This document shows positions 1-50,377 of a DNA stretch of 50,377 nt, piece by piece. The notes under the pieces were generated by a model. It searched no databases. It was not told the DNA's origin and saw nothing but the letters and a program-made list of their open reading frames with translations. The stretch is taken from positions 1 to 50,377 of the forward strand of contig CALXKU010000019.1 in assembly GCA_944389025.1 (NCBI GenBank), in the 5' to 3' direction. The stretch comes from an uncultured Spirochaetaceae bacterium. GTDB lineage: Bacteria > Spirochaetota > Spirochaetia > Sphaerochaetales > Sphaerochaetaceae. The position numbers and the translations under genes are program-made. The stretch's first letter is position 1; the number at the start of each line of letters is the position of its first letter.

Positions 1-2
1 TA

Positions 3-563
3 GCCGTTGACCACAGGCATGAAACCTCACGCCTGCCGCTTGCTAAGCGGATTTACTCTGCCCCTTATGGGCGCACAGAAAACATGATTAAGAACATGCA
101 TTGCGATGTTATCTGGACCTGCTGTGGAACAGCTGGACTAGGAGGACTTCAGGCGTGTCAGCTTAATAATGCATATGGAATCGGTGTTGATTCGAATCAG
201 GACAGTGTTTATCCAGGCTATATCGTGACATCAGCAATTCGTGACAATTCTTCTCTTATCGAATTCTATGTTCAGAAATATCTGGATGGAACGATAGAGC
301 AGACTGAACCGGATGTATTCAACCTCTCTAATGGTGGCGTCGATATCACTGATATGAGCGTAATAGCAGAGTATGTCACGAATGAGGAGAACTTCGAGGA
401 ACTGAAGACTATCATTCAGGATTGCAAGGACTGGATCGCAGATGGAACCATTGAGGTTTTCGATGCGAGACTTGCGAGTGTGGAAGCTGATGGACAGCGT
501 CTGGACGACTGGATTGCCACATCAGGTAAGTTTGTAACATATGATGAACTGAAAAACATGTAA
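3..563 (+). CDS. BMP-family ABC transporter substrate-binding protein, C-terminal part (cut by window edge)
   Basis: This is the C-terminal portion of a basic-membrane-protein (BMP/Med) type binding protein, the periplasmic receptor of nucleoside ABC importers. The frame is open from base 3, so the gene starts upstream. The segment around CDVIW followed by a Gly-rich stretch, then IGVDSNQD and VTSAIRD, matches the family pattern of a GADVIF-like strand, IGVDxDQ and a TSxxKD-like motif. Residues just before the first internal ATG (base 84) also fit the family, so that ATG is not taken as the start. It is followed by the ATPase and two permeases that it would feed. The ligand, by family knowledge, is probably a nucleoside or purine. 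Confidence 0.85.
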   Translation, partial: AVDHRHETSRLPLAKRIYSAPYGRTENMIKNMHCDVIWTCCGTAGLGGLQACQLNNAYGIGVDSNQDSVYPGYIVTSAIRDNSSLIEFYVQKYLDGTIEQTEPDVFNLSNGGVDITDMSVIAEYVTNEENFEELKTIIQDCKDWIADGTIEVFDARLASVEADGQRLDDWIATSGKFVTYDELKNM

Positions 564-589
564 CAGCTGATGCTGGTGCCTGGTGGAAG

Positions 590-611
590 CTGCAGGAGTT
601 TTCTCCTGCAG
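590..611 (+). promoter_or_regulatory. intercistronic hairpin
   Basis: A perfect 9-bp inverted repeat (CTGCAGGAG and its complement, 4-base loop) lies between the binding-protein stop and the ATPase gene. No T-tract follows, so it looks less like a strong terminator than like an mRNA-stabilising or attenuating hairpin. This is a common way to make more binding protein than ATPase or permease. The effect is inferred. Confidence 0.6.
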
Positions 612-641
612 TGACCATCCCTTTGAGGAGGTTACAGGTTT

Positions 642-2219
642 ATGGGATCCATTCTTATAGAAACAAGAGACATAACAAAGAAATTCGGAGACTTTACAGC
701 AAATGATAAGATTAATATTGCTGTTGAGGAAGGGGAAATCCGGGCAATCATAGGTGAAAATGGTGCAGGAAAATCCACTCTTATGAACATGCTGTATGGC
801 ATCCTGAAACCAACAAGTGGCGAGATCCTGTTCAATGGAAAGCCTGTAATTCTGGATTCCCCACTCGATGCGATAAAGCTCGGAATAGGAATGGTTCATC
901 AGCATTTCAAGCTATCCCCATCCCTATCCATATATGAGAATATCGTATTAGGGGATGAGACCGTAAAGACTCTGAATGTTTTTGGAAAGCATTTCAAAGG
1001 ATTTCTGGTAGACCAGAAAAAGGAAATGGCGGAGATTCAGGCCCTTGTCGATAAATTCAATTTCAATCTTGATATTACTGCCAAGGTCCGGGATATCTCA
1101 ATCGGAGCAAAACAGCGTGTAGAGATTCTTAAGATGCTTTACCGCAATGTCAATCTACTTATTCTTGATGAACCTACTGCAGTTCTGATTCCAAGTGAGG
1201 TTGAGGATCTGATAGAAAGGATGCAAGACCTTAAAAAGGCCGGTAAGACAATAATAATCATAACGCACAAACTAAATGAAGTAAAAATGTGTGCGGATAA
1301 TATCACCGTCATAAGAGGTGGCAGGGTCATAGGTACTGTACGTAATGATGAAAGTACGACAGATTCTGATCTTGCTGAAATGATGGTAGGACGTCCTGTT
1401 CTTTTAAGAGTTAATAAAAGTGACAAAAAACCAGGAGATAAGGTAGTCTATAGGGTTTCCAACCTGAGTGCGAAAGACTCTGATGGAAAGAAGATAATCA
1501 ATGACATCTCCTTCGATATACATGAGAATGAAGTAATTGGAATCGCAGGTGTTGAAGGTAACGGGCAGACGGATCTGATGCTTGCCCTTACGGGGTTACT
1601 GGATATCTCGGAAGGTAGTGTAAGCTTCAACGGGGAGGATATTACAGGACTGTGGCCTGATGAGCTGAGACGACATAAGATAGGTATCGTGCCTGAGGAC
1701 AGATATCGTCAAGGTCTTTGCCTGGGTATGCCTGTATCTGCGAATCTTATCGCAGGAATGCATGGTCGGTGGCCATTCTGCGTTCACGGCATAATGCAGA
1801 ATGCACCTATAAAAGAGAACAAGGAACGGCTCGTTGAAGCTTTCGATATCCGTCTTGGCTCTGATGATCCACCGGTAGGATCCCTTAGCGGTGGTAATGC
1901 TCAGAAGGTCATAATTGCAAGGGAATTCAGTAAGCATCCGCAGCTTTTGCTGGTAAGTCAGCCTACACGAGGTGTGGATATTGGTGCTATCGAGTTCATA
2001 CACAATGAAATTTTACGTATGAGAGATAAGGGAGCCGCGATACTGATTTTCTCATCCGAGCTATCAGAGGTTGTTGGATTGTCCGACAAGGTTTATGTCA
2101 TGTACAAAGGGGAATTCGTAGGAATTTTTAAATCCGATGACGTGTCATTTAATGAACTCGGGCTCTATATGTCCGGCGTAAAGAGAATGTCTAAGGAGGA
2201 AATAGCAGCAAATGGCTAA
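642..2219 (+). CDS. nucleoside/simple-sugar ABC transporter ATP-binding protein (two ABC domains)
   Basis: A 525-residue cytoplasmic ATPase with two fused ABC domains, as in the NupO/YufO/RbsA group. In domain 1 Walker A GENGAGKST is at residues 38-46, the Q-loop is at Q87, and Walker B reads LLILDEPT. Domain 2 has a degenerate Walker A (GVEGNGQT), signature LSGGNAQK and an altered Walker B ending in SQPTRGVD. This asymmetry, with one active and one degenerate site, is normal for BMP-linked nucleoside importers. The start has a GAGGAGG Shine-Dalgarno about 12 bases upstream. The end overlaps the permease gene by 8 bases, indicating coupled translation. Confidence 0.93.
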   Translation: MGSILIETRDITKKFGDFTANDKINIAVEEGEIRAIIGENGAGKSTLMNMLYGILKPTSGEILFNGKPVILDSPLDAIKLGIGMVHQHFKLSPSLSIYENIVLGDETVKTLNVFGKHFKGFLVDQKKEMAEIQALVDKFNFNLDITAKVRDISIGAKQRVEILKMLYRNVNLLILDEPTAVLIPSEVEDLIERMQDLKKAGKTIIIITHKLNEVKMCADNITVIRGGRVIGTVRNDESTTDSDLAEMMVGRPVLLRVNKSDKKPGDKVVYRVSNLSAKDSDGKKIINDISFDIHENEVIGIAGVEGNGQTDLMLALTGLLDISEGSVSFNGEDITGLWPDELRRHKIGIVPEDRYRQGLCLGMPVSANLIAGMHGRWPFCVHGIMQNAPIKENKERLVEAFDIRLGSDDPPVGSLSGGNAQKVIIAREFSKHPQLLLVSQPTRGVDIGAIEFIHNEILRMRDKGAAILIFSSELSEVVGLSDKVYVMYKGEFVGIFKSDDVSFNELGLYMSGVKRMSKEEIAANG

Positions 2220-3306
2220 AGATAAAAGTGTTAATAGGCTGATTTCCATTGGAAACATAGTAATCCCTCTTATCCTTGCATTTATAGTGGGTAGCATATT
2301 TTCCATCCTGTCCCGTTGCAATCCATTCACTTTGTATGGGTATATCATAAAGCGGGCGTTCTTCTCTGTCGGCGGGATTCTGAATACGCTGGGCTATGCG
2401 ACTCCGATTATAATGACAGGGATTGCTACTGCATTCTCCATAAAGGCTGGAATCTTTAACATGGGAATCGAGGGACAGGTGTTCGTAGGTGCCTTCACTT
2501 CAGCTTTAGCTGGATACATGATAAAAGGCCTTCCCGTATTCATACACGTTCCACTCTGTCTTCTTATCGGTGCTCTCTCTGGTGCCTTATATGCACTTGT
2601 CCCTGGCCTTTTAAAGGCAAAACTCAGAATCAACGAAGTTGTTACTACAGTTATGATGAACAGCATTGCAACACAGGTTACAGGATTCCTTACCCAGAGC
2701 TATCTGAGCACTGGAGATGCGTATGCTCATACGGAGTTTATACTTGAATCCGCACGATTATCAAAATTCATATCGAAATATCGTTGTACAACCGCTATTT
2801 TCATAGCTCTGGCCATATGGCTTGTCATCTATTTCGTTCTGAAGAAGACTAAGTTCGGATACGAGATTGAATGTATCGGCAGGCAGTGGGAATTCTCAGA
2901 TTCTGTTGGTATGCGAGTAAGTAGGAAGGTGATAATAATTTTCGTTCTTGGTGGTTTGATTGCAGGTGTTGCCGGAGCAACTGAGATAATGGGTGTGAAT
3001 TATAATTTCGTAAGCACATTCTCCGCCAATCCTGGGATTGGATGGGATGGTTTTTATGCCTGCATTCTTTCTGCCAGCAATCCTGTTGGAATATTGATTT
3101 ATGCTATTGTTTTCGGAGCCTTAAGATATGGAGCACTGGCCGCTCAGACCTGGCTAGGTGTGCCTCTTGATTTGATAAATGTCATAAAGAGTACACTTGT
3201 GCTTTTCGGAGCTATCAAGCTGTGTACCGTTTATAGCGAGCAGATAAAGGGCTTCTTCTTCAAGAAAAAAGCTGTCAAAGCTGAACATCAGGCACAGGAG
3301 GTATAG
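2212..3306 (+). CDS. nucleoside-type ABC transporter permease 1
   Basis: A 364-residue, very hydrophobic membrane protein of the branched-chain-amino-acid/ribose type permease family (BPD_transp_2), resembling NupP/YufP. It contains many transmembrane segments and the family motif NMGIEGQ near residues 83-89, in the loop typical of BMP-system permeases. It starts inside the end of the ATPase gene (8-base overlap) and is followed by the second permease after two bases. It would form a heterodimeric channel with that protein. Confidence 0.92.
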   Translation: MAKDKSVNRLISIGNIVIPLILAFIVGSIFSILSRCNPFTLYGYIIKRAFFSVGGILNTLGYATPIIMTGIATAFSIKAGIFNMGIEGQVFVGAFTSALAGYMIKGLPVFIHVPLCLLIGALSGALYALVPGLLKAKLRINEVVTTVMMNSIATQVTGFLTQSYLSTGDAYAHTEFILESARLSKFISKYRCTTAIFIALAIWLVIYFVLKKTKFGYEIECIGRQWEFSDSVGMRVSRKVIIIFVLGGLIAGVAGATEIMGVNYNFVSTFSANPGIGWDGFYACILSASNPVGILIYAIVFGALRYGALAAQTWLGVPLDLINVIKSTLVLFGAIKLCTVYSEQIKGFFFKKKAVKAEHQAQEV

Positions 3307-3308
3307 TA

Positions 3309-4238
3309 ATGGATCTGTTTCTTTCTTTACTTAACATGACGGTCGAAGCTTCCGTGCCTTATCTACTGATTACGATAGGTGGTGTCTTTGTTGCAAGGGC
3401 AGGTGTCTTTAACATATCGATGGAGGGATGTACCGAGTTTTCAGCGTTTGCCGGCATTCTTTTCACATTTGTAACAGGTAAGATATGGGTCGGTGTTATC
3501 TGCTCGATTCTTCTAGCACTGTTTATTAATTTTGTATTTTATATTTTTACTGTAAAGCTGAACGGTAATCTCAGTGTTGTTGGTACGGGAATAAACCTTA
3601 TGGCGGCATGCATTCCTGCCAGTCTGCTTTCAGCTCTCTTTTTCACAAGGTCAAATCTGATTGCTACGAATATCATAAACCCCGCGGATATGATGTACGA
3701 TGTTCCAATCCTGAGAAGCATCCCGGTCCTAAGTGATATTCTCAACAGACAGACACTGATCACATATCTGACACCGTTTATCGTTTTTGGTCTCATTCTT
3801 GTCATGTATAAGACCAAATTCGGAATCTATGTTCGTGTGACTGGTGAGAATCCGAGTGCAGCTCAGGCCGTAGGAATAAAGACAAACCGTATTAAAATGT
3901 ACTGTCTGCTTATTTCTGCTGTAACATGCGCTTTAGCGGGTCTCAACCTTTCTGTGGAAAAGCTCGGCATGTATACGATAAACATGTCTGCCAACAGGGG
4001 ATTCATCTGTCTCAGTGCCATAAACTGTGGACGAAAAGAGCCTGGCAAGGCGTGCATCTATGCTCTTATATTCGGTTTTGTTCGCGCTCTACAGACCATT
4101 ATCAATAATTTTGTCCCTGTGGCGATATCCTCCCTCTTGGGAATCATGCCATATGTGGCAATCATCGTTGTACTTCTCATCGTGGAGATTCCGAACGCGA
4201 GAAAGAATCATTTGAGATGTTTCAGGGATCTTGCCTGA
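3309..4238 (+). CDS. nucleoside-type ABC transporter permease 2
   Basis: A 309-residue multi-spanning permease of the same superfamily, resembling NupQ/YufQ. An early ISMEGC motif corresponds to the N(I/M)(G/S)xEG motif of partner permeases. An EAA-like cytoplasmic loop with GENPSAAQAVGI occurs around residues 178-189. It completes an ATPase/permease/permease set with the binding protein at the window start. The next gene begins 15 bases on with its own SD, so the transporter and the enzyme genes form one transcription unit. Confidence 0.92.
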   Translation: MDLFLSLLNMTVEASVPYLLITIGGVFVARAGVFNISMEGCTEFSAFAGILFTFVTGKIWVGVICSILLALFINFVFYIFTVKLNGNLSVVGTGINLMAACIPASLLSALFFTRSNLIATNIINPADMMYDVPILRSIPVLSDILNRQTLITYLTPFIVFGLILVMYKTKFGIYVRVTGENPSAAQAVGIKTNRIKMYCLLISAVTCALAGLNLSVEKLGMYTINMSANRGFICLSAINCGRKEPGKACIYALIFGFVRALQTIINNFVPVAISSLLGIMPYVAIIVVLLIVEIPNARKNHLRCFRDLA

Positions 4239-4253
4239 TCTTAGGAGGTTTAA

Positions 4254-4841
4254 ATGTCTAAAACGGCTGTACTCGTAATCGATATGCAGAAAGACTTCAC
4301 GGAGCCGGATGGAAAATTCTATTACCCGGAGACGACGGGGGCGATGCTTGATACTTTCTTTGAGAAAATTGATGAGATGAGAAGGCTTGGTGCGCTTATC
4401 GTGTATGTCTATACCGTTCATCCAGAGGATGAGAGGGAAGTCAATCCAGAGCTTACAAGGATGTTCAGAAACGGGAAGAAGGCCTCATTGGTCGCGGGAA
4501 GCAAGGGGAGTGAGCTTGATGACAGGATAAAAGTGCTTGATGGGGATATCCTTTTCAGAAAGTATGTTCCAAGCGCATTCTTTAAGACCAATCTCGATGA
4601 GGTTCTAAGGAGCAAGGGAATTGAGAATGTGCTTATCTGCGGCGTGAAGACAAACGTGTGCTGCAGGGCAACCGCGACTGACGCGTATAGTCATAAATTC
4701 AGAACATTCATGATCTCTGACATGCTTGGTACCAACACCAAGGCCATAAATGATTTCCATCTTGAAGAGATGACAAAGTACTTTGCGAAAGCGATTTCCT
4801 CTGATGAGGCTATCCGCCGTCTTAAGGAGGGTGTTTTCTAA
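4254..4841 (+). CDS. isochorismatase-like cysteine hydrolase
   Basis: A 195-residue member of the isochorismatase/nicotinamidase superfamily. The expected Asp-Lys-Cys triad is visible as D10 (VIDMQKDF), K103 (FRKYVPSAF) and C136 (KTNVCCRAT), with a second Cys following the nucleophile. These enzymes hydrolyse amides, N-carbamoyl compounds or vinyl ethers, and the substrate cannot be read from sequence. It follows a nucleoside importer and overlaps the next gene by one base (TAATG), so a role in breaking down the imported compound or its released base is a reasonable inference. SD AGGAGG precedes the ATG. Confidence 0.88.
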   Translation: MSKTAVLVIDMQKDFTEPDGKFYYPETTGAMLDTFFEKIDEMRRLGALIVYVYTVHPEDEREVNPELTRMFRNGKKASLVAGSKGSELDDRIKVLDGDILFRKYVPSAFFKTNLDEVLRSKGIENVLICGVKTNVCCRATATDAYSHKFRTFMISDMLGTNTKAINDFHLEEMTKYFAKAISSDEAIRRLKEGVF

Positions 4842-5812
4842 TGGGCAGATTCAACTACACCGTAATAGGAACAGCGGCAACCGTATCCGTACTCAAGGTT
4901 GAAAGCATGCCTGAGAGCGGCAAGTCCACACCTGTATATTCCGGTTCGATCTGTGAATATGAGAATGGTGGGATGGGGCTGAACATATGCGCGGCTCTTG
5001 CCACTCTTGATCTGGCTGTCTATCCTGTCCTTACTTATGCGGATATAAGGCAGAAAACGTTTCTCTATGATTTCTGCAGAAATTTCAACCTGCCGGAAGA
5101 TGGGATAATGGATCCTCCCGAATGCTCTTATGGGACGACGATAATGATTCAGGATTCCTGTAAGAATCATATGACGCTGATTACCGATTATGAACATAGG
5201 AGGCCTGGAAGCACATTTTTCTCCGTGCAGGAAATAAAACCTGAGTTCCTTAATAGCTCTGATTTCATCATACTTACCGCTCCGATGCCATGCAATTCAG
5301 ATCCCATGATTGATGCGATCATCAGGAGCTCTAAGCCTTTAGCGCTTTCAATGAGAAAGGACAGCAATGCTTTTCCTCACGATATGCTATGGAAGGCTCT
5401 GACATATTGCACTTTACTTTTTGGAAATGAGGTTGAGATGAGTTATATTGAAGCAGAATTCAATCTTGACTCATATTTGAGCCTGTTTTCCGTATCTCCT
5501 TCTCTCAAACATATTATTATGACGCGTGGAGGGCGCGGTAATTCCGTATTCTCGAGAAACAAGGATGGAGGAATTGAGGAAATACGTACGATTGCTGTGG
5601 AACCGGAAAGTGATTGTATCTATTCAGTCGGCGCTGGGGATGGCTTTGTCTCCGGTTTCATGTACGGGCTGGCAAAAGGGCATTCAATCAAGGATTGTTC
5701 GCTTCTTGGAAGCACGCTCTCTTCTTTTGTCCTGGAAGATGAGGGGAGCATAACGAATCTGCCGACAGAGGCGAGACTGCTTGAAAGGTTTTCAAAATGG
5801 AGGGAAAAATGA
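4841..5812 (+). CDS. PfkB-family (ribokinase-like) carbohydrate/nucleoside kinase
   Basis: A 323-residue small-molecule kinase of the ribokinase/PfkB family. The C-terminal signature VGAGDGFVSGF carries the anion hole and catalytic base (G264-A-G-D267). The N-terminal region has a substrate-lid-like GGMGLNICAALA segment. Family members phosphorylate ribose, nucleosides, pseudouridine or other sugars, and the exact substrate is unknown. The gene is coupled on both sides, by TAATG with the hydrolase and ATGA with the BtpA-like gene. The setting suggests it traps the sugar part of an imported nucleoside. Confidence 0.88.
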   Translation: MGRFNYTVIGTAATVSVLKVESMPESGKSTPVYSGSICEYENGGMGLNICAALATLDLAVYPVLTYADIRQKTFLYDFCRNFNLPEDGIMDPPECSYGTTIMIQDSCKNHMTLITDYEHRRPGSTFFSVQEIKPEFLNSSDFIILTAPMPCNSDPMIDAIIRSSKPLALSMRKDSNAFPHDMLWKALTYCTLLFGNEVEMSYIEAEFNLDSYLSLFSVSPSLKHIIMTRGGRGNSVFSRNKDGGIEEIRTIAVEPESDCIYSVGAGDGFVSGFMYGLAKGHSIKDCSLLGSTLSSFVLEDEGSITNLPTEARLLERFSKWREK

Positions 5813-6597
5813 GCTCAGCATTCGAACTGGTCAAAGGAAATAAACTTATTATTGGAATGGTGCACTGCTTGCCGCTTCCAGGAACGATCCGATCAAATAA
5901 TACTATCGACGATGTTATCGAACGTGCGGTCTCTGATGCGATTGTGATTGAGAAAAGCGGGTTTGATGCCCTTATTGTGGAGAATGAGGACATGTGTGTT
6001 GCCCGTAATCTTTCGAAAATGCAGTTTGCTTCAATGAGCATTGTCATAAATGCAGTAAGGCAAAATGTGAGCATTCCTATTGGAATTTCTTTAGGCTGTC
6101 TTAATTATGAGGAGGCGCTTGCAATAGCGGCTGTGGTTCATGCGGATTTCATAAGGACACCGGTCTTCGTGGATACTTTGCTCAATTACAATGGAATCAT
6201 TCAACCATGCAGTACATCAGTCATCAATTACAGGAATATGATAGGTGGAAACTCGATCAAGATTTTTGCTGACATACAGGTAAAGCATTACCATATGCTG
6301 AAAGATATTGACATCTGCGAGTCGGCTGCGTGGGCGGAAAAACAGGGCGCGGATGTGATTATCGTAACCGGGGTATCGACAGGGAAGGAGACGAAGAGCA
6401 GTGATCTTGAGAAGGTTTCAAATGCATGTGGTATCCCAGTTGCGGTAGGAAGCGGAATAACCGAGGAGAATATAAAAGAAAAGCTTAAGTACGCGGATAT
6501 TCTTATTGTTGGCACTTCCATAAAAGTTGATGGTAAGCTGAACAAGCCTGTTGATGCACATAAGGCTAAGAGGATTATCAACTCAGCTCGAATCTGA
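5809..6597 (+). CDS. BtpA/SgcQ family TIM-barrel protein
   Basis: This gene encodes 262 residues of the BtpA family, to which E. coli SgcQ (a putative nucleosidase) also belongs. The N-terminal GMVHCLPLPGT is the family hallmark, and later ADVIIVTG and VAVGSGIT look like phosphate-binding strands of a TIM barrel. The start is set at 5809: its ATG overlaps the kinase stop as ATGA and has GGAGGG 5 bases upstream, whereas the in-frame ATG at 5797 would contain that SD. BtpA was named for photosystem biogenesis, which is irrelevant here. An enzymatic role on the imported substrate is more likely. Confidence 0.85.
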   Translation: MSSAFELVKGNKLIIGMVHCLPLPGTIRSNNTIDDVIERAVSDAIVIEKSGFDALIVENEDMCVARNLSKMQFASMSIVINAVRQNVSIPIGISLGCLNYEEALAIAAVVHADFIRTPVFVDTLLNYNGIIQPCSTSVINYRNMIGGNSIKIFADIQVKHYHMLKDIDICESAAWAEKQGADVIIVTGVSTGKETKSSDLEKVSNACGIPVAVGSGITEENIKEKLKYADILIVGTSIKVDGKLNKPVDAHKAKRIINSARI

Positions 6598-6610
6598 TGG
6601 AGGTGATGTC

Positions 6611-7759
6611 ATGAAGTATAATAAACTTGGAAAGACTGGATTTGAAGTATCAGAGATAGGTCTTGGTGGTGAATATCTCGAGGGAAAGGATTTTCCATTA
6701 GTGAATGATGTCGTATCTGCGGCATTGGATGGAGGCATTAATATTCTTGATTGTTTCATGTCCAATCCTGATGTCAGATCGAATCTAGGAAAGGCATTGA
6801 AAGGCCGAAGAGATAGGATACTCATCCAGGGCCATATGCGCTCGATATGGAAAGATGGGCAATATGCCCGTACGCTAGATATTAAAGAAGTTGAATTCTT
6901 CTTTCAGGATCTGCTGAAAAGATTTCAGACCGATTATATCGATATCGGCATGATTCATATGATTGATAACGCGGAGGATTATGATGCGATTTTCTCCGGC
7001 CAAATCCTGGATTATGCCGTAAGGCTTAAAGAAAAAGGTGTCATAAGATCCCTTGGAATTAGTTCCCATAACCCGATTCAGGCTCTGCGTGCGGCAAAAA
7101 GTGGCGTAATAGATACCATTCTTTTCAGCATAAATCCTGCATATGATCTTCTTTCAGAAGATGCGGAGAGGCCAAAGAAACTTGATAATACTTTTTTCAG
7201 AGATAAGGATGCTCTCAGCATAAACAGCGTGCGTAATGATTTTTACCGGTATTGCGCTTCCCACGAGATTGGACTGACCGTGATGAAGACATTTGCGGCT
7301 GGAGCATTGCTTGATGAGCGGACATCGCCATTTTCGGAGGCGATGACTCCTCAGCAATGCATGAGTTATGCGCTCTCACGTCCCGCGGCCTCCAGTGTGA
7401 TGATTGGGATGCAAAGTGTGAAGGAGGTTGAGGATTGTCTTTCATATGAGAGTATGGGGGATGATGAGAAGGATTATTCATTCATCTTTTCTTCCTTGCC
7501 ACGTTTCTCAATGAATGGGCGCTGCGTGTATTGCAACCATTGCCTTCCCTGTCCTGCGCATATCGATATCGCACAGGTTGGAAAATATCTTGATATGGCA
7601 CTTCTTGATGGAACGCCTTCCCCGACAATAAGGGCGCATTATGATTCTCTGGAACATAAGGCTGATGAGTGTCTGAGTTGTCATGCATGTGAGAAAAGGT
7701 GTCCATTCGGAGTGAAAATCGTAGAACGTATGTCGCTTGCGAAACGTATTTTCAGCTGA
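6611..7759 (+). CDS. aldo/keto-reductase-like protein fused to a 4Fe-4S ferredoxin domain
   Basis: This gene encodes 382 residues: an AKR-type TIM barrel of about 300 residues and a C-terminal ferredoxin domain with two Cys clusters, CxxCxxCxxCP and CxxCxxCxxxCP. SD GGAGGTGAT fixes the ATG at 6611. The usual AKR Tyr and Lys are not where expected: after the conserved Asp the sequence reads CFMSNPD, and the position of the Lys reads IQGHM, while the His of the HM motif remains. Similar divergence is known in a clostridial subfamily. It may be an iron-sulphur redox enzyme rather than an NADPH reductase. It is the last gene of the operon. Confidence 0.87.
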   Translation: MKYNKLGKTGFEVSEIGLGGEYLEGKDFPLVNDVVSAALDGGINILDCFMSNPDVRSNLGKALKGRRDRILIQGHMRSIWKDGQYARTLDIKEVEFFFQDLLKRFQTDYIDIGMIHMIDNAEDYDAIFSGQILDYAVRLKEKGVIRSLGISSHNPIQALRAAKSGVIDTILFSINPAYDLLSEDAERPKKLDNTFFRDKDALSINSVRNDFYRYCASHEIGLTVMKTFAAGALLDERTSPFSEAMTPQQCMSYALSRPAASSVMIGMQSVKEVEDCLSYESMGDDEKDYSFIFSSLPRFSMNGRCVYCNHCLPCPAHIDIAQVGKYLDMALLDGTPSPTIRAHYDSLEHKADECLSCHACEKRCPFGVKIVERMSLAKRIFS

Positions 7760-7770
7760 TTATAGTATTG

Positions 7771-7801
7771 CTGACTGATAGGGGATTTCCTTATCAGTCA
7801 G
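7771..7801. terminator. bidirectional hairpin terminator
   Basis: A perfect 10-bp inverted repeat (CTGACTGATA and its complement) with an 11-base centre lies between two convergent genes. It covers the stop codon of the minus-strand gene. It would stop transcription from both sides. Confidence 0.75.
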
Positions 7802-9443
7802 ATGTACTTATACAGTACGCACCTTTTTTATAGAACGTCACACAGTATTTGAAGATTCTGTATCTGCTGAAATCGGAGGCATATTTTTTATCCTCAATTT
7901 GCAGGATTCCTTCATGCAGTTTTTTCTCAATGCTGTTTTCTGTTTTTGCTATCTTGAACTCGAATACAGCTACCCTTTTGTTATTGATATCGATGATTAG
8001 CAGGCCTGAACGTCCATTCCCTCTTTCTCGATTTGAGACACCCCTGTATTTTGTGGCAGAAAATAATCCGGTCACAAAAGCGTGGTAGAAGCTTTCCGAA
8101 TAATCATAGTAGCTGATAGCCCTTTCCAGATAATCAGAAAGTATGCTCCCAATTTTTTTGGTATCACCATTCCAGATCGCATTGAAAAGTTCGGAGAGAT
8201 TTTCACTTCGCATTCTTTCCTGAAACCAGGAGTTGACCGCACGTATGAATAGTTGTCGAATTTCTTCGTTTGGAAGTTTTAGACATATCTCTTCGTTTGG
8301 TCTGTATTTATCCGCAAGAGTGAGATATCCTGTCGAGAGCATCAATGACCAGATATTGTTGTCATTGGAGTACATGTCTTTGTAGGTGAGATCTTCTGAG
8401 ATGATCTTCGCTATGTATCCTCCATTGATTAATGTGCTGTAATCATCGTAGATGTTGATATCAGCATGATTGATGAATTTTCTAATGATAGTGTTGCCAC
8501 TCGTATTTGCCCAGTAATTATCTGGTAGTGCATTCTTATCACTCATGAGATCGTTTATGTAAGAAAGCATATCCCATGGAGCATAGATTGACTCTCCGGC
8601 AATATTATAACCATCGTACCATCTTTTTATATCGCTCGCTTTATTGCTAACGTTATAGTAAGCGAGCAGTCGGCTCACTTCATTTTCAGTGAAGCCAAAG
8701 GCATCTGAGTATTTTGCACCAGTAAGTGAGTAGACTGTCATGTTGTTAAGTCCTGTAAAAAGGCTTTCCTTTGATATCCTGAGACAGCCTGTGAGAATTG
8801 CCTTTTTCACATTCGGATTATCTTTTAATATGGACAGCATTGAGTGCATCACATCAATCATCTGGCTGTAATAACCATTCGCTTCCGCCTTAGCAAGGGG
8901 AACGTCGTATTCATCTACGATTATTATTACACCTTTATGATAATGAGCACTGATAAGGCGAACTATAACTGACAGGGAACGTCGTATGTCAAGATCTGTA
9001 ATCTCTCCAGAAAGCATTCGGCTGAGAAATGATGCATCCGCTTCAACAATGTCGTCCTCAAGGAGAAAACGGTACTCAGAAAATAAATCCTGAACTATGC
9101 CTTTCAGAATTGATAAGGCGTTCTCGTAATTCAAGCCATCAACATCTTTAAATGATAGGAAAATAACAGGATAACAATTCATCCAGCTTTCGACCGTTTC
9201 CTTATCATTCATTATGCTTAAGCCTGTAAACAGAGAAGTATTGCTTTTTCTTATATCGAAGAAAGCTTCAAGCATCGTTTGCAGTGTGGTCTTGCCGAAT
9301 CTTCTTGGCCTAGTGAACAGGATTATTTTGCCATTGTCCCTTACAATCTGTCCAATGACATGAGTCTTATCAACATAGTAATTCCCTGATTCACGTATTT
9401 CTGTAAAATTCCCTGTTCCGACAGGCAGTTTAAGCATTTCCAT
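7794..9443 (-). CDS. AAA-ATPase-like / PD-(D/E)XK nuclease-domain protein
   Basis: A 549-residue protein of the family with an N-terminal AAA-ATPase-like domain and a C-terminal PD-(D/E)XK nuclease-like domain, widespread in Bacteroidetes, Clostridia and spirochaetes with no settled function. Walker A is RPRRFGKT at 45-52, and Walker B is IIIVDEYD. The nuclease-like core is visible as D485 in LLIID and E495-x-K497 in FEFK. The stop lies within the terminator hairpin shared with the upstream convergent gene. The start ATG has no SD and sits 6 bases below an extended -10, suggesting a leaderless message. Confidence 0.88.
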   Translation of the reverse strand: MEMLKLPVGTGNFTEIRESGNYYVDKTHVIGQIVRDNGKIILFTRPRRFGKTTLQTMLEAFFDIRKSNTSLFTGLSIMNDKETVESWMNCYPVIFLSFKDVDGLNYENALSILKGIVQDLFSEYRFLLEDDIVEADASFLSRMLSGEITDLDIRRSLSVIVRLISAHYHKGVIIIVDEYDVPLAKAEANGYYSQMIDVMHSMLSILKDNPNVKKAILTGCLRISKESLFTGLNNMTVYSLTGAKYSDAFGFTENEVSRLLAYYNVSNKASDIKRWYDGYNIAGESIYAPWDMLSYINDLMSDKNALPDNYWANTSGNTIIRKFINHADINIYDDYSTLINGGYIAKIISEDLTYKDMYSNDNNIWSLMLSTGYLTLADKYRPNEEICLKLPNEEIRQLFIRAVNSWFQERMRSENLSELFNAIWNGDTKKIGSILSDYLERAISYYDYSESFYHAFVTGLFSATKYRGVSNRERGNGRSGLLIIDINNKRVAVFEFKIAKTENSIEKKLHEGILQIEDKKYASDFSRYRIFKYCVTFYKKGAYCISTSD

Positions 9444-9449
9444 GTCTGA

Positions 9450-9458
9450 ATTTTAGCA
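9450..9458 (-). promoter_or_regulatory. extended -10 promoter, probably leaderless
   Basis: On the minus strand the sequence TGCTAAAAT (extended -10) ends 6 bases before the ATG at 9443. Initiation about 7 bases below the -10 would fall on the start codon. No good -35 box is seen. Confidence 0.45.
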
Positions 9459-9518
9459 AAATTTACAAGTCCCTCGCTATTAGAATTAAAACTGATCGTT
9501 CTGTTTAAAATGGAATTC

Positions 9519-10196
9519 TCAATCCAGATACTGTTTGTAAATGCTCGACTGGGTTTCCGTATTGGTAGAGTAGAATGATTCAAGAGCTGCAAGACGGCAA
9601 TGATCTATATGTTCGCTGAGCTTCATTCCCGCTTCCTCATATTCCTTCTTCAAAAGCAGGTTTATTATTTCCAGATGTTCTCTTCTTGATTCGTTCACAT
9701 GAAGCTGGTTTTCCTTGCTCGCTATGATGATTCTTGTGTTCTTATCAAATACTGAATGCATCATATCGATAATGAAATTATTACGGCAGTTCTCTACGAA
9801 ATACATGTGCATCGCGGTATCCAGCTTGTAGCCGCTCATGTAGTCATCGGTATCTTTAGAAAACCGTGTTTTAAAATCAAGAAGGACGTCGTTATCCAGA
9901 TTCGCACGGCCCATTTTCAGAGCTACAGGCTCAATTTCCTTTCTTGCCTGAAAGATCTGCATTATCTCATTTGCCGTGATAGCCGACACGTATATTCCCT
10001 TTTTAGGTATGATGTGCAAAAAACCCTGTCTTTCAAGCTGGATTATTGCCTCCCTGGTCGGGGTACGGCTACATCCAAGCTCCGCTGCTATCTGTGCCTC
10101 GTTGAGTACGGAATTGGGCGCATATTCACAGGTAATCAACCTCTGCTTGATTTTTTCATAGACATAATCCGTTAAACCTGCATTCTTTTTTGCCAA
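9519..10196 (-). CDS. GntR-family transcriptional regulator (FCD/FadR subfamily)
   Basis: A 225-residue DNA-binding regulator. The winged helix-turn-helix spans about residues 31-72 (LNEAQIAAELGCSRTPTREA and a wing ending IIPKKGIYVS). It is followed by an all-helical FCD ligand-binding domain carrying typical Asp/His metal-ligand positions. The start codon is TTG, with GAGGTG about 8 bases upstream. It is divergent from the cupin/lyase/ABC operon, and palindromes lie on both promoters in the gap. It probably represses that operon and itself, and is relieved by a small organic acid, but the ligand is unknown. Confidence 0.9.
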   Translation of the reverse strand: MAKKNAGLTDYVYEKIKQRLITCEYAPNSVLNEAQIAAELGCSRTPTREAIIQLERQGFLHIIPKKGIYVSAITANEIMQIFQARKEIEPVALKMGRANLDNDVLLDFKTRFSKDTDDYMSGYKLDTAMHMYFVENCRNNFIIDMMHSVFDKNTRIIIASKENQLHVNESRREHLEIINLLLKKEYEEAGMKLSEHIDHCRLAALESFYSTNTETQSSIYKQYLD

Positions 10197-10208
10197 TTTC
10201 CAGCACCT

Positions 10209-10229
10209 CTTGTATGTTACAAGTATACT
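10209..10229. promoter_or_regulatory. putative GntR operator on its own promoter
   Basis: Two overlapping palindromes, CTTGTA-TGT-TACAAG (10209-10223) and AGTATACT (10222-10229), cover a minus-strand -10 (TATACT) paired with TTGCTT 16 bases upstream. Autoregulation is inferred. Confidence 0.5.
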
Positions 10230-10370
10230 AGATATTAATAAAAAAGCAAGAACTATTTCTATTTTTGAAAGAATTTAAAAATATGGTATCCAAAACTAAA
10301 CAAGTTAACTTTAAAAATAACGTAATAATTATAAATATAATAAGGAAAAATTATCGGAATTAAATTCTTC

Positions 10371-10409
10371 TTGACAGGTGGAATATTGTGAGTTATGTTG
10401 TATACAACA
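10371..10409 (+). promoter_or_regulatory. promoter with overlapping palindromic operator
   Basis: TTGACA (10371-10376) and TATGTT (10394-10399) are 17 bases apart. A perfect 14-bp palindrome TGTTGTATACAACA (10396-10409) covers the -10 and start region. Its GTATAC core is shared with the palindrome at the regulator's own promoter, which fits an FCD-type GntR repressor. The cupin gene begins about 50 bases downstream. The rest of the 10197-10459 gap is A+T-rich with no gene. Confidence 0.65.
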
Positions 10410-10459
10410 GGTAGATATCCTGAATCTAACATGCAGTACAGAAGATGAAGGAGTATTCA

Positions 10460-10810
10460 ATGGTTCGAAGTGGAAATGATGTGACAAAAGAAATGTTCGA
10501 GCATCGATTCGGTGGTGATGGCTCAATTATCGTGGAGACCCTCAATGCCGATAATAACGAGCTCAATGGAAAGGGAAGGGTATTCGCCCATACCACGATA
10601 CAGCCCGGCTCTTCAATCGGCTATCACGAACATCATGGGGAATCTGAGATTTATTACATACTCTCAGGGGTCGGTGAATTCAATGACAACGGTAATAAGA
10701 TTCCAGTATCCGCTGGAGACGTTACCTACACCTTCTCCGGAATGGGACATGCGATAAGGAATACCGGTAATGCTCCGCTGGAGGTTATGGCACTGATACT
10801 TTTTGAATGA
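10460..10810 (+). CDS. small cupin-domain protein
   Basis: A 116-residue single-domain cupin. Motif 1 is visible as GSSIGYHEHHGESEIYYILSG, giving His, His, Glu metal ligands, and motif 2 as the region with FSGMGHAIRNTG, giving the last His. Such proteins bind metal and act as isomerases, lyases or sensors, so the function here is open. SD AAGGAG lies 6 bases before ATG 10460, which is preferred over the in-frame ATG at 10445 that precedes that SD. It is the first gene of the GntR-linked operon. Confidence 0.85.
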   Translation: MVRSGNDVTKEMFEHRFGGDGSIIVETLNADNNELNGKGRVFAHTTIQPGSSIGYHEHHGESEIYYILSGVGEFNDNGNKIPVSAGDVTYTFSGMGHAIRNTGNAPLEVMALILFE

Positions 10811-10828
10811 AACAGAAGGAGAAACAAT

Positions 10829-11755
10829 ATGCTGTACGATAAACCACATAACAAAAAGGGATTTCTGGAACTCATGGCAGACCATACCGTAGTTGCGCCA
10901 TGTGTTTATGATTGTGTTTCTGCAAAACTTTGTGAGGAGGCAGGTTTTGAAGCGATGTGCTTATCCGGAGGGGAGCTTGCTGCATCACTCTGTGGATTTC
11001 CCGATATAGGCCTCGTCACGCAGGATGAGCTTGTTGGTGTTGTTGAACGAATTTCATCTTGTACCGAGATTCCTATGATTGTTGATATTGATACGGGATT
11101 CGGAAACGAGATTAATCTTATACGTACATGTAAAAGAGTAGCTCATGCAGGAGCGAAAGCGGTGCACCTGGAGGACCAGACTTTTCCTAAAAGATGCGGG
11201 CATCTCAAAGGTAAGACCGTCATACCAAGAGAAGATTACATTTCGAAGATAAAAGCCGCTGCATTCGCTCTTGAAGGCACAGGATGCATTCTTATTGCCA
11301 GAACGGATGCTTATCACACTCTTGGTTTAGACGAGGCGATTGCAAGATGCAATGAGGCAATAGATGCAGGAGCCTCAGTTTCATTCATAGAGGGGTGTGG
11401 TTCTCTTGAAGATATTGAATATGCGGGAGGAAAAGTAAAGGGTCACAAAATGTTTGCAATGCTTGCAACCGGGGCCAGTCCCGCGGTGACATATGAACAG
11501 TGTGTTGCTTGGGGATATAGTCTTGTCACCCTGCATTGCGGAATGCGTGGGGCCATACGTGGGATGAGAGAGTGTTATGCACGTGTTTTTGAAAAGAAGA
11601 GCGATATTGCTCTTTTTGACCTTCCGCCAGTTGATCCAAAGTATGCAGGAAGCGGGAAGGGGATGTTTGAGATGTTTGGATTAAATGAATGGCTGGAGTT
11701 AGGAAAACGATTTAATCCTAAAATTGAGATCGCGGAGCATCTTCACTCTAAATAA
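10829..11755 (+). CDS. isocitrate lyase / PEP mutase superfamily lyase
   Basis: A 308-residue TIM barrel of the PEP mutase/isocitrate lyase family, which includes methylisocitrate lyase, 2,3-dimethylmalate lyase and oxaloacetate decarboxylase. Magnesium-binding acids are visible at D86/D88 (VDIDTGFG) and E115/D116 (HLEDQ), with the family loop KRCGH at 121-125. The Cys in this loop is the usual catalytic residue of lyase (C-C cleaving) members, so C-C cleavage is favoured over C-P chemistry. It follows the cupin by 18 bases. It probably splits a 2-hydroxy-dicarboxylate-like compound taken up by the neighbouring transporter. That substrate is inference. Confidence 0.87.
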   Translation: MLYDKPHNKKGFLELMADHTVVAPCVYDCVSAKLCEEAGFEAMCLSGGELAASLCGFPDIGLVTQDELVGVVERISSCTEIPMIVDIDTGFGNEINLIRTCKRVAHAGAKAVHLEDQTFPKRCGHLKGKTVIPREDYISKIKAAAFALEGTGCILIARTDAYHTLGLDEAIARCNEAIDAGASVSFIEGCGSLEDIEYAGGKVKGHKMFAMLATGASPAVTYEQCVAWGYSLVTLHCGMRGAIRGMRECYARVFEKKSDIALFDLPPVDPKYAGSGKGMFEMFGLNEWLELGKRFNPKIEIAEHLHSK

Positions 11756-11780
11756 TTGGAATCAGAAAAAGGAGGAGAAT

Positions 11781-13352
11781 ATGAAAAAGGTTTTATGCGT
11801 CATTTTATTATGTATGTTACTTATTCCTGCTTTTGCTGGAGGTGGGCATGAGACAAAGGAGGCAAGCCCAGCTTTTGAACCAGAAAGCAGATTTGGAGGG
11901 ACTCTTGTAATTGGCACAACGGCGACTGTCAGTTCTTTGAGCACCGTTGATATGCGAGGAACAGATCAGTTTTTCGAGAACCTTTTATATGAGCCTCTAT
12001 TGACAGTTGGCCCCAATGGAACGATTGTTCCTGTTTTGGCAGAGTCTTATAGTGCTGATCCGGAGTCATTGACATATACATTCAAACTCAGACAAGGTGT
12101 TAAATTCCATGATGGCTCAGATTTTAATGCCGAGGTTGCGAAATGGAATCTTGAGTATTACAAGGAAACAGGGGTATACGGTTCATCATATGTTGGTGTA
12201 ATAGATTCAATTGAAATAATCGATGATTACACGATAGTGTTACATCTATCCTCATGGGATGCCTTCCTTCCTGTAGCGTTAGCTCGTGGTGGTGGAGCGA
12301 GCTACATGATGAGCAAGCAGGCTTTTGATACTTATGGTGCGGATTATCTGAAGAGGCATCCAGTATCCACATCTCCTTTCATGTTTGAGAGCTGGACAGA
12401 TGGAGAATCAATTAAATTGGTCAAATTCAAAGATTACTGGAGAGGTGAACCTTATCTTGATGCTGTTACGATTGAGATGTTCTCAGAAGCAATGGTGCTC
12501 CAGGCGGCATTTGAAGCAGGAGATGTTCATATTTTCTCCGTTTCTGATGGTGATATGGCAGCTTATTTGGAAAATAACGGCTATTTCATTCAGAAGTCCT
12601 CATCCCCGTCCATGGCTTATGTCATAGGATTCAATTGCAATGATCCTTCAGATCCTTTCTCTGATGTCAGGGTTCGTCAGGCTGTAAGCTATGCAATTGA
12701 TTCGGATCAGATTGTAAATACCTGTTTTACTTTCAATGGAACAGTTGCAACACAGTTGGATCCTGTTGGAGGTACGTATTACAATGAGAATATAAATCCA
12801 TACGATGTCGATATAGAGAAAGCTAAAGCTCTTCTTGCGGAAGCTGGATATGCTGATGGTTTCACAACTACTCTTACTACGATGAACCAATGGAATCTTC
12901 CTCTTCCTGTGCAGATGATAGCTGAACAGCTTAAGGGAATAGGGATAAATGTGGAGCTTAACATCGTAGAGCGTGCCCAGTTCTTTGTTTTGCAGGATGG
13001 TTGGGGTGCAGAAGGAGGAATGTTTGCATCTTGCTTCTCCCTTCCTGCAGGAGGAGGTAGTCAGATTGCTGCTAATTTCGCACAGAATCTTGGTTCTGCT
13101 TTTGGTCGCACTTCCTTATTGCACCCGGATGATGTCAATGAGCTGATTCAGAAAGCAAAGAATTCCAGTGGAGATGAAAGTGTTGAATACATTAAGAGTG
13201 CAGAGGAGCTTGTTTATAACAAGTATTGTCTGATGAATGTGTTTGCTATGACGAATAACATGACGGCAATTAGCTCTAATGTAATCGATTCTGAATTCGG
13301 TAAGGATACAGGAAGCAGTAATACCCTGTGGAAAGCGTATCTCGTAAAGTGA
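11781..13352 (+). CDS. peptide/nickel-type ABC transporter substrate-binding protein
   Basis: A 523-residue family-5 extracellular solute-binding protein (OppA/DppA type). The N-terminal Lys-Lys and hydrophobic core end in PAFAGGG, a secretion signal without a lipobox Cys. The body has the family features GTLVIGTT, a YEPLL segment and the FKLRQGVKFHDGS motif. SD AAAGGAGGAG places the ATG at 11781. Four transporter genes follow. Ligands of the family range from peptides to sugars, opines and organic acids, and the flanking lyase and crotonase genes suggest an acid. The level of this gene may be set apart by the hairpin downstream. Confidence 0.92.
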   Translation: MKKVLCVILLCMLLIPAFAGGGHETKEASPAFEPESRFGGTLVIGTTATVSSLSTVDMRGTDQFFENLLYEPLLTVGPNGTIVPVLAESYSADPESLTYTFKLRQGVKFHDGSDFNAEVAKWNLEYYKETGVYGSSYVGVIDSIEIIDDYTIVLHLSSWDAFLPVALARGGGASYMMSKQAFDTYGADYLKRHPVSTSPFMFESWTDGESIKLVKFKDYWRGEPYLDAVTIEMFSEAMVLQAAFEAGDVHIFSVSDGDMAAYLENNGYFIQKSSSPSMAYVIGFNCNDPSDPFSDVRVRQAVSYAIDSDQIVNTCFTFNGTVATQLDPVGGTYYNENINPYDVDIEKAKALLAEAGYADGFTTTLTTMNQWNLPLPVQMIAEQLKGIGINVELNIVERAQFFVLQDGWGAEGGMFASCFSLPAGGGSQIAANFAQNLGSAFGRTSLLHPDDVNELIQKAKNSSGDESVEYIKSAEELVYNKYCLMNVFAMTNNMTAISSNVIDSEFGKDTGSSNTLWKAYLVK

Positions 13353-13360
13353 TTATTTAA

Positions 13361-13397
13361 GGGGCTGCCCCAAAGCCTAGACTTTTGCAACAGCCCC
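13361..13397 (+). promoter_or_regulatory. hairpin between binding-protein and permease genes
   Basis: GGGGCTG and CAGCCCC form outer arms, and CAAAG with CTTTTG can form an inner stem. There is no T-tract, so partial termination or 3'-end protection of the upstream message is likely. This would favour excess binding protein. Confidence 0.6.
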
Positions 13398-13410
13398 GAA
13401 TTCAATTAAT

Positions 13411-14361
13411 ATGGTAAAATTCATAATCAAACGTATATTGATTTCATTGGTAATAGTCTTCATGGTTTCGGTATTTGCATTCTTTCTTATGCATATTCTT
13501 CCAGGAGATCCAGTAAGAATTGTTCTGGGAGATGAGGCATCTGTAGAGGATGTGAATGCCTTAAGAGAGGAGCTCCATCTTAATGATCCTCTGATTTCTC
13601 AGTATTTTAAATGGATTAGTGGGATTTTCACGGGGGATTATGGTACTTCCATCACATACATGAGGCCTGCAGGTGAGATTATTTCAGAGCGCTTGCCTAA
13701 GACCGTTTCTATCGGGCTACCGGCTCTTATCATCGCATCTGTAGTTGGAATCGTATTTGGCACAGTCAGCGCTGTAAGACGAGGTTCGAAACTTGATAGT
13801 GCTTTGACTCTGTTATCCACATTGAGCTTGGGCACACCGACATTCTGGATTGGAATACTGCTCATATATGTATTTGCTGTTGAGCTAAGGATATTGCCAA
13901 TGAAAGGATATATGGGGCCTTCTGATGGATTGTTACAGTATTTTAAATACTCAATCCTTCCTGTTTTCTGTCTTTCTCTAAACATGGTGGCTGGTATAAC
14001 AAGGCAAACCAGGACGAATATGCTAGATGTTATAAATCAGGATTATATCAGAACTGCAAGAGCGAATGGTATATCTGAAAAGAAGGTTATCTTCAAGCAT
14101 GCATTAAAAAACGCTCTTATTCCAGTTATCACACAGATTGCGCTTCAGGTAAGGGTAGTAATTGGAGGGTCCGTTATCGTTGAGCAGATATTCAATATAA
14201 ATGGAATAGGGATGCTTTTGCGAGAATCCATTTTTAACAGGGATTATATGATTGTTCAGACAAGTGTTTTCTTTATTTCTCTTGTAACTGTGTTCTGCAA
14301 TCTGGTTGTCGATATACTTTACGGGTTTGTAAACCCTCAGATTAGGAAAAGTGGGTGGTGA
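13411..14361 (+). CDS. peptide-type ABC transporter permease (DppB/OppB-like)
   Basis: A 316-residue inner-membrane permease. It opens with the typical MxxFIIKRILISLVIV first helix and has FFLMHILPGDPVRIVLG. The C-terminal half holds the EAA-like loop RTARANGISEKKVIFKHALKNA. Length and layout match DppB. No clear SD precedes the ATG, which lies 13 bases after the intercistronic hairpin, so translation may be weak or dependent on structure. It partners the DppC-like gene, which begins 5 bases downstream. Confidence 0.92.
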   Translation: MVKFIIKRILISLVIVFMVSVFAFFLMHILPGDPVRIVLGDEASVEDVNALREELHLNDPLISQYFKWISGIFTGDYGTSITYMRPAGEIISERLPKTVSIGLPALIIASVVGIVFGTVSAVRRGSKLDSALTLLSTLSLGTPTFWIGILLIYVFAVELRILPMKGYMGPSDGLLQYFKYSILPVFCLSLNMVAGITRQTRTNMLDVINQDYIRTARANGISEKKVIFKHALKNALIPVITQIALQVRVVIGGSVIVEQIFNINGIGMLLRESIFNRDYMIVQTSVFFISLVTVFCNLVVDILYGFVNPQIRKSGW

Positions 14362-14366
14362 TTGCA

Positions 14367-15224
14367 ATGATTGATAAAATGAAACTTAAAAAGAACCTCC
14401 GAGTACTTTTCGGACGTGGCGTCTTATCTGTGATATGCGGCATATATGTCGTGTTATTTATTTTCATTGCGATTTTTGCTCCTCTGCTTTCCAGATATAC
14501 ACCTACGGAGTTTTGCGGTTCGAAATTTCTTTCTCCCTGTGCGGAATTTCTTTTTGGGACGGATGCTCTAGGACGAGATGTGTTTTCCCGTATTATGTAT
14601 GGGGCACGGATATCTTTCGTAGCAAGTCTGTTATCCAGTGCGATTGGCCTTGTGATGGGAACGACTTTAGGCCTTATCGCTGGATATTTCAAGGGATTTG
14701 TCAGCATGGTGATTATGCGTTTTACAGATGCTATCCTATCTATTCCAGCATTGATTCTTTCTATGGTTCTAGCTCTGCTATTTAAGGAAGGTGGTATCTT
14801 AAGCGTAGGATTTGTAATCGGTTTTACACTCATGTCGAGTTATACAAGAGTTGTTTATGGACTTGTACTTGGAATGAAGGAGAATGATTACATAGTTGCT
14901 GCCAAATTGGTCGGACAAAGCAAGACAGCCATAATATTCAAACATTTCCTCCCGAATTGTTTTCCTTCCCTCATAGTAATGTTTACGATGACCTTAGGAA
15001 ATGCAATTAGTTTGGAGTCATCACTAAGCTTTCTTGGTGTAGGTATCACCCCTCCAACCCCAGCGTGGGGCAGCATGGTTTCAGAAGGATACAAATATCT
15101 TGTGATGAAACCATCTCTAGCTATTCTTCCAGGACTTTTTGTTTTGCTTACTGTCGTTGCTTTCAATGTTGTTGGGGATGGTGTCAGAGATGTACTGGAT
15201 CCAAGACTTAAAGGAAAATTATGA
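14367..15224 (+). CDS. peptide-type ABC transporter permease (DppC/OppC-like)
   Basis: This gene encodes 285 residues with the OppC N-terminal helix, the periplasmic motif FGTDALGRDVFSRIMYGAR and the cytoplasmic loop VAAKLVGQSKTAIIFKHFLPN. ATG 14367 is preferred because GGTGGTGA lies just upstream, although two in-frame GTG codons (14355, 14358) precede it. The stop overlaps the next ATPase start as ATGA. It pairs with the DppB-like protein as the transmembrane channel. Confidence 0.92.
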   Translation: MIDKMKLKKNLRVLFGRGVLSVICGIYVVLFIFIAIFAPLLSRYTPTEFCGSKFLSPCAEFLFGTDALGRDVFSRIMYGARISFVASLLSSAIGLVMGTTLGLIAGYFKGFVSMVIMRFTDAILSIPALILSMVLALLFKEGGILSVGFVIGFTLMSSYTRVVYGLVLGMKENDYIVAAKLVGQSKTAIIFKHFLPNCFPSLIVMFTMTLGNAISLESSLSFLGVGITPPTPAWGSMVSEGYKYLVMKPSLAILPGLFVLLTVVAFNVVGDGVRDVLDPRLKGKL

Positions 15225-16210
15225 TGGAAAAATTGATAGAAGTAAAAAATCTTAAGACTTCATTTTTCTCTTTAGGTGGTGAGGTTAAGGCAGTAAATGA
15301 CGTTTCATTTCATGTCAATAAAGGGGAGATTGTTGCAATCGTCGGCGAGAGCGGGTGTGGAAAATCTGTTACTCAGATGTCGGTAATGCGTCTAATACAA
15401 AGTCCTCCAGGAAAGATTCTTTCTGGGGAGGTACTGTTTGAAGGGCGAGATCTTTTGAAATTAAGTACAAAAGAAATGCGTTTATTTAGAGGCTCTCAGA
15501 TTGCAATGATCTTCCAGGAACCTATGACAAGCCTTAATCCTGTATATACTATTGGAAATCAGGTCTCAGAGGTCATTAGAACGCATTTCAAATGTTCTCG
15601 AAAGGAGGCTTGGGATATAGGTGTAAAAGCATTAAGAGATGTTGATATTCCCGAACCAGAATTGCGTATGAGGAATTATCCCTTCGAAATGAGCGGTGGA
15701 ATGAGGCAACGTGTTCTCATAGCTATAGCGGTTGCATGCAATTCAAAACTGATTATAGCGGATGAGCCTACTACCGCACTTGATGTGACCACACAGGCGC
15801 AAGTAATGGATCTTCTTTTAAATATCGTAAAGACTAAGGGAAAATCCATGATAGTTGTAACGCATAATTTGGGGCTCGTTACAAGATATGCGGAACGGAT
15901 ATATGTGATGTATGCAGGGCGTATCGTAGAATCTGGCACCACTCGTGACATACTTCTTAATGCAAAACATCCTTATACGAAGGGACTTTTGAAATCCGTA
16001 CCTGATTTATACGAGGATAAAGATGTGGCGTTGATTCCAATTAAAGGGTCTCCCCCATCTTTGGCGAACCTTCCTGACGGATGTGCTTTTGCTCCCCGCT
16101 GCGATTATAAATGTGAGATGTGTCTTACAGGAAAAGCTCCAGAACTTGTTCAAGTTGGAGATAATGAACATTATTCAGCTTGCCTGCGAAACGGTAAGGA
16201 GGAATTTTGA
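15221..16210 (+). CDS. peptide-type ABC transporter ATP-binding protein (DppD-like)
   Basis: A 329-residue ATPase with Walker A GESGCGKS, signature MSGGMRQRV and Walker B LIIADEPTTALD. The C-terminal oligopeptide-transporter extension has a Cys motif (CAFAPRCDYKCEMC) that in related proteins binds an iron-sulphur cluster. ATGATG gives two possible starts, 15221 and 15224. It overlaps both neighbours and forms a heterodimer with the DppF-like ATPase. Confidence 0.93.
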   Translation: MMEKLIEVKNLKTSFFSLGGEVKAVNDVSFHVNKGEIVAIVGESGCGKSVTQMSVMRLIQSPPGKILSGEVLFEGRDLLKLSTKEMRLFRGSQIAMIFQEPMTSLNPVYTIGNQVSEVIRTHFKCSRKEAWDIGVKALRDVDIPEPELRMRNYPFEMSGGMRQRVLIAIAVACNSKLIIADEPTTALDVTTQAQVMDLLLNIVKTKGKSMIVVTHNLGLVTRYAERIYVMYAGRIVESGTTRDILLNAKHPYTKGLLKSVPDLYEDKDVALIPIKGSPPSLANLPDGCAFAPRCDYKCEMCLTGKAPELVQVGDNEHYSACLRNGKEEF

Positions 16211-17205
16211 TGCCAGAAAAACCATTACTAGAGGTAGTTGATTTAAAAAAACATTTTCCGATAGGCAATAAAAAGGAAGGTCGTGCAGTAAAAGCAGTTG
16301 ATGGAGTTTCTTTTTCCATTAACGAAGGCAAAACATTCGGATTGGTTGGCGAAAGCGGTTGTGGTAAGACCACTACTGGGAAGTGTATACTTCGTATCCA
16401 TACTCCAACTGCAGGGCAGATAATATATGATGGTGCTGACATCGCAACAATGGATGATAGGGAACTTTCACCAATCCGACGCGAAATACAGCTCATATTT
16501 CAGGATCCATATGGATCTTTGGATCCCCGGCAATCGATCGGTTCCATATTGAAAGAAGCCATAAGTGCAGATCATAAGCGGCATTCAAAGATTGAAATTA
16601 ATGAAAGAATCAGGGAATTGCTGGAAATGGTAGAACTCTCTTTCGAAATGAAAGATCGCTACCCACATGAGCTTTCAGGGGGGCAGAGACAGCGGCTTGG
16701 AATTGCCAGAGCCTTAGCCTGTAAACCGCGTTTAATCGTTTGTGATGAACCTGTCAGCGCACTTGATGTAAGCATTCAGGCTCAGATAATCAATCTTTTT
16801 AGAACACTTCAACAGAAACTTGGGCTTACATATCTTTTCATTGCACATGATCTTGCTGTTGTTAAGCATATTGCAGATGACATTGGGGTCATGTATCTTG
16901 GAACGCTTGTTGAGAAGATGAATGCCTCCGTATTTCACGAACGACCTCTTCACCCTTATACTCAAGCTCTTTTATCTGCTGTTCCTACAACGAACTATGA
17001 TGTCGAAAGGAAGAGGACAAGAATTGTCCTTGATGGTGAAGTTCCTAGCCCTGTGCATGCTCCATCCGGATGTCCATTTCATCCGCGTTGCCGATATGCG
17101 ACTGCTAAGTGTCGTGAAGAAAAACCTCAACTTAGAAGGATTGCGGATAATCATGATGTAGCCTGTCATTATGTCTTTGAAAATCTGAATAAAGGAGGAT
17201 GCTGA
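16210..17205 (+). CDS. peptide-type ABC transporter ATP-binding protein (DppF-like)
   Basis: A 331-residue ATPase with Walker A GESGCGKTT, signature LSGGQRQR and Walker B LIVCDEPVSALD, plus the C-terminal Cys-containing tail (SGCPFHPRCRYATAKC). SD AAGGAGG is 7 bases before ATG 16210. A TTG one codon earlier is less likely. It is last of the five transporter genes, and the crotonase gene starts two bases later, which ties the enzymes to the importer. Confidence 0.93.
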   Translation: MPEKPLLEVVDLKKHFPIGNKKEGRAVKAVDGVSFSINEGKTFGLVGESGCGKTTTGKCILRIHTPTAGQIIYDGADIATMDDRELSPIRREIQLIFQDPYGSLDPRQSIGSILKEAISADHKRHSKIEINERIRELLEMVELSFEMKDRYPHELSGGQRQRLGIARALACKPRLIVCDEPVSALDVSIQAQIINLFRTLQQKLGLTYLFIAHDLAVVKHIADDIGVMYLGTLVEKMNASVFHERPLHPYTQALLSAVPTTNYDVERKRTRIVLDGEVPSPVHAPSGCPFHPRCRYATAKCREEKPQLRRIADNHDVACHYVFENLNKGGC

Positions 17206-17206
17206 T

Positions 17207-17962
17207 ATGGGGAATTGGACATTTGAGAAGGAAGGAATATTCGTTTCTGCTAAAGAATCAGTTGTTACCATAAGAGTAAACAAGCCAGAGACTAAAAATG
17301 GAACAGATTGGAGAGCTCTATATGCGCTTTCAGAGGCTTACGAGAAAATTGGCAAGGATGATGAGCTAAGAGTAATAGTTTTGCGTGGAAATGGGGAGTA
17401 TTTCTATACAGGAGGGAGAGTAAATCCAAATGACCCTGAAGATAGCAAAATGTATGCTAAAGCAATAAGTGAGTCAGGAAAAGCAAAGAGTTCTATAAAT
17501 CTACCAGTTATAGCTGCCGTGGATGGGCATTGCCTTAAAGCAGGAATGGGATGGCTTATCAGTGCAGATTTGGCAATCGCCAGAAATGATGTGACTTTTG
17601 CCTTTCCCGAGGTTAGAATGGGCGGTGTTCCAATGATGGTTATGGCTGGATGCATGGGGCATATACCTAAGAAAATCGCTCTTAAGGCATATTATTCCAG
17701 TGAAGCATTTGATGCGGAAACGGCTTTAAGATTCGGATTGATAAACGAAGTTGTCAGTGCTTCGGAATTTGAAGAAGTCCTTGATCGGTATATCCGTATG
17801 ATTATTGATAACCCAAAAGCACTTATCCAGATGACTCATGACGCATACTATACGATGGAGGCCATGACGTCAAAGCAAGAGAGGGTTGCATGGGCCAGAA
17901 AGGCGCTTGCTGAGCAGGTACTACCACAGATGTCCAAAGAAAAGCAGTCTTATAATGTGTGA
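17207..17962 (+). CDS. enoyl-CoA hydratase/isomerase (crotonase) family protein
   Basis: A 251-residue crotonase fold protein. The CoA-binding and oxyanion-hole features are visible as AAVDGHCLKAGMG and SADLAIARNDVTFAFPEVRMGGVP. The second catalytic Glu (PE motif) is present, but the first, normally in the GGGxEL stretch, is replaced in the MGWLISAD segment. Hydratase activity is therefore not certain, and isomerase, decarboxylase or hydrolase activity is possible. SD AAGGAGG precedes the ATG. It sits between the importer and an aldo/keto reductase. Confidence 0.87.
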   Translation: MGNWTFEKEGIFVSAKESVVTIRVNKPETKNGTDWRALYALSEAYEKIGKDDELRVIVLRGNGEYFYTGGRVNPNDPEDSKMYAKAISESGKAKSSINLPVIAAVDGHCLKAGMGWLISADLAIARNDVTFAFPEVRMGGVPMMVMAGCMGHIPKKIALKAYYSSEAFDAETALRFGLINEVVSASEFEEVLDRYIRMIIDNPKALIQMTHDAYYTMEAMTSKQERVAWARKALAEQVLPQMSKEKQSYNV

Positions 17963-17969
17963 GGATGTT

Positions 17970-18980
17970 ATGGAGTACATATACCTGCAAGGGACTGATT
18001 TATATGTTTCCCGGATTGCTCTTGGTTGTGGTTTCCGCGGCCTGTGGTCGGTAAGTGAAGCTGTTAGAACAATAGAATGTGCAATTGAAAATGGAATCAA
18101 TTTCATAGATTGTGCAAATATATATCGGTTAAGATCTGGTGAATATGCGGAGCGTGCACTAGGTGAGGCAATAAGGCATAAAAGGGATAAAGTGGTAATT
18201 ACTTCAAAACTTGGTGCCCCGACCATGACTGATGATGGAGTATATCTTGCGGGGGCTTCCCCAAAAGTAATGGAAAAATGTCTGGACGATACTTTATCCA
18301 GAATGAAGACTGATTATCTTGACGTCTATTTGCTTCACGGACCTGATAAGAATACGCAAATTTCCGATATCGTGGATACGTTTAATCGTATGATTAAAAA
18401 GGGGAAAATCAGGTATTATGGGTTTTGTAATTGCGAGTTTTCATACATAAGTGATGCTTGCAATTATGCCTCTTCTCAAGGGCTTCATAAACCTGCAATC
18501 GTCCAGGGGGCATATAATCTTATTAATCGTAGTGCGGAAGCGGATTTATTTCCATACTTGAATGACCAAGAAATTTCTTTCATGGCGTATAGCCCTCTTG
18601 CTGCGGGACTATTGAGCAATGTGTTCCTGGATCGAGAATTTCCTGAGAAGTCTACATGGGCACATGATGGGTATTACAGGAAATATCTGTCACATATTTA
18701 TAAAGGAAGGATATTGGATATTGCTAAGTATTTGGGAAAACTTTCTAGAGAAAAGAACTGTCCTGTTTCCACCATTGCTATATCCTGGATCATGAAAAAT
18801 AAGCATTGCTCTGTTTGTGTAACAGGGGCGGACATGCCAGATGAGGTAATTGAAAATCTTTCATATGCTAGTGTTGTTTTTGAAGCATCTGAACTTGATA
18901 TGCTTTCAACTCTTTCATATGGATTATGCGAGAAGCTTACAAAACCTTATGTGGTTTCACGGATTGAAGAATTGGAATGA
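17970..18980 (+). CDS. aldo/keto reductase
   Basis: A 336-residue NAD(P)H-dependent AKR with the canonical residues present: Asp and Tyr in FIDCANIY, Lys in VVITSKLG and His in VYLLHGPD. This contrasts with the diverged ferredoxin-AKR at 6.6 kb. GAGG lies 7 bases before the chosen ATG, and longer in-frame extensions reach back into the crotonase gene. It probably interconverts a carbonyl and alcohol intermediate of the same pathway. Substrate unknown. Confidence 0.9.
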   Translation: MEYIYLQGTDLYVSRIALGCGFRGLWSVSEAVRTIECAIENGINFIDCANIYRLRSGEYAERALGEAIRHKRDKVVITSKLGAPTMTDDGVYLAGASPKVMEKCLDDTLSRMKTDYLDVYLLHGPDKNTQISDIVDTFNRMIKKGKIRYYGFCNCEFSYISDACNYASSQGLHKPAIVQGAYNLINRSAEADLFPYLNDQEISFMAYSPLAAGLLSNVFLDREFPEKSTWAHDGYYRKYLSHIYKGRILDIAKYLGKLSREKNCPVSTIAISWIMKNKHCSVCVTGADMPDEVIENLSYASVVFEASELDMLSTLSYGLCEKLTKPYVVSRIEELE

Positions 18981-19073
18981 CTGTAAGTTTTTTATCCCCC
19001 TGGAGGCAAGAACTAACAGCTTCTTACGGATGTTTTACGGGACTTGATATTTTGTTATCTAGAGGTGGTTATT

Positions 19074-20303
19074 GTGAGAATACATGAACAGAATACACAT
19101 GCTTGGAAAATTTTCATAATGTGTTGCTGTATTTCTGGGGCGGTAGCTGGAATGGTTGTCCATTGTAAGGGTATTTTTTATACTCCCGCTGCAAAATCAT
19201 TGGGAGTCAGCCCAACCCAGTTTGCAACTTATTCCGCATTTGGCAGCCTTGCCGGTGTATTCGCCATGCCTATCGTTACCAGGTTGTTTAATGAAAAACC
19301 TCTTAAAAAAATTTTGCTTTTATATTTGGGTCTTTTTTGCTCATCGGAGATTCTTATGGCATTTGTGACAAAAATGTGGCAATGCTATCTTCTTGGAATC
19401 ATGCAGGGGCTTGTTTCCTCTTTCCTCACCGTATATCCGATAGCATATCTTCTGAGAAACTGGTTTACCCGCAAGCGAGGTCTTGTCACCGGTGCTGCAA
19501 CAATGTTTGCTGGATTATTTTCAAGTATAATGAATATGGTTCTGAGTTTTTTAATAGACCAGTTTGGTTGGCGCATGACATATGCGATTACAGGCTTATC
19601 AGCTTTTATGCTCTCTTCCATACCTGTTTTACTTTTTGCTGTGAGAAAACCCTCTGATATTGGATTGGAGCCTTATGGGGGATACGAAAATAAAGCAGTT
19701 GAAAATGAAATGGATGAGCAAAAAAAGTCTACCAAGGGGTTATTCATTTCTCTTATACCCGTACTTATTCTGACTTTCTCTTTTTATATGGCGACAGGAT
19801 ACAATCAGCATTTGTCGAATTATGCACAGCTGTTAGGATTGAGTTCACTTTTTGGGGCTTCCCTGATTTCCGTTTGCATGCTTGGAAATACCATAAGCAA
19901 GCTTATTTTGGGAATTCTCAATGACAGAATTGGCGTATATGTGACTTCTTCATTGACGGTTCTTACGATGATGGCATCATTTCTTATTTTGATGATGGAG
20001 TCCACCAATGTTATTTTGTTATATTGTGCCGCGATATTCCTTGGGCAATCGACAGCTTTCATCGTTGTACAGATTCCTTTACTCTTAAGTGATCAGTATG
20101 CGGTTCAAGCCGAGTATGAGAAGTGCCTTTCATCTGTAATGATGGTTGGATCGTTAACAAGTGCCATGAATAACATCATAATAAATTTCCTATACACGGA
20201 AAGTGGTTCGTACAAACTAGGACACGGGCTATCAGCTTTGATGCTTTTACTCTGTGCATCAATGATCATATATTTGTATAAGAGAAAGAAACTGCTGAAA
20301 TGA
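19074..20303 (+). CDS. major facilitator superfamily transporter (oxalate/formate-antiporter-like)
   Basis: A 409-residue protein with about 12 hydrophobic segments. The MFS loop 2-3 region and the motif KILLLYLGL follow helix 2, and NWFTRKRGLVTGAA resembles the loop of OFA-type monocarboxylate carriers. A GTG start at 19074 with AGAGGTGG 5 bases before it is preferred over the TTG at 19044. Placed at the end of the GntR-linked operon, it may export an acid product or import a second substrate. Confidence 0.87.
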   Translation: MRIHEQNTHAWKIFIMCCCISGAVAGMVVHCKGIFYTPAAKSLGVSPTQFATYSAFGSLAGVFAMPIVTRLFNEKPLKKILLLYLGLFCSSEILMAFVTKMWQCYLLGIMQGLVSSFLTVYPIAYLLRNWFTRKRGLVTGAATMFAGLFSSIMNMVLSFLIDQFGWRMTYAITGLSAFMLSSIPVLLFAVRKPSDIGLEPYGGYENKAVENEMDEQKKSTKGLFISLIPVLILTFSFYMATGYNQHLSNYAQLLGLSSLFGASLISVCMLGNTISKLILGILNDRIGVYVTSSLTVLTMMASFLILMMESTNVILLYCAAIFLGQSTAFIVVQIPLLLSDQYAVQAEYEKCLSSVMMVGSLTSAMNNIIINFLYTESGSYKLGHGLSALMLLLCASMIIYLYKRKKLLK

Positions 20304-20383
20304 CTGTTAATTTCTGCTGTAACTCAATAGGACATTCTTCTTATTCATTTAACATTCTAAAACTGATTGTTTGGAGGTTCATC

Positions 20384-21193
20384 ATGAATGTTGATGAGTA
20401 TGAAGCGTATCTTAGGAAGAATACGGATTTTGCGGAGAATACTATACTCTCTTATGTTTCTGCGGTTAGGCAGTATTACGGAATGTATAGTGTGTTGGGA
20501 CATAGAAATCTAAAGATGTATAAATCATTCCTAATTGAGAACTATAAACCTAAGACTGTTAATCTACGGCTTAATGCGATTAACTGTTATCTGGAATGCA
20601 TTCATAAGGAGAGGTGGAAGCAGCCTTTCATTAAGATTCAGCAGAAACCGTTTCTGGAGAATGTGATAAGTGAGGCTGACTACTCCTATTTCAAGACATG
20701 TCTGAAAAATGACGGGGAGCTGTACTGGTATTTCGTAATAAGGTTTCTTGCGGCAACGGGCGCAAGGATTAGCGAGCTCGTGCAGATCAAGGTGGAGCAT
20801 GTGAGACTCGGGCATCTCGACCTTTACTCTAAAGGGGGAAAGCTGAGGAGGATATACATTCCCCGAGCTCTGAGAGATGAGGCCCTTGCCTGGTTTGAGG
20901 GGCGAGGCCTTTCTAGCGGATTCATATTTCTTAACAGATCGGGAGTCAGAATTACCACGCGTGGCATTGCGGGGCAGCTTAAGAAGTTCGCCGTACGTTA
21001 CGGCATAGATCCCAAGGTCGTTTATCCTCACTCGTTCAGGCATCGTTTTGCAAAAAGTTTTCTCGAACGCTCAGGGGATATCGCATTCCTTGCCGATCTT
21101 ATGGGACATGAGAGCATAGAGACTACAAGGATATATCTTAGAAAGACGAGTACTGAGCAGAGGGAGATTGTTGATAACGTAATAGACTGGTAA
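20384..21193 (+). CDS. tyrosine recombinase/integrase
   Basis: A 269-residue site-specific recombinase. An N-terminal SAM-like core-binding domain (about 1-85) precedes the catalytic domain with the full set: R128 (GARISEL), K150 (YSKGGKLRR), H216 and R219 (HSFRHRF), H242 (MGHESIETT) and nucleophile Y251. SD GGAGG precedes ATG 20384. The length and lack of an arm-binding domain resemble XerC/D-like and DNA-inversion recombinases rather than phage integrases. No obvious inverted-repeat target was seen next to it. It follows the A+T-richer operon and precedes housekeeping-type genes. Confidence 0.92.
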   Translation: MNVDEYEAYLRKNTDFAENTILSYVSAVRQYYGMYSVLGHRNLKMYKSFLIENYKPKTVNLRLNAINCYLECIHKERWKQPFIKIQQKPFLENVISEADYSYFKTCLKNDGELYWYFVIRFLAATGARISELVQIKVEHVRLGHLDLYSKGGKLRRIYIPRALRDEALAWFEGRGLSSGFIFLNRSGVRITTRGIAGQLKKFAVRYGIDPKVVYPHSFRHRFAKSFLERSGDIAFLADLMGHESIETTRIYLRKTSTEQREIVDNVIDW

Positions 21194-21236
21194 GCGTATA
21201 CTATAATTTTAAACTGGATATTTCAGGAGGAGAGAA

Positions 21237-22154
21237 ATGAGAATAATCGTAATAGGTGCGGGTGCGATGGGCAGCATATATGGTGGGCATCTCAGCCTGC
21301 ATAACGAGGTCCGTCTTGTCGATACCAATGAGAGTCTGATCGAAAGAGTCAGGGAGAATGGAATCACACTGGAAGAGAACGGGGTTGAGAATAAGTTCTT
21401 CCCATCTATTTCAACCGGGGCAGAGGATTTTGGAAAGGCGGATTTAGTGATACTTTTCACAAAAGCCATGTATTCCGCCGCGGCCATTGAGAATGTCATG
21501 TGCGCTGTAGGGGAAGGGACGTATCTCATGACGCTTCAGAACGGGGCAGGGCATGAGGCGGTCCTTTCACGTTTTGTAGATAAGAGTCATGTTATAATCG
21601 GAACAACGGAGGACAACGGTTCGTTGCTTTCTACGGGAGTCATACATCATGGAGGAAAGGGGGTGACAAACATTGGTCTTGCCTCTGGAAATGATACTAA
21701 TGTACTTTGTCGAATAAAGGAGGTTTTTGACAGCTGCGGCTTTTCCGTACGTATCCACGAAAACATTCAGCAGCTCATCTGGGATAAGCTCATGACGAAT
21801 GTCTCCCTTTCAGTTCTTACTGCGATACTCCAGTCGGACATGTCATTCATCAGCCGTGATAAGAGTGCGTTCGAAATCTGCAAGAAGCTCATAGAAGAGG
21901 CTGTGACGGTTGCAAAGGCGATGGGCCTTTCTTTCGACCTTTCATCTGTGATTGAGAAGGTGAGAAGTACGAGTGAGAACAATCCCGGAGGCTACACTTC
22001 GATAATGATGGACATAAAGAACGGAAGAAAGAGTGAGGTCGACACCATAAGCGGTGCTGTGGTTAGGAAGGCGCATGAGCTCGGAATACCCGTCCCACAC
22101 CATGAGATGGCGGTATCGCTGATTCACGCGCTTGAGAACGTGAGACGGAGTTGA
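21237..22154 (+). CDS. panE: 2-dehydropantoate 2-reductase (ketopantoate reductase)
   Basis: A 305-residue NADPH-dependent reductase of the PanE/ApbA family. The Rossmann motif GAGAMGS is at residues 7-13, and the catalytic region LIWDKLMTN has K184 and N188. A C-terminal GYTSIMMDIKNGRKSEVD segment matches the ketopantoate-binding motif with its Glu. It reduces ketopantoate in pantothenate/CoA synthesis, but several paralogues of this family act on other 2-keto acids, so the symbol is provisional. SD CAGGAGGAG precedes the ATG. Confidence 0.85.
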   Translation: MRIIVIGAGAMGSIYGGHLSLHNEVRLVDTNESLIERVRENGITLEENGVENKFFPSISTGAEDFGKADLVILFTKAMYSAAAIENVMCAVGEGTYLMTLQNGAGHEAVLSRFVDKSHVIIGTTEDNGSLLSTGVIHHGGKGVTNIGLASGNDTNVLCRIKEVFDSCGFSVRIHENIQQLIWDKLMTNVSLSVLTAILQSDMSFISRDKSAFEICKKLIEEAVTVAKAMGLSFDLSSVIEKVRSTSENNPGGYTSIMMDIKNGRKSEVDTISGAVVRKAHELGIPVPHHEMAVSLIHALENVRRS

Positions 22155-22166
22155 GAACAGCTTTCC

Positions 22167-22195
22167 TTGACCCTTGCTTCTTCTGGTGAGATAAT
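22167..22195 (+). promoter_or_regulatory. sigma-70-type promoter of lacI-family gene
   Basis: TTGACC (22167-22172) and GATAAT (22190-22195) are spaced by 17 bases. The transcription start would fall inside the palindrome that follows. Confidence 0.65.
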
Positions 22196-22197
22196 AT

Positions 22198-22211
22198 TGT
22201 AATCGATTGCA
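22198..22211 (+). promoter_or_regulatory. LacI-type operator (autoregulatory)
   Basis: TGTAATCGATTGCA is a 14-bp near-perfect palindrome (one mismatch) with the central CG typical of LacI/GalR operators. It lies on the predicted start point of the regulator's own gene. Confidence 0.65.
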
Positions 22212-22227
22212 CACTCTGGAGGATTCT

Positions 22228-23235
22228 GTGACAATTTACGATATAGCAAAGGAAGCGGGGGTTTCTGCCGCAACGGTATCGCGGGTAATAAACAATCGTC
22301 CTGGTATTAAGCAAAGCACCCGAGAAGAGGTTTATAGGATTCTGGAGAAATACAGTTTCTCCGTCAGTGCCACTGCCCGCGGCCTTGTGAGGCAGAGTAG
22401 CATGATGATAGGCCTGCTCATATCCGATATAAGGAATCTGCATTATACGGAAGGGGCATACATAATCGAGAGGGAAATGCTTAAGGATGGATATTGCTCG
22501 CTCATAATGAATACCGGTGTTAGCCCATCGGACATGGCATGTGCGATAAGAACGCTTTCCGAGCGCCGTGTCGATGGTGCGGTTCTCATAGGATCTGCAT
22601 TCGCAAATGATGAGGTGAAACGGGCTATCGAGACCTATATGAGGGATATTCCATTCGTGATAGAGAACGGAAGAATGGATCTTGATAACGTGGTCGAGAT
22701 CCTTGCCGATGATAAGCTGGGCTCATTCAAAGCCGCTCGTTACCTCGCCGCAGAAAAGAGGGAAAGACTCTGTTTCGTAAACAGCAATGATACTCCATCA
22801 AACAGGCTGAAAGTCGAAGGCTTCCTGGATGCCACAGGAGGGGATGGGATTGTAATCGATTCTGTTCCAGACAGTTATGATGGAGGATATGATGCGACAA
22901 TGACGGCTCTGAGGGAGCATCCTGGTATTGACGGGATAATATATGCTGTCGATATCCTCGCCCTTGGCGGGGTTAGGGCAATAAGGGACATCGGCCTCTC
23001 AATCCCTGGTGATATCTCGGTTTTCGGTTTTGATAACAGCCCTTATGCATACATCTCAAATCCGAGGTTAAGCAGCATAGATTCACGCCTTAACGAGCTG
23101 TCGATAACCTCTGCAAAAGCACTGAAAAGACTTATTAGAAAGGAACAGGTGGAGAAGAGCATTCTCTTTCCACCTGATCTCGTCTTAAGAGAGACGACCC
23201 TCTCTGCACTCGCTTCCGAGCCGGACTCCCCATAG
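22228..23235 (+). CDS. LacI-family transcriptional regulator
   Basis: A 335-residue repressor. The N-terminal helix-turn-helix reads TIYDIAKEAGVSAATVSRVIN, with the hinge helix in the region ARGLVRQ. It is followed by a periplasmic-binding-protein-like sugar sensor (IGLLISDIRN; ISVFGFDNSPYAY). A GTG start at 22228 is chosen because TGGAGGA lies 4-5 bases before it and an upstream TTG lies within the operator. The end overlaps the convergent oxidoreductase gene by 51 bases. Its target may include that gene, which would be a sugar-linked function. Confidence 0.92.
   Translation: MTIYDIAKEAGVSAATVSRVINNRPGIKQSTREEVYRILEKYSFSVSATARGLVRQSSMMIGLLISDIRNLHYTEGAYIIEREMLKDGYCSLIMNTGVSPSDMACAIRTLSERRVDGAVLIGSAFANDEVKRAIETYMRDIPFVIENGRMDLDNVVEILADDKLGSFKAARYLAAEKRERLCFVNSNDTPSNRLKVEGFLDATGGDGIVIDSVPDSYDGGYDATMTALREHPGIDGIIYAVDILALGGVRAIRDIGLSIPGDISVFGFDNSPYAYISNPRLSSIDSRLNELSITSAKALKRLIRKEQVEKSILFPPDLVLRETTLSALASEPDSP
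22849..22861 (+). promoter_or_regulatory. second copy of LacI operator core inside the gene
   Basis: ATTGTAATCGATT repeats 13 bases of the promoter operator (22196-22208) exactly, about 650 bp downstream within the regulator's coding region. It could be an auxiliary operator for DNA looping, or chance. Confidence 0.3.
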
Positions 23236-24189
23236 CGCCCTGTAGCTATCCATGAGGGAAAGCACGTCAAGCGTTGTCTGCCACGGCATGCTCCTGCTCT
23301 CCGTGCGACCTTCCCTGATCGCCTCGACAGCCTCCAGAAGTTCGTACTCGAATCCGGTTGACGCATGCTTAAGGTTATGCTCTTCCTTCTTTGTCACCAC
23401 TCTTCCCTCGTATGTGAAAACCTCTATTTTGAGTGGATTGTTGACGTTATCAACTTCGATTCTTCCCTCTGTTCCATAGATGATGCCTTTTCTGTCTGAG
23501 AGCGTCTCAGTGTCTGTGAACATGCTGATCGCAACACCGTCCTCGGTTATCGCATCCATCGTTTCCCTTATGTCGGCACCAAGTGCGTTCTTGACGCATA
23601 GTCCTCCTATTTCTCTTATTTTACCATCCTTTAGGGCCATCAGGGCGAAGTTGATAGGGTAGACCGATATGTCAAGCATCGCGCCTCCTCCCATCTCAGG
23701 ATGCTCTATCCTTGGCTTCTTTGAAATAGTGTATCCCAGGTTCGCCGTTATGGATGTAACTCTTCCTATCGTGCCAGAATCGATTATGCTGTTTATAAGC
23801 GTTCTGGATGGCATGTAGCGTGTCCAGATTGCTTCCGCAACATAGAGGTTTTTCTCTTTTGCAAGAGCAAATACCTTCTCGGCCTCGGCCCTGTTAACCG
23901 TGAATGATTTCTCGCAGAGGACGGGTTTGCCCGCCTTTAATGCGGCTATCATATGATCTTTATGAAGGCTTGTAATCGTTGCTATGTACACAAGACTGAC
24001 ATTTTCGTCATTAAAAAGGTCATCATAGCTTCCATAGCACTTCTCAGCCCTCCATTTCTTTCCGAAAGCCTCGGCCTTCGCCCTGTCTCTCGAGGCAACC
24101 GCGTAGAGCGTTACGCCCTCGGTGTCTCTTACCGTCTCTGCCATCTGTTCTGCGATATGTCCGCAACCAATTATTCCAACATTAAACAT
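23185..24189 (-). CDS. Gfo/Idh/MocA family oxidoreductase
   Basis: A 334-residue NAD(P)-dependent dehydrogenase. The Rossmann fingerprint GIIGCGHIAEQ is at the N terminus, and the family LCEKSFTVN segment stands where EKP is usual, with Lys retained. The C-terminal alpha/beta domain includes GGGAMLDISVYPINFA. It acts on sugars, inositols or related polyols, and the substrate is unknown. Its 3' end overlaps the LacI gene tail-to-tail by 51 bases. AAAGGAG is present upstream, but 15 bases from the ATG. Confidence 0.9.
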   Translation of the reverse strand: MFNVGIIGCGHIAEQMAETVRDTEGVTLYAVASRDRAKAEAFGKKWRAEKCYGSYDDLFNDENVSLVYIATITSLHKDHMIAALKAGKPVLCEKSFTVNRAEAEKVFALAKEKNLYVAEAIWTRYMPSRTLINSIIDSGTIGRVTSITANLGYTISKKPRIEHPEMGGGAMLDISVYPINFALMALKDGKIREIGGLCVKNALGADIRETMDAITEDGVAISMFTDTETLSDRKGIIYGTEGRIEVDNVNNPLKIEVFTYEGRVVTKKEEHNLKHASTGFEYELLEAVEAIREGRTESRSMPWQTTLDVLSLMDSYRALWGVRLGSECREGRLS

Positions 24190-24257
24190 ATGAGAGATTC
24201 TATACTCCTTTTTCTTATTTTCATAGAGAGGAGGTGAATATTGTGGGATGGCGAATC

Positions 24258-24287
24258 TTGGCGGGAATGGTGCATTAATGCTATCAT
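24258..24287 (+). promoter_or_regulatory. possible promoter of the outer-membrane gene cluster
   Basis: TTGGCG (24258-24263) and TATCAT (24282-24287) are spaced by 18 bases. A start near 24294 would leave a leader of about 36 bases before ATG 24330. The match is moderate. Confidence 0.35.
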
Positions 24288-24329
24288 GATATGGAATTAT
24301 TCCTTTGGGAGAAGATTCTGATAAGTGAT

Positions 24330-25574
24330 ATGAGAAAAGTACTGTCCATCTTAATAATTTTTACGCTTTCCATGTCATTATGTTTTGCCGAAGAATACTC
24401 AGAGCCTATTACCCTTAAAACAGAGATTAACGGAGTCTCCGGCTATCCTGGTTTCGGCTTAGGACTTTTTCCTGCATCAACATCTTTTCAGTATTTGCGT
24501 TCCGATATAAAACTGTTTGAGGACGCACCCTTTGATTCTAAGCTGTATTTTTATATAACATATGGATTTTCCAATGTAAATGATAACGGAAGGGAGTGGG
24601 ATACCGGACGTCCGAGCTATCTTTTAACGCAATATGAGAAGGAGAGGATCAACAATGATGCTCTTTATGATAAGTTCACTGTCGGTAACGCTTTCAGGCA
24701 GCATGGTGCGATAGAGCTGTGGTTCGGACAGCCGTTCATAGAGAACCCGGTGAAAGAGAGCGAGTACCGTCAGCTTTTCGAGTTCCGTTTCGGTATCAAC
24801 ATTCGCTATACGGCTACGACAGAGAGCCTTTCCCTGGGAGCAGGCGGAAGTCCGACCTTCGTGGATTTAGACGGGAAGCCGAAGGGAATATTCGCTCATG
24901 CCAGCCAGGAACGCCCGATAATCGCATACCCCTGGCTAAATGGGGATAGGAGGGTTCTTTCCGCATATCTTTTTTCGACACTCTATTTTTATCCCTACCG
25001 TGAGATCCGGGCGGGGGTCCAGGATGGCGTTTACGGCTATCTTACTGTCGAGTACAGTCCGAGATGGCTGCTTAACAACATATCTCCGAAAGGTTACGTT
25101 ACTTCGGATTACTACAGGCTCAACGCATATCTTGAAGAAAAGCTCGTGCTTTTTGATGACAGGCAGAGCAATGGATGGAACTGGCTTGCGATATATTTCG
25201 GGCATAGCAATACTGTAAATCACATAGAAGGCAAGGTAGTCCCTTATTATAAGATCCCATCAAACTACCTTAGCACGCAGATCTCCGACAGGCTCTGGCT
25301 CCATTTCATGGGCCCCAATTTCATAACATCCGACTGCTATTCATACCTGGAGCTCGCATTGAATAACAGCATCTCATTTGGAGAGACTGTGAATTCCTCA
25401 GAGCCGTTTGATGCCGTATCCTACAGTGGCTCTTTCTCCCTGACGCTCCATCTGCGTCTATTCAATTTCATAAGATTCACGTATGATTGCTCCTATACGT
25501 TCGCTCAGGGGATCAACTCGTCATACCCGAGATGGAACCAGGGGGCGATAATCAATTTCTCGGTGTCGATATAG
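24330..25574 (+). CDS. predicted secreted outer-membrane beta-barrel protein (paralogue A)
   Basis: A 414-residue protein not recognised at family level. Starting at 24330 gives a clean signal peptide: MRK, a hydrophobic core and a cleavage region CFA-EE. The mature part is rich in alternating aromatic/polar strands (SKLYFYITYG, RWLLNNISPKGYV), as in outer-membrane barrels, and ends in a strand-like FSVSI. Near the C terminus, a segment with VPYYK, FMGPNF, DCYSYLE and ISFGE resembles the next gene (VPSYI, LFGPQL, DVYPYAS, YSFGN). The two are therefore probably diverged paralogues. An upstream in-frame ATG at 24291 would bury the signal. Confidence 0.7.
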   Translation: MRKVLSILIIFTLSMSLCFAEEYSEPITLKTEINGVSGYPGFGLGLFPASTSFQYLRSDIKLFEDAPFDSKLYFYITYGFSNVNDNGREWDTGRPSYLLTQYEKERINNDALYDKFTVGNAFRQHGAIELWFGQPFIENPVKESEYRQLFEFRFGINIRYTATTESLSLGAGGSPTFVDLDGKPKGIFAHASQERPIIAYPWLNGDRRVLSAYLFSTLYFYPYREIRAGVQDGVYGYLTVEYSPRWLLNNISPKGYVTSDYYRLNAYLEEKLVLFDDRQSNGWNWLAIYFGHSNTVNHIEGKVVPYYKIPSNYLSTQISDRLWLHFMGPNFITSDCYSYLELALNNSISFGETVNSSEPFDAVSYSGSFSLTLHLRLFNFIRFTYDCSYTFAQGINSSYPRWNQGAIINFSVSI

Positions 25575-25584
25575 GGGTAATGGT

Positions 25585-26772
25585 ATGAGGAAGAAGCTTG
25601 CTGCATTTATTCTTATCATCATGATATCCATCCCCGCATATTGCATCGGTTTCGGCTATCATGTGTTCAAGGTGAGAACCGATCCATCGTTCTCAATCGG
25701 TAACTGGGAGCTTCCCATCTCCACTCTCTACCAGTTCAATTTCCCCGTCCCAGATCTTGTGAAAGGCTCTGCAACCTCGTTCTCTTTTCGTCTGGATAAC
25801 GGACTTGAGTACAGGAAGCTCCGACAAGACCCAGAGACAGGTGCGCCGATCAATCCTTTAAACCATCCTTATCCAATAGATTACATGGTTCTTTACGATG
25901 AGTTCAATTTCGCACTCTCGCAAGGTCTCGTGCATATGGATTTCAACGATGAGGACCTCATCACTTTAAATGTTCTTGTAGGGGGCAGGTTTGAAAGCGC
26001 GTTCGAGAATTTCGATTACTACTCCGATGCCTCCCACAAAGAAGGGGTGTTCCACACGATTGGTAAGAATGAGAAAGGGGAGAGTGTGATAGCTGACCGC
26101 GAACCCTTCGGTTCATCATTCCTTCCAGGTACCCCTGAACTTTCAGGGGACAGGACTATGTTCGAGATTAACCTTTCTGCAGGCATTGACATAAATCTGA
26201 TGAAGGATGAGATCACATCTCGTAACGGGATGAGGCTTTCAAGCTGGATCAGGGTGAGCCCTTCATGGCTAAACTTCTTCTCAGACAGATCCGATTATCT
26301 TTTATGGTGGACGAGGCTTGATCTTGCCTGGACGCTGTTTTCAATTCCCCTCTCTGATGAGCTTAGCGCGCTTAGCATGATGCTTTCGAATTCAACTGAA
26401 TACAGGTTTATCAGTGGAAATAAGGTTCCTTCTTACATACAGGGTGGGGAAATCTGGCAAGCTGAGGCGTTAAGTTCTGAGCATGTCATCACGAACAGGA
26501 CTGAGCTTACTCTCTTCGGGCCTCAGCTTTTTGCTCCTGATGTCTATCCCTATGCCTCCGCTTTCTTCTGTATGGCATACAGTTTTGGAAATGTTCTGAA
26601 TTCCGATTCTCTAAAGCTGGATGGAAATCTTGCAGCAAGTTATGGTGTCAGGGCGGAAGTGGTTCTATTCAATGTCGCAAGGGTGTATTATGAGATTGGA
26701 GCTGTCTCCTACTCCGATGGTTGGGGAAAATCTAATCTGATTCAGCGCTTCGGATTCGCTTTGGGGGTGTAA
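25585..26772 (+). CDS. predicted secreted outer-membrane beta-barrel protein (paralogue B)
   Basis: A 395-residue protein with signal peptide MRKKLAAFILIIMISIPAYC, then a mature part of predicted beta-strands (FSFRLDNGLEYR, TMFEINLSAGIDINL) and a C-terminal strand QRFGFALGV like an outer-membrane insertion signal. It shares a motif block with the preceding gene. The start is 10 bases after the previous stop, so the two are co-transcribed. No known family was recognised. A porin or surface-protein role is inferred. Confidence 0.7.
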   Translation: MRKKLAAFILIIMISIPAYCIGFGYHVFKVRTDPSFSIGNWELPISTLYQFNFPVPDLVKGSATSFSFRLDNGLEYRKLRQDPETGAPINPLNHPYPIDYMVLYDEFNFALSQGLVHMDFNDEDLITLNVLVGGRFESAFENFDYYSDASHKEGVFHTIGKNEKGESVIADREPFGSSFLPGTPELSGDRTMFEINLSAGIDINLMKDEITSRNGMRLSSWIRVSPSWLNFFSDRSDYLLWWTRLDLAWTLFSIPLSDELSALSMMLSNSTEYRFISGNKVPSYIQGGEIWQAEALSSEHVITNRTELTLFGPQLFAPDVYPYASAFFCMAYSFGNVLNSDSLKLDGNLAASYGVRAEVVLFNVARVYYEIGAVSYSDGWGKSNLIQRFGFALGV

Positions 26773-26773
26773 G

Positions 26774-27472
26774 TTGAGAAGATTCATACTTGTGGCAATG
26801 ATGAGCGCTTTTTTTCTTTCCTCCATTTCAGCGGTGGAGGTCAATCTCAATCTTCTTGCAATAAGAAGCTCTGAGACGAACATATTCTCAGATCCTCTTC
26901 CTCAAAACGGTAGCAATGACTTTCTGAAAGGGGTTGTGGAAAAGCCATACCTTGATAGGACAGATTACGGTGTCAAGGCCGATGCGGATCTTTTTTTCAT
27001 CCCGGAAAGCAGGACAGGTCTTTCATTCTCATTCACTTATTCCCATCCGGTTTCGGCAACGGAGACCTATCCTGTCGCGGATGATGGTACGAGTTTTGAT
27101 GATAAGGAGCCTGCGAAGTGGCACTATGAGCAGCGGGATGCCCTTTCTTCTCAGCACGATAAGCTCTCATTTACTCTTGGTCCGGTCTTCAGGTTCCGCT
27201 ATTCAGCTGTTGAAATCGGCTCTGCTGTGCGTTTTTCCTTCAGCACATATAATTTCTTTGACTCATTCACATTTGGTGTTGAGGCTCAGCCATATTTCAA
27301 AGCGTATTTCAATTCCTGGCTATACGCGACGCTGGGCCTGTCGTTTACTGCAAACATTTTCCATTTCATAGATAGCGAGGTCGTGTTCTACGAGACGAAT
27401 TACACCATGATATCACTTTGCCCGTACCTCGGTATCGGTTTCAGATTCGGAGGTGGTAATGCGGAGACTTAA
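26774..27472 (+). CDS. predicted secreted beta-barrel-like protein
   Basis: A 232-residue protein, apparently from a TTG start (26774) preceded by GGGGGTG. The N-terminal signal peptide RRFILVAMMSAFFLSSISA fits cleavage before VEVN. The mature chain has many aromatic alternating strands (GLSFSFTYSHPVS, AVEIGSAVRFSFS, YATLGLSFTANIF) and a glycine-rich end (LGIGFRFGGG), consistent with a small outer-membrane barrel. No known family was recognised. It overlaps the next gene by 14 bases and belongs to the same operon. Confidence 0.65.
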   Translation: MRRFILVAMMSAFFLSSISAVEVNLNLLAIRSSETNIFSDPLPQNGSNDFLKGVVEKPYLDRTDYGVKADADLFFIPESRTGLSFSFTYSHPVSATETYPVADDGTSFDDKEPAKWHYEQRDALSSQHDKLSFTLGPVFRFRYSAVEIGSAVRFSFSTYNFFDSFTFGVEAQPYFKAYFNSWLYATLGLSFTANIFHFIDSEVVFYETNYTMISLCPYLGIGFRFGGGNAET

Positions 27473-28115
27473 GGCCGCTATCGTTATCTTTTTCGTCTCT
27501 CTTTCTTTATACTCTGCCCCATCAGAGCTCTATCTTGGAGGAAATTTCTTCGGCGGAATGGATTTCTTAACACAAAGCACCGGTAAGCGCTTTCCAACGA
27601 TGATAAAAGGAAGTTCTACGAGCTATGTTTCCAGCATGACCCGCTTCGGTCTTGGCGTTGAGATGACATATTTCCCTTATTCCCCGTTAAAACTTGGCAT
27701 AAGTGCGGGCTATCATGTGCTGATGCCTGTTGGCTATTGTCTTACGGACAGCCTCAGTGGAGTTGCAGGCGATGATGTGGCTTATATAAACTACTCATTC
27801 CTAGGCCGTCATGATATCAGTCTTGCACTCTCGTATTTCTGGATGATAGGGCAGGAGTTCGGCATGTATTTCGATGCAGGGGGAACAGTTTCCATACATA
27901 CCATACCTGACAGGAACGACAAGAACAGCCGGCTGGATGTAAATTACTCATCATTTACCGAGATCGGGACATATGCCGATGCCGGACTGCTGCTGTTCCA
28001 TGGAAACTCATATTATAAGATTGGAGCACGCGCCCTTCTTCTGTTTCCCGAGTCCACCCCCGATATATCTGTTGCCATAACATTCTCTGGAGGCTTTCTT
28101 TTCTCTTTCTCCTGA
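27459..28115 (+). CDS. predicted secreted beta-barrel-like protein
   Basis: A 218-residue protein starting at ATG 27459, with GGAGG 5 bases upstream. The signal peptide MRRLKAAIVIFFVSLSLYSA is followed by a mature part resembling small opacity-type barrels: alternating strands (MTRFGLGVEMTYFPYSPL, GISAGYHVLM) and a C-terminal strand ending FLFSFS. It is the last of four tandem envelope genes. It stops two bases before the end of the convergent ATPase gene. Confidence 0.65.
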   Translation: MRRLKAAIVIFFVSLSLYSAPSELYLGGNFFGGMDFLTQSTGKRFPTMIKGSSTSYVSSMTRFGLGVEMTYFPYSPLKLGISAGYHVLMPVGYCLTDSLSGVAGDDVAYINYSFLGRHDISLALSYFWMIGQEFGMYFDAGGTVSIHTIPDRNDKNSRLDVNYSSFTEIGTYADAGLLLFHGNSYYKIGARALLLFPESTPDISVAITFSGGFLFSFS

Positions 28116-28116
28116 A

Positions 28117-29286
28117 TCACCACATCATGGCAATCAAATAGAGTGGAATGACATTGCTGGCGGGGTACTCGATATTGTCGCGTATGACGTAATCGCTTTC
28201 CTTGAATTTCTTCTTTTTACCTCCGACTTCGATCGTAATCGGTTTCCCGTCCTCTCGGATGATGATGAAGTCACCGCTCTCTTCTTTAGGAGATGAGAAG
28301 ATTCTCGCTCCGCGTGTTTTAAAAGCAAGGGATACAAGGGCTTCTCTCAGATTCCCTTCCCGTCCGCCGAGCACCATATAGGCAGATGGATTTGTGAGGA
28401 AAACTTTTGATCTGCTGAATTTCTCCTTGTTGTCATTGTATTCCGGTATGATGGATATAAGAGAGGTCTCTTCCATGACGTGAAGAAGCTGAATCAGCTT
28501 CTCATAGCTTATATTCCACTCTCTGGTCATGTTTTCCGTCACAATTCTTGGTACGCTGCTCTTTGCAAGAAATGTGGTAATCTCCCTCATAAGCTGTATG
28601 TGTGCACTCCTTATTTCAGGGATGAAAAAGGGAATATCTGAAGTGATTATCTTAGCTATGATGTCTTTCAGTTTCTGCTCATAGTTTCCTGTGAGAAATA
28701 TTGGAAGAAAACCTTCCTTTTTATAGTTCTCAAAATTATAGAGAAAATCCGAATCAATGGGAAATGATATCTTCGCATTGAAAGGATCATCAATCTTTGG
28801 GTAATTTTTTCCGGTTTTCATAAAGAGATACTCCCTAAATGACATCAGAGGAAGCGATGTATGGATGTAGCGTCGTGCGGTTGCTCCAATTGCTGAGCGA
28901 AGACGGAGCGATGATGAGTCACTGGCCCATATTATCTTGTCTTCATACTTATCATAGAGGCTTTTAAGGACTCTGTCCCAATTTGAATCGAAATGTATCT
29001 CATCAATGAATACTCCTTCATAGCCAAGAAGAAAAGCATCGGATGCAATATCATGTATACTGTTTGCGGGAACATCGAAATCATCGGCCGAGAAATATAA
29101 TATCCTTCTGTTTGCAGCACTCTTTAACATGAAAGTTGTTTTTCCTGTCCCTCGTGGACCAAGCAATATTGAATGCCGGTCAAGATCTTTCATTTCTGCT
29201 ATAGCTGGCCTTAATGGGGATGAAAGTTTTAGCATCGCTATTCGTTGCATTGTCTGTTCTAGCTTTTCTATCAAAGATTTATCCAT
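28117..29286 (-). CDS. AAA-type ATPase with C-terminal nuclease-like domain (AAA_14/DUF4143 type)
   Basis: A 389-residue member of the large family of stand-alone ATPases with Walker A GPRGTGKTT, Walker B GVFIDEIHF and the SSSL sensor stretch (WASDSSSLRL). The conserved SFREYLFMKTG follows, with a winged-helix-like middle and a C-terminal block (DFIIIREDGKPITIEVGGKK) resembling a degenerate PD-(D/E)XK core. Physiological roles are not established for the family. A strong consensus promoter ends 6 bases before the ATG and no SD exists, so the message is probably leaderless. Confidence 0.88.
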   Translation of the reverse strand: MDKSLIEKLEQTMQRIAMLKLSSPLRPAIAEMKDLDRHSILLGPRGTGKTTFMLKSAANRRILYFSADDFDVPANSIHDIASDAFLLGYEGVFIDEIHFDSNWDRVLKSLYDKYEDKIIWASDSSSLRLRSAIGATARRYIHTSLPLMSFREYLFMKTGKNYPKIDDPFNAKISFPIDSDFLYNFENYKKEGFLPIFLTGNYEQKLKDIIAKIITSDIPFFIPEIRSAHIQLMREITTFLAKSSVPRIVTENMTREWNISYEKLIQLLHVMEETSLISIIPEYNDNKEKFSRSKVFLTNPSAYMVLGGREGNLREALVSLAFKTRGARIFSSPKEESGDFIIIREDGKPITIEVGGKKKKFKESDYVIRDNIEYPASNVIPLYLIAMMW

Positions 29287-29292
29287 ATATTC

Positions 29293-29320
29293 ATTATATA
29301 ATAATACGTTATTTTGTCAA
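29293..29320 (-). promoter_or_regulatory. consensus promoter of the AAA ATPase gene, probably leaderless
   Basis: On the minus strand TTGACA and TATAAT, both perfect matches, are 16 bases apart. Only 6 bases separate the -10 from the ATG at 29286, so the start point falls on the start codon. Confidence 0.7.
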
Positions 29321-29323
29321 TTT

Positions 29324-29340
29324 TGTAGTTTAAAACTACA
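29324..29340. promoter_or_regulatory. 17-bp perfect palindrome upstream of the promoter
   Basis: TGTAGTTT-A-AAACTACA lies 3 bases beyond the -35 box of the ATPase gene and 150 bp before the MATE gene. It looks like an operator for an unknown dimeric regulator. The rest of the 29287-29493 gap is A+T-rich with no gene seen. Confidence 0.5.
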
Positions 29341-29493
29341 GTTCTAAATCTACTGCGACTTTTAATACTTCAAAATTGTTTTTTTTGACTAATTCTGAAG
29401 TTTTTCCATAGAGCCCTTGCAACTAAAAATAATTCCATCCTGTTCACTTTTCTCTGTTTCCGTCATATCTTAATGTTCTGTTAGGAGGAAAGA

Positions 29494-30867
29494 GTGGAAG
29501 ACAGGAAATTTCTTGGAGAGGAGAGGATAGGTTCCCTCCTTTTTCGTTTGGCTCTGCCTACGGTTGTGGCTCAGCTTGTAAACATGCTTTATAACATAGT
29601 GGACCGTATCTACATTGGACATATCGAGGGTACGGGAGCACTTGCCCTTACCGGTGTCGGGGTGTGTCTTCCCCTGATTCTCATAGTCTCAGCTTTTGCC
29701 GCCCTCATAAGCAGTGGAGGCGGGCCCAGAGCATCAATTATGATGGGCCACAATGATTACGCGAAGGCAGAGCAGATCCTTGGAAACAGTTTCACAATGC
29801 AGATCATAATCTCTGCATTCCTTACTGTTCTGCTTCTTCTATTCAATGAAAAGATACTTCTGCTCTTCGGGGCAAGCGAGAACACTATTGGTTATGCGAC
29901 CACATATATGAACATCTATGCCCTCGGCACGGTCTTCGTACAGATTACTCTCGGTATGAATTCGTTCATCACTGCGCAGGGGTTTGCAAAAACCAGCATG
30001 CTCTCAGTAGTCATCGGAGCAATCACGAACATAGTTCTTGATCCTCTTTTCATATTCGTTTTCGACATGGGAGTTGCGGGTGCGGCTATCGCGACTGTCA
30101 TATCACAGGCTGCGAGCACAATCTGGGTCATGCTTTTCCTTACTGGAAAAAGGACGAGCCTTAGAATCAGAAGGAAGTATTTCCGCCTGGACAAGGCTGT
30201 CTGCCTTTCGGTCCTGTCCCTTGGACTTGCATCATTCATAATGCAGGCGAGTGAGAGTGTTATAAACATCTGCTTCAATTCGAACCTTCTCCGTTACGGT
30301 GGGGATCTTGCGGTAGGGGCGATGACGATTCTCTCCTCGGTCATGCAGTTTGCTATGCTTCCCCTCCAAGGGCTTGGACAGGGGGCTCAGCCGATAATAA
30401 GCTACAATTTCGGGGCTGGGCTGAAAAACAGGGTCAAGAGTGCTTTCAAGTATCTTCTGATTACGGATTTTACATTTTCGATGCTCCTCTTCCTCCTTGT
30501 GCAGTTCTTCCCGTCGGCTTTTGCAATGATGTTCACGGATGACCCTGAGCTCATCGCATACTCCTCTTCCGCGCTCAGGATATTCATGGGCTCTACAGGC
30601 ATATTCGGCATACAGATGGCCTGTCAGTCCACATTCACAAGCATAGGAAATGCGAAGAGTAGCAGTTTCATCGCGATTCTGAGGAAGATAATCCTTCTTG
30701 TGCCGCTTATTTTCATAATGCCGCTTATAATCAAATCCAATCCGACGATGGGCATATATCTTGCTGAGCCTATTGCGGATTTCATTTCGGTTTCATGCAC
30801 GATAGCGATCTTCTCATTCCAGTTCAGGAAGGCTCTCCGCCTGATGGATGAGAGAAAGACTGTCTAA
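29494..30867 (+). CDS. MATE family multidrug/cation efflux transporter
   Basis: A 457-residue, 12-segment exporter of the MATE (NorM/DinF-like) family. It opens with the family pattern IGSLLFRLALPTVVAQLVNMLYNIVDRIYIGH and has the internal repeat MPLQGLGQGAQPIISYNFGA. It would use a Na+ or H+ gradient to expel drugs or cationic metabolites. The GTG start has TTAGGAGGAA just upstream. The butyrate kinase gene begins 13 bases downstream. Confidence 0.93.
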   Translation: MEDRKFLGEERIGSLLFRLALPTVVAQLVNMLYNIVDRIYIGHIEGTGALALTGVGVCLPLILIVSAFAALISSGGGPRASIMMGHNDYAKAEQILGNSFTMQIIISAFLTVLLLLFNEKILLLFGASENTIGYATTYMNIYALGTVFVQITLGMNSFITAQGFAKTSMLSVVIGAITNIVLDPLFIFVFDMGVAGAAIATVISQAASTIWVMLFLTGKRTSLRIRRKYFRLDKAVCLSVLSLGLASFIMQASESVINICFNSNLLRYGGDLAVGAMTILSSVMQFAMLPLQGLGQGAQPIISYNFGAGLKNRVKSAFKYLLITDFTFSMLLFLLVQFFPSAFAMMFTDDPELIAYSSSALRIFMGSTGIFGIQMACQSTFTSIGNAKSSSFIAILRKIILLVPLIFIMPLIIKSNPTMGIYLAEPIADFISVSCTIAIFSFQFRKALRLMDERKTV

Positions 30868-30879
30868 GAAGGGGGAGAT

Positions 30880-31977
30880 ATGAAGCTGCTAATCATAAAT
30901 CCGGGGTCCACGAGTACGAAGGTAAGTGTTTTCGAGGATGAGATGAACATCTTCACGGAGAGTGTCTTCCATGATGCTCCCGAGCTTTTAAAATTTCCGA
31001 CAACGAACGACCAGCTTCCATTCAGGAAGGCTGTCGTCCTCGATATGTTGAAAAGGCATGGCCTTGATATTCTCGACATCGATGTTTTCGTAGGGCGTGG
31101 AGGATGTGCATATTCTCAGAAGGAAGGGGTTATGGAGATCGACGGGGCCCTTTACGCTGACACGAGGGATGACAAGGGTGGAAGCGACCATCCTGCAAAG
31201 CTCGGGGTGATGATGGCCTATGAGTGGGGAGTGCAATATGGAAGGAGAATGTACACACTCAATCCGACGAATGTAGATGAGTTCATCCCCCTTGCACGGA
31301 TTACAGGTATCAAGGGGGTGTACAGGCGTGCACAGTCCCATGTCCTGAATCAGAAGGGGATTGCCCGTCTTCATGCTTCAAAGATTGGAAAAAGCTATGA
31401 GGAATCCTCCTTCATTGTCTGTCATATCGATGGAGGCATCACCATAGCCGCGCACTACCATGGCCGTATGATAGATGGTACCGAGGGGGCGGGAGGAGAT
31501 GGACCTTTCACTCCAACAAGGCTGGGAAGCATTCCTATCATGGAGACTGCGAAATATCTTGAGAGTCACAGTCCCTCTGAGCTTGAGGCGATGTGTTCAC
31601 GCTCCGGAGGTTTTGTAAGCCACTTCGGAACCTCCAACTCCGACAGAATCCACGCGATGAAGGAAGAAGGGGATGAGCATGCCTCTCTCGTATGGGAGGC
31701 GATGATCTATCAGATTGCGAAATCAGTCGGGGCGATGGCTGCCGTGCTGAAAGGTGATGTGGATGCCATCCTTCTTACCGGTGGTCTTTTGCGTTTTTCA
31801 GATATCGTGGAGGGTGTCAGGGAACGCACATCATGGATTGCACCTGTTTACGTATACCCCGGGGAAGTGGAGCAGGAGGAGCTTTGCAGTGAGGTCCTGA
31901 AAGTCCTGAGGGGGGAAAAGAAGGCAAATAAATATACTGGCAAGCCTGTTTTTTCAGGATTTGAATGGGATGAATGA
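30880..31977 (+). CDS. buk: butyrate kinase
   Basis: A 365-residue acetokinase-family enzyme with phosphate-binding NPGSTSTKVSVF at the N terminus, the conserved FVGRGGC block and SFIVCHIDGGITIAAH with EGAGGDGPFTPTR. Length and motifs fit butyrate/branched-chain acid kinase, which makes ATP from butyryl-phosphate. No phosphotransbutyrylase gene is adjacent, so the substrate could be butyrate or a branched acid. SD AGGGGGAG precedes the ATG, and transcription is probably shared with the MATE gene. Confidence 0.92.
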   Translation: MKLLIINPGSTSTKVSVFEDEMNIFTESVFHDAPELLKFPTTNDQLPFRKAVVLDMLKRHGLDILDIDVFVGRGGCAYSQKEGVMEIDGALYADTRDDKGGSDHPAKLGVMMAYEWGVQYGRRMYTLNPTNVDEFIPLARITGIKGVYRRAQSHVLNQKGIARLHASKIGKSYEESSFIVCHIDGGITIAAHYHGRMIDGTEGAGGDGPFTPTRLGSIPIMETAKYLESHSPSELEAMCSRSGGFVSHFGTSNSDRIHAMKEEGDEHASLVWEAMIYQIAKSVGAMAAVLKGDVDAILLTGGLLRFSDIVEGVRERTSWIAPVYVYPGEVEQEELCSEVLKVLRGEKKANKYTGKPVFSGFEWDE

Positions 31978-31986
31978 TTTATCACT

Positions 31987-32005
31987 TAAAAACCTCGCGT
32001 TTTTA
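31987..32005 (+). terminator. weak A/T hairpin after buk
   Basis: TAAAAAC and GTTTTTA flank a 5-base loop, 10 bases after the butyrate kinase stop. It is a plausible weak terminator. Confidence 0.4.
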
Positions 32006-32040
32006 GTATTATGGACCATTTAGGAGGACGAAGGCGCTCT

Positions 32041-32080
32041 AAGGCGGCAGTGCCGGTTTAGGGTGCCTTTTTATTTTTTT
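32041..32080 (+). terminator. terminator-like structure with T-tract
   Basis: AAGGC and GCCTT flank an inner CGGC-AGT-GCCG hairpin, followed by TTTTT-A-TTTTTTT. It sits in the gap before the second nucleoside transporter and probably ends read-through from buk. An attenuator role is possible. No known riboswitch consensus was recognised. Confidence 0.5.
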
Positions 32081-32123
32081 AGTCTAATAATATTGAATTT
32101 TCTCTCACATAGGGGAAGTATCA

Positions 32124-32132
32124 TGTTAGAAT
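32124..32132 (+). promoter_or_regulatory. extended -10 promoter element
   Basis: TGTTAGAAT (TG-n-TAGAAT) lies 23 bases before the TTG start of the ATPase gene. The same 9-mer lies upstream of the binding-protein gene of this transporter (35817). No clear -35 is seen. Confidence 0.4.
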
Positions 32133-32154
32133 AGGTCTATAAGAGGTGAGTTTT

Positions 32155-33690
32155 TTGGATAATAATTGCGCTATTGAAATGAGGGGGATCACCAAGCGTT
32201 TCGGACAGGTTGTTGCGAATGACAGCATCAGCCTGAAGCTTTTCCGTGGTGAGATCCTCGCACTTCTCGGTGAGAATGGAAGCGGAAAGACCACGCTCAT
32301 GAACATGCTCTCAGGAATCTATCAGCCGGATGAGGGGGAGATTTTCAAGGATGGCGCTCCCATATATATCCACTCTCCGAGAGAGGCCTATGATTATGGC
32401 ATAGGAATGATACATCAGCATTATAAGCTGATTGAGGTCTTTACCGCGGCTCAGAATATCATTCTGGGGCTTAATGACGGGAAGATGGATATACGCGCGG
32501 CTGAGAAGAAAGTCAAGGAAATATGCGATCGCTACGGCTTTGACATAGATCCGTCAAGGAAGGTTTATGACATGTCGGTTTCCCAGAAGCAGACGATAGA
32601 AATCGTGAAAATGCTTTACAGGGGAGCCGATATTTTAATTCTTGATGAGCCCACAGCCGTTCTTACACCCCAGGAGACCAGAAAGCTCTTCACAGTTCTG
32701 AAGAATATGAAAAACGACGGGAAGGCGATTGTCATAATCACTCATAAGCTTCACGAGGTCATGGAGGTCTCCGACAAGGTAGCGGTTCTCAGAAAGGGAC
32801 AGTATATAGGGACTGTTAACACATCTGAGACAGATCCACAGGCCCTCACGGATATGATGGTCGGCCATGCGGTAACCCTTAATATCGATCGTCCTCTTTA
32901 TCCGGAGCCGAAGAAGAAACTCATAGTGGAGAATCTTACCTGCGTGGATGAAGAGGGGATTAAGAAGCTCGACGGGGTATCGTTTTTTGCGAACACGGGG
33001 GAAATTCTTGGAGTCGCAGGAATCTCTGGCTCTGGACAGAAGGAACTTCTTGAGGCGATGACAGGCCTTTACCCTGTAAAAGAGGGGAGCATACGCTTCA
33101 TTAACGGAGACGGGAATGAGGTTGAGCTTGTCGGAATGAGCCCGAAGAAAATCAGAGCCACAGGGGTTGGCATGGCATTCGTTCCCGAGGACAGGCTTGG
33201 CATGGGCCTTGTGGGATCAATGGGCATGTCGGGGAATATGATGCTCCGCTCATGGAAGAACGGTAAGGGAGCCTTGTTAAAGAAGAAAGAACCGGAAGAG
33301 CTTGCAACCAGGGTATGGAAGGAGCTTGAGGTCGTGACACCGGATGTGAACTATCCTGTAAGAAGGCTTTCAGGTGGTAATGTTCAGAAGGTTCTTGTCG
33401 GACGTGAGATAGCCATAGGCCCGGAAGTACTTCTTACAGCCTACGCTGTCCGCGGTCTTGATATCAACACATCATATACGATTTACAATCTTCTAACTGA
33501 GCAGAAGATGAAAGGTGTTGCGGTAATATATGTCGGAGAGGATCTTGATGTTCTTATTGAGCTCTGTGACCGCATACTGGTTTTATGTGATGGAAAGCTT
33601 AGCGGAGTTGTCGATGGCCGAAGTGCCTCTAAGGAGGAAATCGGTCTTATGATGACACATATCGGGAATAAGGAGGCTGCCGATGAGTGA
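32155..33690 (+). CDS. nucleoside/simple-sugar ABC transporter ATP-binding protein (second system)
   Basis: This gene encodes 511 residues with two ABC domains. Domain 1 has Walker A GENGSGKTT, HQHYK and LILDEPTAVLTP. Domain 2 has a degenerate Walker A (GISGSGQKE), LSGGNVQK and a strongly altered Walker B (LLTAYAVRGLDI). TTG 32155 is preferred as start because AAGAGGTGA lies about 6 bases upstream, whereas a GTG at 32146 lies inside that SD. It overlaps the permease gene by 8 bases, the same architecture as the first system in this window. Confidence 0.92.
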   Translation: MDNNCAIEMRGITKRFGQVVANDSISLKLFRGEILALLGENGSGKTTLMNMLSGIYQPDEGEIFKDGAPIYIHSPREAYDYGIGMIHQHYKLIEVFTAAQNIILGLNDGKMDIRAAEKKVKEICDRYGFDIDPSRKVYDMSVSQKQTIEIVKMLYRGADILILDEPTAVLTPQETRKLFTVLKNMKNDGKAIVIITHKLHEVMEVSDKVAVLRKGQYIGTVNTSETDPQALTDMMVGHAVTLNIDRPLYPEPKKKLIVENLTCVDEEGIKKLDGVSFFANTGEILGVAGISGSGQKELLEAMTGLYPVKEGSIRFINGDGNEVELVGMSPKKIRATGVGMAFVPEDRLGMGLVGSMGMSGNMMLRSWKNGKGALLKKKEPEELATRVWKELEVVTPDVNYPVRRLSGGNVQKVLVGREIAIGPEVLLTAYAVRGLDINTSYTIYNLLTEQKMKGVAVIYVGEDLDVLIELCDRILVLCDGKLSGVVDGRSASKEEIGLMMTHIGNKEAADE

Positions 33691-34810
33691 GAGTTCGAAA
33701 ACACCATTCGTACGCCTTGCGAAACGGACGGACATCGATCCTAGACGGGCGATGTTAATAAGGATAGCATCAATCGTAATCGCCCTGATTCTTGGTACGA
33801 TTCCAATGATCATATCGGGAACGAATCCGTTTGAGGCCTACTCCGTGATAGTTCAGGGATCCCTTCTAAGGAGGACATACCTCAATCAGACTGTGAAAAT
33901 CGCCATACCGCTTCTTGGCTGTGCGCTGGCGATAGCGCCATGCTTCAAGATGCGATTCTGGAATATTGGTGCTGAGGGTCAGATTACAATCGGTGCGATG
34001 TGTGCAACCTATTTCGCACTTTACTGGTATAACAGGGTTCCTCATCTCGTTCTGCTTTTGATGATGTTCCTTGTCTCCCTAATAGGAGGCGGTATCTGGG
34101 CCCTGATTCCAGCATTCTTCAAGGCCAAGTGGAATACGAACGAGACATTGTTCACCCTTATGATGAACTATATCGCAATCGGCATAGTAGCATGGCTCCA
34201 GGGAGGACCATGGGAAGGAAGAAAAGGCAGTCAGCTGATTCCGATGTTCAATGATGCGGCACGTCTTCCCGATTTCAATTTCATGATTGGTATAGGGGAG
34301 CATGAATTCAGCCTTACAAGCCATGTGGGCCTGATTTTCATCCTGATACTCGTAGTTCTCATGTACATTTACATGAATAAGACCAAGCAGGGCTATGAGA
34401 TTGCCGTCATAGGAGATTCTGTGAATACGGCGCGCTATGCTGGAATGAATGTTGGCAACATAATCATGAGAACGATGTTCATTTCCGGTGCCATCAGCGG
34501 CTTCGTAGGCTTTCTTACTGTCTCGGGTGCCAATTACACCCTCTTTAGCGGGGTTGCGGATGGAGTAGGGTTCACTGCCATCACGGTTGCCTGGCTCAGT
34601 CAGCTCAACCCGTTTGCGATGATTGTCATCTCAATGATGCTTGCCGTCCTGGAAAAGGGAGCCAACACCCTTCAGACAAGACTTCAGGTTCCGGCATCCA
34701 TTTCGGATATCATAACAGGCATACTTCTTTTCACGATGCTCAGCTGTGAGTTTTTCATAAATTACCGGCTCATATTCCGTGGCCGTGCGGCAAAGGAGGA
34801 AAAGGCATGA
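33683..34810 (+). CDS. nucleoside-type ABC transporter permease 1 (second system)
   Basis: A 375-residue multi-spanning permease (BPD_transp_2), with a soluble N-terminal stretch of about 30 residues, then hydrophobic helices. The family motif is NIGAEGQ near residue 92. The segment TLMMNYIAIGIVAWLQGGPW is typical of the NupP/YufP-like partner. It overlaps both neighbours (8 and 4 bases), so expression is coupled. Confidence 0.92.
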   Translation: MSESSKTPFVRLAKRTDIDPRRAMLIRIASIVIALILGTIPMIISGTNPFEAYSVIVQGSLLRRTYLNQTVKIAIPLLGCALAIAPCFKMRFWNIGAEGQITIGAMCATYFALYWYNRVPHLVLLLMMFLVSLIGGGIWALIPAFFKAKWNTNETLFTLMMNYIAIGIVAWLQGGPWEGRKGSQLIPMFNDAARLPDFNFMIGIGEHEFSLTSHVGLIFILILVVLMYIYMNKTKQGYEIAVIGDSVNTARYAGMNVGNIIMRTMFISGAISGFVGFLTVSGANYTLFSGVADGVGFTAITVAWLSQLNPFAMIVISMMLAVLEKGANTLQTRLQVPASISDIITGILLFTMLSCEFFINYRLIFRGRAAKEEKA

Positions 34811-35790
34811 ATACGCTTATAACGCTCATCACCGCCGGAATCACATTCGGTACGGTGCTCATGTATGGTACGCTGGGAGAGATACTCACGGAGAAATCCG
34901 GAAACCTTAATCTGGGAGTTGAGGGCATCATGTACATGGGAGGAGCTTTCGGCCTCGCAGGTGCATTCTATTATGAGAAAGCGGTAGGAGCGGCGGCAAT
35001 AGGACCGGTTGCAATCATTCTTGCCATCCTTGCAGCGTTCGTTGCAGGCTGTGCGGCAAGTGCCATTTACAGTTTTCTTACAATTACGCTTCGCACGAAC
35101 CAGAATGTAACCGGACTCGCACTCTCAATTTTCGGTACCGGTGTCGGTCAGTTCGTAGGAGAGCTCATGAGGGTGAAGGAAGGGGGGTATGTCGCACTCT
35201 CCAACAGTTTGAAGAATGCCTTCTCCGCATCCGTATTCCCTGGTTTCTTCGTGAAGATACCCATCGTCGGTCCGATACTCTTTAGTCATACGATATTCTT
35301 CTACCTGGCCATCATTCTTGCCATTGCCATGTGGTTTTACCTTTCAAAAACCCGTAGTGGAATGTATCTCACGGCTGTTGGAGAATCCCCTGCGACAAGT
35401 GATGCTGCGGGAATCAACATCACCCGGTACAAATACCTCGCTACCATAATCGGAGGAGGCATCTCAGCTATCGGAGGCATGGTTTACATAGTGACAACCG
35501 CAGGGTGCGTATGGAACCATGAGGGACTCTCAGGTGTCGGCTGGCTTGCCGTCGCCCTTGTCATATTCTGCGTCTGGAGGCCGCTGAACGCCATATGGGG
35601 CTCAGTCATATTCGGTGCGATGATGATCATGTATCTGCGTGTCGCAATTCCTTTCATCCCGACACAGCTTTACAAGATCCTGCCATATGTCGTCACCGTT
35701 ATCGTCCTCATAATTACGAGTATGCGTAACAGCCGCGATAAGCAGCCTCCCGCTTCACTCGGATTGAACTATTTCCGCGAGGAAAGGTGA
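34807..35790 (+). CDS. nucleoside-type ABC transporter permease 2 (second system)
   Basis: A 327-residue permease with the motif NLGVEGIMYMG near residues 37-47 and a cytoplasmic EAA-like loop VGESPATSDAAGI. It starts within the end of the first permease gene (ATGA). It resembles NupQ/YufQ. Its stop is followed by a promoter for the binding-protein gene, so the receptor can be made in excess. Confidence 0.92.
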   Translation: MNTLITLITAGITFGTVLMYGTLGEILTEKSGNLNLGVEGIMYMGGAFGLAGAFYYEKAVGAAAIGPVAIILAILAAFVAGCAASAIYSFLTITLRTNQNVTGLALSIFGTGVGQFVGELMRVKEGGYVALSNSLKNAFSASVFPGFFVKIPIVGPILFSHTIFFYLAIILAIAMWFYLSKTRSGMYLTAVGESPATSDAAGINITRYKYLATIIGGGISAIGGMVYIVTTAGCVWNHEGLSGVGWLAVALVIFCVWRPLNAIWGSVIFGAMMIMYLRVAIPFIPTQLYKILPYVVTVIVLIITSMRNSRDKQPPASLGLNYFREER

Positions 35791-35816
35791 AAAAATCCCT
35801 CGGAAGGGGGAATGTG

Positions 35817-35825
35817 TGTTAGAAT
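35817..35825 (+). promoter_or_regulatory. extended -10 promoter of the binding-protein gene
   Basis: TGTTAGAAT lies 42 bases before ATG 35867, identical to the element before the ATPase gene at 32124. The -35 is weak. It would let the binding protein be expressed independently of the permeases. Confidence 0.45.
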
Positions 35826-35866
35826 TTACTCAGGCGGAAGGGCCTGAAAAAAAAAGGAGATTACAT

Positions 35867-37099
35867 ATGAGAAAAACATTATCAGTACTCTTTGTCCTTC
35901 TCATCGCAAGTACTCTCGTATTCGCAGGTGGCGCAAGCGAGAGCAGCACGGGAGGAGCGGAAGCTTCCGATGCTACGACGGTGAAGGTCGGACTTATCTG
36001 TATCGGAGATGAGAACGATCAGGGTTACACCTTCAACTTCATCCGCGGTCGTGATGAGGCTACAGAGATTCTCGCAGCGGAAGGAATCAACGTTGAATGG
36101 ATGACAATCTATAACATCGGAGAGGATGCGAGCTGTATCGATGCCAACATTGAGGCTGCTGAGGAAGGATGTGAGATCATCATCAACAACAGCTATGGTT
36201 TCGAGCCTTTCATGCTTGAGGTTGTGGATGACTACCCGGAGATCGAGTTCATCAGCTGCACGAACTGCGCTTCCGTTTTTGATGGAAGGGATAACACCCA
36301 CAATGCTTTTGCAAACATCTATGAGGGAAGATACATCGCAGGTGTTGTTGCGGGTATGAAGCTTCAGCAGATGATTGACGAGGGAACTATAAACGAGGAT
36401 GAGGCTGTCATCGGTTATGTGGGAGCTTTCTCTTTCGCAGAGGTTATCTCAGGTTTCACAAGCTATTTCCTCGGTGCAAGGAGCGTATGTCCTTCAGTTA
36501 CCATGAAGGTAATGTTCGTAGGTTCATGGTCTGATGCTACTGCTGAGTCGGATGCGGCTCTTGCACTCATTGACGAGGGTTGTGTAATGATCAGCCAGCA
36601 CTCTGATAACACGACTCCAGCCACAGCTGCTCAGTCACGCGGTGTGTTCCATACCGGATACAACAACGACATGACCGGAATCGCTCCTGAGGCATCCCTT
36701 ATCGGTACGAGAATCGACTGGGGCATCTACTTCTCAGAGCTTATCAGGAACTATGTCAACGGAGAGGAGATTCCTCAGGACTGGTGTGCAGGAATGGGTG
36801 AGGGCGCTGTTGTCATGACTCCGCTCAACGAGGCCATAGCAGCACCTGGAACTGCTGAGAAGATCGCAGAGGTTGAGGCAGGCATCGCAGACGGATCAAT
36901 CCAGGTATTTGATACCAGTACGTTCACAGTCGGTGGCGAGGAGCTTACACACGCATTCGCACTCGACACGGATGGAGACTTCACTGCTGATTCCGAAGAG
37001 GCGGTATTCGATGGTGCATTCCATGAGTCGCTCTTCCAGTCTGCACCGTACTTCACAGTTCAGATTGATGGAATCGAATGGCTTAACGCAGCTTATTGA
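35867..37099 (+). CDS. BMP-family nucleoside-binding protein (second system)
   Basis: A 410-residue periplasmic receptor of the BMP family. The signal peptide MRKTLSVLFVLLIASTLVFA is followed by GGASESS, with no lipobox Cys, so it is probably soluble or anchored in another way. The mature part has VKVGLICIGDENDQGYTFNF and the paired CTNCASVF and YEGRYIAGVVAG segments typical of BMP proteins. SD AAAAGGAG lies just upstream. Codon choice looks optimised, as expected for an abundant protein. Placement after the permeases, with its own promoter and terminator, is notable. Confidence 0.92.
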   Translation: MRKTLSVLFVLLIASTLVFAGGASESSTGGAEASDATTVKVGLICIGDENDQGYTFNFIRGRDEATEILAAEGINVEWMTIYNIGEDASCIDANIEAAEEGCEIIINNSYGFEPFMLEVVDDYPEIEFISCTNCASVFDGRDNTHNAFANIYEGRYIAGVVAGMKLQQMIDEGTINEDEAVIGYVGAFSFAEVISGFTSYFLGARSVCPSVTMKVMFVGSWSDATAESDAALALIDEGCVMISQHSDNTTPATAAQSRGVFHTGYNNDMTGIAPEASLIGTRIDWGIYFSELIRNYVNGEEIPQDWCAGMGEGAVVMTPLNEAIAAPGTAEKIAEVEAGIADGSIQVFDTSTFTVGGEELTHAFALDTDGDFTADSEEAVFDGAFHESLFQSAPYFTVQIDGIEWLNAAY

Positions 37100-37120
37100 T
37101 TCATGCCTTAAGACAGGAAT

Positions 37121-37153
37121 GGTAGATCTCTTTTTGAGGTCTACCTTTTTTTT
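37121..37153 (+). terminator. Rho-independent terminator
   Basis: GGTAGATCTC and GAGGTCTACC (one G-U pair) form a 10-bp stem with a T-rich loop, followed by eight T residues. It closes the binding-protein transcript. Confidence 0.9.
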
Positions 37154-37157
37154 GCCC

Positions 37158-37186
37158 TTGTCAATAATGGATTGAATGATTATCAT
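37158..37186 (+). promoter_or_regulatory. promoter of copper operon
   Basis: TTGTCA (37158-37163) and TATCAT (37181-37186) are 17 bases apart. The start point would be near 37193, just before the CsoR-type operator. Confidence 0.65.
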
Positions 37187-37197
37187 TATGGAGGATA

Positions 37198-37219
37198 TAC
37201 CCCACAGGGGTGGGGTGTA
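37198..37219 (+). promoter_or_regulatory. CsoR-type copper operator
   Basis: TACCCCACAGGGGTGGGGTGTA is a C-run/G-run inverted repeat (TACCCC-ACA-GGGGT at its core), as known for CsoR operators. It covers the leader between the predicted start point and the SD of copA. A CsoR gene is the last of the same operon, so autoregulated copper induction is expected. Confidence 0.7.
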
Positions 37220-37228
37220 GGAGGGTGC

Positions 37229-39820
37229 ATGAAGCATGAACAGTATGATGTGACGGGTATGACCTGCGCCGCATGTTCTTCCAGGGTGGAAAAGAGCGTC
37301 AGAAATCTCGATGGGGTGAGCGGAGTATCGGTCAATCTGTTAAAAAATAGCATGGTCGTTGACTACGATGAGAATTCTCTTAAAAGCGATGATATAGTCT
37401 CTGCCGTAAGGAAGGCAGGCTACGGAGCCTCCATTCAGGGGAATACGGGAAAGGAATCGGTAAGGAAGGAGAACAGGGCCTCAAAAGATGCGAGGAATGA
37501 ATATCTTTCGATGAGAAGGCGTGTAATACTCTCTTTTGTTTTCACTATTCCACTTTTCTATATCTCCATGGGGCATATGATGGGGTGGCCGCTTCCCTCC
37601 TTCTTCCTTGGCATTGAGAATTCGATGACATATGCCCTGACACTGTTTCTCCTTTTACTTCCTGTCGTGATAATCAATTCAAAATATTTCAAAGTGGGGT
37701 TTAAAACGCTATTTCACGGATCCCCAAACATGGATTCCCTGATAGCACTCGGCTCCGGAGCATCACTTCTATATGGAATCTATGCGCTATATAAGATAGG
37801 GTACGGATTCGGACATGGGGATCTGGCAATGGTAAGCCAGTTCTCACATGATCTATATTTCGAGGGGGCAGGTACCATTCTAACTCTCATAACCCTTGGT
37901 AAGTTCTTTGAAGCGAGGGCAAAAGGCAGAACTACCGATGCTATAAGCAAACTCTTGGATCTGGCACCAAAGAAGGCGACCGTTATCAGGGACGGTGAGG
38001 AAGTGATATTGGACGTAGAAGAGGTTGAAAAAGGCGATATCCTCATAGTCAAGGCGGGGGAGAGCATCCCGACTGATGGAATCATCATCGAAGGGAATGC
38101 ATCCGTGGATGAGTCTGCGATCACCGGTGAGAGCATTCCTGTTGATAAGACCCCGGGCGATAAGGTGATAGGAGCGACTATCAATAAAAGCGGTTATTTC
38201 AGAATGAGAGCGACCGATGTCGGTGATGAGACGGCTCTTGCCAAGATAATACGGCTGGTTGATGAGGCTACGAGTTCCAAGGCTCCTATTGCAAAGCTTG
38301 CGGATAAGGTTGCAGGCGTATTCGTGCCAATTGTAATCGCTATTGCACTCATCTCGGCTGTTGTATGGCTTATTGTTGGTGCATCTTTCGAATTCGCACT
38401 TACAATCGCGGTCTCCGTTCTCGTTGTCTCGTGTCCATGCGCCTTAGGTCTTGCAACCCCGACTGCTATCATGGTTGGAACTGGACGCGGAGCCAGCAAT
38501 GGCATTTTAATAAAGAGTGCGGAAGCCCTTGAAACCGCTCATTCGATAAAGACTGTTGTTCTTGATAAGACAGGTACGATCACGGAAGGTCTTCCTGTTG
38601 TAACGGACATGATGGCTTTGAATGGGAAAAGCATGGATGAGCTACTTAAGGTTGCAGCCTCTCTTGAAAAACTCTCGGAGCATCCGCTTTCCAAAGCTGT
38701 TGTGGCTGAGGCGGAAAAGAGGGGGACTGAATATCTTAGCGTGGCGGATTTTGTCCAGATTCCAGGTGGTGGAATAAAGGGAGTTATCAATGGCAGAGAA
38801 TGCATCGCTGGAAACCTGAGGCTCATGAATGAGTCGGGTATATCGGATGAAAGCCTTGAGACGATCCGGGATAATGCTGCCAATGAGGGGAAGACTCCTC
38901 TGTTCTTCGCTGAGGACGGTGCTTTAATCGGTATGATTGCCGTTGCCGATACCATAAAGAGTACGAGTGCGGAAGCTATAAGCGAGCTCAAGAAAATGGG
39001 CATAGAGGTTATCATGCTCACCGGGGATCATAAGAAGACTGCGGAGGCTATAAGGCGAAAGGTTGGAGTTGACCGCGTGATTTCCGAAGTTCTTCCTGAG
39101 GATAAGGAGGCGGAAATACGGAAACTTCAGGAAGAGGGCAGGACAGTTGCAATGGTCGGGGATGGAATAAATGACGCACCGGCCTTGGCCAGAGCGGATG
39201 TCGGAATCGCAATAGGAGCGGGAACCGATGTTGCTATGGAAGCTGCGGATATCGTGCTCATGAAGAGCGATCTTAGGGATGTTGCAGGAGCGATAGAACT
39301 CAGCAAGGCTACGATCAGAAATATCAAAGAAAACCTTTTCTGGGCATTCTTCTATAACATCATCGGAATACCGGTTGCTGCGGGCTGTTATTACGCCTCA
39401 TTCGGCCTTAAGATGAATCCAATGGTCGCAGCCCTTGCTATGAGTTTCAGTTCGGTGTTCGTTGTAAGCAATGCCCTTCGTCTCCGCTTCTTTAAGCTGG
39501 GCCGTAAGGTAAAAGTGAGTGCCGATAATGCTCATCCTACTAAGACTGAAGATGTGGATCAAAAAAATAAGAACAATACTGATAAGAATAAAGGAGAAAA
39601 CAAGATGAAGAAGGAAATGAGTATTGAAGGAATGATGTGTCAGAACTGTGTAAGGCATGTCATGAACGCTCTTAAGGCGGTTGACGGGGTAGAGGATGTT
39701 GCTGTAAGCCTCGAGGAGAAGAAGGCGACTGTCACTGCCTCTGAGAAGGTAACCGAGGAAGCTCTTAAGAGTGCTGTTACTGGCGAGGGGTACACTGTAG
39801 TGGGAATCAAGAGCGTATGA
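37229..39820 (+). CDS. copA: copper-exporting P1B-type ATPase with N- and C-terminal HMA domains
   Basis: An 863-residue membrane Cu(I) exporter. The N-terminal HMA domain carries CAAC (C13, C16). The core has TGES (299-302), the copper-site CPC (402-404), phosphorylated D446 in DKTGT, the SEHPL motif and GDGINDAPA. A Lys/Asn-rich linker of about 30 residues leads to a second HMA domain at the C terminus with CQNC (C804, C807), an unusual place for CopA. ATG 37229 has TAGGAGGG directly upstream, and an earlier in-frame ATG at 37172 lies inside the promoter. The end overlaps csoR as ATGA. Confidence 0.93.
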   Translation: MKHEQYDVTGMTCAACSSRVEKSVRNLDGVSGVSVNLLKNSMVVDYDENSLKSDDIVSAVRKAGYGASIQGNTGKESVRKENRASKDARNEYLSMRRRVILSFVFTIPLFYISMGHMMGWPLPSFFLGIENSMTYALTLFLLLLPVVIINSKYFKVGFKTLFHGSPNMDSLIALGSGASLLYGIYALYKIGYGFGHGDLAMVSQFSHDLYFEGAGTILTLITLGKFFEARAKGRTTDAISKLLDLAPKKATVIRDGEEVILDVEEVEKGDILIVKAGESIPTDGIIIEGNASVDESAITGESIPVDKTPGDKVIGATINKSGYFRMRATDVGDETALAKIIRLVDEATSSKAPIAKLADKVAGVFVPIVIAIALISAVVWLIVGASFEFALTIAVSVLVVSCPCALGLATPTAIMVGTGRGASNGILIKSAEALETAHSIKTVVLDKTGTITEGLPVVTDMMALNGKSMDELLKVAASLEKLSEHPLSKAVVAEAEKRGTEYLSVADFVQIPGGGIKGVINGRECIAGNLRLMNESGISDESLETIRDNAANEGKTPLFFAEDGALIGMIAVADTIKSTSAEAISELKKMGIEVIMLTGDHKKTAEAIRRKVGVDRVISEVLPEDKEAEIRKLQEEGRTVAMVGDGINDAPALARADVGIAIGAGTDVAMEAADIVLMKSDLRDVAGAIELSKATIRNIKENLFWAFFYNIIGIPVAAGCYYASFGLKMNPMVAALAMSFSSVFVVSNALRLRFFKLGRKVKVSADNAHPTKTEDVDQKNKNNTDKNKGENKMKKEMSIEGMMCQNCVRHVMNALKAVDGVEDVAVSLEEKKATVTASEKVTEEALKSAVTGEGYTVVGIKSV
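39605..39820 (+). CDS. possible internal CopZ-like copper chaperone (alternative start within copA)
   Basis: AAAGGAG at 39590-39596 sits 8 bases before an in-frame ATG (39605) at the exact N terminus of the C-terminal HMA domain. Translation from it would give a free 71-residue chaperone, MKKEMSIEG with CQNC at 12-15, of the size and layout of CopZ. An A7 run just upstream (39561-39567) followed by TAA in the -1 frame could also let some ribosomes end before this domain. It may instead simply be part of CopA or a gene fusion. The evidence is the SD and domain boundary only. Confidence 0.4.
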   Translation: MKKEMSIEGMMCQNCVRHVMNALKAVDGVEDVAVSLEEKKATVTASEKVTEEALKSAVTGEGYTVVGIKSV

Positions 39821-40080
39821 AGGCGGATAAGGAAAAGATCTCACGCTCTGTAAAAATCGCACGCGGCCAGCTTGATGGTGTGCTTAAGATGATTGAGGAA
39901 GACCGCTATTGCGTGGATATCTCAAATCAGATACTTGCAACCATCGCTATTCTGAGAAAGGCGAACCAGGAGATTCTGCATGCCCATATCAGAAGTTGCG
40001 TCCGCGAAGGACTTCATACCGATGAGCCCAATGAGAAGCTTGAGGAGGCTCTTAGCCTTCTCGATAAGCTTGTTCAGTAG
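39817..40080 (+). CDS. csoR: CsoR-family copper-sensing repressor
   Basis: An 87-residue all-helical regulator of the CsoR/RcnR (DUF156) family. The Cu(I) ligands are C32, H57 and C61, with the same spacing as in characterised CsoR proteins (C-x24-H-x3-C), so copper is predicted rather than nickel or formaldehyde. It starts within the copA stop (ATGA). It would bind the C/G-rich operator upstream of copA and release it on copper binding. Confidence 0.92.
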   Translation: MKADKEKISRSVKIARGQLDGVLKMIEEDRYCVDISNQILATIAILRKANQEILHAHIRSCVREGLHTDEPNEKLEEALSLLDKLVQ

Positions 40081-40087
40081 GATCCTG

Positions 40088-40118
40088 CCCTGCCATTAAG
40101 GCAGGGTGCCTTTCGTTT
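40088..40118 (+). terminator. terminator after csoR
   Basis: CCCTGCC-ATTAA-GGCAGGG forms a perfect 7-bp stem followed by a T-rich stretch (CCTTTCGTTTT). It ends the copper operon. Confidence 0.8.
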
Positions 40119-40195
40119 TAAATCTTTGTTAAAAAAAGCGGAATCCCCTTTTTCTTGGACTCTTTGCCATGTAGAATATGGCTAGGGAGAGAAAA

Positions 40196-40801
40196 ATGAA
40201 GAAAACAATACTGTTTCTGCTTTGCCTTATTATGGCTACAGTATGTCCTCTTTTTGCTGAGGATATCGCTTATGACATGGAGGCCGGGGCTTTCATTGCT
40301 GAGAATCAGGCTGATGCGTTCCTTACTGGTAAGACGTCATATCTTATCGAGGGAAGAATGGTGAGCCAGCCGACCGATGTTTACAATCAGCTGGAACTCG
40401 TTTCCTATCATGTGGAGAATGACGGGGAGTCTGTAATCCTTACCGGAGTTCTGGGAGAGGAATGGGTGAGTCCTGTGTCAAAGGTGATTGCAACCTATAC
40501 AAAGGAGGATGGAAGCGCACTCAGCGCTGAGGATTTCACATCTTCCCTTGATAGCAAAATCACACTCAGGACTATTTCCGAACCTGATACGAACTTTGCA
40601 CTTCAGGTTCCTTATGGGACAGTGGTACGTGTTGAGACGGCATGGGGTGATATCCTTTATACGAACGCCTCCGAAGTTCCTCATGGGGAAGGGGATTACC
40701 TCGTATGCAGGAATGTGGATGGACAGGCGGACCTTTCGGATGTCTGGGTTGTTAACGGAGCGACATTCCCTCTGACGTACGACATGACAAACGCACGCTG
40801 A
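40196..40801 (+). CDS. hypothetical secreted protein
   Basis: A 201-residue protein not recognised. ATG 40196 has GGGAG 8 bases upstream and begins a signal peptide (MKKTILFLLCLIMATVCPLFA, then ED). The mature part is acidic and soluble-looking, without further membrane segments, with beta-rich stretches (VYNQLELVSYHVENDGESVILTG region; KVIATYTKEDG). It stands between two terminators as a single-gene unit just before the ribose-type transporter. A TAGAAT -10-like hexamer lies at 40172. A periplasmic or surface role is inferred from the signal only. Confidence 0.75.
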   Translation: MKKTILFLLCLIMATVCPLFAEDIAYDMEAGAFIAENQADAFLTGKTSYLIEGRMVSQPTDVYNQLELVSYHVENDGESVILTGVLGEEWVSPVSKVIATYTKEDGSALSAEDFTSSLDSKITLRTISEPDTNFALQVPYGTVVRVETAWGDILYTNASEVPHGEGDYLVCRNVDGQADLSDVWVVNGATFPLTYDMTNAR

Positions 40802-40812
40802 TCTTATTTTTC

Positions 40813-40850
40813 GCCCTATGCTCTTTTTCGCATGGGGCCTATTTTTTTTT
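40813..40850 (+). terminator. Rho-independent terminator
   Basis: GCCCTATGC and GCATGGGGC (one G-U pair) flank an 8-base loop, followed after three bases by nine T residues. Confidence 0.88.
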
Positions 40851-40959
40851 GCAAATTTCATTCCAATTAAATATTTTATTTCTAATAATTAAATATTATA
40901 TAATGTTTTACATTAGCTTTGAAAAATTTTGAAATATTTACATAATCTTGAAAAATAAT

Positions 40960-40988
40960 TTGACAACTGTCTTTTGCTGTCTGATAAT
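40960..40988 (+). promoter_or_regulatory. strong promoter of sugar transporter operon
   Basis: A perfect TTGACA (40960-40965) and GATAAT (40983-40988) have 17-base spacing, after about 100 bases of very A+T-rich DNA that may act as an UP element. The leader to ATG 41011 is about 17 bases. No LacI-type palindrome was identified here. Confidence 0.75.
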
Positions 40989-41010
40989 TATCCCCAGAAA
41001 GGAGGCTTTT

Positions 41011-41970
41011 ATGAAAAAAGCATTAGTATTTGTTCTCGTTGCACTGATGGCAATCACATCTGTTTTTGCTGGTGGTGCTAATGAGAGTTCAGGCGCATCT
41101 GGGGATGTGCATAGAATCGGAATTCTAGCTCCGGCAGTCACACACGGATGGTCCGCGGGTGTTGCATATTATGCGGAGCAGAGATGTCAGGAGCTTGCAG
41201 ACCAGGGTCTGATCGAGTACAGGGCATACACTTCTAACAACGCTGATGAGATGACGACTCAGCTTGACGACCTCATGGTATGGGGAGCAGATGCGATCGT
41301 AGCATTCCCTCAGTGGACTGGAATGGAAGTACCTATCCAGAACGCTATCAACTCCGGAATCGTAGTTGTTAACTTCGATATCGAGATTGCTGCTGACGGC
41401 GTTTACAGGGTTGCAGGTGACAACTATAACATGGGAGAGGAAGGTGCAAGGTACATCGTTGACAAGATCGGAACCGAGGGCACGGTCGTAATTCTCGACG
41501 TTCCTTCTTCAGGCTCTGTTGCCGAGCTCAGAAAGCAGGGCTTCCTCGATGTTCTTGGCGAAATTGCTCCTAACATGAATATTCTCACATATGCGACCCA
41601 GTTCACAAGGGAAGCCGGTCTTGCCGATATGGCTGATATCCTCACAGCAAATGACCACATCGACGCTGTTTACAGCATGGATGATGAGACATCAATCGGA
41701 GCTATCCAGGCTATTACAGAGGCTGGAAGGGATGATATCAAGGTCATCACAGGTGGTGGTGGATGCCAGGAATACTTCAACATGATGCCGGAGTATGAGA
41801 ACCTTTGGGTTGAGAGTGCTCTTTACAGCCCTGACATGGTCATGGATGCTGTTGACATGGCTGTTGCTATTCTCAACGGAGAGGAAGTTGAGCAGGTCAA
41901 GATAATTCCTACGACAATCGTAGATAAGACCAACTATCAGGATTTCCTCGATCCTAACTCACCGTATTGA
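41011..41970 (+). CDS. ribose/sugar ABC transporter substrate-binding protein
   Basis: A 319-residue periplasmic sugar-binding protein of the ribose/autoinducer class (Peripla_BP_4). Signal peptide MKKALVFVLVALMAITSVFA ends before GGANESS, again without a lipobox Cys. The mature start VHRIGILAPAVTHGWSAGV, then DDLMVWGADAIVAFP and the hinge YSMDDETSIGA, fit the family. SD AAAGGAGG precedes ATG. Frequent use of GAG, CTC and ATC codons suggests high expression. The ligand may be a sugar or inositol given the oxidoreductases downstream. Confidence 0.92.
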   Translation: MKKALVFVLVALMAITSVFAGGANESSGASGDVHRIGILAPAVTHGWSAGVAYYAEQRCQELADQGLIEYRAYTSNNADEMTTQLDDLMVWGADAIVAFPQWTGMEVPIQNAINSGIVVVNFDIEIAADGVYRVAGDNYNMGEEGARYIVDKIGTEGTVVILDVPSSGSVAELRKQGFLDVLGEIAPNMNILTYATQFTREAGLADMADILTANDHIDAVYSMDDETSIGAIQAITEAGRDDIKVITGGGGCQEYFNMMPEYENLWVESALYSPDMVMDAVDMAVAILNGEEVEQVKIIPTTIVDKTNYQDFLDPNSPY

Positions 41971-42000
41971 TTCATAACAAACACTGAAAGGAGACGCGTC

Positions 42001-43485
42001 ATGGACTTGGAAATGAAAAACATCTTTAAATCTTTTGGAGCCAATCTGGTTCTTGACGATGTCTCCTTCTCTCTCTCAGGAGGGCAGATCAAAGCCCTCC
42101 TCGGAGAAAATGGCGCTGGAAAATCCACACTGATGAATATTCTTGGCGGTGTGCTCGGCGCTGATGGGGGTAAGATTCTGATTGATGGAAGCGAGGTCTC
42201 GTTCTCAAGCCCGAAGGAATCGCTTGATATGAAGATAGCCTTCATCCACCAGGAACTTAACCTGATAAACGATTTACCAATATATGAGAATCTGTTTATA
42301 GGAAGGGAGATAAGGAAGAAGTCCGGCTTTCTTGACCATGAGAAGATGATAAGCGAGACAAGGCGCGTGTTCGATGAGATGGCGCTGAGCTTGGATCCTG
42401 AGGTCATGGTACGGGACCTTGATGCTTCCTACAAGCAGATTGTCGAGATCTCAAGGGCGATGCTCATGGATGCGAGAATCGTGATAATGGACGAACCCAC
42501 GACAAGTCTTACCGAAAATGAGATAGAACGGGTTTTCGCCCTGATGAGGCATCTTAAGAGCATGGGTGTTGGCATAATCTTCATCTCCCATAAGCTAAAC
42601 GAGGTCATGGAAATCTGTGACAGTTATGCCGTCCTCCGTGATGGTCATATGATACGGGAAGGAAAAATAAACGAGACCGATACGAGGACTCTTGCTTCCC
42701 TTATGGTAGGCCACGAGGTGGTGGAAGGGCTACGTGCTGAGAGCCATGATAATGGGAAGATTATCATGGAGGCCGAACACCTTACCGATTCGAAACATTT
42801 CAAAGACATATCATTCAATATAAGGGAAGGGGAGATTGTCGGTTTCACAGGACTGCTTGGGGATGGACGAAGCGAACTCTTTCAGTCGATATTCGGTGCC
42901 TCTCTCCCATATTCCGGAAGTCTAAGAATTGACGGTAATGAGGAGAGGATCCATTCGACGCAGCAGGCTGTGCGGCTTGGAATCGGATATGTTCCGCGCA
43001 ACAGGAAGGAAAATGGAATCGTAAAGGATCTGGATATCCTCTCAAATGGCTCACTGGTGACCCTTTCCATGCGAAAGAAGGGGCTCTTTCTTGATGAGGC
43101 GGCTATCGAGAGTGACTTTGCAAATGCAAAAGAGAAGCTGTCAATCAAGATGGGGGAGGACTCGGATCCTATCACAAGTCTTTCTGGAGGAAACCAGCAG
43201 AAGGTTGTGCTTGCAAAATGGCTGAGTGCCAAGCCCCGCATCCTCATCCTCGATAATCCGACACAGGGGGTTGATGTCGGTGCGAAGGAGGAGATTTACC
43301 AGATAATCACATCGCTTGCCGAAAGCGGGGTTGCGATAGCTGTCCTCTCTTCGGAATCGAAGGAGATAATCAGGGTATGCTCGAGATGCTATGTCATGTA
43401 TCACGGCAGGATACTCAAGGAGCTCAGAGGGGATGAGCTTAATGAGAAGACAATAATGCAGTATGCGACAGGAGTAGTGGAATAA
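42001..43485 (+). CDS. ribose-type sugar ABC transporter ATP-binding protein (two ABC domains)
   Basis: A 494-residue RbsA/MglA-like ATPase. Domain 1 has Walker A GENGAGKST, HQELNL and Walker B IVIMDEPTTSL. Domain 2 has degenerate Walker A (GLLGDGRSE), signature LSGGNQQKV and Walker B LILDNPTQGVD, with Asn where Glu is catalytic, so only one site is fully active as in relatives. It overlaps the permease gene by one base. Confidence 0.93.
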   Translation: MDLEMKNIFKSFGANLVLDDVSFSLSGGQIKALLGENGAGKSTLMNILGGVLGADGGKILIDGSEVSFSSPKESLDMKIAFIHQELNLINDLPIYENLFIGREIRKKSGFLDHEKMISETRRVFDEMALSLDPEVMVRDLDASYKQIVEISRAMLMDARIVIMDEPTTSLTENEIERVFALMRHLKSMGVGIIFISHKLNEVMEICDSYAVLRDGHMIREGKINETDTRTLASLMVGHEVVEGLRAESHDNGKIIMEAEHLTDSKHFKDISFNIREGEIVGFTGLLGDGRSELFQSIFGASLPYSGSLRIDGNEERIHSTQQAVRLGIGYVPRNRKENGIVKDLDILSNGSLVTLSMRKKGLFLDEAAIESDFANAKEKLSIKMGEDSDPITSLSGGNQQKVVLAKWLSAKPRILILDNPTQGVDVGAKEEIYQIITSLAESGVAIAVLSSESKEIIRVCSRCYVMYHGRILKELRGDELNEKTIMQYATGVVE

Positions 43486-44522
43486 TGGAAAAGAGGGTGG
43501 AAAAGTTCAATTTTATCTCATGGTTCAGGAATATGTGGGTGACACATCCATTGTTCTCGACCTTCTGTGCTCTGGTTCTGATGATCATTCTTCAGACCGT
43601 TGCCCTCGGTTTTGACCAGGGCTCGTTCTCCAGATGGTTCTCAATCTGGTCCCGTAACTGGATCAACATTCTCAGAAACAATGCCACGATTGGAATTATC
43701 TCGCTCGGTATGACATTCGTAATCATAACCGGTGGAATAGATCTTGCTGTCGGATCCACTCTGGTTGCCATTGGCGCTATCGTCATGGTCTTCATTGACT
43801 CATCCGCGACGGGACTGCTTTCTGCAATCGGGATCACAGGTGCTCCTGCATTCATCATCGGAATCATAATGGGACTCATAGCCGGTCTCATTCTCGGAGA
43901 ATTCACAGGAATACTTATAACGATTGGAAAGCTTCCTCCGTTCATTGCCACCCTTGGTATGATGAAGATTTGCCGCTCCGTTACGCAGCAGTGCATGCAG
44001 ACAGTGAATCCGCAGGTACCAAGGTCGTTTACACAGATAGCCAACCTTTCGATAGGTGGGCAGATGTTCATGCCGATAATCTATTGGCTTTTGATTGCAT
44101 TCATAATGTACTGGATATCGAAGCATACCGCATTCGGGCGTCATGTGTTCGCCGTCGGCTCCAATGAGAGAGCCTCAAGGCTTTCTGGAATCAACACTGA
44201 GCGTGTTAAGAGGGCCGTTTATGCCATCATGGGGCTTCTTGTCGGATGTGCCGCGGTTCTGCAGGTGTCGAGAATCGGAGCTATGGACTACGCGAATGCC
44301 GGAAGCGGATACGAGATGGATGCGATTGCCGCGGTAATCGTCGGAGGTACGAGCATGGCAGGCGGAAGGGGAAGCATATCAGGCACAATCCTTGGAGTCC
44401 TGATAATAGCTGTGATGAACAATCTTCTCAATCTCATAGGTGTGCCGCCATTCCTCAGGGAGGCTTTCAAGGGATTCATCGTTATTGCTGCCGTGCTTCT
44501 TCAGAAGAAAGAGAAAGCTTGA
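43485..44522 (+). CDS. ribose-type sugar ABC transporter permease
   Basis: A 345-residue RbsC-like permease. It has the family block IISLGMTFVIITGGIDLAVGS, a LPPFIATLGMM helix and the cytoplasmic loop FAVGSNERASRLSGI, with about 8-10 transmembrane segments. The one permease gene implies a homodimer, as in ribose and xylose importers. The dehydrogenase gene starts 14 bases on. Confidence 0.93.
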   Translation: MEKRVEKFNFISWFRNMWVTHPLFSTFCALVLMIILQTVALGFDQGSFSRWFSIWSRNWINILRNNATIGIISLGMTFVIITGGIDLAVGSTLVAIGAIVMVFIDSSATGLLSAIGITGAPAFIIGIIMGLIAGLILGEFTGILITIGKLPPFIATLGMMKICRSVTQQCMQTVNPQVPRSFTQIANLSIGGQMFMPIIYWLLIAFIMYWISKHTAFGRHVFAVGSNERASRLSGINTERVKRAVYAIMGLLVGCAAVLQVSRIGAMDYANAGSGYEMDAIAAVIVGGTSMAGGRGSISGTILGVLIIAVMNNLLNLIGVPPFLREAFKGFIVIAAVLLQKKEKA

Positions 44523-44535
44523 TGGGAGGAAATAT

Positions 44536-45561
44536 ATGTACAGGATTGGAATAATCGGGTGTGGAAAAATCGCACAGGTAAGGCATATACCGGAATACTT
44601 GGCAAATGAAAAGGCAAAGATATGTGCCGTTTATGATATAAATCAGGAGAGGGCGAAGGAAATCGCCTCAGCACTTAATGCCGTATCGTATGAGAGTGTT
44701 GACGCCCTTCTTTCATCCGGCCTTGATGCGGTATCGGTATGCACGAGTAATGACAGTCATGCAGAGATCGCGGTGAAGGCACTTGATCATGGTCTCCATG
44801 TCCTATGCGAGAAGCCGATGGCTGTAACGCTTGAGGGGGCAGAGAAGATGGTGGAGGCTGCCAGGAAGAACGGCAGGATTCTCATGATAGGGCAGAACCA
44901 GCGTCTCAATGGTACCCATCAGAGGGCTCATGAGCTCATTAGGAAAGGCGAGATAGGAAAAGTGATCTCTTTTGAGACGGTTTTCGCTCATTCCGGTCCT
45001 GAGACATGGAGCGTGGATCCTGGTAAGAACACCTGGTTCTTCGATAAGAAGAAGGCCGTGATGGGTGCTATGGCTGACCTTGGAATCCATAAGACAGACC
45101 TTATCCGCTTCCTTCTTGATGACGATATAGCAAGCGTTGATGCTAAAATCGTAACACTGGACAAGAGGGGTTCTGACGGCTCTCTTATCGCAGTCGATGA
45201 CAACGCCTTCGTAATTTATGAGATGAAAAGCGGAGCGGTTGGAACTCTAAGGGCAAGCTGGACGAACTACGGTCCTGAGAACAACTCTACCGTGATTTAC
45301 GGAAGTGAGGGTGTTATGAGCATATTCCTCAATCCTGAGCATTCCATAGAGGTTGCCAAGAAAAACGGGGAGAGGGATTACTATGATGTCGAGGTTATGC
45401 AGACCAATGATAACCAGACATCCAGCGGTGTGATAGACGCTTTCATAGATAGTCTTGATAGAGGCACTGCCGAAATAAGCGGAGAAGATGTGCTTGAGAG
45501 CATGAAGGCTGTTTTCGCAGCTCTTAAGAGCGCAGAGGAGAGAAAGGAGGTTAGGATATGA
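44536..45561 (+). CDS. Gfo/Idh/MocA family oxidoreductase (first of two in operon)
   Basis: A 341-residue NAD(P)-dependent dehydrogenase with GIIGCGKIAQ at the N terminus, the catalytic-region CEKPMAVT and MADLGIHKTDLIRFL, where the Asp/His pair is usual for inositol dehydrogenase-like enzymes. SD GGGAGGA fixes ATG 44536. Longer in-frame starts overlap the permease. It ends coupled (ATGA) to the isomerase gene. It probably oxidises the imported sugar or a keto-glycoside intermediate. Confidence 0.9.
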   Translation: MYRIGIIGCGKIAQVRHIPEYLANEKAKICAVYDINQERAKEIASALNAVSYESVDALLSSGLDAVSVCTSNDSHAEIAVKALDHGLHVLCEKPMAVTLEGAEKMVEAARKNGRILMIGQNQRLNGTHQRAHELIRKGEIGKVISFETVFAHSGPETWSVDPGKNTWFFDKKKAVMGAMADLGIHKTDLIRFLLDDDIASVDAKIVTLDKRGSDGSLIAVDDNAFVIYEMKSGAVGTLRASWTNYGPENNSTVIYGSEGVMSIFLNPEHSIEVAKKNGERDYYDVEVMQTNDNQTSSGVIDAFIDSLDRGTAEISGEDVLESMKAVFAALKSAEERKEVRI

Positions 45562-46472
45562 AGCTTGGCATACTGAGCAGCATAATGGAAGGCTGGAGCT
45601 ATGAGGAGATGATTGATGACATCTCGAGAATCGGGTATGAGTCTGTCGAGGTGGCATGCTGGCCTCAGGGCAAGAGCGTAAGACGCTACGCCGGGGTAAG
45701 CCATATAGATACGGAGAATATCGATTCTGTGAAGGCGGAAGGGATTCTGAGCTATGCAAGCGAGCATAATGTCGAGCTTTCAGCACTTGCTTTCTATCCG
45801 AATACCTTGGATCCGGACGAGAATAAGAGAAAGGCGGCCATAGATCATCTCTATTCGGTAATCGATGCCTCTTCAACTCTTGGCGTCAACCTCGTCAACA
45901 CGTTCATAGGACGTGATCAGGAGAAGAACATTGAGGAGAATCTGAGGCTCGTTGAGAAGGTTTGGCCACCGATTCTTGAATATGCGAAGAAGAAGGGTGT
46001 AAGGATCGCCATTGAGAACTGTCCTATGATTTTCGGACCGGATCAGTGGCCGGGAGGACAGAATCTGTTCTCATCTCCAGCTCTTTTCGACAAGATTTTC
46101 GAAATCCTTGATTATGACAATTTCGGAATCAACTTCGATCCGAGCCATTACGTATGGCAGCAGATGGACTACGTAAGGACGGTTTACGAGTATAGGGATA
46201 AGCTCTTCCATATCCACTTCAAGGATATAAAGATGCTCAAGGATAAGCTGTCGAGATGCGGCACTCTTGCCTATCCGCTTGATTTCATGATTCCTAAGCT
46301 TCCAGGCCTTGGCGATGTCGACTGGGGCTCATTCGTATCTGCTCTAACCGATGTTGGATACTCAGGCTATACTGCGGTGGAGGTTGAGGACAGGGCTTTT
46401 GAGGCCGACAAGGAGAGCATCATAAGATCAATGACGCTCTGCTATAAGTATATGAGAAATTTCGTGATATGA
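45558..46472 (+). CDS. sugar phosphate isomerase/epimerase-like TIM barrel (AP-endonuclease-2 fold)
   Basis: A 304-residue protein of the xylose-isomerase-like barrel superfamily. Putative metal ligands occur in the expected order: Glu in IAIENCPM, Asp/His in NFDPSHYVW, His in FHIHFKDIK and Glu in AVEVEDRAF. Relatives include IolE, IolI, 3-keto-glycoside hydratases and sugar epimerases. It overlaps both neighbours by 4 bases. Confidence 0.88.
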   Translation: MKLGILSSIMEGWSYEEMIDDISRIGYESVEVACWPQGKSVRRYAGVSHIDTENIDSVKAEGILSYASEHNVELSALAFYPNTLDPDENKRKAAIDHLYSVIDASSTLGVNLVNTFIGRDQEKNIEENLRLVEKVWPPILEYAKKKGVRIAIENCPMIFGPDQWPGGQNLFSSPALFDKIFEILDYDNFGINFDPSHYVWQQMDYVRTVYEYRDKLFHIHFKDIKMLKDKLSRCGTLAYPLDFMIPKLPGLGDVDWGSFVSALTDVGYSGYTAVEVEDRAFEADKESIIRSMTLCYKYMRNFVI

Positions 46473-47284
46473 GAAAAAGGAAAATAATAGTCAACTCGAA
46501 CTGCTACCACGGCTACAGCGTTTTCGATGCCGTGGACGGTATTGCCGCTGCCGGCTTTAGGAACATAGAGCTGACGGCTACGAAAGGATGGACGGAGCAT
46601 GTTTTTCCGTCCATGAGTTTTTCAGAGCTTCAGGACGTGAAAGATTACATAGCCGGAAAAGGGCTAAGTATTCCCTCAATGAGCGGACATACGAACCTGA
46701 TGGATGAGGAGAGGATTCCGGATTTCATAAAAAATATCCACCTTGCCCATTTCTTCGGAGCTGGTATGATCGTATCCAGCATAGGAGAGGCGCATATCGC
46801 TGATAAGAGGAAAGGAGGGCTTGAGACGATAAAACGTAACATATCTTTATTCCTTCCTCTTCTTGAGCGCTATGATATGCGTCTTTCCCTTGAGACCCAT
46901 GGGGAGCATGGAACGGGATTCGAGATAAAAAAAGTCGTGGATGCGCTCGGATCTGATCGTGTTGGAATCTGCTACGATACTGCCAATGTCATCTTTTATG
47001 GAGGCATAAGGGATGATAAGGATCTGATATATTCAGCCTCCTCTGTCAATTATGTCCATCTCAAGGATAAGGCAGGGGATGAGAAGGAGTGGAATTTCCC
47101 AGCCCTCGGGGAAGGTTATGTCGATTTCAAGAGCCTTCTTTCTGTTCTTGACGAGAGTGATAACCCCTCATCTCTCTCAATAGAGATCGAATTCACGAAG
47201 GATGGGCCATCATCCCTTGAGGAGGTAAACAGGGCGCTCAGGACAAGTGCCGAATATCTGAAGAGCATGGGGTACGAGTTATGA
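46469..47284 (+). CDS. sugar isomerase/epimerase-like TIM barrel (second)
   Basis: A 271-residue protein of the same superfamily with ligands in LSLETHGEHG (Glu), GICYDTANV (Asp), YVHLKDK (His, Asp) and LSIEIEF (Glu). It is clearly diverged from the preceding gene and nearer to hydroxypyruvate isomerase/IolI-like members. It is coupled by 4-base overlaps to both neighbours. The two TIM barrels probably catalyse successive steps. Confidence 0.88.
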   Translation: MRKRKIIVNSNCYHGYSVFDAVDGIAAAGFRNIELTATKGWTEHVFPSMSFSELQDVKDYIAGKGLSIPSMSGHTNLMDEERIPDFIKNIHLAHFFGAGMIVSSIGEAHIADKRKGGLETIKRNISLFLPLLERYDMRLSLETHGEHGTGFEIKKVVDALGSDRVGICYDTANVIFYGGIRDDKDLIYSASSVNYVHLKDKAGDEKEWNFPALGEGYVDFKSLLSVLDESDNPSSLSIEIEFTKDGPSSLEEVNRALRTSAEYLKSMGYEL

Positions 47285-48228
47285 ACATACTGCTCATAGG
47301 ACTCGGTGGCATGGGTAAGGTGCACTATGCCAATGCCTCTGATATCGATGGTTTTAATATCGTAGGGGTTGTCGGAAAAGGGGACTTCGACCGCAAGGAG
47401 GCTGAAAAAAGAGCTCTTCCTTTCTTCTCTGGTATCGATGAGGCATTAAAGGCTTTTCCTGATATTGATGCTGTTGATATCACGACTCCGACATTTCTGC
47501 ATAAAGATTACGCACTCGAGGCTATTTCCAGGAATCTCGATGTCATATGCGAGAAGCCACTTGCTCTCAGCACATCAGATGCTTCTCAGATCTTCATGGC
47601 GGCAGAGGAGAAAGGAAGAAGGGTATACTGCGCACAGGTTCTCAGATACACTAAAGAGTATTCTCCAATAAGAAAAACAGTGGAAAGCGGGAAGTATGGA
47701 GCTGTTGTTGATGCCGTTTTCTCACGTATGAGTGCCTATCCTGAGTGGGCAACGGGATCATGGCTTTCTGATAAGAGCAAGAGCGGCCTTGTTCCGTTTG
47801 ATCTTCATATCCATGACCTCGATATAATCGTAAGTTCGTTTGGGAAGCCTCTTGGTGTGTCATCTAGCGAGAGTACTAAATGTGGAGACTACTGGTCTTT
47901 CTGCTATGACTATGGCTCTTTCAAGGTTCATGCCGAGGCAGGTTGGATAAAGGCTCCGATTCCTTTCTCCGCAACTTACCGGATAATATTCGAACGCGGT
48001 GTGCTGACATATGACGGCTCTTTCCTCAAAATGTATGAGGAGGGTGGAGAAGTGGTAAATTACGATATCTCTTACGATAAGATCATAAGTACCGGGATTA
48101 ACGTTCCTCCCACAGGATGGTATTATGAGGAGCTGAAGGAAATCCTGTCTCTTCTCTCTGAGAAGAAGGAGTCGAATGTGAAATACTCCGAGATACTGGA
48201 TGTCCTTGGAATTCTTGAGAAATTCTGA
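47281..48228 (+). CDS. Gfo/Idh/MocA family oxidoreductase (second in operon)
   Basis: A 315-residue dehydrogenase with ILLIGLGGMGKVHYAN at the N terminus, the motif CEKPLALST and PFDLHIHDLDIIVSSFG, in which the D-L-H-I-H-D block contains the catalytic His/Asp. It differs considerably from the one at 44.5 kb. Presence of two such enzymes with two TIM barrels suggests an oxidation-isomerisation-reduction path. The stop overlaps the region just before lacI. Confidence 0.9.
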   Translation: MNILLIGLGGMGKVHYANASDIDGFNIVGVVGKGDFDRKEAEKRALPFFSGIDEALKAFPDIDAVDITTPTFLHKDYALEAISRNLDVICEKPLALSTSDASQIFMAAEEKGRRVYCAQVLRYTKEYSPIRKTVESGKYGAVVDAVFSRMSAYPEWATGSWLSDKSKSGLVPFDLHIHDLDIIVSSFGKPLGVSSSESTKCGDYWSFCYDYGSFKVHAEAGWIKAPIPFSATYRIIFERGVLTYDGSFLKMYEEGGEVVNYDISYDKIISTGINVPPTGWYYEELKEILSLLSEKKESNVKYSEILDVLGILEKF

Positions 48229-48242
48229 TGAAGGAGAGTCGG

Positions 48243-49244
48243 ATGGCTATTGGGAAGAAGTTCACATACAATGACCTTGCAAAGAGAACGGGTATTTCCA
48301 TAGCCACGATTTCCCGTGTGATGAACCGCTCTCGGCTTGTTACTGCCGAAACGAGGAAAAGGGTGCTCTCCGCCCTCAAGGATGCAGGAATCGACATAAG
48401 CGATTATGAGATAAGGGACGATGAGAAGCTAATAATATTCAATGTTCCGACGCTTAAGAACATGTTCTATTCCCCAATAATAACGGCTGCAAGGGCCTCA
48501 GCCTCAAGAAAAGGATACGCTCTGCTTGTGAACGAGGATCCGCTTTCTGCCGAAAGTATTGATTCCTTTCTGCGCCTTTTAAGGAGTACGAAAGCCGAGG
48601 GGCTCATACTCACAAATTCCATAACCCGTGACAGACTTGAAATCCTCTCCGGGGAAATCAGTACTGTAACCTGCTGCGAGTCGGTACCCGATTCCAGCGT
48701 TCCCTTCGTTACGATCGATGATGAGGGGGCCTCTTATAATGCGGTAAGGTATCTGATATCGCTGGCACGGAAGAGGATAGCCCTGATTAACGGTCCTCGC
48801 TCTTTCAAATATGCTAGAGAACGGGAGAAAGGTTATCTTGAGGCGCTCAGCGAGTCCAATATGGAATGCGATAGGAAATACATGGCCGAGGTCGGAGAGG
48901 ATATGGATTTTGAGACGGCAAGGGCGATTGCCACGCACATGCTTGGCTATCCAGAGAGGCCAGATGCTTTTTTCTGCATATCGGATGTCATAGCATGTGC
49001 CGTTGAGAAGGCCGCCCTCCAGCTTTCGCTGAGAATCCCGGAGGACATAGCCATAGTGGGTTTTGATGATATCATGGCAAGCCATATGGCGAATCCGAGC
49101 ATAACCACAATCAGGCAGCCGACGACGCAGATGGGTGCTTTGGCAACAGAGATGGTGATAAAGCTGATAGAGAAGGATGAGAGCAGCATAAAGTCCGTGT
49201 TGCTCGGAACCGAACTGATAATACGGGAGTCCACCACGATATGA
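48243..49244 (+). CDS. LacI-family transcriptional regulator
   Basis: A 333-residue repressor. The helix-turn-helix is in FTYNDLAKRTGISIATISRV near the N terminus, with a sugar-sensing domain (IIFNVPTLKNMFYSP, AIVGFDDIMASHMANPSIT). AAGGAGA lies 6 bases before ATG 48243, preferred over the ATG at 48228 that precedes this SD. As the distal gene of the transporter operon it is likely its own regulator. The hinge ends in ISDYEIRDDEK, shorter than usual and lacking a clear AxxL hinge helix, so its DNA-binding geometry may differ. Confidence 0.9.
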   Translation: MAIGKKFTYNDLAKRTGISIATISRVMNRSRLVTAETRKRVLSALKDAGIDISDYEIRDDEKLIIFNVPTLKNMFYSPIITAARASASRKGYALLVNEDPLSAESIDSFLRLLRSTKAEGLILTNSITRDRLEILSGEISTVTCCESVPDSSVPFVTIDDEGASYNAVRYLISLARKRIALINGPRSFKYAREREKGYLEALSESNMECDRKYMAEVGEDMDFETARAIATHMLGYPERPDAFFCISDVIACAVEKAALQLSLRIPEDIAIVGFDDIMASHMANPSITTIRQPTTQMGALATEMVIKLIEKDESSIKSVLLGTELIIRESTTI

Positions 49245-49660
49245 GTGGAAATAGAATCACCTATTCCTCCATTTCGGAGCGAACGGGTATTTCCGTTGCC
49301 ACAATCTCAAGGGTTGTGAACAGATCCCCCTGGTAAGAAAGGAGACTAGGGAAAAGGTTCTTTTGACAATGAGGGATTGCGGCCTGGATACCTCAGCTTT
49401 CGAGATTGGAAAGAGGCCTCTTATCGTATTCAATGTCCCGACACTTAAGAACATATTCTATTCTCCGGTGATTTCAGCCTCAAGAAGTGCTGCCGAACGC
49501 CTTGGCTATGACTTTCTCGTAAGTGAGAACACTTTGGATGGTGAGAACCTTGAAATTTTCAGGGAGCATATGAAAGAGCTTGGAGCCCGTGGCCTTATTC
49601 TTGCGAATCCGCTTAAGGAGAGCGAACTTGCGATTCTTTCATCCGATTTTTATGAAGTTA
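49241..49660 (+). pseudogene. broken second LacI-family regulator
   Basis: This is a tandem paralogue of the preceding repressor, starting in its stop codon (ATGA). The helix-turn-helix (SERTGISVATISRVVNRS) is intact, but a five-C run at 49326-49330 is one base short and gives a stop at 49334. Restoring one C rejoins the frame to RKETREKVL and FNVPTLKNIFYSP. Similarity to the neighbour ends about 49660, where the IS200-type element begins, so the sensor domain is lost. It is inactivated twice, unless the C-run is a sequencing error. Confidence 0.8.
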
Positions 49661-49705
49661 GCCGCCAGAAAACCGGCAAGGCTTGTCCTGCCGGATGAAG
49701 GCGGC
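49661..49705 (-). terminator. element-end hairpin / terminator
   Basis: The outer arms are GCCGCC/GGCGGC. The inner stem CCGGCA(A)GG pairs with CCTGCCGG around a CTTGT loop. Read on the minus strand the inner stem is followed by TTTT, so it can terminate the tnpA transcript. It may also be the subterminal hairpin recognised by TnpA. Confidence 0.6.
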
Positions 49706-49710
49706 AATGA

Positions 49711-49908
49711 TTATTTGATCTTGTAATCGGCAAATACATGTCCACAGGATTGGCAGACATATGCCTCCGCCTTGTGTTCAAGAGCAAGAGGGCAAGATCC
49801 ATCATTCCTGTCAGGCTTGAATATGACATTCGTGCTGAATGGCATGCTCCCTGATGATATGACTGTTCCCCTGAGCATTCCTTTGCCGCATGTTGGACAT
49901 TTCATCAT
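49711..49908 (-). CDS. small zinc-ribbon protein coupled to tnpA
   Basis: A 65-residue protein with two CxxC pairs (C4/C7 in KCPTCGKGM and a second pair in VCQSCGHVF), forming a predicted zinc ribbon, and ending in ADYKIK. It resembles the DUF6487-like small zinc-ribbon proteins of gut bacteria. Its ATGATG overlaps the tnpA stop (TGATG), with GGAGGT upstream, so it is translated by coupling. It stops 6 bases before the end-hairpin. IS200 elements normally encode only TnpA. A role in transposition, or mere passenger status, is unknown. Confidence 0.75.
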   Translation of the reverse strand: MMKCPTCGKGMLRGTVISSGSMPFSTNVIFKPDRNDGSCPLALEHKAEAYVCQSCGHVFADYKIK

Positions 49909-50315
49909 TCGGTACCTCCGATGTTCGACTTCTGGTTTTCAATATACCTTTTAACACTGTCTTCAGTAATGGCACCGACGCTTCCGTAGTAGCAGCCGCG
50001 TGACCAGAGTCCCGATCCCCAGAACTTCCTCTCCTTCAGTTTTGGAAAGGCTGTGAAGATGTGGACAGCGGAAATCGACTTCAGCGTTCTTGCAATTGTC
50101 GATGGTGCTTCATCGGGAGAGGCTTCCAGAAAAAGATGTACATGGTCTGGCATCACCTCTATGGCCTTGAGACTCCAGCCGTACTCGGCGCATACCTGTG
50201 CGAGTATGGTCTTAGCCTCCACCTCGACAGCACCTGTGAGTATGGGATGCCTGTACTTTGTGCACCAGACGATGTGGTATTGCAATGAAGAGACTGAATT
50301 GTTGTTGCTTTTCAT
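49905..50315 (-). CDS. tnpA: IS200/IS605-family transposase TnpA (Y1 HUH)
   Basis: A 136-residue single-strand transposase. The HUH motif is HVHLF in VMPDHVHLFLEA, and the catalytic Tyr is in KRYIENQ near the C terminus. The opening QYHIVWCTKYRHPIL and WGSGLWSRGCYYGSVG are classic. Length is close to that of other IS200 TnpA proteins and no truncation is seen. It acts as a dimer on hairpin ends of one DNA strand. SD AGGAGG is partly hidden in a hairpin. Confidence 0.93.
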   Translation of the reverse strand: MKSNNNSVSSLQYHIVWCTKYRHPILTGAVEVEAKTILAQVCAEYGWSLKAIEVMPDHVHLFLEASPDEAPSTIARTLKSISAVHIFTAFPKLKERKFWGSGLWSRGCYYGSVGAITEDSVKRYIENQKSNIGGTE

Positions 50316-50321
50316 GTTGCC

Positions 50322-50339
50322 TCCTATTATAAAATAGGA
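50322..50339 (-). promoter_or_regulatory. hairpin over the tnpA ribosome binding site
   Basis: TCCTATT and AATAGGA form a 7-bp stem with a 4-base loop. The tnpA SD (minus strand AGGAGG, 50320-50325) shares four bases with one arm. Such RBS-masking hairpins are known in IS200. Confidence 0.6.
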
Positions 50340-50364
50340 TATGATTGATGTATGAGAAGGTCAA
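50336..50364 (-). promoter_or_regulatory. possible tnpA promoter
   Basis: On the minus strand TTGACC and TATCCT are 17 bases apart. Its start point would fall inside the RBS-masking hairpin, so only transcripts entering from outside would carry the full stem. Confidence 0.4.
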
Positions 50365-50377
50365 TCACTGTTTTCCC

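Follow-up and report, generated by a model that had tools for sequence, protein, structure and literature searches.

A conserved spirochaete operon joining a BMP-type importer to PfkB and BtpA/SgcQ-family proteins, with a possible role in catabolism of a nucleoside-like compound

A recurring operon at a contig edge

Examination of the window, a 50,377-nucleotide stretch from an uncultured Spirochaetaceae bacterium (contig G000:C19 from base 1), reveals at its 5′ side, which is the contig edge, two thirds of a conserved operon, namely its downstream part, with at least four more genes upstream in the complete copies of other genomes. Comparison of these copies supports a reading as one recurring catabolic module, made up of a nucleoside-type importer, BtpA, a PfkB kinase, an amidohydrolase-type cysteine hydrolase and an Fe-S AKR. 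We propose, at somewhat short of an even chance, that the operon catabolises an imported nucleoside-like compound kinase-first, with barrel enzymes acting on the phosphorylated compound.

A sequence-only reading had described eight tightly coupled genes, and a check of the open reading frames confirms all eight, on the + strand and with short gaps or overlaps; the first is only a fragment, however, and the list is incomplete. That fragment (75–563) is the C-terminal part of a BMP/PnrA-type substrate-binding protein (PF02608, 47.8 bits), cut by the contig edge; along 161 aa it shares 93% identity with the uncut BMP protein of a congener of the source genome (G037). A 78 bp gap containing a strong hairpin on the + strand (564–641; MFE −37.3 kcal/mol, z −4.17), possibly a transcript-end or processing signal, separates it from the ABC transporter double ATPase gene (642–2219; PF00005; 85% to G037, 71% to G436 and 66% to G058). 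This overlaps by 8 bp the gene for permease A (2212–3306; BPD_transp_2, PF02653, 123 bits), which is syntenic in the same three genomes, and 2 bp further on begins permease B (3309–4238; BPD_transp_2, PF02653, 78.5 bits; 97% to G037). The isochorismatase-family cysteine hydrolase gene (4254–4841) follows after 15 bp and shares one base with the PfkB kinase gene (4841–5812) in the sequence TAATG; an ATGA overlap leads into the BtpA/SgcQ-family gene (5809–6597), whose start is probably 5809 rather than 5797 as first annotated. About 13 bp beyond it lies a gene for an AKR-like domain with C-terminal 2×[4Fe-4S] Cys motifs (6611–7759), starting at 6611 and not at the TTG at 6551 as first annotated. 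The operon ends in a second hairpin (7757–7830; MFE −26 kcal/mol, z −5.63), which faces a convergent gene (7794–9443) and was not called as a T-run terminator.

The set, of about twelve genes, recurs in three genera and two families. Its order is common to G037 and to G436, which belongs to another family: GntR-UTRA, TrpA-like 1, TrpA-like 2, Fe-ADH, BMP, ABC, two permeases, isochorismatase-type hydrolase, PfkB and BtpA. The AKR/2[4Fe-4S] gene comes next after BtpA in G037 and is not beside the operon in G436, and in a third genus (G058 and G603) the set is rearranged, with duplicated genes. Across the phylum (393 genomes), BtpA of the operon type, scoring >300 bits, is found in the source genome, G037, G058 and G436. 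The TrpA-like protein of the operon type (>100 bits) is confined to the last three of these, the G000 copy of the operon ending at the contig edge. The gene set thus recurs together elsewhere, and the sequence-only reading escapes the refutation that a lack of such recurrence would have been; the view that the set is no recognised pathway agrees with our literature searches, which found no matching named pathway.

The two TrpA-like barrels, the Fe-ADH and the GntR regulator are out of view here because the contig ends. Homology to the intact BMP begins only at base 75–76 and the first ~74 bases are not BMP-like; that bases 1–74 are another repeat of the same genome was considered and rejected, as they match nowhere else in it. 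Because the source genome has no close TrpA-like copy elsewhere, and its best Fe-ADH elsewhere is only 38% alike, an assembly gap and true absence of the upstream genes are both compatible with the data.

Hydrolase, AKR-like and TrpA-like proteins

The hydrolase (PF00857, 127 bits) retains an invariant Asp-Lys-Cys triad (predicted residues D10, K103 and C136), and its nearest solved relatives are a cysteine hydrolase, nicotinamidase, N-carbamoylsarcosine amidase and RutB. The iron-sulphur AKR of the sequence-only reading is present as an Fe-S AKR-like protein (Aldo_ket_red, with a weak Fer4 match and eight invariant Cys in its 2×[4Fe-4S] motifs), but its residues set it apart from ordinary AKR reductases. 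Of the catalytic tetrad Asp-Tyr-Lys-His, alignment to 1ynp finds D47 and H116 kept, the Tyr missing and the Lys position occupied by His. The TrpA-like proteins of the complete copies were likewise rejected as true tryptophan synthase alpha (TrpA), with scores of 41.9 and 77.1 bits against the TIGR00262 cutoff of 102; at the acidic TrpA positions 49 and 60, TrpA-like 2 keeps E and D and TrpA-like 1 has Q and E.

The importer and its substrate

In its BMP protein, double ATPase, two BPD_transp_2 permeases and conserved pocket-region Asp the importer resembles the BMP nucleoside importers (PnrA, BmpD), but it has Arg or His in place of a Lys that, like the Asp, is conserved in BmpD and Lbp. We take this Lys to be a residue of the BMP pocket. 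The name 'nucleoside importer' given previously therefore stands at the family level only. Because the BMP protein is without the conserved Lys and the AKR-like protein without the usual catalytic Tyr and Lys, the substrate is probably something other than an ordinary nucleoside.

One candidate, uptake and breakdown of vitamin B6 or a flavin, has in its favour that the closest NCBIfam models for the ATPase, both permeases and BMP are those of a putative B6 transporter (NF047927-30), together with the RfuABCD riboflavin transporters treated in PMC4418817. We regard it as highly unlikely: all four scores lie far under the curated cutoffs (ATPase 423 of 670 bits, BMP 54 of 400, the others 154 of 400 and 110 of 465), and among solved relatives the PfkB kinase stands apart from pyridoxal kinases.

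The PfkB kinase and the BtpA/SgcQ-family protein

The kinase (PF00294, 68.9 bits against a cutoff of 25.8) has the catalytic GAGD, with G266-D267 of the GxGD motif invariant. It reaches none of the NCBIfam cutoffs, and ribokinase models match it weakly; its best profile match among solved relatives is the nucleoside kinase MJ0406 (2c49; 2e-25), followed by adenosine kinases. MJ0406 is described as a broad nucleoside kinase (Hansen et al., as cited in PMC10248530). A second characterised PfkB kinase, RikA (STM3547), phosphorylates free ribose in vitro (PMC13432705), and its gene has a phosphotriesterase and a glutamine amidotransferase gene as neighbors, the pair also seen alongside BtpA in rhizobia. 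This rhizobial and enterobacterial cluster is like the operon in having PfkB with amide-type hydrolases, and BtpA in its rhizobial form, but it lacks BMP, TrpA-like and Fe-ADH genes and has a ribose-type ABC or DMT transporter instead.

The BtpA protein matches PF03437 at 215.8 bits (cutoff 30), TIGR00259 at 205 (cutoff 153) and, at 25.5 bits, His_biosynth (PF00977; cutoff 23.6); assignment to the photosystem I biogenesis BtpA (NF045918) was rejected at 167.7 bits against a cutoff of 400. It looks like a HisA/HisF-type phosphosugar barrel, with the phosphate-binding half of HisF/TrpA-type barrels, and Foldseek comparison of an AlphaFold model (two sequences, pLDDT 56.6) also returns HisF/HisA matches, which are supportive only. 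The HisA/HisF, TrpF and TrpA enzymes are themselves phosphoribosyl barrels, and a TrpA-like protein is encoded in the same operon as BtpA. They differ in their biosynthetic rather than catabolic context, in a first-strand Asp or Cys whose place is apparently taken by His (H23) in BtpA, and in the Glu49 that is Gln in one TrpA-like protein.

BtpA is located less than 3 kb from PfkB in 10 of 31 loci (28 genomes of the spirochaete phylum) where about 0.8 would be expected; chance adjacency is rejected, at a significance that is nominal, the loci being partly kin by descent. The two genes also adjoin in haloarchaea, rhizobia, roseobacters and Pantoea, with amidases, ureidoglycine aminohydrolase, TenA and glutamine amidotransferase as further neighbors. 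Other BtpA loci have a BMP importer with an amidohydrolase and an FGGY kinase alongside, and some have no sugar kinase nearby. One BtpA gene adjoins a gene that by eye resembles pyrimidine-nucleoside phosphorylase. The proteins fall into motif classes, with DxxVKH (the class of the window protein) accompanying PfkB and another accompanying FGGY or PTS, a correlation that rests largely on one deep tree split and counts as about one event; an exception is an FGGY-linked BtpA (L079) that carries the PfkB-type motif. SgcQ of the E. coli sgc operon likewise belongs to the BtpA family and is encoded among sugar-type uptake genes, but that operon has a PTS instead of ABC and kinase genes, and SgcQ has the NxxxE motif rather than DxxVKH.

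These neighborhoods bear on two rival explanations. The first is a non-nucleoside substrate (an unusual sugar, polyol or glycosylamide), with BtpA as a sugar-phosphate isomerase or epimerase. Most BtpA loci belong to operons of the ribose-type ABC or PTS kind that also encode RPE-like epimerases and M29/M42-like peptidases, or else phosphotriesterases, and the missing Lys of BMP points the same way; the BMP importer, the nucleoside-kinase-like PfkB and the amidohydrolase-type hydrolase argue against it, and we consider it rather unlikely. The second is the order suggested by the sequence-only reading, with cleavage preceding phosphorylation, such that BtpA or another enzyme frees the sugar and PfkB is a ribokinase-type sugar kinase. 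The ribose kinase activity of RikA, from a related neighborhood, and the weak ribokinase matches fit this order. Nonetheless, the neighbors of BtpA are several kinase families or PTS, which suggests that its substrate is phosphorylated, and with the phosphate-binding half-barrel and a nucleoside kinase as the closest characterised relative of PfkB, cleavage first is unlikely, and less likely than kinase first.

A proposed kinase-first pathway

From gene content, order, recurrence, families and the catalytic residues kept or lost we infer the substrate class, the kinase-first order and each reaction as follows. The BMP-type ABC transporter would import a nucleoside-like compound, in which a pentose-like sugar carries a heterocycle or an amide-bearing base, and PfkB would phosphorylate the sugar at its 5′-OH. 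BtpA and the upstream-encoded TrpA-like proteins, as phosphosugar-binding barrels, would next act on the phosphorylated compound by rearrangement or cleavage, and the sugar phosphate set free would enter glycolysis. The isochorismatase-type hydrolase may open an amide or ureide in the base moiety, and the Fe-ADH and Fe-S AKR-like protein may dispose of aldehyde or ring products, redox steps that would suit an anaerobe.

A kinase-first design is known from PsuK/PsuG (PMC9247573). The pseudouridine psuK-psuG pair, a PfkB kinase followed by a 5′-phosphate glycosidase, is like the operon in that PfkB has as its partner another enzyme, whose substrate would be the phosphorylated nucleoside. A pseudouridine operon was nonetheless rejected, PsuG being absent from the window operon and from complete copies; BtpA is TIM-barrel-type, and TrpA-like, Fe-ADH, hydrolase and Fe-S AKR genes are additional. 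A more specific version of the kinase-first pathway, which we consider improbable, is a catabolic mirror of the tryptophan and histidine barrels: PfkB would yield a 5′-phosphoribosyl compound, the HisA/TrpF-like BtpA would open this compound through a rearrangement of Amadori type or a related one, a TrpA-like lyase would split the chain in a retro-aldol step that gives glyceraldehyde 3-phosphate, and Fe-ADH would reduce the remaining two-carbon aldehyde.

Implications for the BtpA/SgcQ family

The BtpA/SgcQ family spans archaea, E. coli and cyanobacteria, and no described reaction for it was found in the literature searched. The operon and the survey connect the family with sugar kinases: one motif class goes with PfkB and another with FGGY or PTS, and amide or ureide hydrolases are frequent neighbors. 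What was an orphan family is thereby opened to direct biochemical testing, for which the product of the kinase is the obvious starting substrate. If true, the catabolic mirror would assign the BtpA family a reaction for the first time and would be a new breakdown route for nucleosides or C-linked heterocycles. More generally, the findings point to an unrecognised, probably anaerobic pathway that uses recruited TrpA-fold enzymes.

An operon conserved beyond the window

The eight tightly coupled plus-strand genes described from sequence alone (a BMP fragment, an ABC ATPase, two permeases, a cysteine hydrolase, PfkB, BtpA and AKR-Fd) are all found, in the same orientation and with gaps or overlaps of -8 to +78 bp, and the protein families then named agree with our assignments. 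The first gene is truncated, as the window begins at the first base of contig C19 of genome G000. Its BMP homology starts only at base 75-76; the contig-edge bases 1-74 are joined to the BMP gene yet are not homologous to BMP, and have no other match in the rest of the genome. For BtpA the best start is 5809, where it overlaps PfkB by ATGA; for the AKR it is 6611. The genome has one BtpA copy.

The operon is real and conserved, and larger than the window reveals. Recurrence elsewhere, the check proposed by the sequence-only reading, is borne out by related gene sets in four genomes: G037, G436, G058 and G603. In G037, a congener MAG of uncultured Spirochaetaceae (contig CALXYM010000001.1), the operon is intact, in the order GntR-UTRA, two TrpA-like barrels (PF00290), Fe-ADH, BMP, ABC, two permeases, hydrolase, PfkB, BtpA and AKR-Fd. 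G436, from another family of the same class, keeps this order through BtpA, with a divergent GntR gene and AKR-Fd absent beside the operon. In G058 and its congener G603 the gene set is rearranged and comprises BMP, ABC, two permeases, two hydrolases, PfkB, BtpA, TrpA-like, Fe-ADH, a PocR/AraC-type regulator, two AKR-Fd and additional TrpA-like genes. A G058 locus (L030, 1253-12540) shows the core expanded with four TrpA-like paralogues, two cysteine hydrolases and two AKR-Fd genes. The proteins are 74-97% (G037), 54-74% (G436) and 29-72% (G058) identical to those of the window operon.

Among 393 genomes of the phylum, operon-type BtpA is present in G000, G037, G058 and G436, and the operon-type TrpA-like protein is confined to the last three; a class sample of 395 genomes adds solely G603. 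Its scattered occurrence suggests that the operon is an accessory module able to move between genomes.

Two other clusters lie in the window. A second BMP-type importer, comprising ATPase, two permeases and BMP, stands apart at 32146-37099, with none of the operon's catabolic enzymes attached. At 9519-22154 a GntR/FCD regulator heads another unnamed catabolic cluster, followed by cupin, methylisocitrate-lyase/PEP-mutase-like, dipeptide-type ABC transporter, enoyl-CoA hydratase-like, AKR, MFS, integrase and ketopantoate-reductase-like genes.

BtpA and its kinase partners

The window BtpA passes the gathering threshold of PF00977 (HisA/HisF), and its C-terminal half weakly matches solved HPS, HisF and TrpA. 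HisF and HisA are also the top structural matches of a low-confidence predicted model (pLDDT 56.6). Of 53 non-identical BtpA proteins whose neighbours were labelled, 24 have PfkB nearby, 16 have FGGY and 13 have neither; for most of these 13 the flank covers just 1.5 kb. Asp159, Val162, Lys163, Gly218 and Ser219 occur in 24/24 PfkB-linked proteins; the FGGY-linked proteins have Asn159 (88%), Glu163 (88%), Asn218 (88%) and Thr219 (94%), and SgcQ of the E. coli PTS operon has the FGGY-type motif. Proteins with this motif form a single, fully supported clade, and the correlation of motif with kinase therefore represents about one evolutionary event. The window BtpA clusters with those of G037, G436 and G058.

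Across 28 spirochaete-phylum genomes, PfkB lies within 3 kb of 10 of 31 BtpA genes, against 0.8 expected, and the pairing extends to haloarchaea, rhizobia, roseobacters, Roseomonas and Pantoea. Amide or ureide hydrolases are often near BtpA at the loci viewed, as raw occurrences; companions include ureidoglycine aminohydrolase with a Zn-dependent hydrolase; phosphotriesterase, glutamine amidotransferase and TenA; and isochorismatase-type and allophanate hydrolases. In Rhizobium leguminosarum pRLN4 (L123), BtpA and an FGGY kinase adjoin two isochorismatase-type hydrolases and an allophanate hydrolase, which suggests that the base part resembles biuret or a triazine. A separate, commoner spirochaete operon comprises DeoR, BtpA, a BMP importer, an amidohydrolase and an FGGY kinase; it is complete at three loci (L037, L084, L088), and only its first genes are covered at L019-L021. 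At L031 (G123:C66), a homologue of BtpA whose reading frame is interrupted by a TAA stop, and which may be broken or misassembled, adjoins an FGGY kinase and a gene resembling pyrimidine-nucleoside phosphorylase.

A putative pathway

By profile comparison the PfkB kinase comes nearest to MJ0406 of M. jannaschii, with adenosine kinases next; MJ0406 is a broad nucleoside kinase according to a reference cited in PMC10248530. Nicotinamidase, N-carbamoylsarcosine amidase and RutB are relatives of the cysteine hydrolase, which retains the predicted Asp, Lys and Cys. AKR-Fd has two 4Fe-4S motifs with eight invariant cysteines; in the alignment of its catalytic residues the Tyr is missing and His stands where Lys is expected. 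The BMP pocket region retains the Asp of the GVDxxQ motif and has Arg or His where BmpD and Lbp have Lys, a residue with a role in ribose binding. BmpD has been demonstrated to bind adenosine and inosine (PMC7093131). The TrpA-like proteins score below the TrpA equivalog cutoff; TrpA-like 2 retains acids at positions 49 and 60, where TrpA-like 1 has Gln and Glu. Elsewhere in the genome (L090, G000:C13, 10571-11353), a TrpA-like protein whose residues at the TrpA catalytic positions are E and D is encoded in a sugar ABC/FGGY kinase/SorC-like operon away from trpBA, perhaps a second recruitment of the TrpA fold to sugar breakdown.

The most economical reading is a putative pathway in which a compound would be imported and its sugar phosphorylated, the phosphosugar barrels BtpA and TrpA-like would act after phosphorylation, and the remainder would be disposed of by amide hydrolysis and redox chemistry. 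The outline proposed earlier is reasonable, though incomplete, and its order, with cleavage by BtpA before phosphorylation, is probably wrong. PsuK/PsuG provide a precedent for the kinase acting first (PMC9247573). Counter to this order, RikA, a PfkB kinase of a related neighbourhood, has in vitro kinase activity on free ribose, which its authors remark is possibly off-target (PMC13432705). This is an unstudied nucleoside-type uptake and breakdown operon, built around BtpA, an orphan enzyme family with no assigned reaction.
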